Source of the DNA: Isoetes taiwanensis | Lineage: Eukaryota > Streptophyta > Lycopodiopsida > Isoetales > Isoetaceae | DNA length: 64,000 bases | Direction: 5' to 3' | NCBI GenBank assembly: GCA_021234155.1 | Contig: JAJEKV010000095.1 | Location: 3,422,621 to 3,486,620, forward strand | In this document: piece by piece, positions 1-64,000 of the stretch | Position numbering within the stretch: position 1 is the first letter of the stretch | How the letters are laid out: every line of letters starts with the position of its first letter | Made by a program: the position numbers and the translations under genes | Notes under the pieces: model-generated | What the model was told of the DNA's origin: nothing | The model's input: only the letters and a program-made list of their open reading frames with translations | Database searches by the model: none

Positions 1-1
1 A

Positions 2-355
2 CAAGAAAAAGATGGGGAGGACGCTGAGCCTTTAAAAGATGAGCTACACATAATTGGTCTGGATGAAGAGGTAAAACACAATTGAACTTTTTGATTTCAC
101 AAAATTTCATTTTCGTTTAAACCTTTTATTGTTGCTATGTATGACAATGAAGAAGAGGCAAGTGAGAAGGAGACAAGTGGGTCATCTGATAGTGATGGCA
201 GCACTAATTCATCAAGTGCGTCACATGAAAGCTACTCAAGTAGCGAAAATGGATCTGAGGGATCGCGAGTAAGACAATCACCATTGAAAAAAAAGAAAAC
301 ATGTCATGATATTGCTTGTGAAATATATCAGCGGCGTGGAGAACATGAGCCTTGA
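2..355 (+). CDS. 3' end of a spliced gene, acidic Ser-rich tail
   Basis: I do not recognise this gene. An open frame (QEKDGEDAEPLKDELHIIGL...) runs to position 70 and meets a GT donor (GAG|GTAAAA). An acceptor AG at 156-157 restores the same phase, and the frame then runs to a stop at 355. The second exon encodes an acidic, serine-rich stretch followed by a basic patch (SPLKKKKT) and the ending CEIYQRRGEHEP. Such tails are typical of disordered nuclear proteins, but no domain is visible because the upstream exons lie outside the window. The splice model is inferred from consensus and phase only. Confidence 0.45.
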
Positions 356-359
356 GCCG

Positions 360-834
360 TCTATGTCAAGATGACTCTTTAGCATATTTTATTTTAGTTT
401 GCTAAACTACGTACTTTCAATCTTCTATGTTTGTTTGCAAAATGTTTGTTTCGGAATTTGAATATCAATATAAAGTTTTCTTGGATACATGAATCCACTT
501 GGAATGCTTTAATATGGTTTGAGTTCTTAGATATGAAGCAAAATATTAATAAATGGCAAAGCTCGAAAATTAAAAAATCAAAATAAATAAAAATAAAAAT
601 TTATACAAAAATAAAAAATAAAAAACAAAAAACAAAAAATTAAAATAAAAAAAGAAAAATTAAAAAATACAAATTAAATAATTAAAAATACAAAAGGAAA
701 ATTGAAAAAGATTTGCAAAATGTTATTAGAGGTGACACTATTGGAGCACCTAAAATGCTATTAGAAGTGATACTATTGGACCACTATAAAGGTTTCTAAT
801 ATGACTATAAATATGACACTATCAAATGCTAGTT
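360..834. other. AT-rich spacer with A-rich low complexity
   Basis: No gene is seen. From about 540 to 715 the sequence is almost only A and T, built of short AAATAAA/AAAAAT runs, and may be a decayed A-rich tail. Confidence 0.5.
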
Positions 835-1260
835 ATGACTTTAGAAGTGATGTAAATTGTGTTACTATGTTTGATACTATTTGATATACTCTATGACCCT
901 ATACATGATATTATATTTGACATAGTTATGACTTTAGGAATGATGTTAATTGTGATACTTATATGTTCAATACTAGTTGGTATATTCTCTGACCATAAAC
1001 ATGGTATGATATTTGACACTATTAATGTTGTACTTTCTGTCTCTTTAAGTGATATTATATCTGGCACTGTCATCAATATGGTTGATACTAGCCATGGTAC
1101 AAATGTTGACATAATAGATGATGTTAATTATAATATTAAGTTGGTATTAATGATGATATAAGTGATGCTATAGGTGACATTATTATGTCAAGGTGGATAA
1201 CACAATCAATGATACTAATTTCGACGTTACAATTGATGTTAACAATGACAATATCACTGA
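835..1260. repeat. Degenerate tandem repeat, ~95-bp unit
   Basis: Two clear units (about 835-925 and 926-1021) share the order TTATGACTTTAG, GATGTxAATTGTG, TATxCTCTGACC and ATGATATTxGACA. Weaker copies rich in GATACTA/GATGTTA continue to about 1260. The open frames here follow the repeat and are not credible genes. Confidence 0.55.
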
Positions 1261-1471
1261 TGATATCTCATCAACGGGTTTAGTCATTCATTGTATCAGT
1301 TTTCTAAAAGTTTTCAATACATGATTATAAGTATACAAATGATGAAATTCATAACTAAAATTGCCCATTCTCTTGTAGTGTTGCTACCTCCTTAAACCAT
1401 CCACTGCCTATGAGAATGTGTGACTTTGCTGACTCGATGATTACAATACTTGATAGCTTCCCTTGGTGATC

Positions 1472-2905
1472 TCATGCATTGTCCTTTATTAGGTATCTGA
1501 TGGTCCTCTCCCATGCTCTCACCTCCATTGGTTTCTGCCCAGTTTTAAGTATCATGATTGTTAGTGGTGTATTTGCCCATACCTTAAATTCCTGTTTGTG
1601 CCATTGTCTGAGGATTCCTTCCTGTTTGTCCCACTTTTTGCCTGTTAAACCTGGCCCCCAAGCTTCAGCCCCGTATAATTGCATCGTGGCTACTACTGCA
1701 TTGAATAAGTAACACTTGATGTCCCAGTCAATTATTCTACTTTTATTGCAGAACTTTTTCATATTGAAATAGCTCCCTATGGCTGATTGGAACCTCATGT
1801 CTGTGCCCTTAGCCCATTTCCCCGTGCTCTGTGCATCATACCCCAGATACCTGTATTCCGCTGATTCCTCTATTTCTGTCTCCATATACCTGAAGGGTCT
1901 ATGCTTACTCTTATGCCCGAAGATGACTATCTTGGTTTTTGCTAGATTTACTGTTAGCCCTATTTTTTCACAGAAGTTTTCCAGTATCTTTAGTAGTCTG
2001 TGCATCCCCTTATTCTTTGTGGCCATCATGCTCAGATCATCAGCGTACAGCATAATAGGTACCTTGGTATCTCCTAGTATAGGGGCGTATTCGTCCCCCT
2101 GCTATTCTGCTATGTATCCCTGTAGTGCATCTATGTATATCCCGAATAAAGTCGGGGATAGAGGGCATCCCTGTTTGACGCCTGTATCACAGTCTATTGC
2201 CTGCCCTCCCTGTTCCATCTTTGCATATACCCTATGGTACAGTCTTGCAATTGATCCTACCATGTTTCTTGGAGCATGCATATCTATCAACCTTTGTAGG
2301 AGCTTCTCCCTCGGGACTGTGTCGAATGCTTTCCTAAAATCTACAAAGCAGCAAATTATTTTCTTTCCCTGTGCTTTGTTCTGCTCTATTAATATACGGA
2401 GGGTTACTAGATGGTCTGTGGTTGAGTGTTCCGGTCTAAAACCCGCTTGTCCCTGTGCCCTCAGATTTCCCGCTTCTACCCATTGTTTCAATTTGCTGTC
2501 CAGGCTTTTCCGAACCATTTTGCGAAGATGGAACTCACCATTATTGTCCTATAGTTTCTGGGATCTTTGTCTGCTTCCCCCCTTGTGTAGAGGTATGACC
2601 CTGTTGTATGTCCACCTGTCTGGGAGCCCGGTATATATTATGCCGTTGAAAATGTCTTTGACTTGTTTCCCTATTGCTCTTTCAGCACACTTTAGTAATT
2701 CCACTGTTAGTCCGTAGAGATCAGGGGCTTTGTGATTAGCCATCCCGTTTAAGGCTATCATTACTTCCTGCATGTTGAAGCACAGTTTATCCATATTCTG
2801 CAATGTTAGTATTGGCATTGGAGATGCCCCTATCCTGTATAATTTCTCCAGATATTTCTCCCATCCGACTGCTCCAATGGTGTCCTGCTCATTCTCTGTT
2901 TTCAT
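1472..2905 (-). CDS. LINE reverse transcriptase (broken frames)
   Basis: Three frame segments together make a non-LTR reverse transcriptase. 2905-2549 carries the N-terminal finger region with NHKAPDLYGLT. 2518-2102 carries GQAGFRPEHSTTDH, then VDFRKAFDTVPRE and GVKQGCPLSPTLFGIYID. 2053-1472 starts with the catalytic YADD box (MLYADDL) and continues through the thumb, with YLGYD and LYGAEAWGP. These are the standard RT blocks of L1-like elements, which copy element RNA at a nicked target. The frame changes at about 2535 and 2080. No RNase H domain is visible after the thumb. Confidence 0.85.
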
Positions 2906-2958
2906 ATTCCCACCTCCCCTCCTTTTAAATCCCTTCCAGAATCTTCGGGGTTGCCTTT

Positions 2959-4240
2959 TCAGCAGTCTGGCGCTGCACCAAGTTTTTGTTCCGTTTTAAC
3001 TTCAGCAGTCTCAAGTATGCTGCTCGTCTCCTTTCCTATATGTTCTTTGACCCTTCTTTTTTGTTCCCTGCATTCCTCATCATACCATACAGAGGCCTTA
3101 AAAGCATTGCTCTTCCTGGGTCTCTTTCCTTTCCTGAATACCACTGTTGCCACTCTAACCATAATGTCATTAAGGCTATTGCCGTTGTCATCTGCCTTAT
3201 GCTTTCCCCATTTCCATCTTCCCATTTCTGCCCTGGCCAATTGTATTAATGTATCTGTATACTTTTCCTGAAATTGGATTTTTATCTTCGCCTTCTCTTT
3301 TTCCTTTTCCCCTGTGTTATCAGCTTGTGTCGGCTCTCCCCCTTTGAGTGTTAACTGTATAGGTATGTGGCTTTCCCTTTTCCCAGTTGGCCATTCCAGT
3401 AGCATAAACCCTGCGACGATTTCCACTGCTTGGTTATTCATAATTACATAATTACATAACTGCTTGGTTATTCCCGTATGTATTCTGGCTCGTGAAGTTC
3501 CCTGATCCTCCCCATTTTTGCACCCCATTAGCTATGATTACCCCTGTCGCCGTACACATTTCGAGCAGTAATTCACCTCTGGCATTGATCTCTGCCTTGT
3601 CTTCTGTATCTCTCTTCCACTCCTGTGTTCTTGGTGTATATATCATCTGTCTCATCAGTGTTTGTGTTTTGTGCTTGTTCATGTCCTGTTCTGGCATTTA
3701 AATTCCCTGTTAGAATCATTGGTCCTTGTTCTTTCCATTTCATCATGTCTCCCTCAGGTCTAACAGTTCTAGCTTGTCACTGTTTGGTGGGTAATATGCT
3801 ATGATCAGAATTAGGTCTTGTTTGTTTTGCAATTGAATGTTTAAGACTATGTATCTTTTATTGATATCTGAATGTAAAATACATGCACTGTTAGCTACAC
3901 TATTCTTCACATAACAGGCCAGGCCTGCACTTCCCCTCCTTATCTTGAAATCTTTATCTTTCCAGCACATGAATAGCTGATACCCCTCTTCCTCCGGCAG
4001 CCTCTTGACGTTGTGCTCCCATGTCTCTACTAGACATATTATGTCGCAGCTGTGGGCTCCCTCGAGCCTCGCTCTGTCGTCCCACGGGTATCTGGTACAA
4101 TTCCAGTACCATATTGTCAGCGTCTCTTCCCCCGAGGTGGCTCCTTTGGGGTCTCCGTGTATTCTGTCCCATTGCCTGCTCTTCTCGGTCTTCCTCTGGT
4201 CTTCATTGTCGTAGTTGGGCCCATGACCCCCGTTCGTGGT
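2959..4240 (-). CDS. LINE APE-like endonuclease and linker (broken frames)
   Basis: In the frame ending at 3743 the endonuclease begins near 4140 with LTIWYWNCTRY, followed by CDIICLVETWE, the GSAGLACYVK block and IAYYPPN. These match the N, E and Y blocks of exonuclease-endonuclease-phosphatase domains of LINEs. The C-terminal part continues in other frames at 3697-3452 and 3528-2959. The usual SDH motif at the domain end appears as SHIPIQLTL near 3370. The enzyme would nick target DNA to prime reverse transcription. Confidence 0.7.
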
Positions 4241-4329
4241 GTTCGGTCTTCGTCGACCCTGTTTCCGTTTCTTTCTGCTCCTCCGTGCTGACTCCCTTCT
4301 AAGGTTATCGCTTTTAGCGCCCCCAAAGA

Positions 4330-4839
4330 CTACGCTCTCTCCGCCCTGCTTGCATGGTCGTGAGGGTTTATATTTTCCTTCTCCAATTCTATTGCTTTTG
4401 TTAATCCCTGTGCCCCCATATTTTGTTCTTGCGTCAGGATCCTCTGTTCCCTTACACTCTTGTGAAGGTATACTTTGCCGTTCCTGACACCCGCGTGTAT
4501 TCCTGCTTGATTCAGCTCCCTGGCCTTGGCTAATTCCCTGTGCAGCCCCTGGCGCTGCATAACTGTTAGAGCCTCTTGTACTTTGATCCCATTCCTCAGC
4601 CTGGATCCCATCCGCAGTATTCTCTCTTTGGCTACCAGGTCCCTCAGTGTCAGGTTTATGTGCCTCGACCGCCCTCTCCATTGGCCTGCCCGCACTGCTT
4701 TGACAATGATGCTACAGTGTTCCTTGAAAACTGTCTCTATTATCTCTGCAGTCACTCGATATATGTCCTCATTAGGTTTCTCCGCTACTCCTATCAATCT
4801 AACGTCATGCTTAATTCTATTCTGCTCCTCAAATTCCAT
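4330..4839 (-). CDS. LINE ORF1-like RNA-binding protein
   Basis: 169 residues. The N-terminal part (HDVRLIGVAEKPNED...) has the RNP-like start of L1-type ORF1 RRM domains. It is followed by a basic region (RAGQWRGRSRHINLTL) and the ending GVRNGKVYLHKSVREQRI, which resembles the C-terminal domain of L1 ORF1 proteins. In L1 elements this protein coats the element RNA. Overlapping frames to 4681 and 5150 encode charged stretches that may be its coiled-coil part. The assignment rests on layout and short motifs. Confidence 0.6.
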   Translation of the reverse strand: MEFEEQNRIKHDVRLIGVAEKPNEDIYRVTAEIIETVFKEHCSIIVKAVRAGQWRGRSRHINLTLRDLVAKERILRMGSRLRNGIKVQEALTVMQRQGLHRELAKARELNQAGIHAGVRNGKVYLHKSVREQRILTQEQNMGAQGLTKAIELEKENINPHDHASRAERA

Positions 4840-5069
4840 GATATATGGCTTTATCCTATCAAATGACTCCCATGCATCTAACTCAATTTGATTTCTCTAA
4901 TTCAACCAACCTCTGCATAATTTTAGCCTTCTCTTCTTCAATCTCGTCCATTCTGCGCTGCATCTCCTCGCTTGTCCTCTCGACCCCTTCTATCCTCACG
5001 TCCATACTGTATTTTGTTGCGGTTACACGTAACAAATTTTTTATATAGGATGGTGATATAAATGGCTTT

Positions 5070-5095
5070 AAAGCAGAGTTTCATTAAAGTTGGAA
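5070..5095 (+). repeat. Left 26-bp inverted repeat
   Basis: Begins AAAGCAGAGTTTCATTAAAG and is identical over 26 bp to the reverse complement of 19634-19659. The flank to its left is TATAAATGGCTTT. Confidence 0.7.
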
Positions 5096-5099
5096 ATTT

Positions 5100-5420
5100 C
5101 GTGATTCCATTTTCGCTCGAAATGAAATTGTTCGTTGTTTTTTCACACATTCAGCATTCAAATCTGCGCTATTTACTTAAAAATGCACAAGGATTAGCTT
5201 GAAAACCGCTCTATTTGACACGAAATGGGGCGGAAATCGACGGGCGAAACAACCTGGTTGCGCCATTTGAATAAAAATTGTGGAAAAAAAGCAATAAAGT
5301 CGCTGTATTTGAAGTGAATCATAAGGACAATACACGGAAAAAAGCAAACAAATAGCGCGGCCGCGCAGTCTGTTGCAATATATTCATATTGCAAATGGCG
5401 CTGCTGCGCTATTTGCTTTA
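5100..5420. promoter_or_regulatory. Subterminal region with GCGC(C/T)ATTTG half-sites
   Basis: Half-sites occur near 5167 (GCGCTATTTA), 5207 (CGCTCTATTTG) and 5259 (GCGCCATTTGA). Two palindromes follow: 5350-5369 (AAATAGCGC, spacer GGCC, a degraded right arm) and 5392-5415 (AAATGGCGC, spacer TGCT, GCGCTATTT). They match the motif in the introns and promoter region of the genes to the right. Confidence 0.6.
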
Positions 5421-5555
5421 CAAGTAAGATATACAAAAGGGGCAAATACATTAGGATCGTATGTGTCATCAGTATTCAAAAGATTCATCAGTACAGTAAT
5501 CATTAATACCACAGAGGTAAATCTTATATACAAGTATGATATGCAAATCAGTTTT

Positions 5556-7118
5556 TCAATATTGCTCACCAAAAACATTATCATCTGCTTTATCAATATC
5601 ATCCGGGTTAATCTTACTTCGGTCAATCTGCGTTTCTGTGTCTTGCACCACTTTTTCCCCGGATCCTGTGGCCTCTCCTGCACCAGCCTGTGACCCCTCT
5701 CCTCCACCACCATGTGATGTCTCTCCTCCACCACCATGTGATGTCTCTCCTGGAGTAGGCCCAGTCAGTGTCAAAACTCGACGAGAGTCCATGGCTGCTG
5801 GATCAAGCAAGGGATTAATGACGTTGTCAATTCTTCCAAGAATCCCTAGCATACATTGGATCATGCTCATAGGCCACACTACTCCTTTTTAACTGCAATG
5901 ATGCCCTAGTAAAAGCCCCACCAGAAAAAAAGTCCAGAACAAAGTTACCTGGAGGGCAGAGCTTATCGACAAGGTATGCTGTTGTAGCAGGACCAACCTA
6001 CTTGTGAACCACGTATTCCCCTTCCATACCTTGCCAACTGTATTTGAACCTGTCCCTCAGGAGCTTGTTAGCCAGATTCTCTGGCTCGGCACCAACTGCA
6101 TCTTTATGGGTCTTAGGAACTTCAGGTGCTTTCCGGGGATGTTCATCATAAAACCTGAGATCCAGGTGTTCATCAGGCTGTGCTTGGGCTGAGATCCTGG
6201 TGGCTAGACCATAGCTGTTGGCTCTTTTATGCCACCACTAGGTGCCCACCCATTTTCCTCTTCATACATGCCTAAGTAAACTCTAGATCTGGATTCTAGT
6301 CTCTCAAGGGCAGTGCCGAAGAGACTCGTATGTTCCGGCCTAGCAAAACATATTATCCAGTATGTCTCAACATTTGTCATCTTAGAAGCAGCATCAAAGA
6401 ATTTGGCCAGAGTGGGGGGATCCCAAATCGGAGTAATTTGCCTCGCATCCAAACAGATCATGCTGGCAGGCAACACGATCGGATCCTGGACAATCCCACC
6501 ACTAGAAACGCACTCCACATGAAATCTTTTGAACTCGTCCTCGGCCTCGGGCTTTAGAATCTTACGGATGGATCTGCCTAATGAGAAGGGCACATTACCA
6601 TGGACGCCCTCTTTCAGTATTCCGTCTGAGACCCACTTATTATGTACCACACCCCACGATAGGAGGGTTGAGTCTGGGAATCCGTCGGACACCTTTCTCA
6701 AGTCCTCGAACTTTCTGTACTTGATTCCAAGTTCATCATGGATGTAGTTGAGAATCTCCTTCTTCATGTAGGCAAGAATCCTCAAGTTCTGTGCTCTCGT
6801 CTTGAAAAAATTATCACCCTTATAATCCGATGTGACCTTAACATAAATGTCCCCTCTGATGGCTTCCTGCAGGACAGTTCTGCAATCTTCATAATCCAGG
6901 CCTGTCATGCATCTGAGGTAGTTCTCGCTAAAATAGTCCTTATCCTTTGCCCAATTGACTGCTATTTGTTGGCCCCTGTTATCTTTCAGCTCCCCCTTTT
7001 TCCATTTATTCCACATTTGGCGAAAGAGAGCGTAAATGTCGTCTGGCATAAAAACGAACCTGTTGACATCCTTAGTATGCTTTCCCCTGAGAATCTTGTC
7101 AACCATTTCAAGATAATG
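5556..7118 (-). CDS. Beta-class N4/N6 amino-DNA methyltransferase domain (3' exon of ParB-MTase gene)
   Basis: The exon begins at 7118 after a strong acceptor (TTTGCCTTTCAG) with HYLEMVDKIL. A linker rich in charged residues leads to the likely catalytic box WDPPTLAKFF at about 6425-6395, then VETYWIICFARPEH. After one frame shift near 6230 come HK-stop-VGPATTAYLVDKLCPPG and VLDFFSGGAF at 5940-5911, then LKRSSVAYEHDP. This is the order of permuted beta-class amino-methyltransferases: DPPY-like motif IV first, then HKxxGP and the SAM-binding FxGxG-type motif I. DPPT replaces DPPY, and a TAG interrupts HK|VGP. After another shift a Gly/Ser-rich tail ends at 5556. In the family such enzymes methylate adenine N6 or cytosine N4; the substrate here is unknown. 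Confidence 0.68.
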
Positions 7119-7239
7119 CTGAAAGGCAAACCAAATATGTTAGAGCTTGAATGCAGCAAAGTAGTATCAAATGGCGCCGCTGCGCCATTTGGCATCAAAT
7201 GGCGCCGCTGCGCCATTTGCTTCATACGATGGTACATAC
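7119..7239 (-). other. 121-bp intron made largely of two palindromes
   Basis: Donor AAG|GTATGT at 7240/7239 and acceptor TTTCAG|CAT at 7119/7118 join two frames in phase 0. Inside are two identical palindromes, 7168-7191 and 7196-7219, with arms AAATGGCGC/GCGCCATTT and spacer CGCT. The transcript would fold two stable hairpins within the intron. Confidence 0.7.
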
Positions 7240-7776
7240 CTTGTATTCGTCACTTCTTGATTGGCCTTTTCCTGCTGGTGCTGGCTTGCCGCACTCCTGG
7301 TATTGCCTACGCAGGTGGTGTATCTGATCTGCGTATGGTTCCTTAAACACCGTCCTGGCTACGATGTCATTGAGATCCACACCGAAATTTGAAGAAGGTC
7401 CAAGTCACTTTCGGTGCTCGGAAAGAACTCTGCCAGAATCTATAAGTGTAAATCTTTTCGAAGTTTTATTACGGCATCTTCGTCCCCAACCCGACCACGA
7501 CGAAGTTGTGCGGTGAGAGACGAATGGTTGCCATTGATGATGTAGAACCTCATACCGGCCGGTCGATTCTTGTGACCATGGTACTAGGCGCTTTGTATCT
7601 GGATCAAAGGGCACCACATCTGCCGGCGTGAAGACTGGATGGGGATCTTCAGCAAATGACTTGCACAGTTTCCTAACATGTTCAGGATTTACAACTCGTG
7701 CTGTCATGTTAGGAGGTGCCTCTTCCATATCCCAGATGGATATTTTTCTGATATATGTCACACCTAGAGGAAACAT
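7240..7776 (-). CDS. ParB/Srx-like domain exon of ParB-MTase gene (broken frames)
   Basis: Frame 7776-7405 reads FPLGVTYIRKISIWDMEE, then VVNPEHVRKLCKSFAEDPHP and DVVPFDPDTKRLVPW. After a one-base shift at CCGGCCGG (near 7555) it continues MRFYIINGNHSSLTAQLRRG. The pattern (a conserved I-x-D strand, a helix with V-x-x-L-x-x-SF, a hydrophobic strand, then YIINGNHS) is that of ParB-like nuclease/CTPase domains, with NGNHS where many members have DGxHR. Another shift near 7430 leads to GVDLNDIVARTVFKEPYADQ, and the exon ends at the donor at 7240. Prokaryotic and phage proteins that join ParB-like and N6/N4 methyltransferase domains are known; in a plant element this would be unusual. The fold call is from motifs only. 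Confidence 0.55.
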
Positions 7777-7779
7777 GTG

Positions 7780-8230
7780 ACCAGATCTTTCTTTGTTTTT
7801 TTAGAGTTTCTTCTGCCAACTCCTCCTCGGCATCACGATCCATCTTCAACTCCGAAAGCACCTCTAGACTTTCCATTTTCCTCTGCTTTCTGACCCTCGT
7901 CTCCTTCTTTGTTTCCCTCCTCCTTTTATGCGGAATGCTATCAGCCGTCGATGCAGCGCCTTTACCTCTCCGTTGTGGGGAGGATTTAGTATCACTAATG
8001 GTTCTCTCTGAATCCTGTTTATCCGGGGACTTGATAGGAGAACCGATAGGTGTCCTGATAGGAGGAGACTTGGGAGCTCACTTGGGAGGAGACTTGGGAT
8101 TTTCCTCGTCTTTCTTTTGATTCTCTTCCTCATGCTCTGTCCCTTCTATTTGGACTGCTCCTTTCTTTGGTTTGGCTTGCCTAAGGTTTGGCTTTCTCTT
8201 CCCATCCTTCTTTGTAATCTCCATTTGAAG
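7780..8230 (-). CDS. Basic, Ser-Pro-rich segment of ParB-MTase gene
   Basis: Minus-strand frame EHEEENQKKDEENPKSPP, one TGA stop, then SPP(I/K) repeats (PKSPPIRTPIGSPIKSPDKQ), a lysine/arginine cluster (PHKRRRETKKETRVRKQRK) and a probable coiled coil (MESLEVLSELKMDRDAEEEL). It runs directly toward the ParB-like frame at 7776. The basic cluster would serve as a nuclear localisation signal. No fold is recognised. The exon limits are uncertain. Confidence 0.45.
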
Positions 8231-8261
8231 CGGTCTTTGTCCATTAGAGCAGGCATATTAC

Positions 8262-8792
8262 CGAAGGTCTTGGCTCGACAATATGTGACACTTGAGTTCT
8301 TTGATCGTCCATGGCTGAGCGGAGAATGCCAAATCCTCTAAGTAGCTCGGCGCGGTGCCATTAATAGCAGCTGCCTCTACGCTTTTCATTATGAAGGCAG
8401 CGGCCGACCTTTTCTTTTGGCGTAGATATGCGGTCCTTGATCTTTGGATTCCATCATCGTGGATCATAAACCTGCCGATCCATGCAAGTCTGGATCAATG
8501 GTGCAATTCACGGGATCCTCCACTGTGCAACCAAGGAAGTCTAATCTTCCCTGCTTTTTCACCTCCCGCATGTTGACAATGATGCCAAGCTGCATCACAA
8601 CGTCCTGTTCACCACTTCTCGACTTTGTGAGGAGGCAAAGTTCTCTCCTCTTGTCCCCCTTTGTGGGGTCGACCCTTCCTCCAAGGGAATTGCCCTGACA
8701 ATTTCCATGCACCATGGCCTTCCAGCCATGACCACGGTCTTCTCCGTCACAACGTTTTGGGCCTTGGACAACGAAGCTTCACAAGAAAACAA
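8262..8792 (-). CDS. N-terminal exon(s) of ParB-MTase gene, unknown domain
   Basis: Three overlapping minus-strand frames follow one another: SKAQNVVTEKTVVMAGRPW from 8792, then REVKKQGRLDFLGCTVEDPV and CTIDPDLHGS to 8464, then IGRFMIHDDGIQRSRTAYLR through AAAINGTAPSYLEDLAFSAQ. The last ends at a possible donor (CTTCG|GTAATA) at 8262. The pieces read as one protein region with two one-base shifts. I do not recognise the domain. The start codon could be at 8792 or in a further exon to the right. Confidence 0.4.
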
Positions 8793-8828
8793 CTAATCAA
8801 CATTCAAATCATGAAACCCCAACCCAAC

Positions 8829-9244
8829 CCACTACGCCATTTGCATGTAAATGGCGCAGTGGCGCCATTTTCTCGACTGGCGAATGGGGAATCCCTCAAC
8901 CAGCCAACAATCCAGAGTGTACACTCCCTATTCTCGCCTCGCGAGTCGAGACATTCTCGACACGCGAGTCGATAATAAGGCCTGTACTTTCTAGATTGTT
9001 GGCAAGCTGAGGGAGAGGCGACTTGCCAGTCGAGAAATGGCGCAGTGGCGCCATTTGCATTATACTAACCAAATGTAAATGGCGCCACTGCGCCATTTGC
9101 ATTATACTACATCAGCTCTAAACAAACTACAAAACTAACACATCCCAAAGAAATGGCGCGGACGCGCCATTTCTTGCAGACGGGACCACAGAAACTCACT
9201 ATCCTAGACACCTGGACACATGAAACAGCGCGGTCGCGCTATTT
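8829..9244. repeat. Cluster of 9-4-9 palindromes
   Basis: Palindromes with arms AAATGGCGC/GCGCCATTT lie at 8849-8870 (spacer AGTG), 9035-9056 (AGTG), 9077-9098 (CACT) and 9151-9172 (GGAC). A variant lies at 9222-9244 (AAACAGCGC, GGTC, GCGCTATTT), and a half-site at 8834. The spacer is always 4 nt but differs in sequence while the arms stay constant. Between them, about 8935-8970, lies a second small inverted motif, CTCG(C/A)xxCGCGAGTCGAGA. Confidence 0.8.
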
Positions 9245-9289
9245 ATATACCCATGACCCAGAAAACAACTAAAAAAAAAGATTGAACTA

Positions 9290-10212
9290 ACCGGGAACCC
9301 GAGGCCATCGTGATATGCTAATCGCACAGGATCGCATTAACGGACCGTAGAAATTGTACTCCAACTTTTTGTCTGGAGCTCCTGGATCAACAGGCGCTAC
9401 TCGAAGGCGCTAGAGAGAGAAACACAAAGGCGCTAGAGAGAGAAATTTAAGGCGCTAGAGAGAGAAGGCGGAAGGCGCTGGGCGCTGGCGGAGGAGAAGG
9501 CGCTGGCGGCGGATAAAATGAAATGAGAGAAATGAAATGAAGAGAGAAAATGAAACCGTCGAAATTAATGGCGCGCAAGGATTTGTCCGCCCGCCACTTG
9601 AATTTCTTTGCATCCGTCAGCGTCCGCCCGGCGTCCGTCCGTCCGTCACTTGAATTTTAAAATTTGAATTTGAATTTCCTGCCCGTCCGCCAATTGAATT
9701 CTAAAAATTGAATTCCCCGCCCGTCCGCCACTTGAATTTTAAAATTTGAATTCCCCGCTACTTTTCGCATATATTGTGCCAGTCCCTGTCTCAAAGCTGT
9801 TTATAAAATCTGCGGGTACAGATATGGTAAGCGTATATGCGCTTTCGTCTTCAGATTATTCCGTGTTGCGATTTTACGCTCCCCGCCCTCGCTCAACATT
9901 CGCGGTACTTATACCGAGAGGACTTGGCCGCCAAATCGACGCGTCTATTCGCCTTAGGCATTGGTTCGGCCAGGCGCTTTGGGCGCTACCCAACCCGATT
10001 CTGGCGCTTTAGTTGGTTGGCGCTTCACTTGGTTAGCGGGCTTCTTCATTTCATACTTGGCGCTACCTTGATTCTGGCGCTTTAGTTGGTTTGCGCTTCA
10101 CTTGGTTACTTGAGCGCTTCTTCATTTCATAGCAGGCGCTTCTTCATTTGATAGCAGGCGCTTCCTCTATTTTGAAGGCGCTTACTTGATTCAAGGCTCT
10201 TCCCTTCATTCA
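9290..10212. promoter_or_regulatory. Divergent intergenic region with GGCGCT repeats
   Basis: This stretch separates the leftward methyltransferase gene from the rightward DUF8039 gene and probably holds both promoters. GGCGCT recurs many times at 9390-9505 (several within GGCGCTAGAGAGAGAAA) and again at 9970-10190 (GGCGCTTTAGTTGGTT and GGCGCTTCTTCATTT repeats). GGCGC is also the core of the palindromes. Between, 9560-9760 holds imperfect repeats of CCGTCCGCCACTTGAATTT. No gene is seen. Confidence 0.55.
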
Positions 10213-10244
10213 ATGGCAGATTCTCGATCTACAATGACCCCAAG
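10213..10244 (+). CDS. First exon of DUF8039-like gene
   Basis: ATG at 10213 opens MADSRSTMTP and ends at a consensus donor, CCAAG|GTTAGT. The phase (2 nt of the next codon) matches the acceptor at 10783, giving MADSRSTMTP-R-KRTLQNFLCG. The GGCGCT-rich region lies immediately upstream. Confidence 0.55.
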
Positions 10245-10783
10245 GTTAGTGACTGTTCTGTTTTAGTTTAACTGTCAGCAATTTCTCCTATAAGTGCAGA
10301 ATAATGTTTCTACTCTGTAGTAATCTGTAGTAACCTGTAACAATCCAGGAAATAATCTGTAGTCTATAGTAATCTGTAGTAATCTGTAATGATCTGTAAT
10401 AATCTTGTGCTCTGCAGTAATCTCTACTAATGTGTAATCTGTATTCTTTAGTAATCTGTAGTAGCCTGTAGTTATATGTAGTAATCCGTAGTAATCTGTA
10501 ATGTGTAATCTGCTTTCATAAGTTTTCCTGTTTTGTTTCCTAAGGAAGCCAAATGGCGCTGGTGCGCCATTCGCCTCAAAATAGTGCAGTCGCGCCATTT
10601 GCCTCAAATAAGCGCCAAGCGCCATTAAGGCAAATGGCGGTTTGTGCTATTCGAGGCAAATGGCGCGCCGGGCTGCTATTTGAACAAATGGCGCTTTTCA
10701 GCGCCATTTACTGTTTTTTGTCAATATTTTCTCGTCATTTCCGCGGGTTTTCTAACAATGTGTGTGTCATTGTATGCTTGCAG
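10245..10783 (+). other. Intron with TAATCTGTAG repeats and six palindromes
   Basis: Donor GTTAGT at 10245 and acceptor TATGCTTGCAG at 10783. The first half (about 10305-10510) is an imperfect short repeat of (G)TAATCTGTAG. The second half (10551-10709) holds six palindromes of the AAATGGCGC/GCGCCATTT type in 160 bp, with spacers of 3 to 7 nt and several mutated arms. Confidence 0.65.
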
Positions 10784-11454
10784 GAAAAGGACCTTGCAGA
10801 ACTTCCTCTGTGGTGACATGGTTGTTGCCAGGGGGCATGAACTGCATAGAGGGCACCTACATGAAAGAACATTGACTACTTTAAGAACGTCGTCGTGGAG
10901 GTTACTGAAGCCATAATTCCATCCCATGTGCTTCCCATTCCATGTGCAGGCGCAGATAATGTTGCTGAAGCCGTAGGCACATTGATCGAATGGCCTAGAC
11001 GTGACGTGAGAATCTGTCCAGATGCTTCACCTGTATCATCATCTGATACGGAAACCCCCAACCTGCCTAGTAGTTCCTCTACATCGTCATCACACAGTTC
11101 TCCTTCATCTCAGCCAATGAGCAACACGGAGAACTTGGTGAACTTATGCAGTGACAATGTTGTTGTTGGCAGTGAATAGAAGTATCATCCATGGGAAGGA
11201 TGTGGATGCACAGAACGTGGTTGTGCAAGTTACCGAGGCTGTGGTGCCAACTCACGTGCTTCCGATTGCATGTGCGGGTGCAGATAATATTGCAGAGGCT
11301 GTGGGCACATTCATCGAATGGCCTCGAAGCGATATACGTTTTCATGGCATTGATGCAGCCCATGATGAGACACCAAGATCAGACATGGGGACACCTACCT
11401 CACACAACTCATACATAGAATCTGTGGAGGCAGTATCAGATGCAGATGAAGAGA
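10784..11454 (+). CDS. DUF8039-like protein, two tandem units (broken frames)
   Basis: Exon 2 reads RTLQNFLCGDMVVARGHELH, then after a shift KNVVVEVTEAIIPSHVLPIP, GADNVAEAVGTLIEWPRRDV and a Ser-rich spacer. A second unit follows: ENLVNLCSDNVVVGSE, shift, then DAQNVVVQVTEAVVPTHVLP and GADNIAEAVGTFIEWPRSDI. The pattern (VVVxV-x-x-VLP-x-xxADxVxEAVGxxxxWP) matches the DUF8039 domain I know from plant transposon-associated proteins, often near Ulp1 or En/Spm genes. The frame is cut at 11455 by the inserted TIR element. The domain's function is unknown. Confidence 0.55.
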
Positions 11455-11639
11455 TAACCATCATTCATTTATTTTGGGATTATGTCTATTCCAAAATCGC
11501 GCCACATAAGCATTGTTTTCAGTGCATTTAGTGTTTTTTAATTCCATTTTTTGCATTTAAAAAACTGTAGTGTATGTTGTATATTTTATTATTTTCTTAC
11601 ATTTGCATTAAACAAGGCAAGGGAAAGACCCATTTGCTT

Positions 11640-12600
11640 GAAATTAACAGCAACAAGATATAGCATTACAACAACAAATATACTTGAATTAACAAATTCT
11701 ATATTGACATTACAACGAAAATAATCACTTATTTAACTAAATCAATCAAATATTAGAATATGTAAAACATAAAATCACTCTAATATATAAATATATTCAA
11801 AACAAATAATGGGATGTTTATACTTAATGGGATGTTTATATCTTGTTTTCTGGACCATCGATCTGGGGAATATTCTCAGATCAAGGGCCCTTAATTTTTT
11901 CCATACGCACCCCACGAAAAGTTTCAATGGTGCAAAACGAACCAATGGTTCGTGCCAAAACCAAAAAAAAAAAAGGAAATAAAGAATTGCAGAACCCACT
12001 GAAGGCGGCTATGGACTGCCGGAATGGGGCTTCTAACATGCAAATCGGGCCTTCGGGTCTGATTGCCGACACCCTCAGACTAATTTTAAGCTACTTTGGT
12101 GCATATCCGGCTTGGGTTGCTGCAGATCTGCACCTCCGATTATGGCGGCTATGGCCCCTTCCAGATTCTTGTGTGGCCCTATTTCCTTCAGGTCAATCCT
12201 CCTGAACCTATTTCGGCCAGTTTCCAGGCCAAACCGAGCTGCTTTAGATCGCCTCCCTTGATACCATCTTCGCTCCATGCCACAGCCCTGCCATCGACCT
12301 GCACACAAATCACAGATGGAATCGGCTAATTGCAACTCAGGCCCTGTCTCAGATCGAGGCAATGCAGCTCCTCAAGTCACCATGCCGGTCTGCTTCAACA
12401 CACAACCAGCCCAGACCTCCCCTGCGTTTGCCCTGTGCCTGCCTCTCCTCCGCTGCCCTTGCCAAAAAAAGAAGGGAGCGTCCCTTCTCATCCACGCCCT
12501 AAAAAAACGCCGCCAATTTTTTTTAAACTATTGAGCTCACTTAAAAAAAAAAGCACAAACGCATCACCCAAATAGAAACTTGACCCCCGCAACAAATAAG
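11640..12600. other. Element interior, no supported gene
   Basis: AT-rich to 11850, then a more GC-rich stretch (12000-12480) with short frames on both strands that show no family motif. I support no gene here. Confidence 0.4.
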
Positions 12601-12602
12601 CA

Positions 12603-12721
12603 GCTCTCACCTGCACAAACATACCATTTTGAATACAATACCATACCAGAATCTTAGTCCCCTCTCACCTGCACAAACATACCATTTTGAATACAATACC
12701 ATACCAGAATCTTAGTCCCCA
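12603..12721. repeat. 57-bp tandem duplication
   Basis: CTCTCACCTGCACAAACATA through GAATCTTAGTCCCC is present twice in a row (about 12605-12662 and 12662-12720), almost identical, so it is recent. Confidence 0.85.
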
Positions 12722-12886
12722 CCATTGCCAGAAAACCCTCCCCAAATACCAAACGAATTGGGCAAACATAATCACATCTTTTTAACAATCCCTTGTAGCA
12801 TTTTAGCCAAATAAAGCTGCAATATCTCTACAAATTAACAAAGGTGATGTCCTAAAAAGAGAAAATTGTGATAAGACGTGAGGGTT

Positions 12887-12907
12887 AAATCGCGCCAAGC
12901 ACGATTT
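12887..12907. repeat. Palindrome AAATCGCGC/CACGATTT
   Basis: Arms AAATCGCGC and CACGATTT with spacer CAAG. This is the C-variant of the palindrome, shared with the sister element at 60976-61457. Confidence 0.6.
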
Positions 12908-14165
12908 CATGAGCTATGATAGTGCAGCTACACAAAAAAATCACACTTCTACGTGTAGCTATGCAGTAACGCTGCTTTAGAATGTAGAAAAGTTTGAGAC
13001 CGTTGTGCAATATTGAACCCACAAACTGCATCGTTTTCAGATCAACAGAACTGCGGCTCTTATTCAAGCACCATCTTCTTCACCAACCTTAGCTCCAATA
13101 CTTTCCACTGCAATAATACCCCGATGGATCTGCTCCAACCCCTGTTTGAGACAAATGGGCTATGGATGGCAGTTCCAGACTACACTTTTTTATCTCTTTT
13201 CTTTGGAAGTAACAGAAACCAACTAATTCCTTCTGCAGTATTCATCAGCAGAAGCATTAACACCAGATTGTGTAAACTATTATATATGCATATGTCTAGC
13301 CCTGAACATGCTTCCCTTCCTTATACTGGAGATATAGAAGAGCTACAGATGCCACAAGACTCAAAAATAGCTGCAAAATTTGCATCTGAGTTACAAATTT
13401 CTTCCATGGTGTGTTGAATCCCAGACTAGAAAGAAAGAAATAACCATATACAAAGGTCCTGAGCGCGGTACATGCAAGCAATATGACAACTTGAGAAGAT
13501 TGAATATATTCAGGCTATGAAAAGGGTATCAAAATCACATGAAACAGAGTAATATGACACTTTGGCAGCACCACAATCAGTGTACCCAAAATCTCATAGA
13601 TCTTTGAAAGATGATACAAAATAAGGCCAAAAGAAAACCTTACCAAAAGCTCAAAATCTGACCAGAAAATAGAGCAGCCAAGTTGCCCCATTTTCTTTGA
13701 TCTCTGCCGCTTGAATCTGCTCCAAAGCCCCTGTTTCTTCATCTTCTTCAGCTCTGGCATTACTATACTAGCTCCGGACAAGAACTTCATCTATAAATTT
13801 CGTCTGAAAATCTATAACTGTATAACTTGAAAATCAAATAGACTATGAATCTTGTAACCCCATCAAATATAGATTTCTATTCTGTTCTGCTCACCTGCGC
13901 ACCTGTGATTGCCATTGTTGATGTCTGCAATGAGGGCCGTATCTACATAGTCTTTCCATATTTTTTTTTTATCTAAGCAAGCACAAAAGTACAAACCACC
14001 AGAGTCTAAGAGACACCAGAGACTGCCCAACATGCTGCATATCTTGGTCACTGAGAAAAGCATATATCTTTTGAATAGTAATCCCCTGCTATTTGAAGAA
14101 GCACATGAAACCACCGGCTCATTGCAGTTCTATTTTCCACCTAATTCTCTTATAGAAGTGGCTAA

Positions 14166-14266
14166 AAAAGGCTTATTAAACATAGGCTCCAATTCCATAC
14201 AAAAAGCTGTCTTCAAATGGCTTATTAAACATGGGCTCCAATTCCATACAAAAAGCTGTCTTCTAG
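14166..14266. repeat. 50-bp tandem duplication
   Basis: GGCTTATTAAACATxGGCTC through AAAAAGCTGTCTTC occurs twice, at about 14170-14216 and 14219-14265, with one difference. Confidence 0.8.
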
Positions 14267-14749
14267 TGCTAGAATACGCAGAAGCATGCTCGGGCATATT
14301 GCTAACACTGCAAAACCAAATCCTACAGAAAGAGCATGATTATTTAGAACTTGAAGGTGAAATTAAAAAAAAAAATAGAAGCAAATCCTATATAAGAGCA
14401 AAACTCATTTAACAATCTACTGACGAATCATCATAGGTGTTAGTTAATCATTGACTATAATCCAAGCAAGTATTCTGAAACAAAACTGCACAAAACTCCC
14501 CTGTCCAGGTCCAATTTTCTATGTTTATCGTTTGCTCCAAAATCCGACCATCTTTTTCTGCTGTTTGCAAAATCCACCTTCTTCTGCCGTTTTGCACATG
14601 CTATTTCATGTCATATTTTATACTGCAGCCATATTCCGTACCCTTTTCATGCCATATCCGTTGCTTTTCATGCCATATTCTTTGCTGTCCACATCCGCTA
14701 CTTCATGCCATATCCATTGCATTTCTATATCTCTCTAGTTGCACCTCAC

Positions 14750-15070
14750 GCTAGGGCAGAAAAGAAAACGAAATGGAAGAGGGAAGCCACACTCTGGCGG
14801 AAAAGGAAGGGAAGCCACGCTCGCTCTGGCGGAAATGGAAAATAAAATGGAAGAGTGAAAAAAACGAAATGGGTGGGAGAGGAAAGAAAAAAAAAGGGGA
14901 GGAAAACAAAAGTGAAAAAAGGAAAACGGCTGCACCCAGGAGGACGCGTGAAAAAAAGAAAACCGATGCACCCAGGACGCACGACGCGAGGGAAATGAAA
15001 ATCAAATTAAGCACACGGGCGGGAAAAGCAAAAGCGGCAAAAGATGGCAACGACCGCAAAAAGTGACAAT
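14750..15070 (+). other. Purine-rich subterminal region of TIR element
   Basis: GAAAA/GGGAAA-rich sequence in which an open frame encodes only Lys/Glu/Arg repeats. It is the reverse-complement counterpart of the pyrimidine-rich 60116-60360 region of the sister element, so I read it as element sequence, not a gene. Confidence 0.6.
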
Positions 15071-15165
15071 CTAATTTTGTCCCAAAATTAAGACATATTC
15101 TAAAAATATTTGAATGATGGTTAGATTGATCCATCAGTGGATTTAGCTACTCGGTTTGCTTGCAG

Positions 15166-16515
15166 AATACCATCAGATGATGATGAGCCACCACCTAGTT
15201 ACTCAAGAACAGAACTCTTGGAAATGCAGTGCCACATTCTCCATTCTTGTACTAGAACTAAATATGCAGAAGCTATAATTCTATTCAGTGATCCACAGGA
15301 TGCTGTTGATGATGAATTCTTAGGAGACATAAAGGTTGGCCTTTGTGTTGGAAAGGTGCTTCCTGAACTAATGAAAGAGGATCTGAGATGTCATGCTTGT
15401 GCAGAAAGGCCAAGTGACAATGCACTTGTTCGGTGGGAAAATAGCGATGTGATGCTGCTGGATGGAAGGACTGTCTCACAACATCTGCAAGCTCGAGAAG
15501 CTAAAGAAAATGAGGATATAGAGCTAGAATCATTTGAGGACAACATTCAGGCTCAATTCAAACGAAAGAGGAAGTATACTTACACACATAGGATTCCAAG
15601 AGAGCCCAAGGGAAAAAGCAAAGAGGAAAGGCTATGCTCCACAACTTCAATCAATAAGTTCATGAAGTCAAGCTCTTTGCAAAAAATACTTGCAACAAGA
15701 AACTTACCAAGCATCAAGTACGTGAATTAAGAAAAGAATTTTTATCCCAACCATACAATGCAAGGGTTACGTTTTTTTTTTACGTGCTGAGTGTGACTTA
15801 CACAGGAGAAGGAGAGGACAGGATAGTGCTCAAGGGGATGGAATTCTGTCTGGCTGGGTGGCGCATGGCTTTAGGTATCAGTCAGTCAACATTTTACAAT
15901 TGGAGAAACAGATTTGAAGCGGGTGCAAAGGTAGTGAACATGGTAATACCGGGCTCTAAGAAGCCTAGATCCACTACACCGCCACCAAATGTGTGCTAGA
16001 TGATTCATTCGAGGAGAATGTTGAAAGTACTCCCCATAGGAGCAAAAAAAGAGGTAGAGATGATGTAAGAGAAAACGTCACATAAAGCTTCCTTCCATTC
16101 TTAATAAGAAGCTTATACATAAAGAAGTTGGTGCAGTCGTTGAAGAGCTTACAGGAACAACTGTAGCCTTGAACTCTTTTTATAGTATATGGAAAAGGGA
16201 ATTTCCAGATGTTAGCATTGCAAAAAATACAGCCTTCTCTAAATGCAACATCTGCGTGGTAATTAAGCAAAAGCTGAAAAAAACAAAAGATACAAGAGAG
16301 AGACGAAATCTTGCAATTCAACGTCGGCCTCATATGCTAGAGCAACATTCTTGCAGAAATCAATATTGGCATTGGAGAGCATTGTCACAGCAGTCTCCAG
16401 AAAATCATCTATGTATAATACATGATAAGATGGATCAGGTTAAGACTTTAGTGCCTAGAAGTCATCATCTAGCAAAATCTGTATGGAGAGGTGATCACTT
16501 GAAGAAGAGTTTTTG
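15166..16515 (+). CDS. DUF7869-type transposase-like protein, N-terminal half (broken frames)
   Basis: After an acceptor-like TTGCTTGCAG at 15166 the frame reads RIPSDDDEPPPSYSRTELLE to a stop at 15730, including LRCHACAERPSDNALVRW and a basic stretch. A second frame (15800-15999) carries RIVLKGMEFCLAGWRMALGI and STFYNWRNRFEAGA, a helix-turn-helix-like region. A third (about 16090-16515) reads LNSFYSIWKREFPDVSIAKN, CNICVVIKQKLKKTKD, then HSCRNQYWHWRALSQQ and LCIIHDKMDQVKTLVPR. In DUF7869 proteins the IHDKMD strand holds the first acidic residue of an RNase H-like core. Three frame changes occur, so the gene is broken as read. It may once have been joined to the DUF8039 exon at 10784-11454. 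Confidence 0.65.
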
Positions 16516-16527
16516 ACAGAGCTCGAC

Positions 16528-17985
16528 TCATGGGCATGGTGGTCGTGCCTATGGTCATTTCTCACTTGATTTATGGAAAGATGATTCAAACTTCCACATT
16601 GGTTCACTTTCTAGAATATTGCATAACTTGGAATTGGTACAAGAGGACAAGATAGGTGACTTATGTGGAAGTAAGCCTACAGATTGCAAATGGATGCAAG
16701 CAGTCAAGGATACCAATCCTTTGAAGAACAAACTTGCTTCTATGGCAGAAGTATTGCCAAATGCTTCAACTACAACGAATCCTGAGGTGTTCAACCCTCT
16801 CCCCCGAAATCTCTATTTGCAACTTGATAATGCATCAGGGCAAAACAAAAATAGGTATGTCTTCTCATACTTATCTTATTTGACTTGGCTTAAGGTCTTT
16901 GATGAGATCCAAGTGGGCTTTATGATGGTCGGCCACACCCATGATGATATTGATGCTTTATTTGGAAATTTTTCAACCTTGATGAGTTCATCGGATGCTT
17001 TGACACTACCAGAGCTACTTTACTTGTTCAGCAAGTGCAATGCAAAATCTCCAATTCCATACTTTATTGATGAAGTTCCAAATTGGAAGGCTTTTGTGAA
17101 GGGATTCATCCCTGATAAGGGCCAACGCCTGGTTGGGCATACTGAACCATTGCTCTTCAAATTTAAGATGGCAGGAGATTGGCCTGTTATGCAATACAAA
17201 ATCGCCCTACACATAAAGAGTGGCTTCAGCCAGATTCTCCAGGAGTTAGAATGTGGAAAGAGGATGAACATGGTCAGCCAATGCTACCAAGTGGTGTGCC
17301 ACAAAATATTCCTCCTAGACCAACATTGAAGGATCTTCCAGGGTTGAAGGATAGCATCAACAAATACATCTCCCTATGGAAGGACATATGTAAGAATCAA
17401 GAAAGTAGCTTGTTTGCAAGGCAATACACGGCAAGTGTTGAGTATTGGAGCCAGCTTCTTATCTCTTTGGAGGATGTTGCTCCAGGACGTCCTCAAAATG
17501 ATGCATTTTGGCCACAAACAAGACAAGCTCCTCTAGAACAAACAGCATTTGTTCCAGAGGTCGACGTATCTGCCTTGGTCACACGACCTTTACCATCTTA
17601 TTGTGGCCCGTCAGATGGCCGTCCAGTGTTGCCTCTTGAAGAGTTTGATCCTCGCGTACATGTGACAAAGGGTATGTTTGTTCTAGTCAGACCTGGAGAT
17701 GATAACACTGCCACTTGGTTAGGATATGCAGAGGAGAATGCTGTTCTTGATCCAGAATCTACATATTTTGGCCATATTTTTGTATTGTGGTGGAAGCCTA
17801 CTGGAGGGGACTACAAAGACTGCTTGACTAAGCATTGGCGGCCTAATCCTTCCGATCCTTCAAGGTATGAAAATTTAGATGCTATTCATTATGCCTGGGA
17901 TGCCAATGGCAAGAGGCCGAAAACAGTCCAAATTCCGAAATATATTGTAGACATGTGGAAAGACATAGCACATTGTTCATCTTAA
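16528..17985 (+). CDS. DUF7869-type transposase-like protein, C-terminal half (broken frames)
   Basis: After a shift near 16525 the frame reads THGHGGRAYGHFSLDLWKDD, then NLYLQLDNASGQNKNRYVFS and VGFMMVGHTHDDIDALFGNF. These are the hallmark boxes of the DUF7869 family (LDNxxxQNKN and GHTHxDID), the likely second and third acidic positions of a DDE/RNase H-like fold. A shift near 17275 leads to the C-terminal part, ending FVLVRPGDDNTATWLGYAEE, HIFVLWWKPTGGDYKDCL and LDAIHYAWDANGKRP, which resembles a BAH/SH3-like barrel. The stop is at 17985. The family occurs in plants, cnidarians and protists and behaves like a mobile-element gene, but its activity is unproven as far as I know. Confidence 0.75.
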
Positions 17986-18151
17986 TACATGAGATCTTGT
18001 ATTTGTAATACATATCTTTCATCTTAATACATAAGATCTTGTACATTACTATATTTGTGATCATATATAACTGCTTACATCTTTAATATATAAATGCATA
18101 CACGATTCATAGATAAGATGGTCAGAAGTGCTTATATGTTGAACAGGTGAT

Positions 18152-18390
18152 TCATTCATCTTCAGGATCTGTAGTAGTGATCCCTGATATCTCATAGCTC
18201 ATGCGCGCCGGGAAGCCAAATCAAATGGATCATAACACGAATTGACGGAGGGCAATGAATCTCGGCCAAAGCTTTCTCTTCGGTAGGGATCAAGAAGAAG
18301 ATGTCTGTCTAGGCAACCAACAAGATCAGAGTGGCTCATTGAGCACTTGATCGCCTCGATGTGGTGAACAGAAGAAGGCAAATAATCCAT
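18152..18390 (-). pseudogene. Small paralogous gene, copy 1 (frameshifted)
   Basis: Starts MDYLPSSVHHIEAIKCSMSH SDL at 18390. Aligned to copy 2 it keeps IKCxMSxxDLxxC, then, in shifted frames, RVMIHLIWLP and MSYEISGITTTDPEDE ending at 18152. The intervening CCCGGCGCGC replaces CCTGATCAGGAG of copy 2. The upstream 80 bp (18391-18470) are nearly identical to those of copy 2. Function unknown. Confidence 0.55.
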
Positions 18391-18655
18391 GGGAGATGAA
18401 TGACCTCTAGCCCCGAATGGAGCTGTTTTTATAGTGAAGTAAAATTATTGATGTGAATTATTGGGGTGGACCGGTCATGCCATCGCTGAGCCGTATACAA
18501 GTATCATGTAATGCAGGTATGATTCTATCATGTACTCGATTCTATACATCACCTAATATTCACTATGCTTATATTATATATATCCTTATCGGATACACAA
18601 ATCATAAGTGCTTATATTATTATATCCTTAACGGTGTATCTGGATCATCACCGAT

Positions 18656-18898
18656 TCACTCATCATCAACACCGAATGAGGTAATGGCATTCAGCTCATA
18701 GATCTCCTGATCAGGAAGCCAATATAGGTGGATCACAACACGAGTGAGCTTCCTGCAAGCACTTGCAGGACCATCTGCTTTGGATTGCGGCCATGGATCC
18801 ATCTTGACACCCTTTATTGCGCAATCATACAGATCATTGTAGCTCATGTAGCACTTGATGGTTTGGATGTTCTCCGGACGATCAGGCAAGGAAGCCAT
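18656..18898 (-). CDS. Small paralogous gene, copy 2 (intact, 80 aa)
   Basis: MASLPDRPENIQTIKCYMSY through RVVIHLYWLPDQEIYELNAI and a short acidic end. The frame is open. Upstream, GGAGCTGCTTTTATAGTGAA (near 18930) contains a TATA-like box and is shared with copy 1, followed by AAAATTATTGATGTGAATTA. I recognise no domain, signal peptide or membrane segment. Three paralogs in 1.3 kb, one inverted, and conservation at protein level support a real small gene family carried by the element. Confidence 0.55.
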   Translation of the reverse strand: MASLPDRPENIQTIKCYMSYNDLYDCAIKGVKMDPWPQSKADGPASACRKLTRVVIHLYWLPDQEIYELNAITSFGVDDE

Positions 18899-19019
18899 GG
18901 GAGATGAATGACCTCTACCACCGAATGGAGCTGCTTTTATAGTGAAGTAAAATTATTGATGTGAATTATTGGTGTTCATTGCCATTATACGAGTACCATA
19001 CATGTATATGATCCAATAA

Positions 19020-19110
19020 TTTCTATGTATATACTATTAATAATTTTGGTGAGTATATACCATCAATAATTTTGGTGGGTATATACCATCAATAATTTTG
19101 GTGGGTATAA
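19020..19110. repeat. ~31-bp tandem repeat
   Basis: Three units of TATACCATCAATAATTTTGG TGGG(TA) with small differences, directly upstream of small gene copy 3. Confidence 0.75.
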
Positions 19111-19124
19111 ATATACATCAAATT

Positions 19125-19402
19125 GCCGTCGAAAGCAACATTGGCCTCCCGATCTAGCTATGACGATTACGGTCTTGAACGTGATTCTATCACTTGCAAG
19201 ATGAATCATGAGGACTTCAAGCGTGTCGCATGGCGAGATATACCGCTTGAAGGCGGCTCACCACCTTGTTGCTCTCAATCCTCGCCATTATCCTGATCCC
19301 GTCGATGTTATCATCCATCTCCTATGGAATAGAGAGTATCAAATGTTCATGATCGAAAGGATCTCTGGAGCGCCTTCTGCTAGTTCTGATCATTCAGAGT
19401 AA
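19125..19402 (+). CDS. Small paralogous gene, copy 3 (opposite strand)
   Basis: An upstream frame reads LERDSITCKMNHEDFKRVAW, matching IKCxMSxxDL of copies 1 and 2. After a shift the frame ending at 19402 reads VDVIIHLLWNREYQMFMIER, matching RVVIHLYWLPDQEIYELN, and ends DHSE. It is the most diverged copy and lies on the plus strand. Function unknown. Confidence 0.45.
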
Positions 19403-19439
19403 TAGTAGAAGAATAATAGTACTTGTTATCTTATTGTAA

Positions 19440-19590
19440 TCTGGTTGTGTTAGTATACAACAGGTATACATAACCTTTTGTGATACACATAACCGTAATA
19501 TATGTATTGATGTATACTAGTATACACATGTATACATAACCTTATGTAATACACATAACCATACTATAAGTATTGAGGTATACATAACCC
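19440..19590. repeat. Imperfect repeat of TATACATAACC...ACACATAACC
   Basis: Two units of about 70 bp contain GTATACATAACCTTxTGT and AATACACATAACC, ending just inside the right 26-bp inverted repeat. Confidence 0.6.
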
Positions 19591-19633
19591 TCCAAGTATA
19601 CTATATAAAAATTATTCCAACTTGTCTTCAGAA

Positions 19634-19665
19634 TTCCAACTTTAATGAAACTCTGCTTTTTAGTG
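19634..19665 (-). repeat. Right 26-bp inverted repeat ending in TAGTG
   Basis: 19634-19659 is the reverse complement of 5070-5095; TAGTG follows at 19661-19665. Read inward this end is CACTAAAAAGCAGAGTTTC, the form of a CACTA terminal repeat. Confidence 0.65.
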
Positions 19666-19689
19666 AGTTGGCATGATGATGGCTTCAAT

Positions 19690-19920
19690 TTTTTTTTTTT
19701 TTTTTGAAGGAACGAAAAACATTTATTCAAAAAATTGGAAGAGTTTAAACAGAAGTAATCCCTCAAGGATTAGATAACAATACAACACCATTGCATCTTC
19801 CTTGGAAAGATTACTATAGGAGAAACTCAACATCTTCATCTTTCCAATTCCAATGCAAGATATAAAGACCCTTTCTAGTCAGATAGAATGCAGCACACGG
19901 TGTCCACTACAAAAGCTAAA
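19690..19920 (-). mobile_element. Probable 3' end of a truncated poly(A) retroelement
   Basis: A T run (19690-19705) followed by GAAGGAACGAAAAACATTTA TTC looks, on the minus strand, like an AAUAAA-type signal and poly(A) tail. No coding domain is visible to the right, so it is 5' truncated or non-coding. Confidence 0.35.
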
Positions 19921-20851
19921 GGATAGAAAGAAGAGTAACCAAATCTTGAAGTTTGCCATGCTGATTCACATCCTTCAAAAACAAATCTTGTAGCACAATC
20001 CTCAAATGCTGCCAGATACTAAGGTATAGCATTGTCTTAGCAGAAATAGGCATTCTGAGGCATATCAGTACCTGAGTGATGTTGGGCATATCAGAACCCA
20101 AGATAAGAACATATTGGGCATATCAGTATCCCATTTTAGGCATAAGAGCACCTGAATAGTGGTAGATATAGTATCAAGATTAAAAAGAACTCAAGCATGG
20201 CAATACTTGAGTTAAATATGGGCATATTTTATCTGTCATCATGCTTTAGAGTGCTGCAAGAAAGGCTCTAGAAGATTGTTCATCATCAAAACAGAAACAA
20301 GCTTTGCCATTAATCATTCTAAACTAAATAGCTGATCTTTCTCGCTAGGTAAGAAAGAATGGAGCACCTAGCCAGCATAAACCATCTTGCTACCAAATCA
20401 CATAATAAGATAATCCCTGCTTATAGAAAATATCATGGCTTTTCTTCGTGATGACCTTCATTTGCAGCTTCTTTTCTTCGCCTTATAGGCCAATATCCCA
20501 TACACGGGCATACCCTTTTGGCATGACAAAATCCGAGGAAGAAGTCATAGCAATTCACAAAAGATAGTGAATCACCAAAGAAAGAGTCCACGTTAGTGGA
20601 ATACCTACTGTAAACAGAGGAAAAAGATCATGACCACCTGAGAAAAATCGAGATACTAACTGCAGCAGATTAGAAGCTTTGATTGTGGATAGCAGGATGG
20701 AATCGCTACGCTCGCATCAGAAGAAACCTCAATCGGTGCATTTTCCGCTATAAGGTTCAGCCAAGAAAGGGAGGCTGTCGCCTACCTAGCCGCTTCCGCT
20801 CAGCGCCATGAAAGAAAACCATCCCATCATTTTTAAGTTTTGCCTCAAATA
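19921..20851. other. Intergenic, nothing recognised
   Basis: AT-rich sequence with a short repeated GGGCATATCAG(T/A)A(C)CC motif at 20065-20140. No gene motif on either strand. Confidence 0.4.
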
Positions 20852-21199
20852 TTAGAATAGAATAGAATAGATTTTTAGCGTCCACGGAGACCAATTGGCG
20901 TATGGGACCCAAACAAAAAGAGAGCAGCAAGCGTATTACTGACAGGATTAAAAAACCCCCGCCCCGAAGGGTTTTCGAGGGAAAAACCTTAGCAGTAATA
21001 AGCATGCTGGCACACTGTACAATTGCATAGGACAGTTTAAGACCATCCCATAGGACACAAACGAGTCCGTGCATCCATAACCTCCTGGAGATATGGCCCC
21101 AACAAACCCACTGACGCCGTAGTCAATAACTGATGCAACGGCTGGCCAGGCACTAGTAGTCAAACATACCTCTCTCGGATATGGGCAAATGCCGGGAAT

Positions 21200-22740
21200 A
21201 TCTGGAGGGTATGACATTCATCCTCAATCGCACCCTGGTGGCAACACTGGCAAAGCCTTTGTTCTCGTGCTTCCCGAGCCCAACGCCCTGTTTCAATGCG
21301 GAGGCGATGTGCACCGTGCGAATGGAAGCTTCATGGGCAGCTAGGTGTACAAGTACTGGTATGGGCCTCTTGTGAGCCTAGGATTGACTTGCTGCTGATA
21401 GTGTGCCAGCTTAACGTGCGTCAGAGCCTCTGCATCCCAGAGCTTGTGAAGGAAAGTAGCATCTAGGTACAGTTTAAGTGCCTCACGATCTTTCTTTGTC
21501 CTGACCTAGACGCATCTGTTTGCCTGCATGCCCCAGCGTGAGAACCACTGAGCTTGCTTGTCTTTCCAGCAGGATTTCAGGCATTGGGGACCCATCGCTG
21601 TGGCCAAAGCAAGATGGGGCAAGCGTGTATCAGCCATAGCGACCACCTTTTGGAAGTAAACGATATGGCATTCCAATGCATCCCGTTGAAGGGGTAGAAA
21701 GCCTGTCTCCTGGAGTAGGATCTGGTACGGAACTGTGGACTTCACCCCCAGGGCCCATGCCAAGAAGGCCTTCTGCACTTGCTCGAGGTCATTCCAGGTG
21801 TTGAGGGATATGACCGGACCCCACACTTCTGCCCCATACAAAAGGACCGGCTCAACCAAGGCCCGAAACAAATGTGACTGGTGGCCCCAGGCGTACAACT
21901 CTGCCTTGTGGCCATTGTTCTGCATGGCGTATAGTGCTTTCCAACCCACCGTGACCCGCAACCTGATAGCCGCATCCCAATGGGTGGTAGTTGAGAACTC
22001 AATCCCCAAGTACTTGTAGGTCGGAGCCACCTCTACCTCTTGCCCCTGGTAAGTGAAGGTGGGAAGCCTTGGCTGACGGGACGATGCAACTAGCAGCACC
22101 CTAGTTTTGGCCAAGTTAACTCGCATGCCGGTGAATTGGCAAAAGTGTCAAGAGCATCCAGTGTGTATTTGCATGTCCTCTCGAGTATAGGCCATGAGGT
22201 TGACATCGTCAAGATATATGAGTTGCGGATTGTGTGATGCATGAGATGTGCGTGCGCCTCCATGCTCAGAAAGCCAATCTTCCAACTGATCAATGTATAG
22301 GCCAAAGAGTGTGGGGGAGAGGGGGCAACCCTGACGCACTCCAATGCTACCGATTCTTGGTTGTGCTGCTGATGTGATACGGCCCGAGCATGCCTCAGAT
22401 GCAAGCCTATATCTCGCATTACGCAAGTCCGGGGGGTCCCTACCGCTGCAGTCGATCCCCGAGCTTGTTCTTCGGGTGAATCGCGGTCGAACGCTTTTGC
22501 AAAATCGGACGAAACAACAAGAGACAAGTTCTGCCGGGCGATTCTCGCTATCCTCAATCAATGTGCGCAGAGTGAAGATATGATCAATGGTGGAATGTCC
22601 GGTCCGAAAACGCCTTTGTAAGAGCTCGCACCTCCGTTTCCTCTCGCCCATATTATTGTCACCGCCGCTCAAGGATGCCACCAACAGTTTTGCAAAGAGA
22701 GAGTCGACGATAATAGTATGCGGTAGTTGGCCGGGCATTG
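21200..22740 (-). CDS. LINE reverse transcriptase and C-terminal CCHC-like motif (broken frames)
   Basis: 22738-22148 carries the fingers and palm: RRFRTGHSTIDHIFTLRTLI, GVRQGCPLSPTLFGLYIDQL and the catalytic box LIYLDDVNLMA, so YLDD stands in place of YADD. The segment around the first catalytic Asp is out of frame (CFVRFCKSVRP here; DFAKAFDR in another frame at about 22495). 22126-21506 continues with VNLAKTRVLLVA, YKYLGIEFS and LYGAEVWGP. Beyond, in another frame at 21340-21200, lies RIETGRWARETREQRLC and CCHQGAIEDECHTLQ, the zinc-knuckle-like ending common in these RTs. Confidence 0.85.
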
Positions 22741-23080
22741 AGGGTCCCTTGCTTTGTATATGGGCACTACTCGCTAGTGGTCCATTGCGTAGGGAAGCCT
22801 TCGCAATGCTTTATTGAACAATGCCGCGTGAGGACGGGCACCCGATGGAGGCCCGACCCATTTCAGAAGTTCGCCGCATGCCATCCAAATGTGTTGCCTT
22901 CCCATTAGCTAGGGATTTGTAGGCCCATGATAACATCCCCTTCGCGGATAACCGTGAGCCATGACTGGTGCCGGCCCCGAAGCCGGTCGCATGCAACCAT
23001 TGCAAGCACTTGTACCCAATGCGGAGGTGATGTTCCTCGTGGGTCGCGTGGGGCTTGTCAAGACCCTTCTCGAGAATGTC

Positions 23081-24533
23081 CTAGGGTGCGGTCCGGAGAC
23101 CAAACATCATTCTTTGAAGCTTCTGCGAGGTATCCGCCTTCTTGTTCTTGAGAAAGGAGCGGTATTGACTGATGGCCTGTGGGCGGGAGATGGGATCAGT
23201 GACTTGCCGGAGTGTGCGTTTGAGCTCACGACACTCATCATCAAACCATTTGTTGCGGGGAAAGGTGGTAGTGCCGATGGTTCGTCGTGGGCGGCCTCTG
23301 CCAAAGCATCTTTCAGCAGCCGTCAGAAGCAGGCGAGTCAGCTCAGTAGATTGCTCTTGAAGTGTGGGGAGTTGCAGCAGTCCCGCCAGATCATGCTCAA
23401 GCAGCTGGGCATACATAGGTCCCTGCACGGTCGTAGTCCAGGCGCAGCTGGGGCACTCGGTGTGTTGAAGCAGCAGGTGCACGGGAAGCCTCCCAATGGA
23501 GATGCATGAACAGGGGCCGGTGGTCTGAATCTACTTCCTCGTCCCGAGTGTCTGTCCCGATGGAAAAATGAGTAACCAGGTGCAGATCCCGTTCCTCAAC
23601 CAGCAGATAATCCACCACACTGGAGCCGCCCCCTTGGTTCTCCTGTCTACAAGTGTAGCAACTGGAAGACGGCCATTGTGCCAACCCATTACAAATAACC
23701 ATGTCAAAGATACTACCCAGCAACAACAACTGCCTGCCATAGCGCGAAATATGGCTATCATCTGATATCCTTGACCAAGCCACCTCTGCGGGGTTCAACT
23801 GCAAGACGTCCTCTGCCAGGGGGTCAAATTTTGGAACTTTCTCAGCTCCTGTGCGTGGATTAAGGTCGCCAAGCAACATAACCCTGCCCAATTGTTTGTG
23901 CTGCTGTATGTCATCATATAGATCGACATAGGGCTCCAATCGATCCACATCCAAATGAGTGTTATAGAAGTTGCTCTCGGCATGTGGAAAGTAGCATGCT
24001 GCTATGAGGAGAGTGTCGCCACTGTCATGCTACACGTGCACCCACAAATAGCGATTGTGCATGTCTGTTTTGTGCAACGAGACTGAGTGCCTCAAGGTTA
24101 CACGGTAGTAGCAGGCAACGCCGCCATGCCCTCGCTTGCCTGTGCACTCATTGAACAGAAATGCGAGATAGCACGGGAGGTCCGGTGTCAGGTGCCTGCA
24201 TGCTCCCATGTCTCCATGAGGAAAATGAGATCCATATCTGGTGCAATAGAGTCGAGACTCTCGCCTTTCTGCCAGGGGAAGCCCCGACAGTTCCAAGACA
24301 CCATCCGGAGGCACAGTTCCTATTTGTTGGCATTCGATGTGGGACTTTCGATGATCTGCCCGGTTCGAGGCGGCGATTAAAAGCGGCGTCCCGAGCAACG
24401 ATCGGGCGGGCGGGGAGCAAGAGGTGCGAGGGGTATGCGGCAACAAAGCTAGAGGGCAGGAGTGGCGGCGGCGGCGCATTGCATCGGCGACCTCGGTGGC
24501 GCCAGGCTTGAAAATGCGAAGTTTCCCGGACAA
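23081..24533 (-). CDS. LINE APE-like endonuclease and linker (broken frames)
   Basis: The 23954-23397 frame holds the endonuclease middle and end: GRVMLLGDLNPRTGAE (GDxN box), QGGGSSVVDYLLVEE and DEEVDSDHRPLFMHL (SDH box). The N-terminal part is at 24533-24030 with the GKRGHGGVACYYR block. 23482-23081 is the linker toward the RT (LTRLLLTAAERCFGRG, WFDDECRELKRTLRQV), typical of plant and algal LINEs. Confidence 0.8.
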
Positions 24534-24849
24534 GGCTGCGGCCCCCCTCTACGACGGACGTCCCGACTGGGCAGTGGCGCGGCGGGACTCTGTTGCATCG
24601 GGGGTGAGATCTGGTCGACATCTGAGCAGTCCCCTTCAATTGCCTACTCGGACGCGGGGATGGCCTCGCGTACTCGCATATACGCCTTTGTGAAGGTAAC
24701 AACGTCGGGTGATAATGCGGCGTTGAGTCCCAAAGCGGCTTGCTCTAGCAATGTGTACATGATCGGGAATGCCATTCGAGATAGGATCTCATATTGAATG
24801 CGCTTGGCGAGATCTTCTCCTGCCTCCTCAGAGTCCACGCACCACCACA

Positions 24850-25289
24850 TTATGGCGTCGGCGGCTCTGCTCTGCTGCTCACCGAGTCGAGGGCAACATT
24901 AGCCGCCCCGCCGGTGATGCCTGTTGTTTTGGAGCGTGTGGGCTGCTCACAGTGAGGGCGATGTGGTTTGTGCGGTGGAGGAGGTGGTGTCTGTCTGCCT
25001 GTTTGGCGACCTGTGGGCTGTGGGGCACATGCGCTCGGCTGTCCCTGTGTTGCGGCCTCTGCTGCCTGGAGTCGGGAGCCTAGCTCCTGTTGGAACCTCT
25101 GCTGCTTGGCCAACTCACTCGTGCAGTGCCGCAGGTGTTCATGGACCTCAGCATGGAGGCCGCTGCCTTGCTGAGCAATGGTTGCTTTGAGCTCCTGAAT
25201 CTCCCCCGATCCTGTGTCTCTGCCCTACTCTGCAGGGTTCTCAGCTCTGCCTGGCTGGCTTCGACGAGGGCTTGGACGTTTCGTATCAC
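24850..25289 (-). CDS. LINE ORF1-like region
   Basis: Frames 25289-25080 (VQALVEASQAELRTLQSRAE, coiled-coil-like) and 25113-24850 (Gln-rich start, then a proline stretch TPPPPPHKPHRPH). Position 5' of the endonuclease suggests ORF1. No RRM or zinc knuckle is clear. Confidence 0.4.
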
Positions 25290-25380
25290 GGTGGCATACC
25301 CCTCTGTTTCTGACTTGAGACTTAGAATAATTATGCACGTGTTTTAAATCATGGCTTTTTGGCCCAAGTGCACACGTGCT

Positions 25381-25610
25381 GCTTGACATTACATATGGCC
25401 TTGGAAGCATAATTTGGAGTATAAACAATGTTTTTCATCAAAAACTTAGTTTTTGCAATGGAATAAAATTCAAATGATGGAATAAAGAGGGATTCGATCG
25501 AAAAGATAAAATATAATGCCAATGGCCACCCAAAAAAAAAAAAAAAAAAAAAAAGAAAATTCACACTGGCATGGGTTTAAAGTTACCAAAAAGAAAGTTT
25601 CCATGTGTGT
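25381..25610 (+). repeat. Flank repeat, left copy
   Basis: GCTTGACATTACATATGGCC through AAATATAATGCCAATGGCC, an A run and CACACTGGCATGGGTTTAAA. The same order recurs at 38470-38700 plus 39065-39265, on the far side of the 3-kb array. Confidence 0.7.
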
Positions 25611-25956
25611 GTAGCAGCTTTCACTCATCCAACCTTAAAGCATTCTTCAGATCTTTATCCTGGTTATCCTGGTTAACATTTTCGTCATCACCATCCACCA
25701 TATTTTACAGAATCAATCTACATGTAGCTTAATTTTACCATTTCCTTAAGACATTAGTGATCATTTTATGCTGCAGAAGAACGGTCTATAAAACTATGAG
25801 TTAAATGTTAGTTATAAGTAACTAATTAGTAGTGAGTCCTTCTACAAGCCTACAAACTTGTACCTTGTTCAGATCTGTCCTAATAATAGCAAACATCATG
25901 GGATTCTAACCAATCTAAGATCCAAGTAGATAGAATCAATTCTAAACAGTAATGCA

Positions 25957-26280
25957 TCAGACCTGATTCGCTTTGTTGGTCTCATTATCCAGCATGTTTT
26001 GAGCAATGTGCTTCTCCTTTTGTTGATACTTGTTAGCAATATTCCCAACTTTGGGATTATCCTTGATTTCGGTATGCTGAGTATGGAGCTGTGCAGATCC
26101 AGCTACTTGGGCTTCCACGTTCTCATTTCCATCCTTATCTTTTCCACTGGGATCTGGGGCTTTGGTCTTGGCAGACTGATGGAAATCATAAATTTTCTTT
26201 CTCTTGGCAAAATTTTGCCTTTCTTCTTCCATCTTCCTGACTGTTTCTTTGTTAAATCCTCCTTTCTTTCGACCCATTCG
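25957..26280 (-). CDS. Unknown basic protein exon
   Basis: From ATG near 26280 the minus frame reads MGRKKGGFNKETVRKMEEER, then QNFAKRKKIYDFHQSAKTKA, an acidic-polar stretch and NKYQQKEKHIAQNMLDNETN. It is lysine-rich and probably helical. The open frame continues upstream to 26448 without obvious protein character. I do not recognise the family. It is non-repetitive relative to the rest of the window, so a host exon is possible. Confidence 0.35.
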   Translation of the reverse strand, partial: RMGRKKGGFNKETVRKMEEERQNFAKRKKIYDFHQSAKTKAPDPSGKDKDGNENVEAQVAGSAQLHTQHTEIKDNPKVGNIANKYQQKEKHIAQNMLDNETNKANQV

Positions 26281-26389
26281 GTGGCAAATCAGCCTCAGAA
26301 ATCCATTCCGGAAGTAGACGTCAGATAAGAAGGAATGAAGCCCAATAATAAATCTTTGCCTGGATAAATACAATAGGAACTGTACTAAG

Positions 26390-26880
26390 CATGCGAAGCG
26401 TTTGCAATTCAGCAAAAAATCCATCTGGCCATCAACGGCAGTTAGCATCGTTGGTCTGTGCCGTCGAGAAATGTTAACCCTAAATTTTTTTTTGGAAAAG
26501 CTTTAATGGTCTTGCAAAGTTTTAGCAATGGAAACCCATGGTCAATCCCAACCTTGTGACATACATTTATTAAACAAAAGGAATCGTCTAGTTAAGCTCC
26601 AACAAAAAGGGTTCTGCTCTGGAAATTATTTTTTGTGCATGCGAAGCGTTTGCAATTCAGCAAAAGAAATCTATCTGGCCATCAAACGGCAGTTGGCATC
26701 GTTGGTCTTTGCCATTAGAAAACCGTCGGGAAATGCTAAACCTAAGTTTTTGGAAAAGCTTTAATGGTCTTGCAAAGTTTTAGCAACAGAAACCCATGGT
26801 CCATCCCAACCTTATGACTTACACTTATTAAACAAAAGGAACCGTCTAGTTAAGCTCCAACAAAAATCCTTCTTGTTAGA
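26390..26880. repeat. ~245-bp tandem duplication
   Basis: GCATGCGAAGCGTTTGCAAT through GTTAAGCTCCAACAAAAA is present at about 26390-26607 and again at 26637-26866 with small changes (for example CCATCAACGG versus CCATCAAACGG). Confidence 0.8.
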
Positions 26881-26922
26881 AAATCAGTATTAATATCGTT
26901 CAAAAAAAAAAAAAAAAAAAAA

Positions 26923-29919
26923 CACTTTAAAATCTGATAACAGACTTTCATCCTTAGTACTCCTTGCAGGAATACCAAGTCTGCAATTAGCAGCCCTAGG
27001 ACAACTTACAGGCACAGTTACCTAGGCCAAGACTAGATTCAAGAACTTTAATTTTATCATTATATATCATAACTGGAACATGTCAAAATGAACGCATAAT
27101 GTCAATTTCAAATAACACCTTTGGAATTAATTTCTGTTTCTAATATTCAGCATACATGACAGGCTTAAACTAGAATATCAGTTAAGAGTAGACCTGTGTA
27201 TCCTCTTGATATCAATATTAAATGATTTTTCATATTCAAAACATTAAATAACACATAAGTTTCAAGATTGACAATTTGATTCAAGCAGAGACTATATTCT
27301 GCTGTAAATATTTCCCATTTTCCTTTTGGAACGTGCTTACTTGCTTATTTGAAGTCTTGTACATCAAATTTGAAAATGTAAAGAGCAATCCATCAAAGCA
27401 TGGAGCAAGAAACCTGGTTACTGCAGAAGAGAACCAAAGGACAGTTAGCCTTAATCGGGTAAGAGCCTAAGCTACTAACAGGTAAGCATTAGGTTTCTTG
27501 GGTATTCCCCTTCACCATGACTTTAATGGTACTAGTGTCAGTATGTAGTCATTGAGAAAAACTCAGATTTCGGGACTTATGCACAGCAAATTCATATACT
27601 TGTCCTAATTACCCGGCCAGATTACGCCTAGCATGTAGTCATAATTGTCCAGCAAATAGTCACAGGGTATTCCCTTACCATGGAGTTATATCTGAAGCCC
27701 AACTAAACATTTATACTTACTGTACACATACATCATTATTGCAGCAAGTGTAGTGCAGTCCGTAACCACCTATGCAGTTGTATCAGCCAGCATTTACTGC
27801 TTATGCCCACACTCTATGTGGCTTGGATCTATAATTTATTTGTTTACCATCTAGTTGTGTCAGTACATAAAAGCCTTATCCCTAATGGTAAGAGTCAGCA
27901 ACTAAACTTCCAGCTCATATATGGTTCAGTAAATAAGGGATCCAGCTAATTTCTCCAAGTTTAAAGTTATAATAACCCATTAAATCTTATATGCCAATCA
28001 GGGTATACCACTGACCAATGCATTATCTCTTCCCAACTTCTTAAAAGCAAGATGTCATTACATGTTTTATTCCTGCACAAATTTGCATCTAACATTTGTG
28101 CATCTAACAACCATTCCAATGACCTAATCTCCATGCATGCATTAGCAATAACTTGAATAAATTTCATATCAACACTTATTTAGTGAGTAACAGATCCAGC
28201 AATCTTTAAACTCAGCCAAAACCTTAAAAAAGGAAATACAATGAATATATTAATTCCCCTATTTCTTGCTACAATCTTCATTTGCCAGATCTATAAGAAT
28301 ATTCAAATCGTAAAAACCAGCAAAGAACCTGATTATTGTGCGCTCTCGGATAGCTCCAGTTGTCTTGTTGTTATTTTCATTGCCTTCTAACTTCATCTGT
28401 CCATGGCATGCCCTCTTAGGATCATTTCTTTGGCATGTTTTGGTCAGCTTTTTCTCTGCTTCTCACTGCGACAATGGCAAAGGCAGATACAACGAAATTG
28501 CCAAGGGAGATGCCAGCATCTTCAAGAGAAAATATGGGCCAAATAGAAGAGCGAAATGCAGCAGAACTTGGTTTACCACATGCAACGATCCTTCTCGCAC
28601 AAAGGAATACCTCTTTCTAGTGGAATCCACTTTGTCTTATAGCACCGCCATGGCCGTTCATGTTGCACAAACAGCAGCCGGCTATCCACTATTTGAACGA
28701 AAACCTAACTTCGAACCCTAAAATGAGTTCGTCTAAGGTAAAAATGAATTAATATTTTCAGAAAATACAAAAGGCAGAATATGCCCTTTCCCTTTTTTTT
28801 GGGAGATTATCAGGTAATCCAAAAGTGAAACATAGCATACTGCAACTCAAGATTCATACAATATACATGGCAAAATAAACATCCCAATATGTTAACATCT
28901 ATGTAACAAAACCAAGGGGAAAGAAGGCATGACAATTTTAGACGTGCATGTACAAGGGCTAAAAATATGCCATGCATGTGCATGCAACAAAGCCTTTTAG
29001 GCAAATGGCAACTTGCATGTAAGGAGCACATGCTGTTTTCCAAAACGTGAGCCATAATGCAACCATAAGTCAACTCCAATTTTAGAGTCCAAAAGTGAAA
29101 TTTCCATATTCCACATGTTAATGTCAACATCAATTTTGTTTAATCAAATGACTATTTGTTATTTGCCATATTGCTACAAGAACAACCTAGTTTATTCATC
29201 TGAAACCTTCAAACAGGCACAACCCTATGGTTTATTCCATGCCTGACAAACTATCATATTTTACCATAACATGGCCATTTTTTCAGAGATATCAATTACA
29301 TGGCACATATGCCTTCATTGCATATTCTGGGATATCATATATTGGCCATTATGTTGGCAACCTCATGTGCATCATATTTGAGCTAACTATATAATTTCTA
29401 CTTTAATAAAAAAACCCACCCTCCAACCGAGGTTGCGGGGGCCCATGCAGGTTTAACTTCTTTTAGCATAGCCTATCTTAAGAATTTAAACCTAAAGGTT
29501 ACAGCAAGGGGTGCAGGACCTTGTTGTGAACGCATGTGCCCCCCGCCTTCCCCATGTAAATACTTTTTGCACAACATAAAAATCTTTATGCAAAAGAACT
29601 TACCATATTTTTTTCGTCTGGACTTTGTCCCAAAGGTTGTACAGCAGTCCACTTTTTTGAGAACATGTCACATTGAGTGTCATAAATCGCGAATGCATGT
29701 TTGGACAAATGTCATATTCTACTGCAATAATAGCATAGAATCATTGTGATACTTGCACACAGTCCATCTCAATTGGTGTAATATCCTCCAATGAGGCCAT
29801 GCCATTCCTTGTCCTATATATTGACCAACAAAGGGATTAGTATTAAGCATCACCTGTCAAATTATCCATCTTAGTCCTGGTTTCTAGTATAACTAGAAAA
29901 CTGAATTTAAGAAAAAAAA
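26923..29919 (+). repeat. 3-kb macrosatellite unit 1
   Basis: Unit starts CACTTTAAAATCTGATAACA after a 21-nt A run and ends TGAATTTAAGAAAAAAAA. Length 2997. It carries no recognised gene; two short overlapping frames near 28338-28721 recur in each unit. Confidence 0.9.
28338..28721 (+). other. Open frames within macrosatellite unit (copies at 31361, 34380, 37385)
   Basis: One frame reads VVLLLFSLPSNFICPWHALL, then a charged part to KPNFEP (127 aa). An overlapping frame from 28435 includes MAKADTTKLPREMPASSREN and NAAELGLPHATILLA. The second has a faint resemblance to the start of histone-fold subunits (xELxLPxATxxR), but the fold does not continue. Conservation between units only reflects recent amplification. 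I would not annotate a gene without transcript support. Confidence 0.25.
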
Positions 29920-32900
29920 CACTTTAAAATCTGATAACAGACTTTCATCCTTAGTACTCCTTGCAGGAATACCAAGTCTGCAATTAGCAGCCCTAGGACA
30001 ACTTACAGGCACAGTTACCTAGGCCAAGACTAGATTCAAGAACTTTAATTTTATCATTATATATCATAACTGGAACATGTCAAAATGAACGCATAATGTC
30101 AATTTCAAATAACACCTTTGGAATTAATTTCTGTTTCTAATATTCAGCATACATGACAGGCTTAAACTAGAATATCAGTTAAGAGTAGACCTGTGTATCC
30201 TCTTGATATCAATATTAAATGATTTTCCATATTCAAAACATTAAATAACACATAAGTTTCAAGATTGACAATTTGATTCAAGCAGAGACTATATTTTGCT
30301 GTAAATATTTCCCATTTTCCTTTTGGAACGTGCTTACTTGCTTATTTGAAGTCTTGTACATCAAATTTGAAAATGTAAAGAGCAATCCATCAAAGCATGG
30401 AGCAAGAAACCTGGTTACCCGCAAAGAGAACCAAAGGACAGTTAGCCTTAATCAGGGTAAGAACCTAAGCTACTAACAGGTAAGCATTAGGTTTCTTGGG
30501 TATTCCCCTTCACCATGACTTTAATGGTACTAGTGTCAGTATGTAGTCATTGAGAAAAACTCAGATTTCCAGGACTTATGCACAGCAAATTCATATACTG
30601 TCCTAATTACCCAGCAGATTCTGCCTAGCATGTAGTCATAATTGTCCGAAGAAATAGTCACAGGGTATTCCCTTACCATGGAGTTATATCTGAAGCCCAA
30701 CTAAACATTTATACTTACATGTACACATACATCATTATTGCAGCAAGTGTAGTGCAGTCCAGAACCACCTATGCAGTTGTATCAGCCAGCATTTATCGCT
30801 TATGCCCACACTCTATGTGGCTTGGATCTATAATTTATTTGTTTACCATCTAGTTGTGTCAAGTACATAAAAGCCTTATCCCTAATGGTAAGAGTCAGCA
30901 ACTAAACTTCCAGCTCATATATGGTTCAAGTAAATAAGGGATCCAGCTAATTTCTCCAAGTTTAAAGTTATAATAACCCATTAAATCTTATATGCCAATC
31001 AGGGTATACCACTGACCAATGCATTATCTCTTCCCAACTTCTTAAAAGCAAGAAGTCATTACATGTTTTATTCCTGCACAAATTTGCATCTAACATTTGT
31101 GCATCTAACAACCATTCCAATGACCTAATCTCCATGCATGCATTAGCAATAACTTGAATAAATTTCATATCAACACTTATTTAGTGAGTAACAGATCAAA
31201 GCAATCTTTAAACTCAGCCAAAACCTTAAAAAGGAAATACAATGAATATATTAATTCCCCTATTTCTTGCTACAATCTTCATTTGCCAGATCTATAAGAT
31301 CTTCATTTGCCAGATCTATAAGAATATTCAAATCGTAAAAACCAGCAAAGAACCTGATTATTGTGCGCTCTTGTCTTGTTGTTATTTTCATTGCCTTCTA
31401 ACTTCATCTGTCCATGGCATGCCCTCTTAGGATCATTTCTTTGGCATGTTTTGGTCAGCTTTTTCTCTGCTTCTCACTGCGACAATGGCAAAGGCAGATA
31501 CAACGAAATTGCCAAGGGAGATGCCAGCATCTTCAAGAGAAAATATGGGCCAAATAGAAGAGCGAAATGCAGCAGAACTTGGTTTACCACATGCAACGAT
31601 CCTTCTCGCACAAAGGAATACCTCTTTCTAGTGGAATCCACTTTGTCTTATAGCACCGCCATGGCCGTTCATGTTGCACAAACAGCAGCCGGCTATCCAC
31701 TATTTGAACGAAAACCTAACTTCGAACCCTAAAATGAGTTCGTCTAAGGTAAAAACGAATTAATATTTTCAGAAAATACAAAAGGCAGAATATGCCCTTT
31801 CCCTTTTTTTTGGGAGATTATCAGGTAATCCAAAAGTGAAACATAGCATACTGCAACTCAAGATTCATACAATATACATGGCAAAATAAACATCCCAATA
31901 TGTTAACATCTATGTAACAAAACCAAGGGGAAAGAAGGCATGACAATTTTAGACGTGCATGTACAAGGGCTAAAAATATGCCATGCATGTGCATGCAACA
32001 AAGCCTTTTAGGCAAATGGCAACTTGCATGTAAGGAGCACATGCTGTTTTCCAAAACGTGAGCCATAATGCAACCATAAGTCAACTCCAATTTTAGAGTC
32101 CAAAAGTGAAATTTCCATATTCCACATGTTAATGTCAACATCAATTTTGTTTAATCAAATGACTATTTGTTATTTGCCATATTGCTACAAGAACAACCTA
32201 GTTTATTCATCTGAAACCTTCAAACAGGCACAACCCTATGGTTTATTCCATGCCTGACAAACTATCATATTTTACCATAACATGGCCATTTTTTCAGAGA
32301 TATCAATTACATGGCACATATGCCTTCATTGCATATTCTGGGATATCATATATTGGCCATTATGTTGGCAACCTCATGTGCATCATATTTGAGCTAACTA
32401 TATAATTTCTACTTTAATAAAAAAACCCACCCTCCAACCAGAGGTTGGGGGCCCATGCAGGTTTAACTTCTTTTTAGCATAGCCTATCTTAAGAATTTAA
32501 ACCTAAAGGTTACAACAAGGGGTGCAGGACCTTGTTGTAACGCATGTGCCCCCGCCTTCCCCATGTAAATACTTTTTTGCACAACATAAAAATCTTTATG
32601 CAAAAGAACTTACCATATTTTTTTCGTCTGGACTTTGTCCCAAAGGTTGTACAGCAGTCCACTTTTTTGAGAACATGTCACATTGAGTGTCATAAATCGC
32701 GAATGCATGTTTGGACAAATGTCATATTCTCTTTGCAATAATAGCATAGAATCATTGTGATACTTGCACACAGTCCATCTCAATTGGTGTAATATCCTCC
32801 AATGAGGCCATGCCATTCCTTGTCCTATATATTGACCAACAAAGGGATTAGTATTAAGCATCACCTGTCAAATTATCCATCTTAGTCCTGGTTTCTAGTA

Positions 32901-32930
32901 TAACTAGAAAACTGAATTTAAGAAAAAAAA
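29920..32930 (+). repeat. 3-kb macrosatellite unit 2
   Basis: Length 3011, nearly identical to unit 1. It contains an internal duplication of ATCTTCATTTGCCAGATCTA TAAG near 31277-31322 that unit 1 lacks. Confidence 0.9.
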
Positions 32931-35900
32931 CACTTTAAAATCTGATAACAGACTTTCATCCTTAGTACTCCTTGCAGGAATACCAAGTCTGCAATTAGCA
33001 GCCCTAGGACAACTTACAGGCACAGTTACCTAGGCCAAGACTAGATTCAAGAACTTTAATTTTATCATTATATATCATAACTGGAACATGTCAAAATGAA
33101 CGCATAATGTCAATTTCAAATAACACCTTTGGAATTAATTTCTGTTTCTAATATTCAGCATACATGACAGGCTTAAACTAGAATATCAGTTAAGAGTAGA
33201 CCTGTGTATCCTCTTGATATCAATATTAAATGATTTTCCATATTCAAAACATTAAATAACACATAAGTTTCAAGATTGACAATTTGATTCAAGCAGAGAC
33301 TATATTTTGCTGTAAATATTTCCCATTTTCCTTTTGGAACGTGCTTACTTGCTTATTTGAAGTCTTGTACATCAAATTTGAAAATGTAAAGAGCAATCCA
33401 TCAAAGCATGGAGCAAGAAACCTGGTTACCTGCAGTAGAACCAAAGGACAGTTAGCCTTAATCAGGGTAAGAACCTAAGCTACTAACAGGTAAGCATTAG
33501 GTTTCTTGGGTATTCCCCTTCACCATGACTTTAATGGTACTAGTGTCGGGTATGTAGTCATTGAGAAAAACTCAGATTTCCGGGACTTATGCACAGCAAA
33601 TTCATATACTGTCCTAATTACCCAAGCCAGATTCTGCCTAGCATGTAGTCATAATTGTCCGCAAATAGTCACAGGGTATTCCCTTACCATGGAGTTATAT
33701 CTGAAGCCCAACTAAACATTTATACTTACTGTACACATACATCATTATTGCAGCAAGTGTAGTGCAGTCCGTAACCACCTATGCAGTTGTATCGGCAAGC
33801 ATTTATCGCTTATGCCCACACTCTATGTGGCTTGGATCTATAATTTATTTGTTTACCATCTAGTTGTGTCAATTACATAAAAGCCTTATCCCTAATGGTA
33901 AGAGTCAAAGAACTAAACTTCCAGCTCATATATGGTTCAGTAAATAAGGGATCCAGCTAATTTCTCCAAGTTTAAAGTTATAATAACCCATTAAATCTTA
34001 TATGCCAATCAGGGTATACCACCGACCAATGCATTATCTCTTCCCAACTTCTTAAAAGCAAGAAGTCATTACATGTTTTATTCCTGCACAAATTTGCATC
34101 TAACATTTGTGCATCTAACAACCATTCCAATGACCTAATCTCCATGCATGCATTAGCAATAACTTGAATAAATTTCATATCAACACTTATTTAGTGAGTA
34201 ACAGATCCAGCAATCTTTTTAAACTCAGCCAAAAACCTTAAAAAGGAAATACAATGAATATATTAATTCCCCTATTTCTTGCTACAATCTTCATTTGCGG
34301 ATCTATAAGATCTTCATTTGCCAGATCTATAAGAATATTCAAATCGTAAAACCAAAGCAAAGACCTCGATTATTGATTATTGTGCGCTCTTGTCTTGTTG
34401 TTATTTTCATTGCCTTCTAACTTCATCTGTCCATGGCATGCCCTCTTAGGATCATTTCTTTGGCATGTTTTGGTCAGCTTTTTCTCTGCTTCTCACTGCG
34501 ACAATGGCAAAGGCAGATACAACGAAATTGCCAAGGGAGATGCCAGCATCTTCAAGAGAAAATATGGGCCAAATAGAAGAGCGAAATGCAGCAGAACTTG
34601 GTTTACCACATGCAACGATCCTTCTCGCACAAAGGAATACCTCTTTCTAGTGGAATCCACTTTGTCTTATAGCACCGCCATGGCCGTTCATGTTGCACAA
34701 ACAAAGCAGCCGGCTATCCACTATTTGAACGAAAACCTAACTTCGAACCCTAAAATGAGTTCGTCTAAGGTAAAACGAATTAATATTTTCAGAAAATACA
34801 AAAGGCAGAATATGCCCTTTCCCTTTTTTTTGGGAGATTATCAGGTAATCCAAAAGTGAAACATAGCATACTGCAACTCAAGATTCATACAATATACATG
34901 GCAAAATAAACATCCCAATATGTTAACATCTATGTAACAAAACCAAGGGGAAAGAAGGCATGACAATTTTAGACGTGCATGTACAAGGGCTAAAATATGC
35001 CATGCATGTGCATGCAACAAAGCCTTTTAGGCAAATGGCAACTTGCATGTAAGGAGCACATGCTGTTTTCCAAAACGTGAGCCATAATGCAACCATAAGT
35101 CAACTCCAATTTTAGAGTCCAAAAGTGAAATTTCCATATTCCACATGTTAATGTCAACATCAATTTTGTTTAATCAAATGACTATTTGTTATTTGCCATA
35201 TTGCTACAAGAACAACCTAGTTTATTCATCTGAAACCTTCAAACAGGCACAACCCTATGGTTTATTCCATGCCTGACAAACTATCATATTTTACCATAAC
35301 ATGGCCATTTTTTCAGAGATATCAATTACATGGCACATATGCCTTCATTGCATATTCTGGGATATCATATATTGGCCATTATGTTGGCAACCTCATGTGC
35401 ATCATATTTGAGCTAACTATATAATTTCTACTTTAATAAAAAAACCCACCCTCCAACCGAGGTTGCGGGGGCCCATGCAGGTTTAACTTCTTTTAGCATA
35501 GCCTATCTTAAGAATTTAAACCTAAAGGTTACAGCAAGGGGTGCAGGACCTTGCTGTAACGCACAGGCCCTGCCTTCCCCATGTAAATACTTTTTTGCAC
35601 AACATAAAAATCTTTATGCAAAAGAACTTACCATATTTTTTTCGTCTGGACTTTGTCCCAAAGGTTGTACAGCAGTCCACTTTTTTGAGAACATGTCACA
35701 TTGAGTGTCATAAATCGCGAATGCATGTTTGGACAAATGTCATATTCTACTGCAATAATAGCATAGAATCATTGTGATACTTGCACACAGTCCATCTCAA
35801 TTGGTGTAATATCCTCCAATGAGGCCATGCCATTCCTTGTCCTATATATTGACCAACAAAGGGATTAGTATTAAGCATCACCTGTCAAATTATCCATCTT

Positions 35901-35947
35901 AGTCCTGGTTTCTAGTATAACTAGAAAACTGAATTTAAGAAAAAAAA
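32931..35947 (+). repeat. 3-kb macrosatellite unit 3
   Basis: Length 3017. It shares the ATCTTCATTTGCCAGATC duplication with units 2 and 4. Confidence 0.9.
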
Positions 35948-38443
35948 CACTTTAAAATCTGATAACAGACTTTCATCCTTAGTACTCCTTGCAGGAATAC
36001 CAAGTCTGCAATTAGCAGCCCTAGGACAACTTACAGGCACAGTTACCTAGGCCAAGACTAGATTCAAGAACTTTAATTTTATCATTATATATCATAACTG
36101 GAACATGTCAAAATGAACGCATAATGTCAATTTCAAATAACACCTTTGGAATTAATTTCTGTTTCTAATATTCAAAGCATACATGACAGGCTTAAACTAG
36201 AATATCAGTTAAAGTAGACCTGTGTATCCTCTTGATATCAATATTAAATGATTTTCCATATTCAAAACATTAAATAACACATAAGTTTCAAGATTGACAA
36301 TTTGATTCAAGCAGAGACTATATTTTGCTGTAAATATTTCCCATTTTCCTTTTGGAACGTGCTTACTTGCTTATTTGAAGTCTTGTACATCAAATTTGAA
36401 AATGTAAAGAGCAATCCATCAAAGCATGGAGCAAGAAACCTGGTTACCTGCAGTAGAACCAAAGGACAGTTAGCCTTAATCAGGGTAAGAACCTAAGCTA
36501 CTAACAGGTAAGCATTAGGTTTCTTGGGTATTCCCCCTTCACCATGACTTTAATGGTACTAGTGTCGATATGTAGTCATTGAGAAAACTCAGATTTCCAG
36601 GACTTATGCACAGCAAATTCATATACTGTCCTAATTACCCAGCAGATTCTGCCTAGCATGTAGTCATAATTGTCCAGCAAATAGTCACAGGGTATTCCCT
36701 TACCATGGAGTTATATCTGAAGCCCAACTAAACATTTATACTTACTGTACACATACATCATTATTGCAGCAAGTGTAGTGCAGTCCGTAACCACCTATGC
36801 AGTTGTATCAGCCAGCATTTACTGCTTATGCCCACACTCTATGTGGCTTGGATCTATAATTTATTTGTTTACCATCTAGTTGTGTCAGTACATAAAAGCC
36901 TTATCCCTAATGGTAAGAGTCAGCAACTAAACTTCCAGCTCATATATGGTTCAGTAAATAAGGGATCCAGCTAATTTCTCCAAGTTTAAAGTTATAATAA
37001 CCCATTAAATCTTATATGCCAATCAGGGTATACCACTGACCAATGCATTATCTCTTCCCAACTTCTTAAAAGCAAGAAGTCATTACATGTTTTATTCCTG
37101 CACAAATTTGCATCTAACATTTGTGCATCTAACAACCATTCCAATGACCTAATCTCCATGCATGCATTAGCAATAACTTGAATAAATTTCATATCAACAC
37201 TTATTTAGTGAGTAACAGATCCAGCAATCTTTAAACTCAGCCAAAACCTTAAAAAAGGAAATACAATGAATATATTAATTCCCCTATTTCTTGCTACAAT
37301 CTTCATTTGCCAGATCTATAAGATCTTCATTTGCCAGATCTATAAGAATATTCAAATCGTAAAAACCAGCAAAGAACCTGATTATTGTGCGCTCTTGTCT
37401 TGTTGTTATTTTCATTGCCTTCTAACTTCATCTGTCCATGGCATGCCCTCTTAGGATCATTTCTTTGGCATGTTTTGGTCAGCTTTTTCTCTGCTTCTCA
37501 CTGCGACAATGGCAAAGGCAGATACAACGAAATTGCCAAGGGAGATGCCAGCATCTTCAAGAGAAAATATGGGCCAAATAGAAGAGCGAAATGCAGCAGA
37601 ACTTGGTTTACCACATGCAACGATCCTTCTCGCACAAAGGAATACCTCTTTCTAGTGGAATCCACTTTGTCTTATAGCACCGCCATGGCCGTTCATGTTG
37701 CACAAACAGCAGCCGGCTATCCACTATTTGAACGAAAACCTAACTTCGAACCCTAAAATGAGTTCGTCTAAGGTAAAAACGAATTAATATTTTCAGAAAA
37801 TACAAAAGGCAGAATATGCCCTTTCCCTTTTTTTTGGGAGATTATCAGGTAATCCAAAAGTGAAACATAGCATACTGCAACTCAAGATTCATACAATATA
37901 CATGGCAAAATAAACATCCCAATATGTTAACATCTATGTAACAAAACCAAGGGGAAAGAAGGCATGACAATTTTAGACGTGCATGTACAAGGGCTAAAAA
38001 TATGCCATGCATGTGCATGCAACAAAGCCTTTTTAGGCAAATGGCAACTTGCATGTAAGGAGCACATGCTGTTTTCCAAAACGTGAGCCATAATGCAACC
38101 ATAAGTCAACTCCAATTTTAGAGTCCAAAAGTGAAATTTCCATATTCCACATGTTAATGTCAACATCAATTTTGTTTAATCAAATGACTATTTGTTATTT
38201 GCCATATTGCTACAAGAACAACCTAGTTTATTCATCTGAAACCTTCAAACAGGCACAACCCTATGGTTTATTCCATGCCTGACAAACTATCATATTTTAC
38301 CATAACATGGCCATTTTTTCAGAGATATCAATTACATGGCACATATGCCTTCATTGCATATTCTGGGATATCATATATTGGCCATTATGTTGGCAACCTC
38401 ATGTGCATCATATTTGAGCTAACTATATAATTTCTACTTTAAT
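35948..38443 (+). repeat. 3-kb macrosatellite unit 4, truncated
   Basis: Length 2496. It stops at CTACTTTAATA followed by an 18-nt A run, at the point where the other units read CTTTAATAAAAAAACCCACC; the last ~510 bp of the unit are absent. Confidence 0.9.
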
Positions 38444-38469
38444 AAAAAAAAAAAAAAAAAACATATTTT

Positions 38470-39265
38470 TCACACTGGCATGGGTTTAAAGTTACCAAAA
38501 ACGTGTCTTCACCATGTAGATTGTACACTCTCCAAGAATTTTGAATAGAACTTCTATGATTGATCCTTCGTGATCTTAAGTTCTTCAGTTCTTAAATGTG
38601 CTAGATGCTTGACATTATATATGGCCTTGGAAGCATAATTTGGAGCCTAAATAATGTTTATCAAAAACTTAGTTTTTCCAATGGAAAAAAATTCAAATGA
38701 TATAGATAGATAGAGAGATAGAGAGATTTTAACGTCCGCGGAAAATCAATCGGATTATGGGGCCCAATACAGAAGATGGGGCATAAGCCCGATGACACTA
38801 ACGAAACAAAAACACAGAACACATGCACATGAGCTAAAGGTAGCCAAGCCATGGGTTCTGAGGCCACTGGTCTCGAATGATAGCCGTGCCACCCCGGTAC
38901 GCTGCCCACTTCCGCTGTAACCTAGCCTCTTGCACTTTACACAATTCCTGGCGTCGTCTGGTCAGGTGGAGCGGAGAGAGATCCTCCTGAACCGAGTGCT
39001 GGGTGTCTTTCAGATGACTTTGAAGGACATAGAGCCTGTCTTGTGGGCTATTGAACCGCACAACGAATCGATCGAAATGATAAAATATAATGCCAATGGC
39101 CCAAAAAAAAAGAATATTTTTCACACTGGCATGGGTTTAGAGTTACCAAAAACGTGTCTTCACCATGATGATTGTACACTCTCCAAGAACTTTGAAAAGA
39201 ACTTCCATAATTGATCTTTTCTGGTCTTAAGTTCTTCAGTTCTTAAATGTACTAGATGCTTGATA
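38470..39265 (+). repeat. Flank repeat, right copies, interrupted by a LINE fragment
   Basis: CACACTGGCATGGGTTTAAA through TTCAGTTCTTAAATGTGCTAG at 38470-38607 recurs at 39121-39258. The part 38608-38700 plus 39065-39110 matches 25381-25530. So a ~290-bp unit stands in tandem to the right of the array and once to its left. Confidence 0.75.
38701..39062 (-). mobile_element. 5'-truncated LINE fragment
   Basis: Minus-strand frame DRFVVRFNSPQDRLYVLQSH to LQRKWAAYRGGTAIIRDQWP resembles a LINE C-terminal tail. The 3' end has GATTTTCCGCGGACGTTAAA followed by a tail of CTCTAT/CTATCT repeats, like the LINE at 20860. It is inserted between CAAATGAT and CGATCGAAA of the flank repeat; the left copy at 25450-25495 shows the uninterrupted sequence. 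Confidence 0.7.
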
Positions 39266-39269
39266 TTTC

Positions 39270-40550
39270 TTAATGCATGGAATCTATTGAAAAGAATGCT
39301 GAAATAATGTCAAATCTGACAACAACAACCTCGCTAATTTCTTGTATACAAAATAAATTACTCCATAAGATTTATTGTCAGAGTTATCCCTTCTCCTTTT
39401 ATTGTTTTCTTCTTTTTCTCTCTCATTGTTTTTGCATGTTGGCCCTTTTTTCTTTCTCCCTTTATAGCTTTTTGCAATTTTATTGCAAGAAACAAAAAAA
39501 TATGCAGTTCTATATCTTTGCCCTTTAAGATGGTTTCAAGGGTAGCATGGCTACCATGACCATCAATTACCAGAAAGTGTATTTCAGAAATAAACCAGCC
39601 AAGCACAAAACAGTTCATCAGTCATCCATGCAGATTTCTAATAGCTCATTATGGTATCTTAGAAGTTGCACTTTGGTCTGACACTTGTTACTTTGATCGA
39701 GAATTATAGAGGGTATAGTGTCACATGGTTTATCTCAGATGCCTCTTCACCTTTATATAATCTATTTATACTATCTATCTATCTATCTATATAGTTTTAA
39801 ATCAGTCTAGTCAATAAATAAATAGAAAGCATACACGTCCCAGCCATTTGATATAATTGAGACAACATATGAAAGGTCCACAATTTGTAGACCAATTCAA
39901 TATACTTCAATACAAGATTCTAAAACTTGTATACCAAATCCTACACTTGTCCATATTAGATTCAAAAAACCTGCATTAATAGCGTGGTTTCATCCAGTCT
40001 ACTTATTTGGCTTTTCGATAATCAGTCTGATGCCCTGGGCGGTTTCATCTAGTCTACGTATTTGGTTATCTGTAATCACCCCGATCCATTCAACAACCAA
40101 TAATTAAACAAAAAGGTTAGCCCAACATTGTTTGATGATGATGTGTAGTAAATTTTTTCTAGAGAATAAGATATCTTTATTACGTAAGAACAATAACGGA
40201 ATAGGAAAGGAAGTCTTGTAATATCACTTATAGAAAAGAAAGAATGTTTGATCCCTTTCAACAGATGATGGTGTGTGTCGAATGACTTCGAATTGAGTTG
40301 AATAGAATTGGACGAAGGGAAAAGTCATGGCAGCAATAAGACTGCTGGGATACATATTTTTTAGAAGATTAGTTATTAATGCACTTATAGAAAAAAGGCA
40401 AATTTGTTCTCATCTTCATCTTCCATGCAAATGTCCATTTCCTATCCTTCTTCAATTAAGATTCCCTTCATTCCACTCCATCTACAAAGATGATTATATA
40501 TATGTAATATTTTATTGCACTTGCAAAATTTAGTACCTTGAATCCATTCG
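39270..40550. other. Intergenic, nothing recognised
   Basis: AT-rich sequence with a CTAT microsatellite at 39770-39793. No gene motif found on either strand. Confidence 0.4.
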
Positions 40551-40554
40551 ACAC

Positions 40555-40681
40555 GTGATACGAGACATGTGGTGTGAGATAGAAGCCACATGTCTATGTA
40601 GGCATGGTGGAAGCAATGGCCACACTGAGGAAGCATTCTCAACGATTTATTATCCTCAAATTCAGCCAAGAGATCTGGCAT
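40555..40681 (-). pseudogene. RING-H2 (ATL-type E3 ligase) fossil
   Basis: Minus-strand frame LLAEFEDNKSLRMLPQCGH then CFHHAYIDMWLLSHTTCLVS. This is the core of a plant ATL-type RING-H2 finger (CxxCLxEF...LRxLPxCGHxFHxxCIDxWLxSHxTCPLCR). The first Cys pair is missing, HxxC has become HHAY and the final CPLC has become CLVS, so zinc binding is lost. Only about 40 residues remain and no membrane segment is visible. Intact family members are ubiquitin ligases. Confidence 0.7.
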
Positions 40682-41067
40682 ATCAGATTAAGGAAGGAAA
40701 GAAAATCAATCCTATACTTAATATACTGAAGCAAGAAGGAACTTATGCCATCCTCTTTTATATCAATCATAAACCCTTCAAAGGAGAAAAACAAGAGAGA
40801 AAAACAAGAGAAAATATGTGGTAACTGTTGTAGTCCATGGCCCATCTCGCATGTTCTTACTTGGCTAATCGGTGTCACATGGACCTCCGAAGAAGCTATT
40901 TTCAGCTGGTGTAACAGAGCATTACCCCTTACCAGATCTTATTAAGAAAGTGCGCCAGCTGAGTCTTTACTATTTAATTGTAATTAAGGTCCCCAGCATT
41001 CAATTTCATATACCTTAGTTGCATTCTTGAAGATGAAGATAGGGATCTTTCAGTTCATTTAAACGAG

Positions 41068-41140
41068 AAAGAATAGAATAGAGTTTTTAACGTCCACGAA
41101 GACCAAGAGGCTTTTGCGACATGCATATCGTGAAGGCACT
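41068..41140 (-). mobile_element. LINE 3'-end remnant
   Basis: AGAATAGAATAGAGTTTTTA ACGTCCACGAAGACCAA matches the tail and 3' end of the LINE at 20860. Only about 60 bp are recognisable. Confidence 0.55.
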
Positions 41141-41144
41141 GAAC

Positions 41145-41242
41145 AAACAAGAGCTAGGAAGAAGATAAAGATGGACCAGATGGTGGAGACATGATCGAGC
41201 TAGGAAGAAGATAAAGATGGACAAGATGATGGAGACATGATC
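41145..41242. repeat. ~47-bp tandem duplication
   Basis: GAGCTAGGAAGAAGATAAAG ATGGAC(C/A)AGATG(G/A)TGGAGACATGATC occurs twice in a row. Confidence 0.8.
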
Positions 41243-41484
41243 TAAAATGGCAAGCAATACATAGCAAGTGAGATATGCATATACAATCTTAGCACAACTT
41301 TTTTTGGTACAATACCTTCCTCATCGATACAACACTAGATTAACAAAAAGTTTCCTTTTGTTTCAATTCAAATAACTTAAAAAATTCAAAAGGCAACAAG
41401 TATAGATGCTTGAATTCACAAGCTCAAAGAACGTTTTAAGAGACTTAGCTATGACGATGCATCCGCTATCTGACATGAAAAGAA

Positions 41485-41660
41485 GGGTTGCACCGTTAAA
41501 GCTTATGGACTATTATTTCTACATGCATGCATCCAAGTGAGCATCCAAGGGTTTTGCGCGGTTAAAGCTTAAGGACTTTCATTTCTACATGCATGCATCC
41601 AAACGAGCACAATTAAAGCTTATGGACTATCATTTCTATATGCATGCATCCAAGCGAATT
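41485..41660. repeat. Triple repeat with GCATGCATCCAA
   Basis: Three units contain GTTAAAGCTTATGGACTAT, ATTTCTACATGCATGCATCC and AA(G)xGAGC. Spacing between them is 55-75 bp. Confidence 0.7.
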
Positions 41661-41913
41661 GCCGCTCACTGGTTTATAAGAGGGTTTATAACTTCTAAGG
41701 CTTTACAGAGGGATGTCCAGGCCTCTAGATTAGATTTTGCTTAAACCGGCAAAATGCCGTGCTTTGTTGCTACTTACCGGATTTTTCAGAAAATATCCTC
41801 TAATTTGCCGGATTTAACAAGCATTTTACAAAATTTTGACCGGAAATTTGCCGGCATCTATTAAAGAAACTGGATTTTAACAACTTCAACCAGAAATTCT
41901 AGGAGGACCCCCC

Positions 41914-44374
41914 ATTTGCCCATTTCTGGCAACATGGACTAGCATCTATTATCAAAAACTTTTGTTTCATCCATATTTCCTCTAAGGAAAAGTTTCAGGC
42001 TATTGTGATCCCATTAGAGTTTGGAAGACATTTGACCAAGTTTGGAAGGCATTGGGGATCTCCTTTTATAGCCTAATCTTTTCCTTGAGGTAAAATACCT
42101 TTTAGACACATTCCCATTTGTTTAACATTTTCCTTTGATTTGAAGACGGGTGCAAAGGCTATAGCAAGATTATCAAGGAAGCACAAGATGTTTTACCAAA
42201 GCTCAACCTTATGAAGCTTGCTTGAGTTTCATTAGTAGTTTGAAGTCACACATATAAGGATGCCATCTTGGAAGTGAAACATGCTCTTATTCTAGCCTCG
42301 AAGTTTGGAAGACCCTTATAGAAGTTTGGAAGACCCTTAGGCTTTGAGCAAATGTATCTTCACCATGAGGTATGATTTGAGCATTAGAGACAATCGAGAT
42401 GAAATCAAGTGCTACTGAGAGGTACCCATCTTGTCTTCATTCCATATCCACCTTTTTATGTCCTATGAACCTTTTATAACCTTTCTCTCACCATGTTTTT
42501 CACTTTTGAGACCTTTTCCCATCATTTCACTACCCATTTTTTATTGATCCTACCTTCAATTGAGAATTGCCCCTAATGATCTTGAAAAACTTCAAAGGCA
42601 AGAAAACTCTTTTCTCTTTCTCATTTCATCTTCCTAAACCCTAGTATAGCCTATTTACACCCTTTTCCCATCTTTTCCCATGACTTTTTCACCATCCCTA
42701 TGTTGCAATATTCATTGACCATGGGTCAAAATGGACAAAAATTTAAATGTTTCAGTTTGACCTGAAAACCTTCTAGATGGAAAGCTTGGCAAAAAAGAGC
42801 TAACATGGCCTTTTTAAATTTGAAAAAAACCCTTGGGAAGGCCTTCAAAATTGGATTCTTGGGATGCGTGCCAAAAAAATAAAAAACCTATTCTAGCCTA
42901 TCTACCCTATCTATTTCTGCATAGTTCGTGTCACCCCCCAATTTTTCCACGTGGCGGCGTAGGCGTGGGGGGGGGCGGTTTCTGTTGGGTGTCCCCTCTG
43001 CGTGTAACACGTAAACTTAATAGTGGGGTCAACACTATTCCTTGTATACGTTTGCCGGACTTCGTTTGTGCCACGTGGGATATATCACCCTTAAGAATTT
43101 TTGATGAACCCTAAGAAATAGGGGAACCTGCTAAATCCGGCCAATTCGTGCCTAAATTTGATTGAATCCCGCCAATTTTCCCCCGAGATCAACTCCTGAA
43201 CCTTTTCCGAGACCTTGGGGACCCTCTGTGGCATTTGATCCGTGAGAAATTGCTCAAATTAGGCCTAAAATCACTCGGCCGAGCTAGTTTTGTGAGAGGA
43301 ACAGTTCTTAAACCAGCATTACAGATCAAATCGACACGCCCCTCAGAGATATACCTCTGTGATTTTGGCGCACTGAATATTTTGATATCATTTTGCGCGC
43401 TCGCTTTCAGATTCCAGCTCTATTTCGTTCGAGATTGAAGTCCCAGTTGTGACTGTTCAAAGATCGAAGCACCTCGATTGCAAACTTAAATAATCATTCC
43501 ATATTACTTCATTGGTATTTTTGAAGCACTTTCGAAAGACTCATCAGATCTTGAAATTGCTCTCAAGCATTATTACTCAAGCATTATTATTTTCGAAACT
43601 TTGGTAATACCCTGTTGACATTATCAAACTTTCTGTACCACATTGCTATAATGCATAGTCTTTGCCTGAAAAATCGTTTTCATCATTGTACATCCATTTT
43701 TTGTAATTTTGCATTGCTCTTTTAAAAAAGCAAAAAACCAAAAACAAGACAAAAACACTTACTCGGAGATTATATCCTCTTGGATAGTTGTATTTCATCC
43801 TTATAGGAATCCTAGAAACCTATACATTCGGAGAAAACATATAAAAGATTTCTTTTCATAATCATTATGAGTTTGTTCTTTTCTTGAGGTTTTGTTTACT
43901 TACGGAAAACTAAAACATCCTTTTGCTATTCAAACCTTTTGCACGTGATCTAGAGGCTATTTTGAAGTTGTCTGCACAGATCCCAACCCAAAATTTCCCA
44001 TCAAACTCCATCTGCAAAATTTGGCTCTCTGTTTTGGCACTCGCCAACTTTTTGACCTGCCTTTGACCTCGATTTTCTTGACCCTCCCTTATTCAAATCA
44101 AGTCAAATCTTCTCCACCATTTTCCTCTGCTTGTTGACCACTTATAACACCAATCAGATCTTCAAAATCTCTCAAGGTGTGTCAGCAAGTTCAGTTTTTG
44201 CTCGGCGGTTTTTTCGGGCCGGGGACTCTAGTGATTTTGAAAAACTAGCACTTCAAAAAATGAATTTTCTGGTTTCATATGACAAGGATTGATCACCCTA
44301 AGTGATCCGGAGGTTCTAACCATTCGTTTAAGATTCCTTTGAGGTTAGGCTAAAATTCCGGTTTTAGGCTAACA
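41914..44374 (+). repeat. 5' LTR
   Basis: Starts (AT)TTGCCCATTTCTGGCAAC, ends TTTTAGGCTAACA. The 5' dinucleotide is not TG here, although the 3' LTR starts TGTTACCC. Confidence 0.85.
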
Positions 44375-44639
44375 TTTTGGAGGTTCTACCGAGATTTTCA
44401 CCTGGAAGTTGAACTCCATGGCACCAAGGAAGACTGCTGAGCCCTGCTGAGCAACCTGAGGTAACAGGTCAACCAGATCTAGTAGGGGTAAGCATGAAAG
44501 TGGCTACCAGTTCCACAGCAAATGTTACAAATGTTTCTGCTTTGCCTTTTCCTCCACAAGCTCCTTACCAATTTGAGCTCACTATACCATTTCTTCCCCT
44601 TGTTATGATTCTTCCATGAATGCTAACCATTTCTTGAAG

Positions 44640-45490
44640 AATTTTGAAGAATATTATGAGGAGCATGGAAAGAAGAAAGGTACCAGATTTCTTTGAGTTT
44701 ATCAAATGCATGAAAGGTGATGAGGCCGGATCCCGGTTGGACTTTGAACTTTCAATAGGTACTAAGTGGGATAAATTGGAACAAAGGTTTCATCCAAGGT
44801 TTGGTAAGACTACTTCACCCCGGGACCTTGTTTTTGAGCTCAATTCCTTTTCTATTAAATCTGGTGAAAGTGTGAAACAAGATGTGGAAAGATTTAACTC
44901 TTATTTCTTTGGTGTGTAATAGGAACCATGTTTCCCACCCAACTTTGCATCCGGTTGCTTCCTTTATCGAGGTCCGATGTCCAGCCTAAGATTTATAGAA
45001 AGTTATTAAAACTTCAAAAGTTTGGTGAGCTAGATTCAATCCATAAGACATTTGTAAAATTTTGTAGATTTAGTAGAAATGCTAAGCTATGCGCCTCGAT
45101 GATGAAATCGAGATCCATTCTACCCTCCTCATCATGATGATCTCGAGCATGAGCCACACTATGCTAATGTTGCCCCCGTGGTATGCAGTTCGGAAGGAAA
45201 AGAAGAAGCCAAAAGTTGAAGAGCTAGACCCTCGGGTTTTTGAAATGAAATCGAGATAAGTAAGGTATCTCAAGCTCTCTTAGAAGTTACCAAACAACTC
45301 ATGGAGTTAAAAATAGTAATAATGCTCCTTCTTCTAGCTCTGCCATACCTGAATGCACAAACTGTGGTAAACCCTATCATAGGGCTGAAAATTGCTTTGC
45401 AAGATCTTGTCCTAAATGCCACAAAAGGGGCCATTTTGGTAGAGAATGTCCTGTTTGTTCTTTTTGCAAAGAGATAGGTCATGAAGAGAA
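44640..45490 (+). CDS. gag: gag with three zinc knuckles (broken frames)
   Basis: 44644-44919 carries a retrotransposon gag core (WDKLEQRFHPRFGKTTSPRD, then VKQDVERFNSYFF). It continues in another frame at 44928-45137. At 45354-45490 lie CTNCGKPYHRAENC and CPKCHKRGHFGREC, both perfect CX2CX4HX4C knuckles, and a partial third, CSFCKEIGHEEK. Gag packages the element RNA. Confidence 0.8.
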
Positions 45491-45929
45491 GTTCTCAGTA
45501 GTTGTCAAGAATTACCTTGCAAAGCAAGAAAAAGGTAAAAAACAGTGTCCAATATTAGTTTTATTGAGACTTGAACAAGAAGAACAAGAAGAACAAGAAG
45601 AACAAGATGTTATGGTTGTGCAAACACGTGCTAGGCTCCATTGTGTACATCTCCAAGTTCTGTCCCACCAAGTGTAGCTCCTAAGGTAACATTTCAGCCA
45701 AACCCTCAGGATCTCCCCCTGCTCAAAGGTATAAACGAAGGATTTCGAGCTTGATGAATTTGAATTGCTTATGAAAAAACTCCAAGGTTATTGTAGACTT
45801 ACTAACTTTACTAAGGATTGCACCATCATACGGGGAAAAGCTCATCAAGAATACCCAAAATGTTGAAGAAATTGCTGCAGAAACTTGCAACAACATTTTC
45901 AGTAGCCTTACCCGAAGCACACCGAAGAT

Positions 45930-46045
45930 CCGGGTGCTTTTATTTGTAGTGCTACTATAGGTACCTCCCATTTAGATAAGGTTTTGTTGGATGGAGGTTC
46001 CTCCCTAAATGTCATGCCTTATCATGTTATGAAAACATGAATCTC
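45930..46045 (+). CDS. Aspartic protease core
   Basis: GAFICSATIG then KVLLDGGSSLNVMPYHVM. LLDGGSS is the D-T/S-G-type active site, here DGG. It is followed by the fold-back region FVVVDFENVNHANIYDLFFG (46160-46220) in a shifted frame. Confidence 0.75.
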
Positions 46046-46459
46046 AAAGTAGAAGACAACACTTCTATTGTTCTAAAATCCTTTTCCAATGCTAAGGTAG
46101 TACCAAAGGGAGTGGTGAGAAATGTGTCTAATTATCTGAGGGGAATCATTGTCTTAGCTACATTTGTGGTTGTTGACTTTGAGAATGTTAATCATGCTAA
46201 CATTTATGATTTATTCTTTGGGAAGAAGGTGGATGAAAACAGTAGATGCTAGGCCTATATGGTCGAAGGTATTTGCACTATTTCAAATGGAGCAACTTCC
46301 ATTAAACTGGTAAACCAAACTGACCCTTCTGCTAACATTAGATTTATAGATGTGGATATCTTGCAGGAAGAAGAGTTAGGAGTTTACAGTTTAGGTCTAG
46401 ATGTTGATATAAATGCAGAAGTTATCAACTTTGCTCATGTAGAGTCCCCCGATCCAAAA

Positions 46460-46860
46460 GAAAACAAGGCCTACCTTTGGTTTGATGGAGGTATGTCTAA
46501 GAAATTAGGGATTGCTTCTTCCGCCGCTATTTCAAGGATGCAAATCTTAAGTCGATGACTAAGATAGGGAGAATTCATCCTAATATTTCTTCTAATGCAG
46601 CAGAATATAGGGCCCTCATTGCAGGCCTACAGGAAGCAAGGTTCATGAATATTTCCCATATTGTTATCTATGGAGACTCACAACTTGTTTGCAAACAGAT
46701 TTTGGGAGAATACCAAACAAAACATCAAGATATGGAGGATCTGAACACACAAGCTCGAGAATTGCTAACTTTTTTTGATCATTGGGAAATTTATCATATT
46801 CCAAGGTCTAAAAACTTTGAGGCTGATTCTTTGTGCAGGAAGACACTCTTAGAGCATCTC
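46460..46860 (+). CDS. Archaeal-type RNase H (aRNH), upstream of RT
   Basis: KAYLWFDGGMSKKLGIASSA carries the first Asp. After a shift at about 46555 come ISSNAAEYRALIAGLQEARF (Glu), ISHIVIYGDSQLVCKQILGE (second Asp) and HIPRSKNFEADSLCRKTL (last Asp), so all four catalytic positions are present. In the Tat-type elements I know, this second RNase H lies between the RT-linked RNase H and the integrase; here it lies between protease and RT. It would remove RNA from RNA-DNA hybrids. Confidence 0.82.
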
Positions 46861-47029
46861 TCTGAGGGAGCTATCAAGGAAGATGTCCTAGATGAAGATG
46901 AACTCTCTCAGTTTCATCCTATCTTGACCATCAACCTAGCACAAGAGGAATCACACAAAGAACTTGAAGTACACAAAGGAGGTATGTCCAGGACTTTGCA
47001 AATGGGAGATCTATATGATGAAGATTGCA

Positions 47030-47640
47030 AAGGTAAAATGATTAAGTACTTTGAAGATTGGGTGGATGTTTTTGCATGGGAATATTCAGAATTGAAAGGG
47101 GTTGATAGGAGCATTTGTGAGTTTGAGATAAAAGTTCGTGGAAGATACTAAAACCTGTCATGCAGAGATTGAGAAGAATTAATTCCTCACTTTTAGATCT
47201 TATCAAGGTGAATTATTCAAAATGCAGGAGTCGGGTTTGATAGTTGACATTGTGAACCCTTCTTGGGTTTCTTGTATTGTTCCAGTTAAAAAAAGAATGG
47301 TTCTCTAAGAATATGTGTGGATTATAGAGATCTAAATAAAGCTACTTGTCAAAGATTGTTACCCTTTGCCTTTTTGGAAGAAATACTTTATGCAATTGGT
47401 CGGCAAGTCTATGTACTCATTTTTGGATGGTTTCTCCGGTTTTAATCAGATTAGCATCAAAAAAGGAAGATCAGCCAAAGACATCCTTCATTACTCCATG
47501 GGGAACTTATGCAATGAAAAGGATGCCTTTTGGCTTAATGAATGCCCCCGCTACATTTCAGAGAGCTATGGATATTGTCTTTGCAAACATGACTCCGAGC
47601 AATTCAGAGTTTATCTTGATGATTTATGCTTAGGTACTGG
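47030..47640 (+). CDS. Reverse transcriptase (broken frames)
   Basis: After the aRNH come YFEDWVDVFAWEYSELKGVD, then (in other frames) GLIVDIVNPSWVSCIVPVK, ICVDYRDLNKAT, FLDGFSGFNQISIKK, TSFITPWGTYAMKRMPFGL and NAPATFQRAMDIVFANM. The YLDD catalytic box is at about 47610-47625 (RVYLDDLCLG). At least three shifts occur. Confidence 0.85.
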
Positions 47641-47819
47641 TACAAGTGATCATATTTTGAGCTAACAAGGATATTTACATTGTGCGCATAAACTGGAGTT
47701 AATCTAAACCCAAAGAAGTGCATCTTTTGGCATCCAAAGGCCAGCTCTTAGGCCATGAGGTTTTCGCTAAAGGCCTTCAAGTAGTCTGAAGAGAAGATCA
47801 TAGCTTTAAAAAGCTTCAA

Positions 47820-48420
47820 ACACCCGTGACAATTAAAGAAGTCAAGGGATTTATGGGAATGACCTCTTTCTTAAGAGTGTATGTGCCTAATTTCTCTCAC
47901 CTTATTAGTCCTATCTCTAAGTTGACTAGAGTAGGCCAAGTTAGTAAAAGAGAAAGTAAATATAGGCCTGTTGTTTGGACTGATGAGTGTGAAAAAGCTT
48001 TTTTGCAGATCATAGAGGCTATTTGCCATTCTACACTTTTAAAAACTCCAGACCTTTCATTACCATTTAAAGTTTACATAACTATCACTAAAAAGGCTGC
48101 TGGAGTTGCCATTTTGCGTGATAGACACCCTATTGCTTTTGCAAGCAAACAATGGTCTCAAACCAAGAGAAGTATGCTAAGATAGAAAGGAGTGCTGCTG
48201 CTCTCATCTTTTTGATCGAGAGACAGGGTCATCTTTTACAAAAATCCCAAGCCACTATCTACATGCAGCAGAACCCCATGCCCTTTTTGTATGGTAAGAA
48301 ATTAGAAAAACCTAAACTTCATAGGTGGGCTTGTAGGCTTCAATCTTATGATTTAAAGGTAAAGGTTATTCATGTATTGAACAACCCGAGTTTATACTTG
48401 CCTCACTTTGCCTACTTTGA
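47820..48420 (+). CDS. RT-linked RNase H (degenerate)
   Basis: Connection motif VKGFMGMTSFLRVYVPNFSH, then WTDECEKAFLQIIEAICHST and LPFKVYITITKKAAGVAILR, where the first catalytic Asp of gypsy RNase H (usually YxDAS) is absent. Then IAFASKQWSQTK and, in another frame, RWACRLQSYDLKVKVIHVLN. Loss of this Asp is usual in Tat elements that carry a second RNase H. Confidence 0.75.
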
Positions 48421-48689
48421 ACATGAGGAGTTGATACAAGAAGAAGAAATGACTAACCTTGTTGTAAATGAACAGGACTTGTCAACTATACCAGCTCAAG
48501 GTTGGCAACAACCTATTAGGAGGTTCCTTGAAGATCGGGAGATACCTTTCAATTTTCAAAAAGCCAAGCTTACAAGTTTAAGTTAAAATGTTTGACTTAC
48601 TCCTTGGTTGGTGACATCTTGTGCAAGGTAAATAGGGATGGTGTACTCTTAAGATGTGTTGATGAAGATGAAGCTGCCCCGGTACTTCT

Positions 48690-49698
48690 TTGAAAATCAC
48701 AAAGGTGTTTGTGGTGGTCATTTTGCGCGAACATAACCGCCAAGAAAATATTGAGGTCCGGTTATTTCGGCCTCATTTATTTAAAGATTGTTATGATATT
48801 ATAAAGACTTGTCATCAATGCGGATCTTTGGCAAAAGAATCTTGCATCCCGCTCCTCTTACAGAATTGTCTCCCTGGTCCATTTCAAGTTTGGGGATTGG
48901 ACTATGTTGGCCCTATCAATCCCCATCCTCAGCCCAAAGATGAATACATTGTTGTGGCTACAGATCTGTTCACTAAGTGGTCGGGCGGCACCTTTAAGGA
49001 AAGCAAATGCTCATACTACTGCTAGATTTTTGCATGAGAATATTTGCTCTAGGTTTGGCATTCCTTTTAAAATTTCGACTGATAGAGGCTCTACTTTTAT
49101 TAATGAAGTTATTAATTTCCTTGTTTCAAGCCTCAAGATCAAGCATGTGAAAAGCTCAGCCTATTATCCTCAAGGAAATGGCCAAGCTGAGTCTACTAAC
49201 AAAGTGCTTAAGGGTATTTTGCAGAAAACAGTTTGCCAAAACCAAAGGGATTGGCACTTGAAATTATATGATGCTCTTTGGGCTCATAGAATTACTTCTA
49301 AAGCAGCTACTAATGCCTCACCTTTCAGTTTAGTATATGGAGTAGAGGCAGTTATTCCAGTCGAGTTAGAGATACCTTCTTTAAGGATGGCACTCAAGCT
49401 TGAGTTGGAGTTTTCTGAAGCCTTGAAGCACAGGTATGAAGTTCTGTTAAAATTAGATGAAGAAAGGTTTGTTGCAGAGAATTACAACTTGCTGAAGAAG
49501 GCTAAGAGTGCAGCAGCTTTCAAGGCTGCTCACAAACTACAAGACAAGTTTGCACCTATGGAATTAGTTTTAAAGTGGAATGCTGCAGATGAAGGGAAGC
49601 TTTCAAAGTTTGAAAATCCTTGGGAAGGTCCCTATCAAATTTTAGGAGATCTTTGGTCTGCTCATCTTATAGGTTGGCAGATCTTGGTACAGGATTAG
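48690..49698 (+). CDS. Integrase
   Basis: HQCG of the zinc-binding part is at about 48815. PFQVWGLDYVGPINP carries the first Asp. After a shift near 48980 come FKISTDRGSTFINEVINFLV (second Asp) and SAYYPQGNGQAESTNKVLKG (Glu), so the DDE triad is complete. The C-terminal part includes ASPFSLVYGVEAVIPVELEI and WEGPYQI. The stop is at 49698. Confidence 0.88.
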
Positions 49699-49699
49699 A

Positions 49700-50374
49700 A
49701 CTTCCAAATCCCATTAATATTCAACACCTTAAAAGATATTGGCCTCAACATGCCTGCTTGAGCCTCTTCACTTCTATATAAGCATTTGTTCTAGCTTAGA
49801 ATAGGTTAGTTTATAATTTCAAAGCTGAGGTTTTAATATTTCTTTTAATTAGCATATTTCCTTTGAGGTTTAATATTGTGATTTTTCTGTTTAGCTGCAG
49901 GAATGTGACCACAAGGGATGAAGACTTTGATTATTACCTATTAATGGGCTCCATGTTGTCATGACAGGACCATTTGTTAAAACATTTCATCTGTCTTCTA
50001 AACTGGCCTATTCTTCATAAGACCTTGCTTCTCCATTGGAGTTCTAGAGTGCTATCCATACATAAATTTCCACATCTTGCTTGGCACTCATGCTAACCTT
50101 GATTTACTGTCATATGCAGGTTCATTCTTTTCTCCTCCATTTTCATCTGCCTATAAGTTGCCTTACATTCCATTTCAGCCTTCTATCCTTTTATTTTCAT
50201 TCCCTACAATGCTCTCGCACCACATTTCCACCATAGCGAGTTCATATTACACTCATACCACTCATTTCATTACTCTACATCATTCTCACACCGCACCATA
50301 TTTGAAGATCCTCGCCTAAGTCTACATCCTGTTAGGGTCGAGGGGACCAAAATTTATTCTTTCCTTTGAGGAGA
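49700..50374. other. Retrotransposon 3' non-coding region
   Basis: AT-rich sequence between integrase and 3' LTR, with no credible gene. Confidence 0.5.
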
Positions 50375-52843
50375 TGTTACCCATTTTCGCAACATGGACT
50401 AGCATCTATTATCAAAAACTTTTGTTTCATCCATATTTCCTCTAAGGAAAAGTTTCAAAGCTATTGTGATCCCATTAGAGTTTGGAAGACATTTGACCAA
50501 GTTTGGAAGGCATTGGGGATCTCCTTTTATAGCCTAATCTTTTCCTTGAGGTAAAATACCTTTTAGACACATTCCCATTTGTTTAACATTTTCCTTTATT
50601 TGAAGACCGTGCAAAGGCTATAGCAAGATTATCAAGGAAGCACAAGATGTTTTACCAAAGCTCAACCTTATGAAGCTTGCTTGAGTTTCATTAGTAGTTT
50701 GAAGTCACACATATAAGGATGCCATCTTGGAAGTGAAACATGCTCTTATTCTAGCCTCGAAGTTTGGAAGACCCTTATAGAAGTTTGGAAGACCCTTAGG
50801 CTTTGAGCAAATGTATCTTCACCATGAGGTATGATTTGAGCATTAGAGACAATCTGAGATGAAATCAAGTGCTTCTCTGAGGTACCCATCTTGTCTTCAT
50901 TCCATATCCACCTTTTTATGTCCTATGAACCTTTTATAACCTTTCTCTCACCATGTTTTTCACTTTTGAGACCTTTTCCCATCATTTCACTACCCATTTT
51001 TTTATTGATCCTACCTTCAATTGAGAATTGCCCCCTAATGATCTTGAAAAACTTCAAAGGCAAGAAAACTCTTTTCTCTTTCTCATTTCATCTTCCTAAA
51101 CCCTAGTATAGCCTATTTACACCCTTTTCCCATCTTTTCCCATGACTTTTTCACCATCCCTATGTTGCAATATTCATTGACCATGGGTCAAAATGGACAA
51201 AAATTTAAATGTTTCAGGTTTGACCGAAAACCTTCTAGATGGAAAGCTTGGCAAAAAAGAGCTAACATGGCCTTTTTAAATTTGAAAAAAACCCTTGGGA
51301 AGGCCTTCAAAATTGGATTCTTGGGATGCGTGCCAAAAAAAATAAAAAACCTATTCTAGCCTATCTACCCTATCTATTTCTGCATAGTTCCAGGTCACCC
51401 CCCCCAATTTTTCCACGTGGCAGCAGGGCGTGGGGGCCAGACACGGGCTGGGTGTCCCCTCTGCGTGGCACGTAAACTTAATAGTGGGGTCAACACTATT
51501 CCTTATATACGTAAGCTGCGGACTTCGTTTGTGCCTGTGGGATATATCACCCTTAAGAATTTTTGATGAACCCTAAGAAATAGGGGAACCTGCTAAATCC
51601 GGCCAATTCGTGCCTAAATTTGATTGAATCCCGCCAATTTTCCCCCGAGATCAACTCCTGAACCTTTTCCGAGACCTTGGGGACCCTCTGTGGCATTTGA
51701 TCCGTGAGAAATTGCTCAAATTAGGCCTAAAATCACTCGGCCGAGCTAGTTTTGTGAGAGGAACAGTTCTTAAACCAAAGATACAGATCAAATCGACACG
51801 CCCCTCGGAGATATACCTCTCGTGATTTTGGCGATGAATATTTTGATATCATTTTGCTCTGCTCGCTTTCAGATTCCAGCTCTATTTCGCTCGAGATTGA
51901 AGTCCGGTTCGTTAGACTGTTTCAAAGATCGAAGCACCTCGATTGCAAACTTAAATAATCATTCCATATTACTTCATTGGTATTTTTGAAGCACTCGAAA
52001 GACTCATACAGTCTTGAAATTGCTCTCAAGCATTATTACTCAAGCATTATTATTTTCGAAACTTTGGTAATACCCTGTTGACATTATCAAACTTTCTGTA
52101 CCACATTGCTATAATGCATAGTCTTTGCCTGAAAAATCGTTTTCATCATTGTACATCCATTTTTGTAATTGCATTGCTCTTTTTAAAAAGCAAAAACCAA
52201 AAACAAGACCAAAAACACTTACTCGAGAGATTATATCCTCTTCAGGATAGTTGTATTTCATCCTTATAGGAATCCTAGAAACCTATACATTGGGAGAAAA
52301 CATATAAAAGATTTCTTTTCATAATCAATTATGAGTTTGTTCTTTTCTTGAGGTTTTGTTTACTTACGTGAAAACTAAAACATCCTTTTGCTATTCAAAC
52401 CTTTTGCACATGATCTAGAGGCTATTTTGAAGTTGTCTGCACAGATCCCAACCCAAAATTTCCCATCAAACTCCATCTGCAAAATTTGGCTCTCTGTTTT
52501 GGCACTGGCCAACTTTTTGACCTGCCTTTGACCTCGATTTTCTTGACCCTCCCTTATTCAAATCAAGTCAAATCTTCTCCACCATTTTCCTCTGCTTGTT
52601 GACCACTTATAACACCAATCAGATCTTCAAAATCTCTCAAGGTGTGTCTGCAAGTTCAGTTTTTGCTCTGACAGTTTTTTCAGTTTCAGGGACTCTAGTG
52701 ATTTTGAAAAAACTAGCACTTCAAAAATGAATTTTCTGGTTTCATATGACAAGGATTGATCACCCTAAGTGATCTGGAGGTTCTAACCATTCTGTTTAAG
52801 ATTCCTTTGAGGTTAGGCTAAAATTCCAGGTTTTAGGCTAACA
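50375..52843 (+). repeat. 3' LTR
   Basis: Starts TGTTACCCATTTTCGCAAC, ends TTTTAGGCTAACA. It is preceded by CCTTTGAGGAGA, a possible polypurine tract. Confidence 0.88.
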
Positions 52844-53149
52844 CCCCCAATGCGGAGCTCTAGTCAAATTTTTGTAAAATGCTTGTTAAATCCGACAAAT
52901 TAGAGGATATTTTCTGAAAAATCTGATAAGTAGCAACAAAGCACGGCATTTTGCCGGTTTAAGCAAAATCTAATCTGGAGGCCTGGCCCTGGGGATGTCC
53001 TCCGTTATTGCATTTGAGCGCTCATTAAAGCTTCTTTGTCAAATATGCACTTTCAAGTTTCGACTATGGCATTTAAAAGTCGAATATTTAATGTTGGTCA
53101 ATGTCAAATCGACATGTCATTTTAATTCGCAGGATACTCTGTGTTCCCA

Positions 53150-53295
53150 GAGCTCCAGATTGGGGGGGTTCCTTCCCAAAATTTCCGGTTGAAGTTGTTA
53201 AAATCTGGTTTCTTTAATAGATGCCAGCAAATTTCCGGTCAAAATTTTGTAAAATGCTTGTTAAATCCGGCAAATTAGAGGATATTTTCTAAAAA
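53150..53295 (-). mobile_element. Second, inverted copy of the hAT-type MITE (partial)
   Basis: The reverse complement of 53155-53290 matches 41800-41913 through the retrotransposon insertion point and beyond (GGAACCCCCCCAATCTGGAG CTCT), showing the uninterrupted sequence. The terminal part toward CAGGG is missing. Confidence 0.7.
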
Positions 53296-53398
53296 ATTTA
53301 ACTTCCACGCTGCGTATGGAAGTTAAATGTTTTTCTAACGTGGCATTGCCAAACCTATTTTTAAAGTCCAGGCGATATTGGCTGGCCCTAACAAATCC

Positions 53399-54248
53399 GA
53401 AATGTTAGGGTAGGCCACATTTCTCCTTATTATCATCATTCTTACATCCTATAATTTTCCTAAGACTTTCCTGTCGTACCTGGCAGGGTGCTAGTGCCAG
53501 CTGTCCTAGCTAGTGCCATCTGGCAGTGCTTGTGCCAGCTATATATTATAATTCATAATACATTTAAATTCAAATTCACAATAGAATTCACCTAACGAAT
53601 ACACCAAAATTTTATATCAATTTCCATTCAAAATTTGCAGTGCTTCAAGCAATCTGCAATTCATTACAAAAGTCTCGTTCAAAAGCATAAGCTCTTAACA
53701 TATCTACAAGGCTGACACTCCCAGAGGGATTAGGTCCTGCTCCAACCCCTGGACCACTATTTCCAAAACCTCTTGCACAATGATCAGTCATATTTTCCTA
53801 TAAACATGCAAAAATAACAAGAACTCGTCATTTTACCTGAAGATGTCGCCAAGATATCAAAATCTTTCGCAAGAAATGATGCTCCACTGTTCAGCCGACG
53901 AAATCTGCAAGAAAAACATGTTAGGACGCATGCATTTCAGAAAAATCATTCCAAAATCGAAAGATAATCATCAAAATCGAAAGATAATCATGCTAAACCT
54001 GTTCAAATGCTGTCAGAAAATGCTGAATCAACACCAAAGATGCAGGCGCCACTGAAAATGCTCCAAAACCGAGGCGCCAGCGCCAAGATCAACGCCAGAC
54101 ACTCCGCAACACACAAAAGACGACTGGAGCAAGCAAAAAGGTCGACAAGGAAGCCAAGCAGCTAACGGACCGCCATAGCCGACCTCGCCATAGCCGGAAA
54201 TGTGGACTGTCCAAAATGTCCGAAATGTGGCCTACCCCTAACATTTCG
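53399..54248. mobile_element. 850-bp TIR element
   Basis: CGAAATGTTAGGG(G)TAGGCCACATTTC stands at 53399-53424 and, inverted, at 54222-54248, with one extra G on the right. The interior holds GGCGCCA-rich sequence near 54040-54090 and no transposase. I could not settle a target duplication. Confidence 0.6.
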
Positions 54249-54273
54249 AGGGGGAATGTTCGGGTGCAGGCCA

Positions 54274-54311
54274 TTACGCGGGGGGCTCGCTAGTGGCCGC
54301 ACCCCGCGTAA
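54274..54311. repeat. Perfect 11-bp stem hairpin
   Basis: TTACGCGGGG(G) and ACCCCGCGTAA flank a loop of about 16 nt. GTTAGGGG/CCCCTAAC sequences lie beside it, so it may be part of another TIR remnant. Confidence 0.55.
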
Positions 54312-54698
54312 CCCCTAACAAAAATTGCCTGCTGGTCATTCTTCGCCACGTGGTCAAGGAAGCCCGCCAAACCCTCTTCTCCGGAAGGTCTAGATTTTGA
54401 TTGATTTGTTGTTCTGGCGCCAATCAGCTAATTTTCTCTGTATATATATGGCCATCGTTTATTCTCTTCTGCATTCAATTTCTCCAGGGAACAATCGTAT
54501 GGCTTTATAATCTTCCTTTTCTTTTCTTTTTTTGCAGCGATCTTTGCTTCAATTGCTAAAATACGTGCTATTACAGGTAGTGCAAAACGAAAACAAGGAC
54601 CAAAATATACAAGGTACTAGGAACTGCTCACGATGGAGCATACTTAAAATGGTAATATTTTTTTCTGGCTCTGACTTCTGCTCAATTAATTTACCCAG

Positions 54699-54781
54699 AA
54701 AACAGCTATGGATACACAGGAAATAGCTATGGATACACAGAAAACAGCTATGAATGAGAGGCAGCAAACCTTCATGTACAG
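54699..54781 (+). CDS. Possible first coding exon of membrane-protein gene
   Basis: Acceptor TTTACCCAG and donor TACAG|GTGAGT bound 83 nt that read KTAMDTQEIAMDTQKTAMNE RQQTFMY, with several Met codons that could start translation. The exon contains 21-bp tandem repeats (GCTATGGATACACAG). A TATA-like TATATATATGG lies at 54440. Its link to the exons downstream is inferred; their phases do not join directly, so a further exon would be needed. Confidence 0.35.
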
Positions 54782-54849
54782 GTGAGTTTGCAAATCTAAT
54801 TAACAACGTTTTTTCTAAAGCTTTGTCTCTAGAATCTTCTTAAAGATTA

Positions 54850-56190
54850 GCTCACAGTTAGTTGTTCCATGACATGCATACTTATGCACGAGGCTTCTGT
54901 TTGTCACCTTCTTTCTTGGCTTTTAACCTATCTTAGGTTTCACTACTTTCCCCTATCTGATTTTAGAAAGGTATATGTTTTTGGTGTTCTGGAGTTTGGT
55001 AGATGTCTTAAATAGATTTTTAGAGCATCCTCTTATTATTTCTGCAGTTTAAGGATTGTACATTTATATTCTATCATTTCAAACAAGTTGCTAATTTCCA
55101 GAGATGCTTTAAAGTTCAACTTAATGGACGCAGTACTGGTATATTAGACTTTCCACCTCTGTTAACGACTTCTTGCTCCCCTCTTATATACGGAGTTCCC
55201 CTCTTATATGCTTTAAAACTGCCTTGGATTTAGACATATCTCCTATGGTCACTATCCTTTTCTTACCAGTGGTATTGGCCTAGTTTCGATCTGTCAGATA
55301 AAATAGGCGAGCACAGAAGAGTGAAACGTATTCCAGTAGAGATAAATTAGAAGTTGTCAGGAGCATACCTTATTAAGTCAAATGAAGACTAGTAACGGTG
55401 CCCAGCGTTGCTGGGCATAAGTTGGGGACTTGTCAATGATCAAGTAGCAGTGATACCGAGGTGCTGCTCACCACTCGATGCATTATCCTTTCTTTCAATG
55501 CTTTAGCTTGCTTTCTAATTCTTTCCTCTATTAGAAGCTTTTGCATTTATGGTTTTGGGCCTAGAATAGCTTGATGCATTGACAAAGATTTTTAATGGCT
55601 TCCATGTTTGTTAGAGTTGAAGCATTAGAGGTTTGCAAATGCATAATTAATGCATTGGAGGTCCTGCTAGATTGAGTCCAGACTACCCTTTTCCTTCATT
55701 TTCCCTCTTCTTTTTTTTCGCTTATCTCTCGCATTAACTCACGTTGTTAGATGGTGTTTTCCTTGAATCAATTCTGGGCTGTATTTGCTCTAAAATTTGG
55801 ATTGTTGATCTATCATCTTTCTAGTTTGCAGTTTCTATATTCGTATTTTAGAGCTACTATATATATTCGTATTCGTATGCCCATGTTTCTATAATCTTAT
55901 TTTATAGCTATATATAAAATATAAACATATCCATGGTTCTTTTGAATCCGTTGTGTTCACTCTGCATGGCTTGGGACCATAAAACTAATGTTTGAACAGC
56001 TCTTATGGTACACATCTTGATTATGGTCTTAAAATGGGGCACCAAAGAATTTCCACCAATAGATACCACAAACAACCACAACGAATACAATGCATTCACA
56101 ACCTAAATTTAAAACCACTTTTGCATACAATTTTTTGGTCCATCAAATCATAAAATATTTGAAACCTAATGAACTCTGAATCAATGACTC
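54850..56190. other. Long intron or spacer
   Basis: AT-rich sequence without credible exons. It contains small duplications such as CCCCTCTTATATxC at 55180 and 55198. Confidence 0.4.
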
Positions 56191-56240
56191 TGCAGATATA
56201 TATACTCAGTCTCTGCAGATATATATACTCGTCTCTGCAG
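56191..56240 (+). repeat. Tandemly duplicated splice-acceptor region
   Basis: TCTCTGCAGATATATATACTC occurs twice before a third TCTCTGCAG at the exon start, giving three equivalent acceptors 26-27 nt apart. Confidence 0.65.
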
Positions 56241-56395
56241 AAGGAATTGGTATTGCAGGATGAACCAAGGAGGCCATCCTTTTCAAGCATTCGAGAAATG
56301 CTTGGCATTGATTCTGCAGATGAAAATTGTGGAATCAATTTTGGGCTTGATGAAACCTTGGACAAAGTTACCATTTTAGACAGTGGGGAAGTGAG
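56241..56395 (+). CDS. Membrane-protein gene, exon with DEPRRPSFSSIREMLGID
   Basis: Acceptor TCTCTGCAG|AAGG, donor GTGAG|GTATGG (phase 2). Reads KELVLQDEPRRPSFSSIREM then LGIDSADENCGINFGLDETL DKVTILDSGE. Acidic. I do not recognise the family. Confidence 0.5.
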
Positions 56396-56660
56396 GTATG
56401 GAGTAGAATCGTGCACCGAGGATTACGAAGATGACTGCTCAACAAATGACGTTGGATCAGTGCTTGCTGTATGGCTTATCTGTCCTCAAATGTTTGAATC
56501 AAAATGTCTGGAATACAGGAAATAGAAGCAATAAGGTGCAGCATGCCATATCGAACTTATAAATGTTAGGAACAGAGAAGGCAGTCACATAGTTAATCTA
56601 CTCAGAACACATTGAGAGAGCACCAGCTTCTGAACCCATGATTTTGTGTTTGCTATAGAG

Positions 56661-56727
56661 GCAGGCAGAGGAGGATTCTGGGGAGATAAAAGTGAAATAT
56701 AATACAACTGAGGCAAAACCAAAGAAG
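56661..56727 (+). CDS. Membrane-protein gene, 67-nt exon
   Basis: Acceptor TGCTATAGAG|GCAG accepts phase 2; donor AAGAAG|GTAAGT is a perfect consensus. Reads QAEEDSGEIKVKYNTTEAKP KK, joined in frame to both neighbours. Confidence 0.5.
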
Positions 56728-57114
56728 GTAAGTGCACATGGAGGTAGCTGTCAAACACACATGGTTTACTCTTTGTTCATGGAAGCTTCAATCCCTCCAC
56801 ACTGTCATACCATAGCTTGTATTTAACACAAATGGGAATATGGTCAGTATAGGAACAGTTCAGAAGGAAGCCCAAATTTTTCATGTCAATAATGCCAGGG
56901 ACACGTATGTTCTCTTTTCCTTAATTGACATGTCTGTTAGACATTATCTGCATTTCAGATTGCTTAGTAACAAAATGCCAATGCATAATTTAGTGTCAGA
57001 ATGAATAAGGAGGAAATGTACTATAGTAAAAATAGAATGAAGGTGACTCAATTGAAGAGTGTGATGTTCAACTAAGTGGTGCTCTGGTTCTGATACTCCT
57101 TGTGTCCCTACCAG

Positions 57115-57846
57115 GCGGACTCCAAAATCTCATATGCGGATATGCATGCAAAACGGGCGTCCCTCTGCTCGCCTCCAGCAAGATCTGTCTTGAGGAAACC
57201 AGTGACCAACAAAGCCAGGAAAGATAGCTCTGGTGTAGAGGCAAAAAAAGATAGCCTAAGCTTAGTGGGTGGAGATACAAAAGCTTCCAACCAGACTTCA
57301 GGAACTGGTTCATCAGATCGTCCTTTAGGCGGTCCAAAGACAACTATCCCATCTACAGACAGTTCAAAGAAATGTCAGTTACCCAGAGCTCAAGAAAAGA
57401 TAAAGGCGAGTGAGACTCAATATCCATCATATACAACTTCCAGTCATTACTTACAGGCATCTTCTGCAGCGTCGATGCATTCTTTCTCTCACACTTCCAC
57501 AATTTCTGGCCAGGCAATACCACCAGGTCACTCTGTTGCATCAACCACCATTCCAATAATGAATACAACTTCAGCACAAGGGCCTGCTAACAATTCTGTT
57601 CCTAATTCACTGAATCCTTCATCCGGGAAGTCTACATCAGAATGCACAATAATTCGGAAAGAGGGTGGTGCCCGTCTCAAAAGAAAAGCTCCTGTAGTTG
57701 TGAAACATCAGAGCTCTTCATGGTCACGCAGGCGCTGGATGTGCCTCATGTTCTTCATAATTGTTCTGTTTGCAGCGCTTTCTTCAGGGGCAACAGTTTG
57801 GTATCTTCAGCAACTGGAGAAGCGCAGGCAACGAAGCTGGTGGTGA
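57115..57846 (+). CDS. Membrane-protein gene, last exon with C-terminal TM segment
   Basis: Acceptor TGTCCCTACCAG|GCG, phase 0, stop at 57846. The exon encodes about 243 residues rich in Ser, Thr, Pro and Lys (disordered), then a basic anchor SSWSRRRWMC, a hydrophobic span LMFFIIVLFAALSSGATVWY and a short basic end EKRRQRSWW. This suggests a single-pass protein with most of its length in the cytosol or nucleoplasm, anchored at the C terminus. Function unknown. With the two upstream exons it is the most complete spliced host-like gene in the window. Confidence 0.6.
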   Translation, partial: ADSKISYADMHAKRASLCSPPARSVLRKPVTNKARKDSSGVEAKKDSLSLVGGDTKASNQTSGTGSSDRPLGGPKTTIPSTDSSKKCQLPRAQEKIKASETQYPSYTTSSHYLQASSAASMHSFSHTSTISGQAIPPGHSVASTTIPIMNTTSAQGPANNSVPNSLNPSSGKSTSECTIIRKEGGARLKRKAPVVVKHQSSSWSRRRWMCLMFFIIVLFAALSSGATVWYLQQLEKRRQRSWW

Positions 57847-58089
57847 TTTTCAAGTTATTGCATCTCAAGGCACAGCTGAATTATGGAAACTGATGTATGT
57901 CGAGGCCCTCATCAAGCATTACTCCTTGCAGATTAAAGCTGATTGCATGGTCCATCACTTCAACCAAAGTCTTATCATGAACATGATACAAATGAACAGG
58001 TCTTCTACTCAAATTCAACATTGATTCCCAGTTCCTTATTCTTTGGGGCTGTGGCAGTGATGCTTATATTATGTATATTGCATGACTCC

Positions 58090-58460
58090 CTAGTCAAAGA
58101 AAGAAAGAAAGCTTATGCACTTATAAAGAATATAGAGCCAAAATTATATGCACAAATGAAGAATGCGGAGCCAAATACAAAATGCTGGCTAAGAAAAGCA
58201 TTTTGATGATCAAAAAGAAAGAAAGCTATAAGGCTAAGAAAGCCAAAGCCCATGTGCTCATAGAGAATGGAGAAGAAAAGCATGAATAAAGAATGGAGAG
58301 CGGAAGCCCATGGAAGCATAGAGAATGCAGAGCAAAGGCGTATGCATGCTAAGAAGATTATAAAGCCAAGAGCCTATGCGTGCATAGAGAATGCAGAGCC
58401 AAGCTAAGCTCAGCCAATGCATGCATGGACAATGCAAACCCACAAATAGTGGAGCCTATG
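58090..58460 (+). repeat. Degenerate ~40-bp repeat (GCATAGAGAATGCAGAGCCAA)
   Basis: Units resembling AGCCxATGCxCxxATAGAGAAT GxAGAGC recur about eight times with variation. Frames here only follow the repeat. Confidence 0.6.
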
Positions 58461-58639
58461 AGCACAAAGCAGATGCCAACAGATCTTGATCCTATGCGCA
58501 CAGGCTATGTTGCCAAATCTAAGAGAACATCTTATCTAATTAAGTCACGAAAGCTAAATTTTGCGCAGTTGCCTTTACTTTCTACTTAGAAGCCAGCAAA
58601 CATTTTGAAAAAGGACACAAAGTGCAAATTTAAAGGCCT

Positions 58640-58758
58640 ACAAATAAACATGGAATTTCACTGCAATTCAAACGAAGAAATGAAGTTTGACTACAAAAAC
58701 ATGTAATTTCACTGCAATTCAAACGAATAAATGAAGCTTGACTACAAAAACATACCTG
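58640..58758 (+). repeat. 59-bp tandem duplication
   Basis: AACATGxAATTTCACTGCAAT through TGACTACAAA occurs at about 58646-58700 and 58698-58752. Confidence 0.8.
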
Positions 58759-58769
58759 TCGGCAGCCAA

Positions 58770-60071
58770 TTTTCACTGCTTATGCAAAAACTTGTAGAAA
58801 GCTCTCAGCGCATGGAAGAATGTAAGCCAGAGCAATCGTTTAGAGGTCTTTATGCACAATGACCTCAGATGTTCCTGCATTTGTAGAACACGATAGTGCA
58901 GTTCTCTGTTCAGGTGATGGTCTGATGTAGAAAATTCTGCGATGATGGTCTGATGTGGAAACGATGCAGAGAATTGGTGATGGTGTGATGCTATCCCCTC
59001 AGAGCAACGGGAGTCCCGCTTATCTTTTTTGCTCAGAAAGACCACTTTTGCGCTTTTGACATGCTACGCCATACCACGTTGGTTTCAGAGCCCTAATTAC
59101 CATGCTTCAATTTACTCCTTTCATGAACCATCCGACTAAACCCGAGTAATTCTTAGCTCACCTTAGGAAGGATGGCGTTTCAAATTCAGCTGAAGAAGAG
59201 CTCCACTCCTCCAAGGCAGTGCCGCATGCCAGAACTATGGATCAAATCAAGGAAGGATTAGCCGAGAGCAGAGACAGCTTTGATAGCCCTTCTGGCATAG
59301 CATTCTCACCAACTGGTGAACAACAGTGTTCCCATCGCTGTCTTTGTGGAATATGTACCGGAACTTGGAGGGCTCCAAATGAGAAGCAAAGCTAGATGCG
59401 ATTCAAAAGCTCTGGCACAATGGCTTCAACTCTTCTGGCAAAACTCCTAGATGGTTGCTCTTCTAACCTAAAAATGATGGATCTGGATTTTGTTACAGTG
59501 CCCAGTTTGCACTGAGAATTGAAAGGGATGCTTGCAGATCCCCGAAATTAACCTGGGCAGTCTTAAAGGATTCGGTGCACCTAACTGCTGGTCTCGATCG
59601 GGCTCACAAATTTTAAGAGCGGGAGTAAAACGAACGATGACCCAAAAAAAAATCCCAAGTTATTTTAAGAATATGACGTGGCATCATCTCCTCCATTGGC
59701 TAGATCAAATCTGGAGCGTCCAAATTAGGGCTGGGTCCAACACTTACACAATAACATTATAATATAAGATGACCAGCAGCTTGCCCGTGTATTTTTCCAA
59801 CGTTTTGCCATCCGATCAATAAGCCTAGAAACAGAGTCTTAGCGCAAACACGTGTAGGCTATCATCTGCTGTCTCTCAAGAATGTAAGATCCTGTCTCTT
59901 ATATAAAATGTCTTGCTCATGCATTCTTGCTAGATAGCATTCTGGCCACTATTACTGTTGCTGCTGTTGTTGAATATATTGCGGCCATCAAGATATTTCT
60001 CCAAAATATGCAGGTGTTTTTCTTGTAAATCTTCTCCTGCTCTAAAGTGAAATCGGAGTAGATTTGCAATA
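58770..60071. other. Intergenic, nothing certain
   Basis: Mixed-composition sequence. GATGGTCTGATGTxGAAA is repeated at 58916 and 58948. No protein family recognised on either strand. Confidence 0.35.
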
Positions 60072-61731
60072 TAACCATCATTCAAAAAAATTGAGAATAT
60101 GTCTTAATTTTGGTACTTTTTTCCGTCCGCGTTTTTTTTGTTTTTTATTCCCCGTCCGCCATTTTTTTTGTTTTTTCTCTCCATCCGCCTTTCTTGTTTT
60201 CGTTTTCAATTTTCAATTTTGATTCCCTCGTCAGTTTTCCCCCTTTTTTAGATCTCCTATTCTTTTGCTCCCTCTCCTTATTTTTTTTTCCCTCCTCTAA
60301 ATTCCCTTGGTCCCTTTTCTTTTACTCCCTCTTCGCTTTTAGTTGCTCGCCTTCGGTTTTTATTTTGTGTTTCTTCGTTTCTCAACAAAGAGGTCCACGC
60401 CTCTCTTACCATATCGGGTAGGTTTTCTCACGAGGGCTTTCCACATCGAGCTTTTCCACGGGGTTTTCCATCGAGCTTTTCCACATCGAATCAGCGGGTG
60501 GGCGCTTGGAGCACTGGGCGGATGGAATTTCTTGGTGGATGAAGCACTTGGAGCCACCGACCCGGGACTTAACAATACAATACTCTGTTATCTCTTACGG
60601 ATATCGCTAGGTATACTACCAATATCTCATCTGTTATCTCTTCTAGATATTACTCTGTTATTGCTAGGTAGACTCGGGGGATGGTAATAGTCAGATTCTT
60701 TGGAGAGAAGCCCTTGTAATTTTGACTTGATTCACGGTTGCTTTGGCGCAATACAAATTCGATGTTGAATCAGCCCAAAAATGCTCAAAATCACAATTAT
60801 TGAAGGGGCTTTGGGGTTGGGCATGATCTAAGCTGTCAAATCCGACCTACTTTGAAGTGTTACAGCTGCTAATTTCAAGATCAAAGCAGAAAATTTGCTC
60901 AATTTCGTGATGTCGCAGGATTAAAATTTGCTCAATTTCGTGATGTTGCAGGGTTTTGTGAAGAGCTCATAGTTGAAATCGCGACTGGCGCGATTTGAGG
61001 TGAGTCTGCAAAAAAAAAAAAAAATTCAAAAAAAAAAAAAAAAAAAAAATGGAAAGTGGAAAATGAAAACGCGCCGCCAGCGATTTGAGGTTAGCCTATT
61101 CCTTATTTTTTGTCATTTTTGGACATTTTAAGGACATTTGAGAGTGATTGTCCTTGTTAAATCGCTTTGTTGTATTTACTTTTCCATAAAAGTTGTTCTT
61201 TTTAACTGTTTTGTAGGATGTTTTTGTTATTATTTTTCTCTAAAACTGGTTTTTTTTAACTATTTTGTAGGACATTTTAAGTATTTTGGGCAGGATAAAA
61301 TCGCATCAGGAGCATTATAAAGACTCTTCACGTTTGTAAAATCGTCTGTTTTGACCATTTTGTAGGACATAAATTTTATTGTTTGTATAAATATTTGAGT
61401 TGAATCTGCATAAATGTAGTATGTTTATGTCCACAAAATCGCGCCAGGCGTGATTTTCATTTCGAAAATAAGGACTTGCTTGCAGTTAGTTATTCAAATA
61501 TACTTGTTATTTTACTCTACAAATTTCGCGGTTGCGGATAATTGTGTTTAAAATATGCAATTTTTTAGGTTTTTATGTTGCCAAAACATAAAATTTTTAG
61601 GTTAAATTCCATCGTATTTTACAAGTTTCATCAAATTCAACACATGGTTATATAGCTAAAATGGCCTATAATAAGCCTATTCGGCGCGATTTGGGACCAG
61701 ACATAATCCCAATTTAATTGAATGATGGTTA
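60072..61731 (-). mobile_element. TIR element, 1.66 kb, same family as 11455-15123
   Basis: Left TAACCATCATTCAAAAAAAT at 60072 and right ...TTGAATGATGGTTA at 61731, with TA on both sides as a 2-bp direct repeat. The interior is pyrimidine-rich near the left (60116-60360), and holds palindromes of the AAATCGCG/CGCGATTT type at 60976-60996, 61066-61086 and 61435-61457 plus A runs at 61010-61050. No transposase is seen. It lies directly upstream of the PHT4-like exon, so probably in an intron. Confidence 0.78.
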
Positions 61732-61760
61732 TATGTATATGATGTTGCAAAATGGTGCAG

Positions 61761-61857
61761 GGTATTACAAGCACAGCTGGAGCCTTGTCAGGCATTCTGG
61801 GTATTGCTCTATGCGGATATCTTTATGACCAATCACATTTCTGGGGTGTAACTGCAG
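61761..61857 (+). CDS. PHT4/anion-transporter-like exon fragment
   Basis: After the acceptor AATGGTGCAG the frame reads GITSTAGALSGILGIALCGY LYDQSHFWGVTA. GxxNTAGxLxGIxGxAxxGY is a conserved membrane-helix motif of plant PHT4-type (major facilitator) phosphate/anion transporters; here S replaces N. No neighbouring exon was found within the window, and the continuation to 62009 does not look like the family. It may be a lone exon of a long gene or a fragment. Confidence 0.55.
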
Positions 61858-62024
61858 TTTTAGAATATCATGTTTTAACAACGGAACCTGTGATCTGTCC
61901 TACAGCTAGAAACAAAAGATCTTATATGGTGAGATTCCACTACGCTGATAATCTCCCCTCCCGCCCAAAAAGGACAAAGCTTTTTTTAGTAGAGACGATC
62001 CAAAGGTGACATAACTCTCGTTTC

Positions 62025-62440
62025 AGGAGCCTTTAGCAAGATAAAGATGTGAAGTATAAGGCCCAGATTCCACTGGGCCGGCAGTTGCTGTGAGGACAAA
62101 TCGATGGGCAACAAATAAGCAACTGACGCTGTTGTTGGGATTCCACTGCAGGGTGGAAATTCCTGAGGTGGAGTCAGTTACAGGGATTTTTTGTGACGGG
62201 GGATGTTGCCCGGCAGATGGCTGGCAGATGCAGGAAAACTTGCCAGCTAAGCTGAGAAAGCTTCAATCTGAAAACTACCTTCGACTTCTGTGGAATGCAC
62301 TTTGTATCAAACAACCTGGTATTTGTTGCAAGCAAGATTAAAATCTGCCGGCCTTGTGGAATCTGGGCCTAAGTTAGAAGGTAGAGACGTTGTGAAAACA
62401 TTATTCCACAGGAGAGAAGAATTATTCCACATCCTCCCCG
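62025..62440 (+). other. Unassigned region
   Basis: More GC-rich sequence with short frames, including CDGGCCPADGWQMQ, but no family recognised. Confidence 0.3.
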
Positions 62441-62447
62441 TGTGCAG

Positions 62448-62654
62448 GAGCCAGTTTCGGAGCACAGTCACACAGTCATCTTTCTCCACGGAGGCGGCAG
62501 CGATGGCCCTCAATTATGGAGAGCGATTAACCGCATGCAGCCCAGCCTCTTTGCTTCCTTCCCCACCTTCCGTTGGGTCTTCCCCAGCGCATCTCTGCAG
62601 TGGTCCACCTCGCTGGAGATGGAGCGTAGCCAGTGGTTCGACGCATCGCCACAG
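62448..62654 (+). CDS. Acyl-protein thioesterase-like gene, N-terminal exon
   Basis: Acceptor CCGTGTGCAG, donor CCACAG|GTTAGT. Reads EPVSEHSHTVIFLHGGGSDG then FRWVFPSASLQWSTSLEMER and SQWFDASPQ. HTVIFLHGxGSxG (oxyanion loop), (F)PxA and WFD are signature positions of the phospholipase/carboxylesterase-2 family (APT1/2-like), which removes acyl groups from proteins or lysophospholipids. A further exon is expected upstream for the N terminus. Confidence 0.8.
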
Positions 62655-63074
62655 GTTAGTACATATATTTAGTTTTAGTTTTAGGATGCTCTGAGAGGTT
62701 AAAAGAAAGTCCAAGCATTCAGCTTTTGCCTCGCAAAGGGCTCTAATTGTAATTAGGTCAAGGATTCTGTGAGTTTGGATCTTTTCGCAGAGTGCCCAAG
62801 TCTCTGATTCTGATTCTGATCTACATGTGACCAATTCTGCCAATTCTGTCACTGACCAATTCCAGTTCTGGAAAAGAGGCATGCCAGCTCTGTCTCAGTC
62901 TCATATACATGCCATGCCAGCTCTGCCTAATAACTTATACAATACACCCCATGTTCTTATATCTTGCTTAAAATGATGATTCTTATATGTTGCTTAAAAT
63001 TATATTCATACGATGATTCTTATCTGTTCTCAAGATGATTCGTAATTCTTATATGTGCATTATGGTTATTCCAG

Positions 63075-63207
63075 GACAGTAGCCAGAACTTGGAGACCAT
63101 CTCGGGCCTAGGCGCCTCTGTGAGGTATGTTTTGGAACTCGTTGATGCTGTGAGGTATGTTTTGGAACTCGTTGATGTGAGGTATGTTTTGGAACTCGTT
63201 GTTGCTG
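63075..63207 (+). CDS. Thioesterase-like gene, middle exon with triplicated segment
   Basis: Acceptor GTTATTCCAG. Reads DSSQNLETISGLGASVR and then YVLELVD three times, from a 27-33-bp DNA repeat (TGAGGTATGTTTTGGAACTC GTTG). In the family this helix is followed by GGFSQG with the nucleophile serine; that stretch of about 45 residues is absent. Each repeat also contains GAG|GTATGT, a consensus donor. Confidence 0.7.
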
Positions 63208-63576
63208 GGAGCTTTTTTTGGGATGAGCGGATGGCTGCCTCTTGCTCATAAGCTTGAAGGCATGGATTTTGGTACAGCTTCCAAGTACCTGAGGGAGCGG
63301 CTTGGACTATCAAAGGACCAAACGGACACAGATGTATTCGGAGGAGCAGGAACTCCTGTGTTCTTGGGACATGGCACCCATGACCGCAAGGTACCCCTCA
63401 ACCTTGCTCTTCGAGCTCGCCATGTTCTCACGTCCATGAACATGGACGTCTCTTGGCGTCAATATGTCGGTGCTAAGATTGACGGGCATTGGATTAAGTT
63501 GCCTGAGGAGCTTGATGATGTTGTGCAGTTTCTAGATTCTAAGCTCAAGATTGACATCGATCAGTCCTCTGAATAG
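63208..63576 (+). CDS. Thioesterase-like gene, C-terminal exon
   Basis: Frame GAFFGMSGWLPLAHKLEG then TPVFLGHGTHDRKVPLNLAL and GAKIDGHWIKLPEELDDVVQ FL. GMSGWLP, HGxxDxxVP (catalytic Asp) and GHW (catalytic His) are all present. The frame is offset by one from the preceding repeat. The stop is at 63576. The gene keeps Asp and His but, as read, lacks the Ser, so it would be inactive unless a separate exon or an assembly error explains the gap. Confidence 0.8.
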   Translation, partial: GAFFGMSGWLPLAHKLEGMDFGTASKYLRERLGLSKDQTDTDVFGGAGTPVFLGHGTHDRKVPLNLALRARHVLTSMNMDVSWRQYVGAKIDGHWIKLPEELDDVVQFLDSKLKIDIDQSSE

Positions 63577-64000
63577 GAAAATTATCTCCTGTTTGGTTTT
63601 TAGCTTCCCTTTACTGAATAAAGAATTCAACATTATTCTTGCTCAAAAGGTTGGCGCAGTCTTATTTGTTTTCGTCGTCTTGAACGAAGTAGATTTAATT
63701 TCTTATCTTTTAAAGATAGATTGTATTTTGCAGGGCATTTCTTCTTTTAAAGATAGATAGATAAGTAGTATTTTTCACGGCATGCCATGCCACGCCTATC
63801 TGCATAGCGTTGGGATCTAGTAGCTCCAATTGCTTGCGGTGCAAGGAAAGTTTCTAGCCAATGGACAGGTTTTATGATAACAGAAGGAAATCTGCTTTTT
63901 GTCTCTTGAATAACATGTGGTTTCGGTGGACAGATTGTTATTTATATACTCACAAAGAAGCTAGAATCGTGTGCTTGATATAAAGAAACTAGAATGTGTG
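63577..64000. other. 3' region of thioesterase-like gene
   Basis: AT-rich, with TGAATAAAGAATTC (AATAAA-like) at 63615, a plausible polyadenylation signal. No further gene. Confidence 0.45.

Follow-up and report, generated by a model that had tools for sequence, protein, structure and literature searches.

A two-gene DNA transposon of Isoetes taiwanensis with a conserved 22-bp palindrome and a putative DNA-binding relative of phage ParB-methyltransferase fusions

A 64,000-nucleotide stretch of the Isoetes taiwanensis genome (contig JAJEKV010000095.1; the window) contains a DNA transposon with two head-to-head genes. Gene one encodes a probable transposase, and gene two a protein that combines a plausible ParB-like domain with a permuted methyltransferase fold, each without its signature catalytic residues. 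Non-coding parts of the element carry multiple copies of a 22-bp palindrome. We put the probability at about 0.5 that gene two specifies an accessory DNA-binding protein, derived from a ParB-methyltransferase fusion, which marks its own element via the palindromes and likely acts against silencing.

The element spans positions 5071–19658 (14,588 bp) and is bounded by 25-bp terminal inverted repeats, AAGCAGAGTTTCATTAAAGTTGGAA on the ParB-gene side (5071–5095) and its counterpart on the transposase side (19634–19658), flanked by the target site duplication TTTA (5067–5070 and 19659–19662). Terminal inverted repeats with a duplication of fixed length characterize cut-and-paste DNA transposons; the ends were located in five of the seven copies read, and the 4-bp duplication is clean in four of the five copies with both ends located and offset by 1 nt in the fifth. 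A similar terminus on the ParB-gene side was found in 15 of 18 fetched copies, with flanks that diverge beyond it. The preliminary description had placed gene two in a candidate mobile element, and these boundaries bear that out. The 14.6 kb is not the natural length of the element, since it includes 3.7 kb of nested insertion (11456–15122; 3,667 bp) with its own inverted ends and a 4-bp duplication (AGAT), which interrupts the probable transposase gene and is missing from the relatives L013, L015 and L023. Gene two was also considered as part of an adjoining LINE, but the frames that resemble a LINE are located beyond the terminal repeat. The 4-bp duplication is the sole point of agreement with the Sola superfamily. 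Excerpts of PMC3627910 describe Sola2 elements with Fanzor cargo that likewise have 4-bp, A+T-rich duplications and a conserved transposase half beside a half that differs; between the window copy and L023, the transposase and gene-two halves diverge to differing degrees.

Gene one lies on the plus strand. Its probable 5′ coding part (10865–11455) consists of open frames with an internal 121-nt direct repeat, and the frame continues, as judged by eye, across the empty insertion site in L015. The helix-turn-helix part (15658–15999) matches HTH_23 with an E-value of 1.4e-4 and 22 bits, under the Pfam cut-off of 24.6. It is followed by a DUF7869 domain (16517–17329; PF25273, E 5.2e-38), which its motifs suggest to be the DDE-type transposase core, and by a C-terminal open frame (17330–17985, within the open frame 17167–17985) that is in a different frame in the window copy. 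The PF25273 match confirms the earlier observation that DUF7869 lies close to the ParB/methyltransferase-like gene. Gene two and the HTH/DUF7869 gene are present head to head in all seven copies read on both sides, which had been picked for having gene two. Comparable ends or palindromes were absent from the eight best DUF7869-match loci, an uninformative result with 1.5 kb viewed on each side, and DUF7869 was not found in open-licence PMC text.

Gene two comprises three exons on the minus strand (9308–5556) and is thus larger than the segment 8792–5556 to which it had been assigned. Those boundaries fail at the 5′ end, as position 8792 falls inside intron 1 and the start codon lies upstream at 9308 in exon 1 (9292–9308; ATGGCCTCGGG../GTTAG, read by eye). 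The string ATGGCCTCGGG is present in three (L009, L013 and L014) of ten copies checked. Intron 1 (8777–9291), whose splice sites were placed by eye from copy comparison, is followed by exon 2 (7240–8776), which encodes the N-terminal region, a Ser/Pro/Lys-rich stretch and the ParB-like domain. Intron 2 (7119–7239; 121 nt) has the donor TACAAG/GTATGT and the acceptor TTTCAG/CATTAT. Exon 3 (5556–7118) encodes a helical region, the permuted methyltransferase-like domain and a Gly-rich tail. The donor string TACAAGGT is in place in 17 of 17 copies checked, which upholds the earlier proposal of a eukaryotic gene with spliceable introns; acceptors were examined in 5 of these 17 copies, the window acceptor by eye. 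The window copy itself is broken: relative to the L013 exons, it has several reading-frame changes in exon 2, two in exon 3 and an in-frame stop (HK-stop-VGP). Of the features in the preliminary description, the basic Ser/Pro-rich stretch, YIINGNHS and VLDFFSGGAF are all present on the minus strand. The DPPT box is confined to the window copy, and HKxVGP varies in relatives (H[KR]Q[VI]GP or NQ[VL]GP; deleted in L022).

The palindrome, AAATGGCGC-N4-GCGCCATTT, recurs in each of the 18 fetched copies, in their non-coding parts. The sites cluster upstream of gene two, in both of its introns and near the gene-side end, and surround the divergent promoters; none of 180 falls in exon 3, and none of 95 in the transposase gene or the end beyond. 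In the window, exact copies are found in intron 2 (7169–7190 and 7197–7218) and intron 1 (8849–8870, 9035–9056, 9077–9098 and 9151–9172), together with a degenerate copy in intron 1 (9223–9244, 3 mismatches of 18), one near the gene-side end (5393–5414, 1 mismatch of 18) and two in the upstream cluster (10551–10572, 1 mismatch; 10579–10600, 2 mismatches). The same 22-bp form is kept across subfamilies, and the array as a whole is reminiscent of parS sites. The palindromes do not figure in the preliminary description.

Such arrays would also suit a transposition cofactor that binds the palindromes for synapsis or excision and has no role in silencing. Site arrays are typical of accessory transposon proteins, such as TnpA of En/Spm, and gene two shares its ends with the transposase gene. 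However, a role in synapsis would predict sites at both ends, which is at odds with the 0 of 95 sites at the transposase gene and far end, and we regard this explanation as unlikely. It is more doubtful still that the palindromes are unconnected with gene two, being instead binding sites of the transposase or a host factor, RNA hairpins or parts of promoters. Their location around divergent promoters and in introns would be compatible with this, and the perfect arms could form hairpins too, but the sites track the introns and 3′ region of gene two rather than the transposase gene, and the 22-bp form is kept despite the unequal divergence of the two halves between the window copy and L023.

ParB membership of gene two is plausible. 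The colinear hhalign match of this part to phage ParB-methylases is weak (E 0.012, probability 3.5%), and none of 60 column shuffles equals its score; this gives weak backing to the domain proposed earlier, whereas the Pfam search with PF02195 gave no match in gene two. The fold model of the ParB part is poor and yielded no useful match, and there are no ParB folds among the structure matches listed. According to portions of PMC5512222, the typical pocket of the ParB-Srx superfamily contains a conserved arginine, and in our reading this residue corresponds to the aligned R of seven of eight phage controls. The 12 relatives of gene two have GNH[ST] or GNQS here instead.

The methyltransferase fold is backed by structure comparison and by the match of a gene-two profile to phage ParB-methylases over this part (E 1.4e-5). 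As in the PF01555 class, the permuted Rossmann fold has the motif IV half ahead of the motif I half. These results support the fold implied by the earlier assignment to PF01555, whereas the single-sequence Pfam matches are weak: at E≤1 there are matches for 6 of 15 members, the best of them with E 0.0017, and the one member with a score given reaches 13 against a cut-off of 26.7. Motif IV, [DNS]PP[YFW], is present in all eight phage controls and in none of 15 aligned relatives. The DPPT box that had been taken for motif IV was rejected as a private change of the broken window copy: IWDPPT is found in that copy alone, and the relatives have WDPAT, WDSAT, WNSET, RNSET, WDKTT or WDNTT at this place. 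The strand nine residues ahead of it ends in LDAR, LHAR, LDTR or LDTK, never DPP[YFW]. Likewise, the SAM-binding motif I, D-x-F-x-G-x-G, is replaced by [FY]S[AGCD]G[AS][FL] in all 15. The absence of catalytic motifs suggests that the protein is catalytically dead.

The preliminary description saw in gene two an amino-DNA methyltransferase that could mark the DNA of its element. A divergent N4-cytosine or N6-adenine enzyme with an unusual motif IV would account for the permuted fold, for the mostly retained acidic residues that follow strands 1, 2 and 4 in relatives, and for purifying selection on the gene, but all 15 relatives lack DPP[YFW] and have a changed glycine loop, and DPPT is confined to a broken copy, which makes such activity improbable. 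Marchantia DN4MT1 and bdelloid rotifer N4CMT are described as active enzymes, unlike which the gene-two family has no motif IV.

Gene two is multicopy, with at least 130 matches (from 127 scored of 3399 candidates), of which the window copy is a decayed member; decay has gone less far in other copies, whose exons are open. Values of dN/dS between copies indicate purifying selection across deep divergence, and dN/dS is ~1 or >1 in two very close copy pairs. Because of this selection, and with gene two oriented alike relative to the transposase gene in 7 of 7 stretches (chosen for having gene two), it is scarcely credible that gene two is a passenger that does nothing for the element, even with the window copy and many others broken.

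We return to an accessory DNA-binding protein. In this proposal, the HTH/DUF7869 transposase of the two-gene cut-and-paste element is accompanied by a protein that most likely descends from a phage-type ParB-methyltransferase fusion. Fold and domain order would have been retained under persisting purifying selection while the signature catalytic residues disappeared from both domains. The protein would most likely be a sequence-specific DNA binder with the AAATGGCGC-N4-GCGCCATTT palindromes as its sites, and binding would mark the element's own copies, most likely shielding the promoter region from host silencing in the manner of VANC, and possibly also helping transposition. Of the two roles suggested earlier, countering host silencing, here by way of the palindrome arrays, may fit better than DNA marking. 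A stricter version, in which a dead phage-type ParB-methyltransferase, a double pseudoenzyme, reads the palindrome as an anti-silencing system and is an independent counterpart of VANC, is put forward tentatively.

The comparison with VANC of VANDAL/MuDR transposons in Arabidopsis, as covered in excerpts of PMC5735166 and PMC10398659, is instructive. Both proteins are encoded by a second gene of the transposon, and both kinds of element carry a single short motif in many copies, which lie mostly in non-coding DNA such as upstream regions and the introns of the element's own genes (PMC5735166, in part). The VANC21 motif has nine bases in a single orientation and forms fast-changing arrays (PMC5735166, same excerpts), whereas the motif here is a 22-bp palindrome kept between subfamilies. 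This conservation, set against the fast divergence of VANC targets, counts against our preferred reading. Binding and loss of methylation have been demonstrated for VANC (excerpts of PMC5735166 and PMC10398659), whereas both would be predictions for the gene-two protein. CpG content only hints at a VANC-like loss of DNA methylation and may have other causes; in the window, the value for exon 2 (0.67) is as high as that of the stretch between the genes (0.69, nested insertion included), which counts against our reading. Few transposon-encoded systems that recognize their own element and oppose silencing are understood, and the gene-two family would add a second such protein, apparently unrelated to VANC. 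Its conspicuous, conserved candidate site opens a direct way to test how non-coding site arrays, methylation loss and survival of the element are linked. The family further suggests that eukaryotes can retain prokaryotic DNA-modification enzymes for their ability to hold DNA once catalysis is lost.

Phage ParB-methyltransferase fusions, such as WOVitA1 ADW80149, have the same order of a ParB-like domain followed by a permuted amino-methyltransferase, with colinear profile matches to gene two; a ParB-methylase, Bce_0392, is named in the accessible part of PMC5512222. DPPY is found in eight of eight aligned phage proteins and GH-x-R or AH-x-R in seven of eight, whereas the gene-two relatives have neither. 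In addition, gene two is longer than the phage genes, bears introns and encodes an extra N-terminal region and a helical insert. In fungi, DNA transposons with TET/JBP similarly pair their transposase with a gene related to DNA modification, but TET/JBP proteins are dioxygenases acting on methylated bases (PMC12730594, in part); ParB does not occur in the main text of that paper. Methyltransferase genes are also known from Mariner-2_PGv and Mariner-1_OLpv of algal viruses, with different domains (Methyltransf_26 and C5-cytosine) that are not called ParB fusions in the portions of PMC3627910 available.

The spliced protein (residues 300–960) has no homologues at E≤1e-3 among 7669 candidates, a collection that may be poor in eukaryotes. 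None of 174 pattern-matching stretches of viral contigs encodes a gene-two relative, and tblastn of phage records with L019 exon 3 gave no match. Among open-licence PMC matches listed, no title or abstract start refers to a eukaryotic transposon with a gene for a ParB-methyltransferase. A search of PDB sequences returned RsrI (E 0.064) along with an odorant-binding protein that is unrelated (E 0.43), and no sensible match for the ParB part. In PHROGs, the first member matched no DNA methyltransferase family and the ParB part nothing named, and two DNA methyltransferase families were matched, one by 4 and the other by 2 of the 15 members, with a best E of 3.2e-4. The words "methyltransferase domain" occur in the text of papers on DIRS1-like retrotransposons among the open-licence PMC matches listed.

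Gene two, the ParB-like and permuted methyltransferase-like gene of the transposon, is made up of three exons on the minus strand (window 9308–5556): exon 1 at 9308–9292, exon 2 at 8776–7240 and exon 3 at 7118–5556. The preliminary description had placed a minus-strand gene at 5556–8792; the gene is present, but its start required correction, as position 8792 lies inside intron 1 and exon 1 begins at 9308. The window copy contains several frame changes in exon 2 and two in exon 3, and reads HK-stop-VGP, with a stop within the motif. Gene two belongs to a large family: when the 311-residue open part of exon 3 was searched against the 1.66-Gb assembly from which the window comes, at least 130 matches resulted (127 of 3399 candidates scored). 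Eighteen copies (L009–L026) were picked from the match list by long open frames or divergence, which biases the sample towards less decayed copies. All 17 copies checked carry the donor string TACAAGGT of intron 2 at the corresponding place. Short tandem repeats around AAGGCGCTAGAGAGAGAAA lie upstream of exon 1 (window 9402–9479).

The strand end expected to read DPPY is LDAR, LHAR, LDTR or LDTK in all 15 relatives aligned. Nine residues past it, the DPPT box proposed earlier does not hold among the relatives, which read WDPAT, WDSAT, WNSET, RNSET, WDKTT or WDNTT. The D-x-F-x-G-x-G loop is represented by DFFSAGAF, DFFSGGAF, DYFSCGSF and similar strings. At the G-H-x-R place, the relatives carry G-N-H-S/T and, once, G-N-Q-S, while the arginine is found in seven of the eight phage ParB-methyltransferase fusions aligned as controls. 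Judged from these motifs, catalysis looks lost. Among 16 hand-picked pairs drawn from 15 copies, dN/dS was 0.24–0.54 in ten pairs within subfamilies, and 0.97 and 1.29 in two very close pairs (L013–L014 and L013–L012), as expected of relaxed recent copies; L013 and L021 gave a dS of 2.7 and a dN of 0.22, and dS was saturated in three other pairs. We conclude that selection acted on gene two although its catalytic motifs look lost. An active, divergent methyltransferase is improbable, and less likely than a self-recognising DNA-binding factor.

A perfect inverted repeat joins 5070–5095 and 19634–19659 of the window. Of the 18 fetched copies, 15 have a similar end (≤6 mismatches of 26) 3′ of gene two, past which the flanks diverge; none was found on the gene-two side of L010, L014 and L026 at this threshold. 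The transposase side was also read for six copies and the window. In all seven stretches, gene two is arranged head to head with a gene that resembles HTH and DUF7869 domains (in L013, the HTH part only). Both ends could be placed in five elements: the window, L015, L017 and L023 (≤6 mismatches), and L019 (7 mismatches and an inserted base). Ends were not found in the stretches read for L013 or L021, the latter starting within or just past the transposase gene. In gene-two orientation, the target-site duplications are TAAA in the window (plus strand TTTA) and L023, CACT in L017, ACTT in L019 and, in L015, either GTTT offset by one base or a five-base duplication. The window element measures 14,588 bp and the others 10.6–11.5 kb; the former includes a nested insertion of 3,667 bp (11456–15122) with inverted ends AACCATCATTCA and its own 4-bp duplication, AGAT, which splits the probable transposase gene and is missing from L013, L015 and L023. 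DUF7869, a name absent from the papers found in the open-licence PMC literature, is a very large transposase-like family in this assembly, with 9902 first-look candidates, or roughly one every 170 kb; all 150 that were scored passed the Pfam cut-off. Because it is so common, the shared ends carry more weight than its co-occurrence with gene two alone. What is probably the 5′ coding region of the transposase holds a pair of 121-nt direct repeats (10884–11004 and 11212–11332) that are 78% alike and encode AEAVGT.IEWPR-type segments, which we take to resemble other plant transposon proteins.

Counted on both strands, the nine-mer AAATGGCGC occurs 19 times in the window, always within 5260–10710, which lies in the gene-two half of the element. 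The 22-bp palindrome, AAATGGCGC-N4-GCGCCATTT, has 18 fixed positions. At ≤3 mismatches, the window contains ten, and ten dinucleotide shuffles of window 1–30000 contained none. No copy among the 18 has fewer than six, and the totals are 151 at ≤1 mismatch and 215 at ≤3, often spaced in 26–28-bp steps. In the subfamily L017–L020, arms and spacer length are unchanged, though exon 3 shares just 41–43% identity with the L013 exon. Landmarks were placed by hand in the seven larger stretches; there, 66 of 95 sites (≤2 mismatches) lie between the genes (promoters, exon 1 and intron 1), 17 in intron 2, nine in the 3′ part and three in the exon 2 region, all of L017, whose exon 2 is not intact; none lies in the transposase gene or beyond. 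Likewise, none of 180 palindromes in 15 copies falls in exon 3. Mismatches are near-symmetric between the arms: across the nine pairs of positions r is 0.92, with an uneven outermost pair (18 versus 5). Such symmetry would be expected of a site recognised by a symmetric protein.

In the transposase half, 2.2-kb pieces of the window element and L023 share 92.1% and 91.4% identity, compared to 72.7% over 2.0 kb for gene two, and the gene-two dS between their subgroups (L013 versus L021) is far above what such transposase identity permits. These values suggest that the two halves were probably exchanged between lineages, an arrangement that recalls the Sola2-Fanzor chimeras described in PMC3627910.

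The closest functional parallel is the VANC protein encoded by VANDAL elements of Arabidopsis; its target motif recurs in arrays within introns and upstream regions of element genes, mainly outside coding parts (PMC5735166). By its sequence, gene two resembles a DNA-modifying enzyme with its frame kept and its chemistry lost. This resemblance, the VANC parallel and the array that follows gene two together favour a putative DNA-binding factor that recognises its own element and is probably used for anti-silencing, a reading to which we assign, as a whole, a probability of about 0.5. Within the protein, the ParB-like domain and the helical region are the more probable candidates for reading DNA. 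The full anti-silencing role is more tentative.

CpG observed/expected ratios were compared in four elements, with palindromes masked in the stretch between the genes. The ratio there (0.69–0.87) exceeds that of exon 3 (0.43–0.55) and of the transposase half (0.49–0.72) in all four; exon 2 gave 0.42–0.67, which the window, whose stretch between the genes contains the nested insertion, barely exceeds (0.69 versus 0.67). Flanks are variable (0.15–0.73). The pattern hints at reduced methylation: weaker methylation-driven decay near the palindrome arrays could account for it, but so could other causes.

Elsewhere in the window, LINE-like reading frames on the minus strand (1472–5005), whose motifs resemble those of an endonuclease and a reverse transcriptase, begin some 65 bp from the terminal repeat, outside the element. 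A tandem array at 26912–38450 comprises nearly four copies of a unit of about 3.0 kb (97–98% identity), and a 2.5-kb direct duplication (96% identity) occupies 41916–44374 and 50377–52843.
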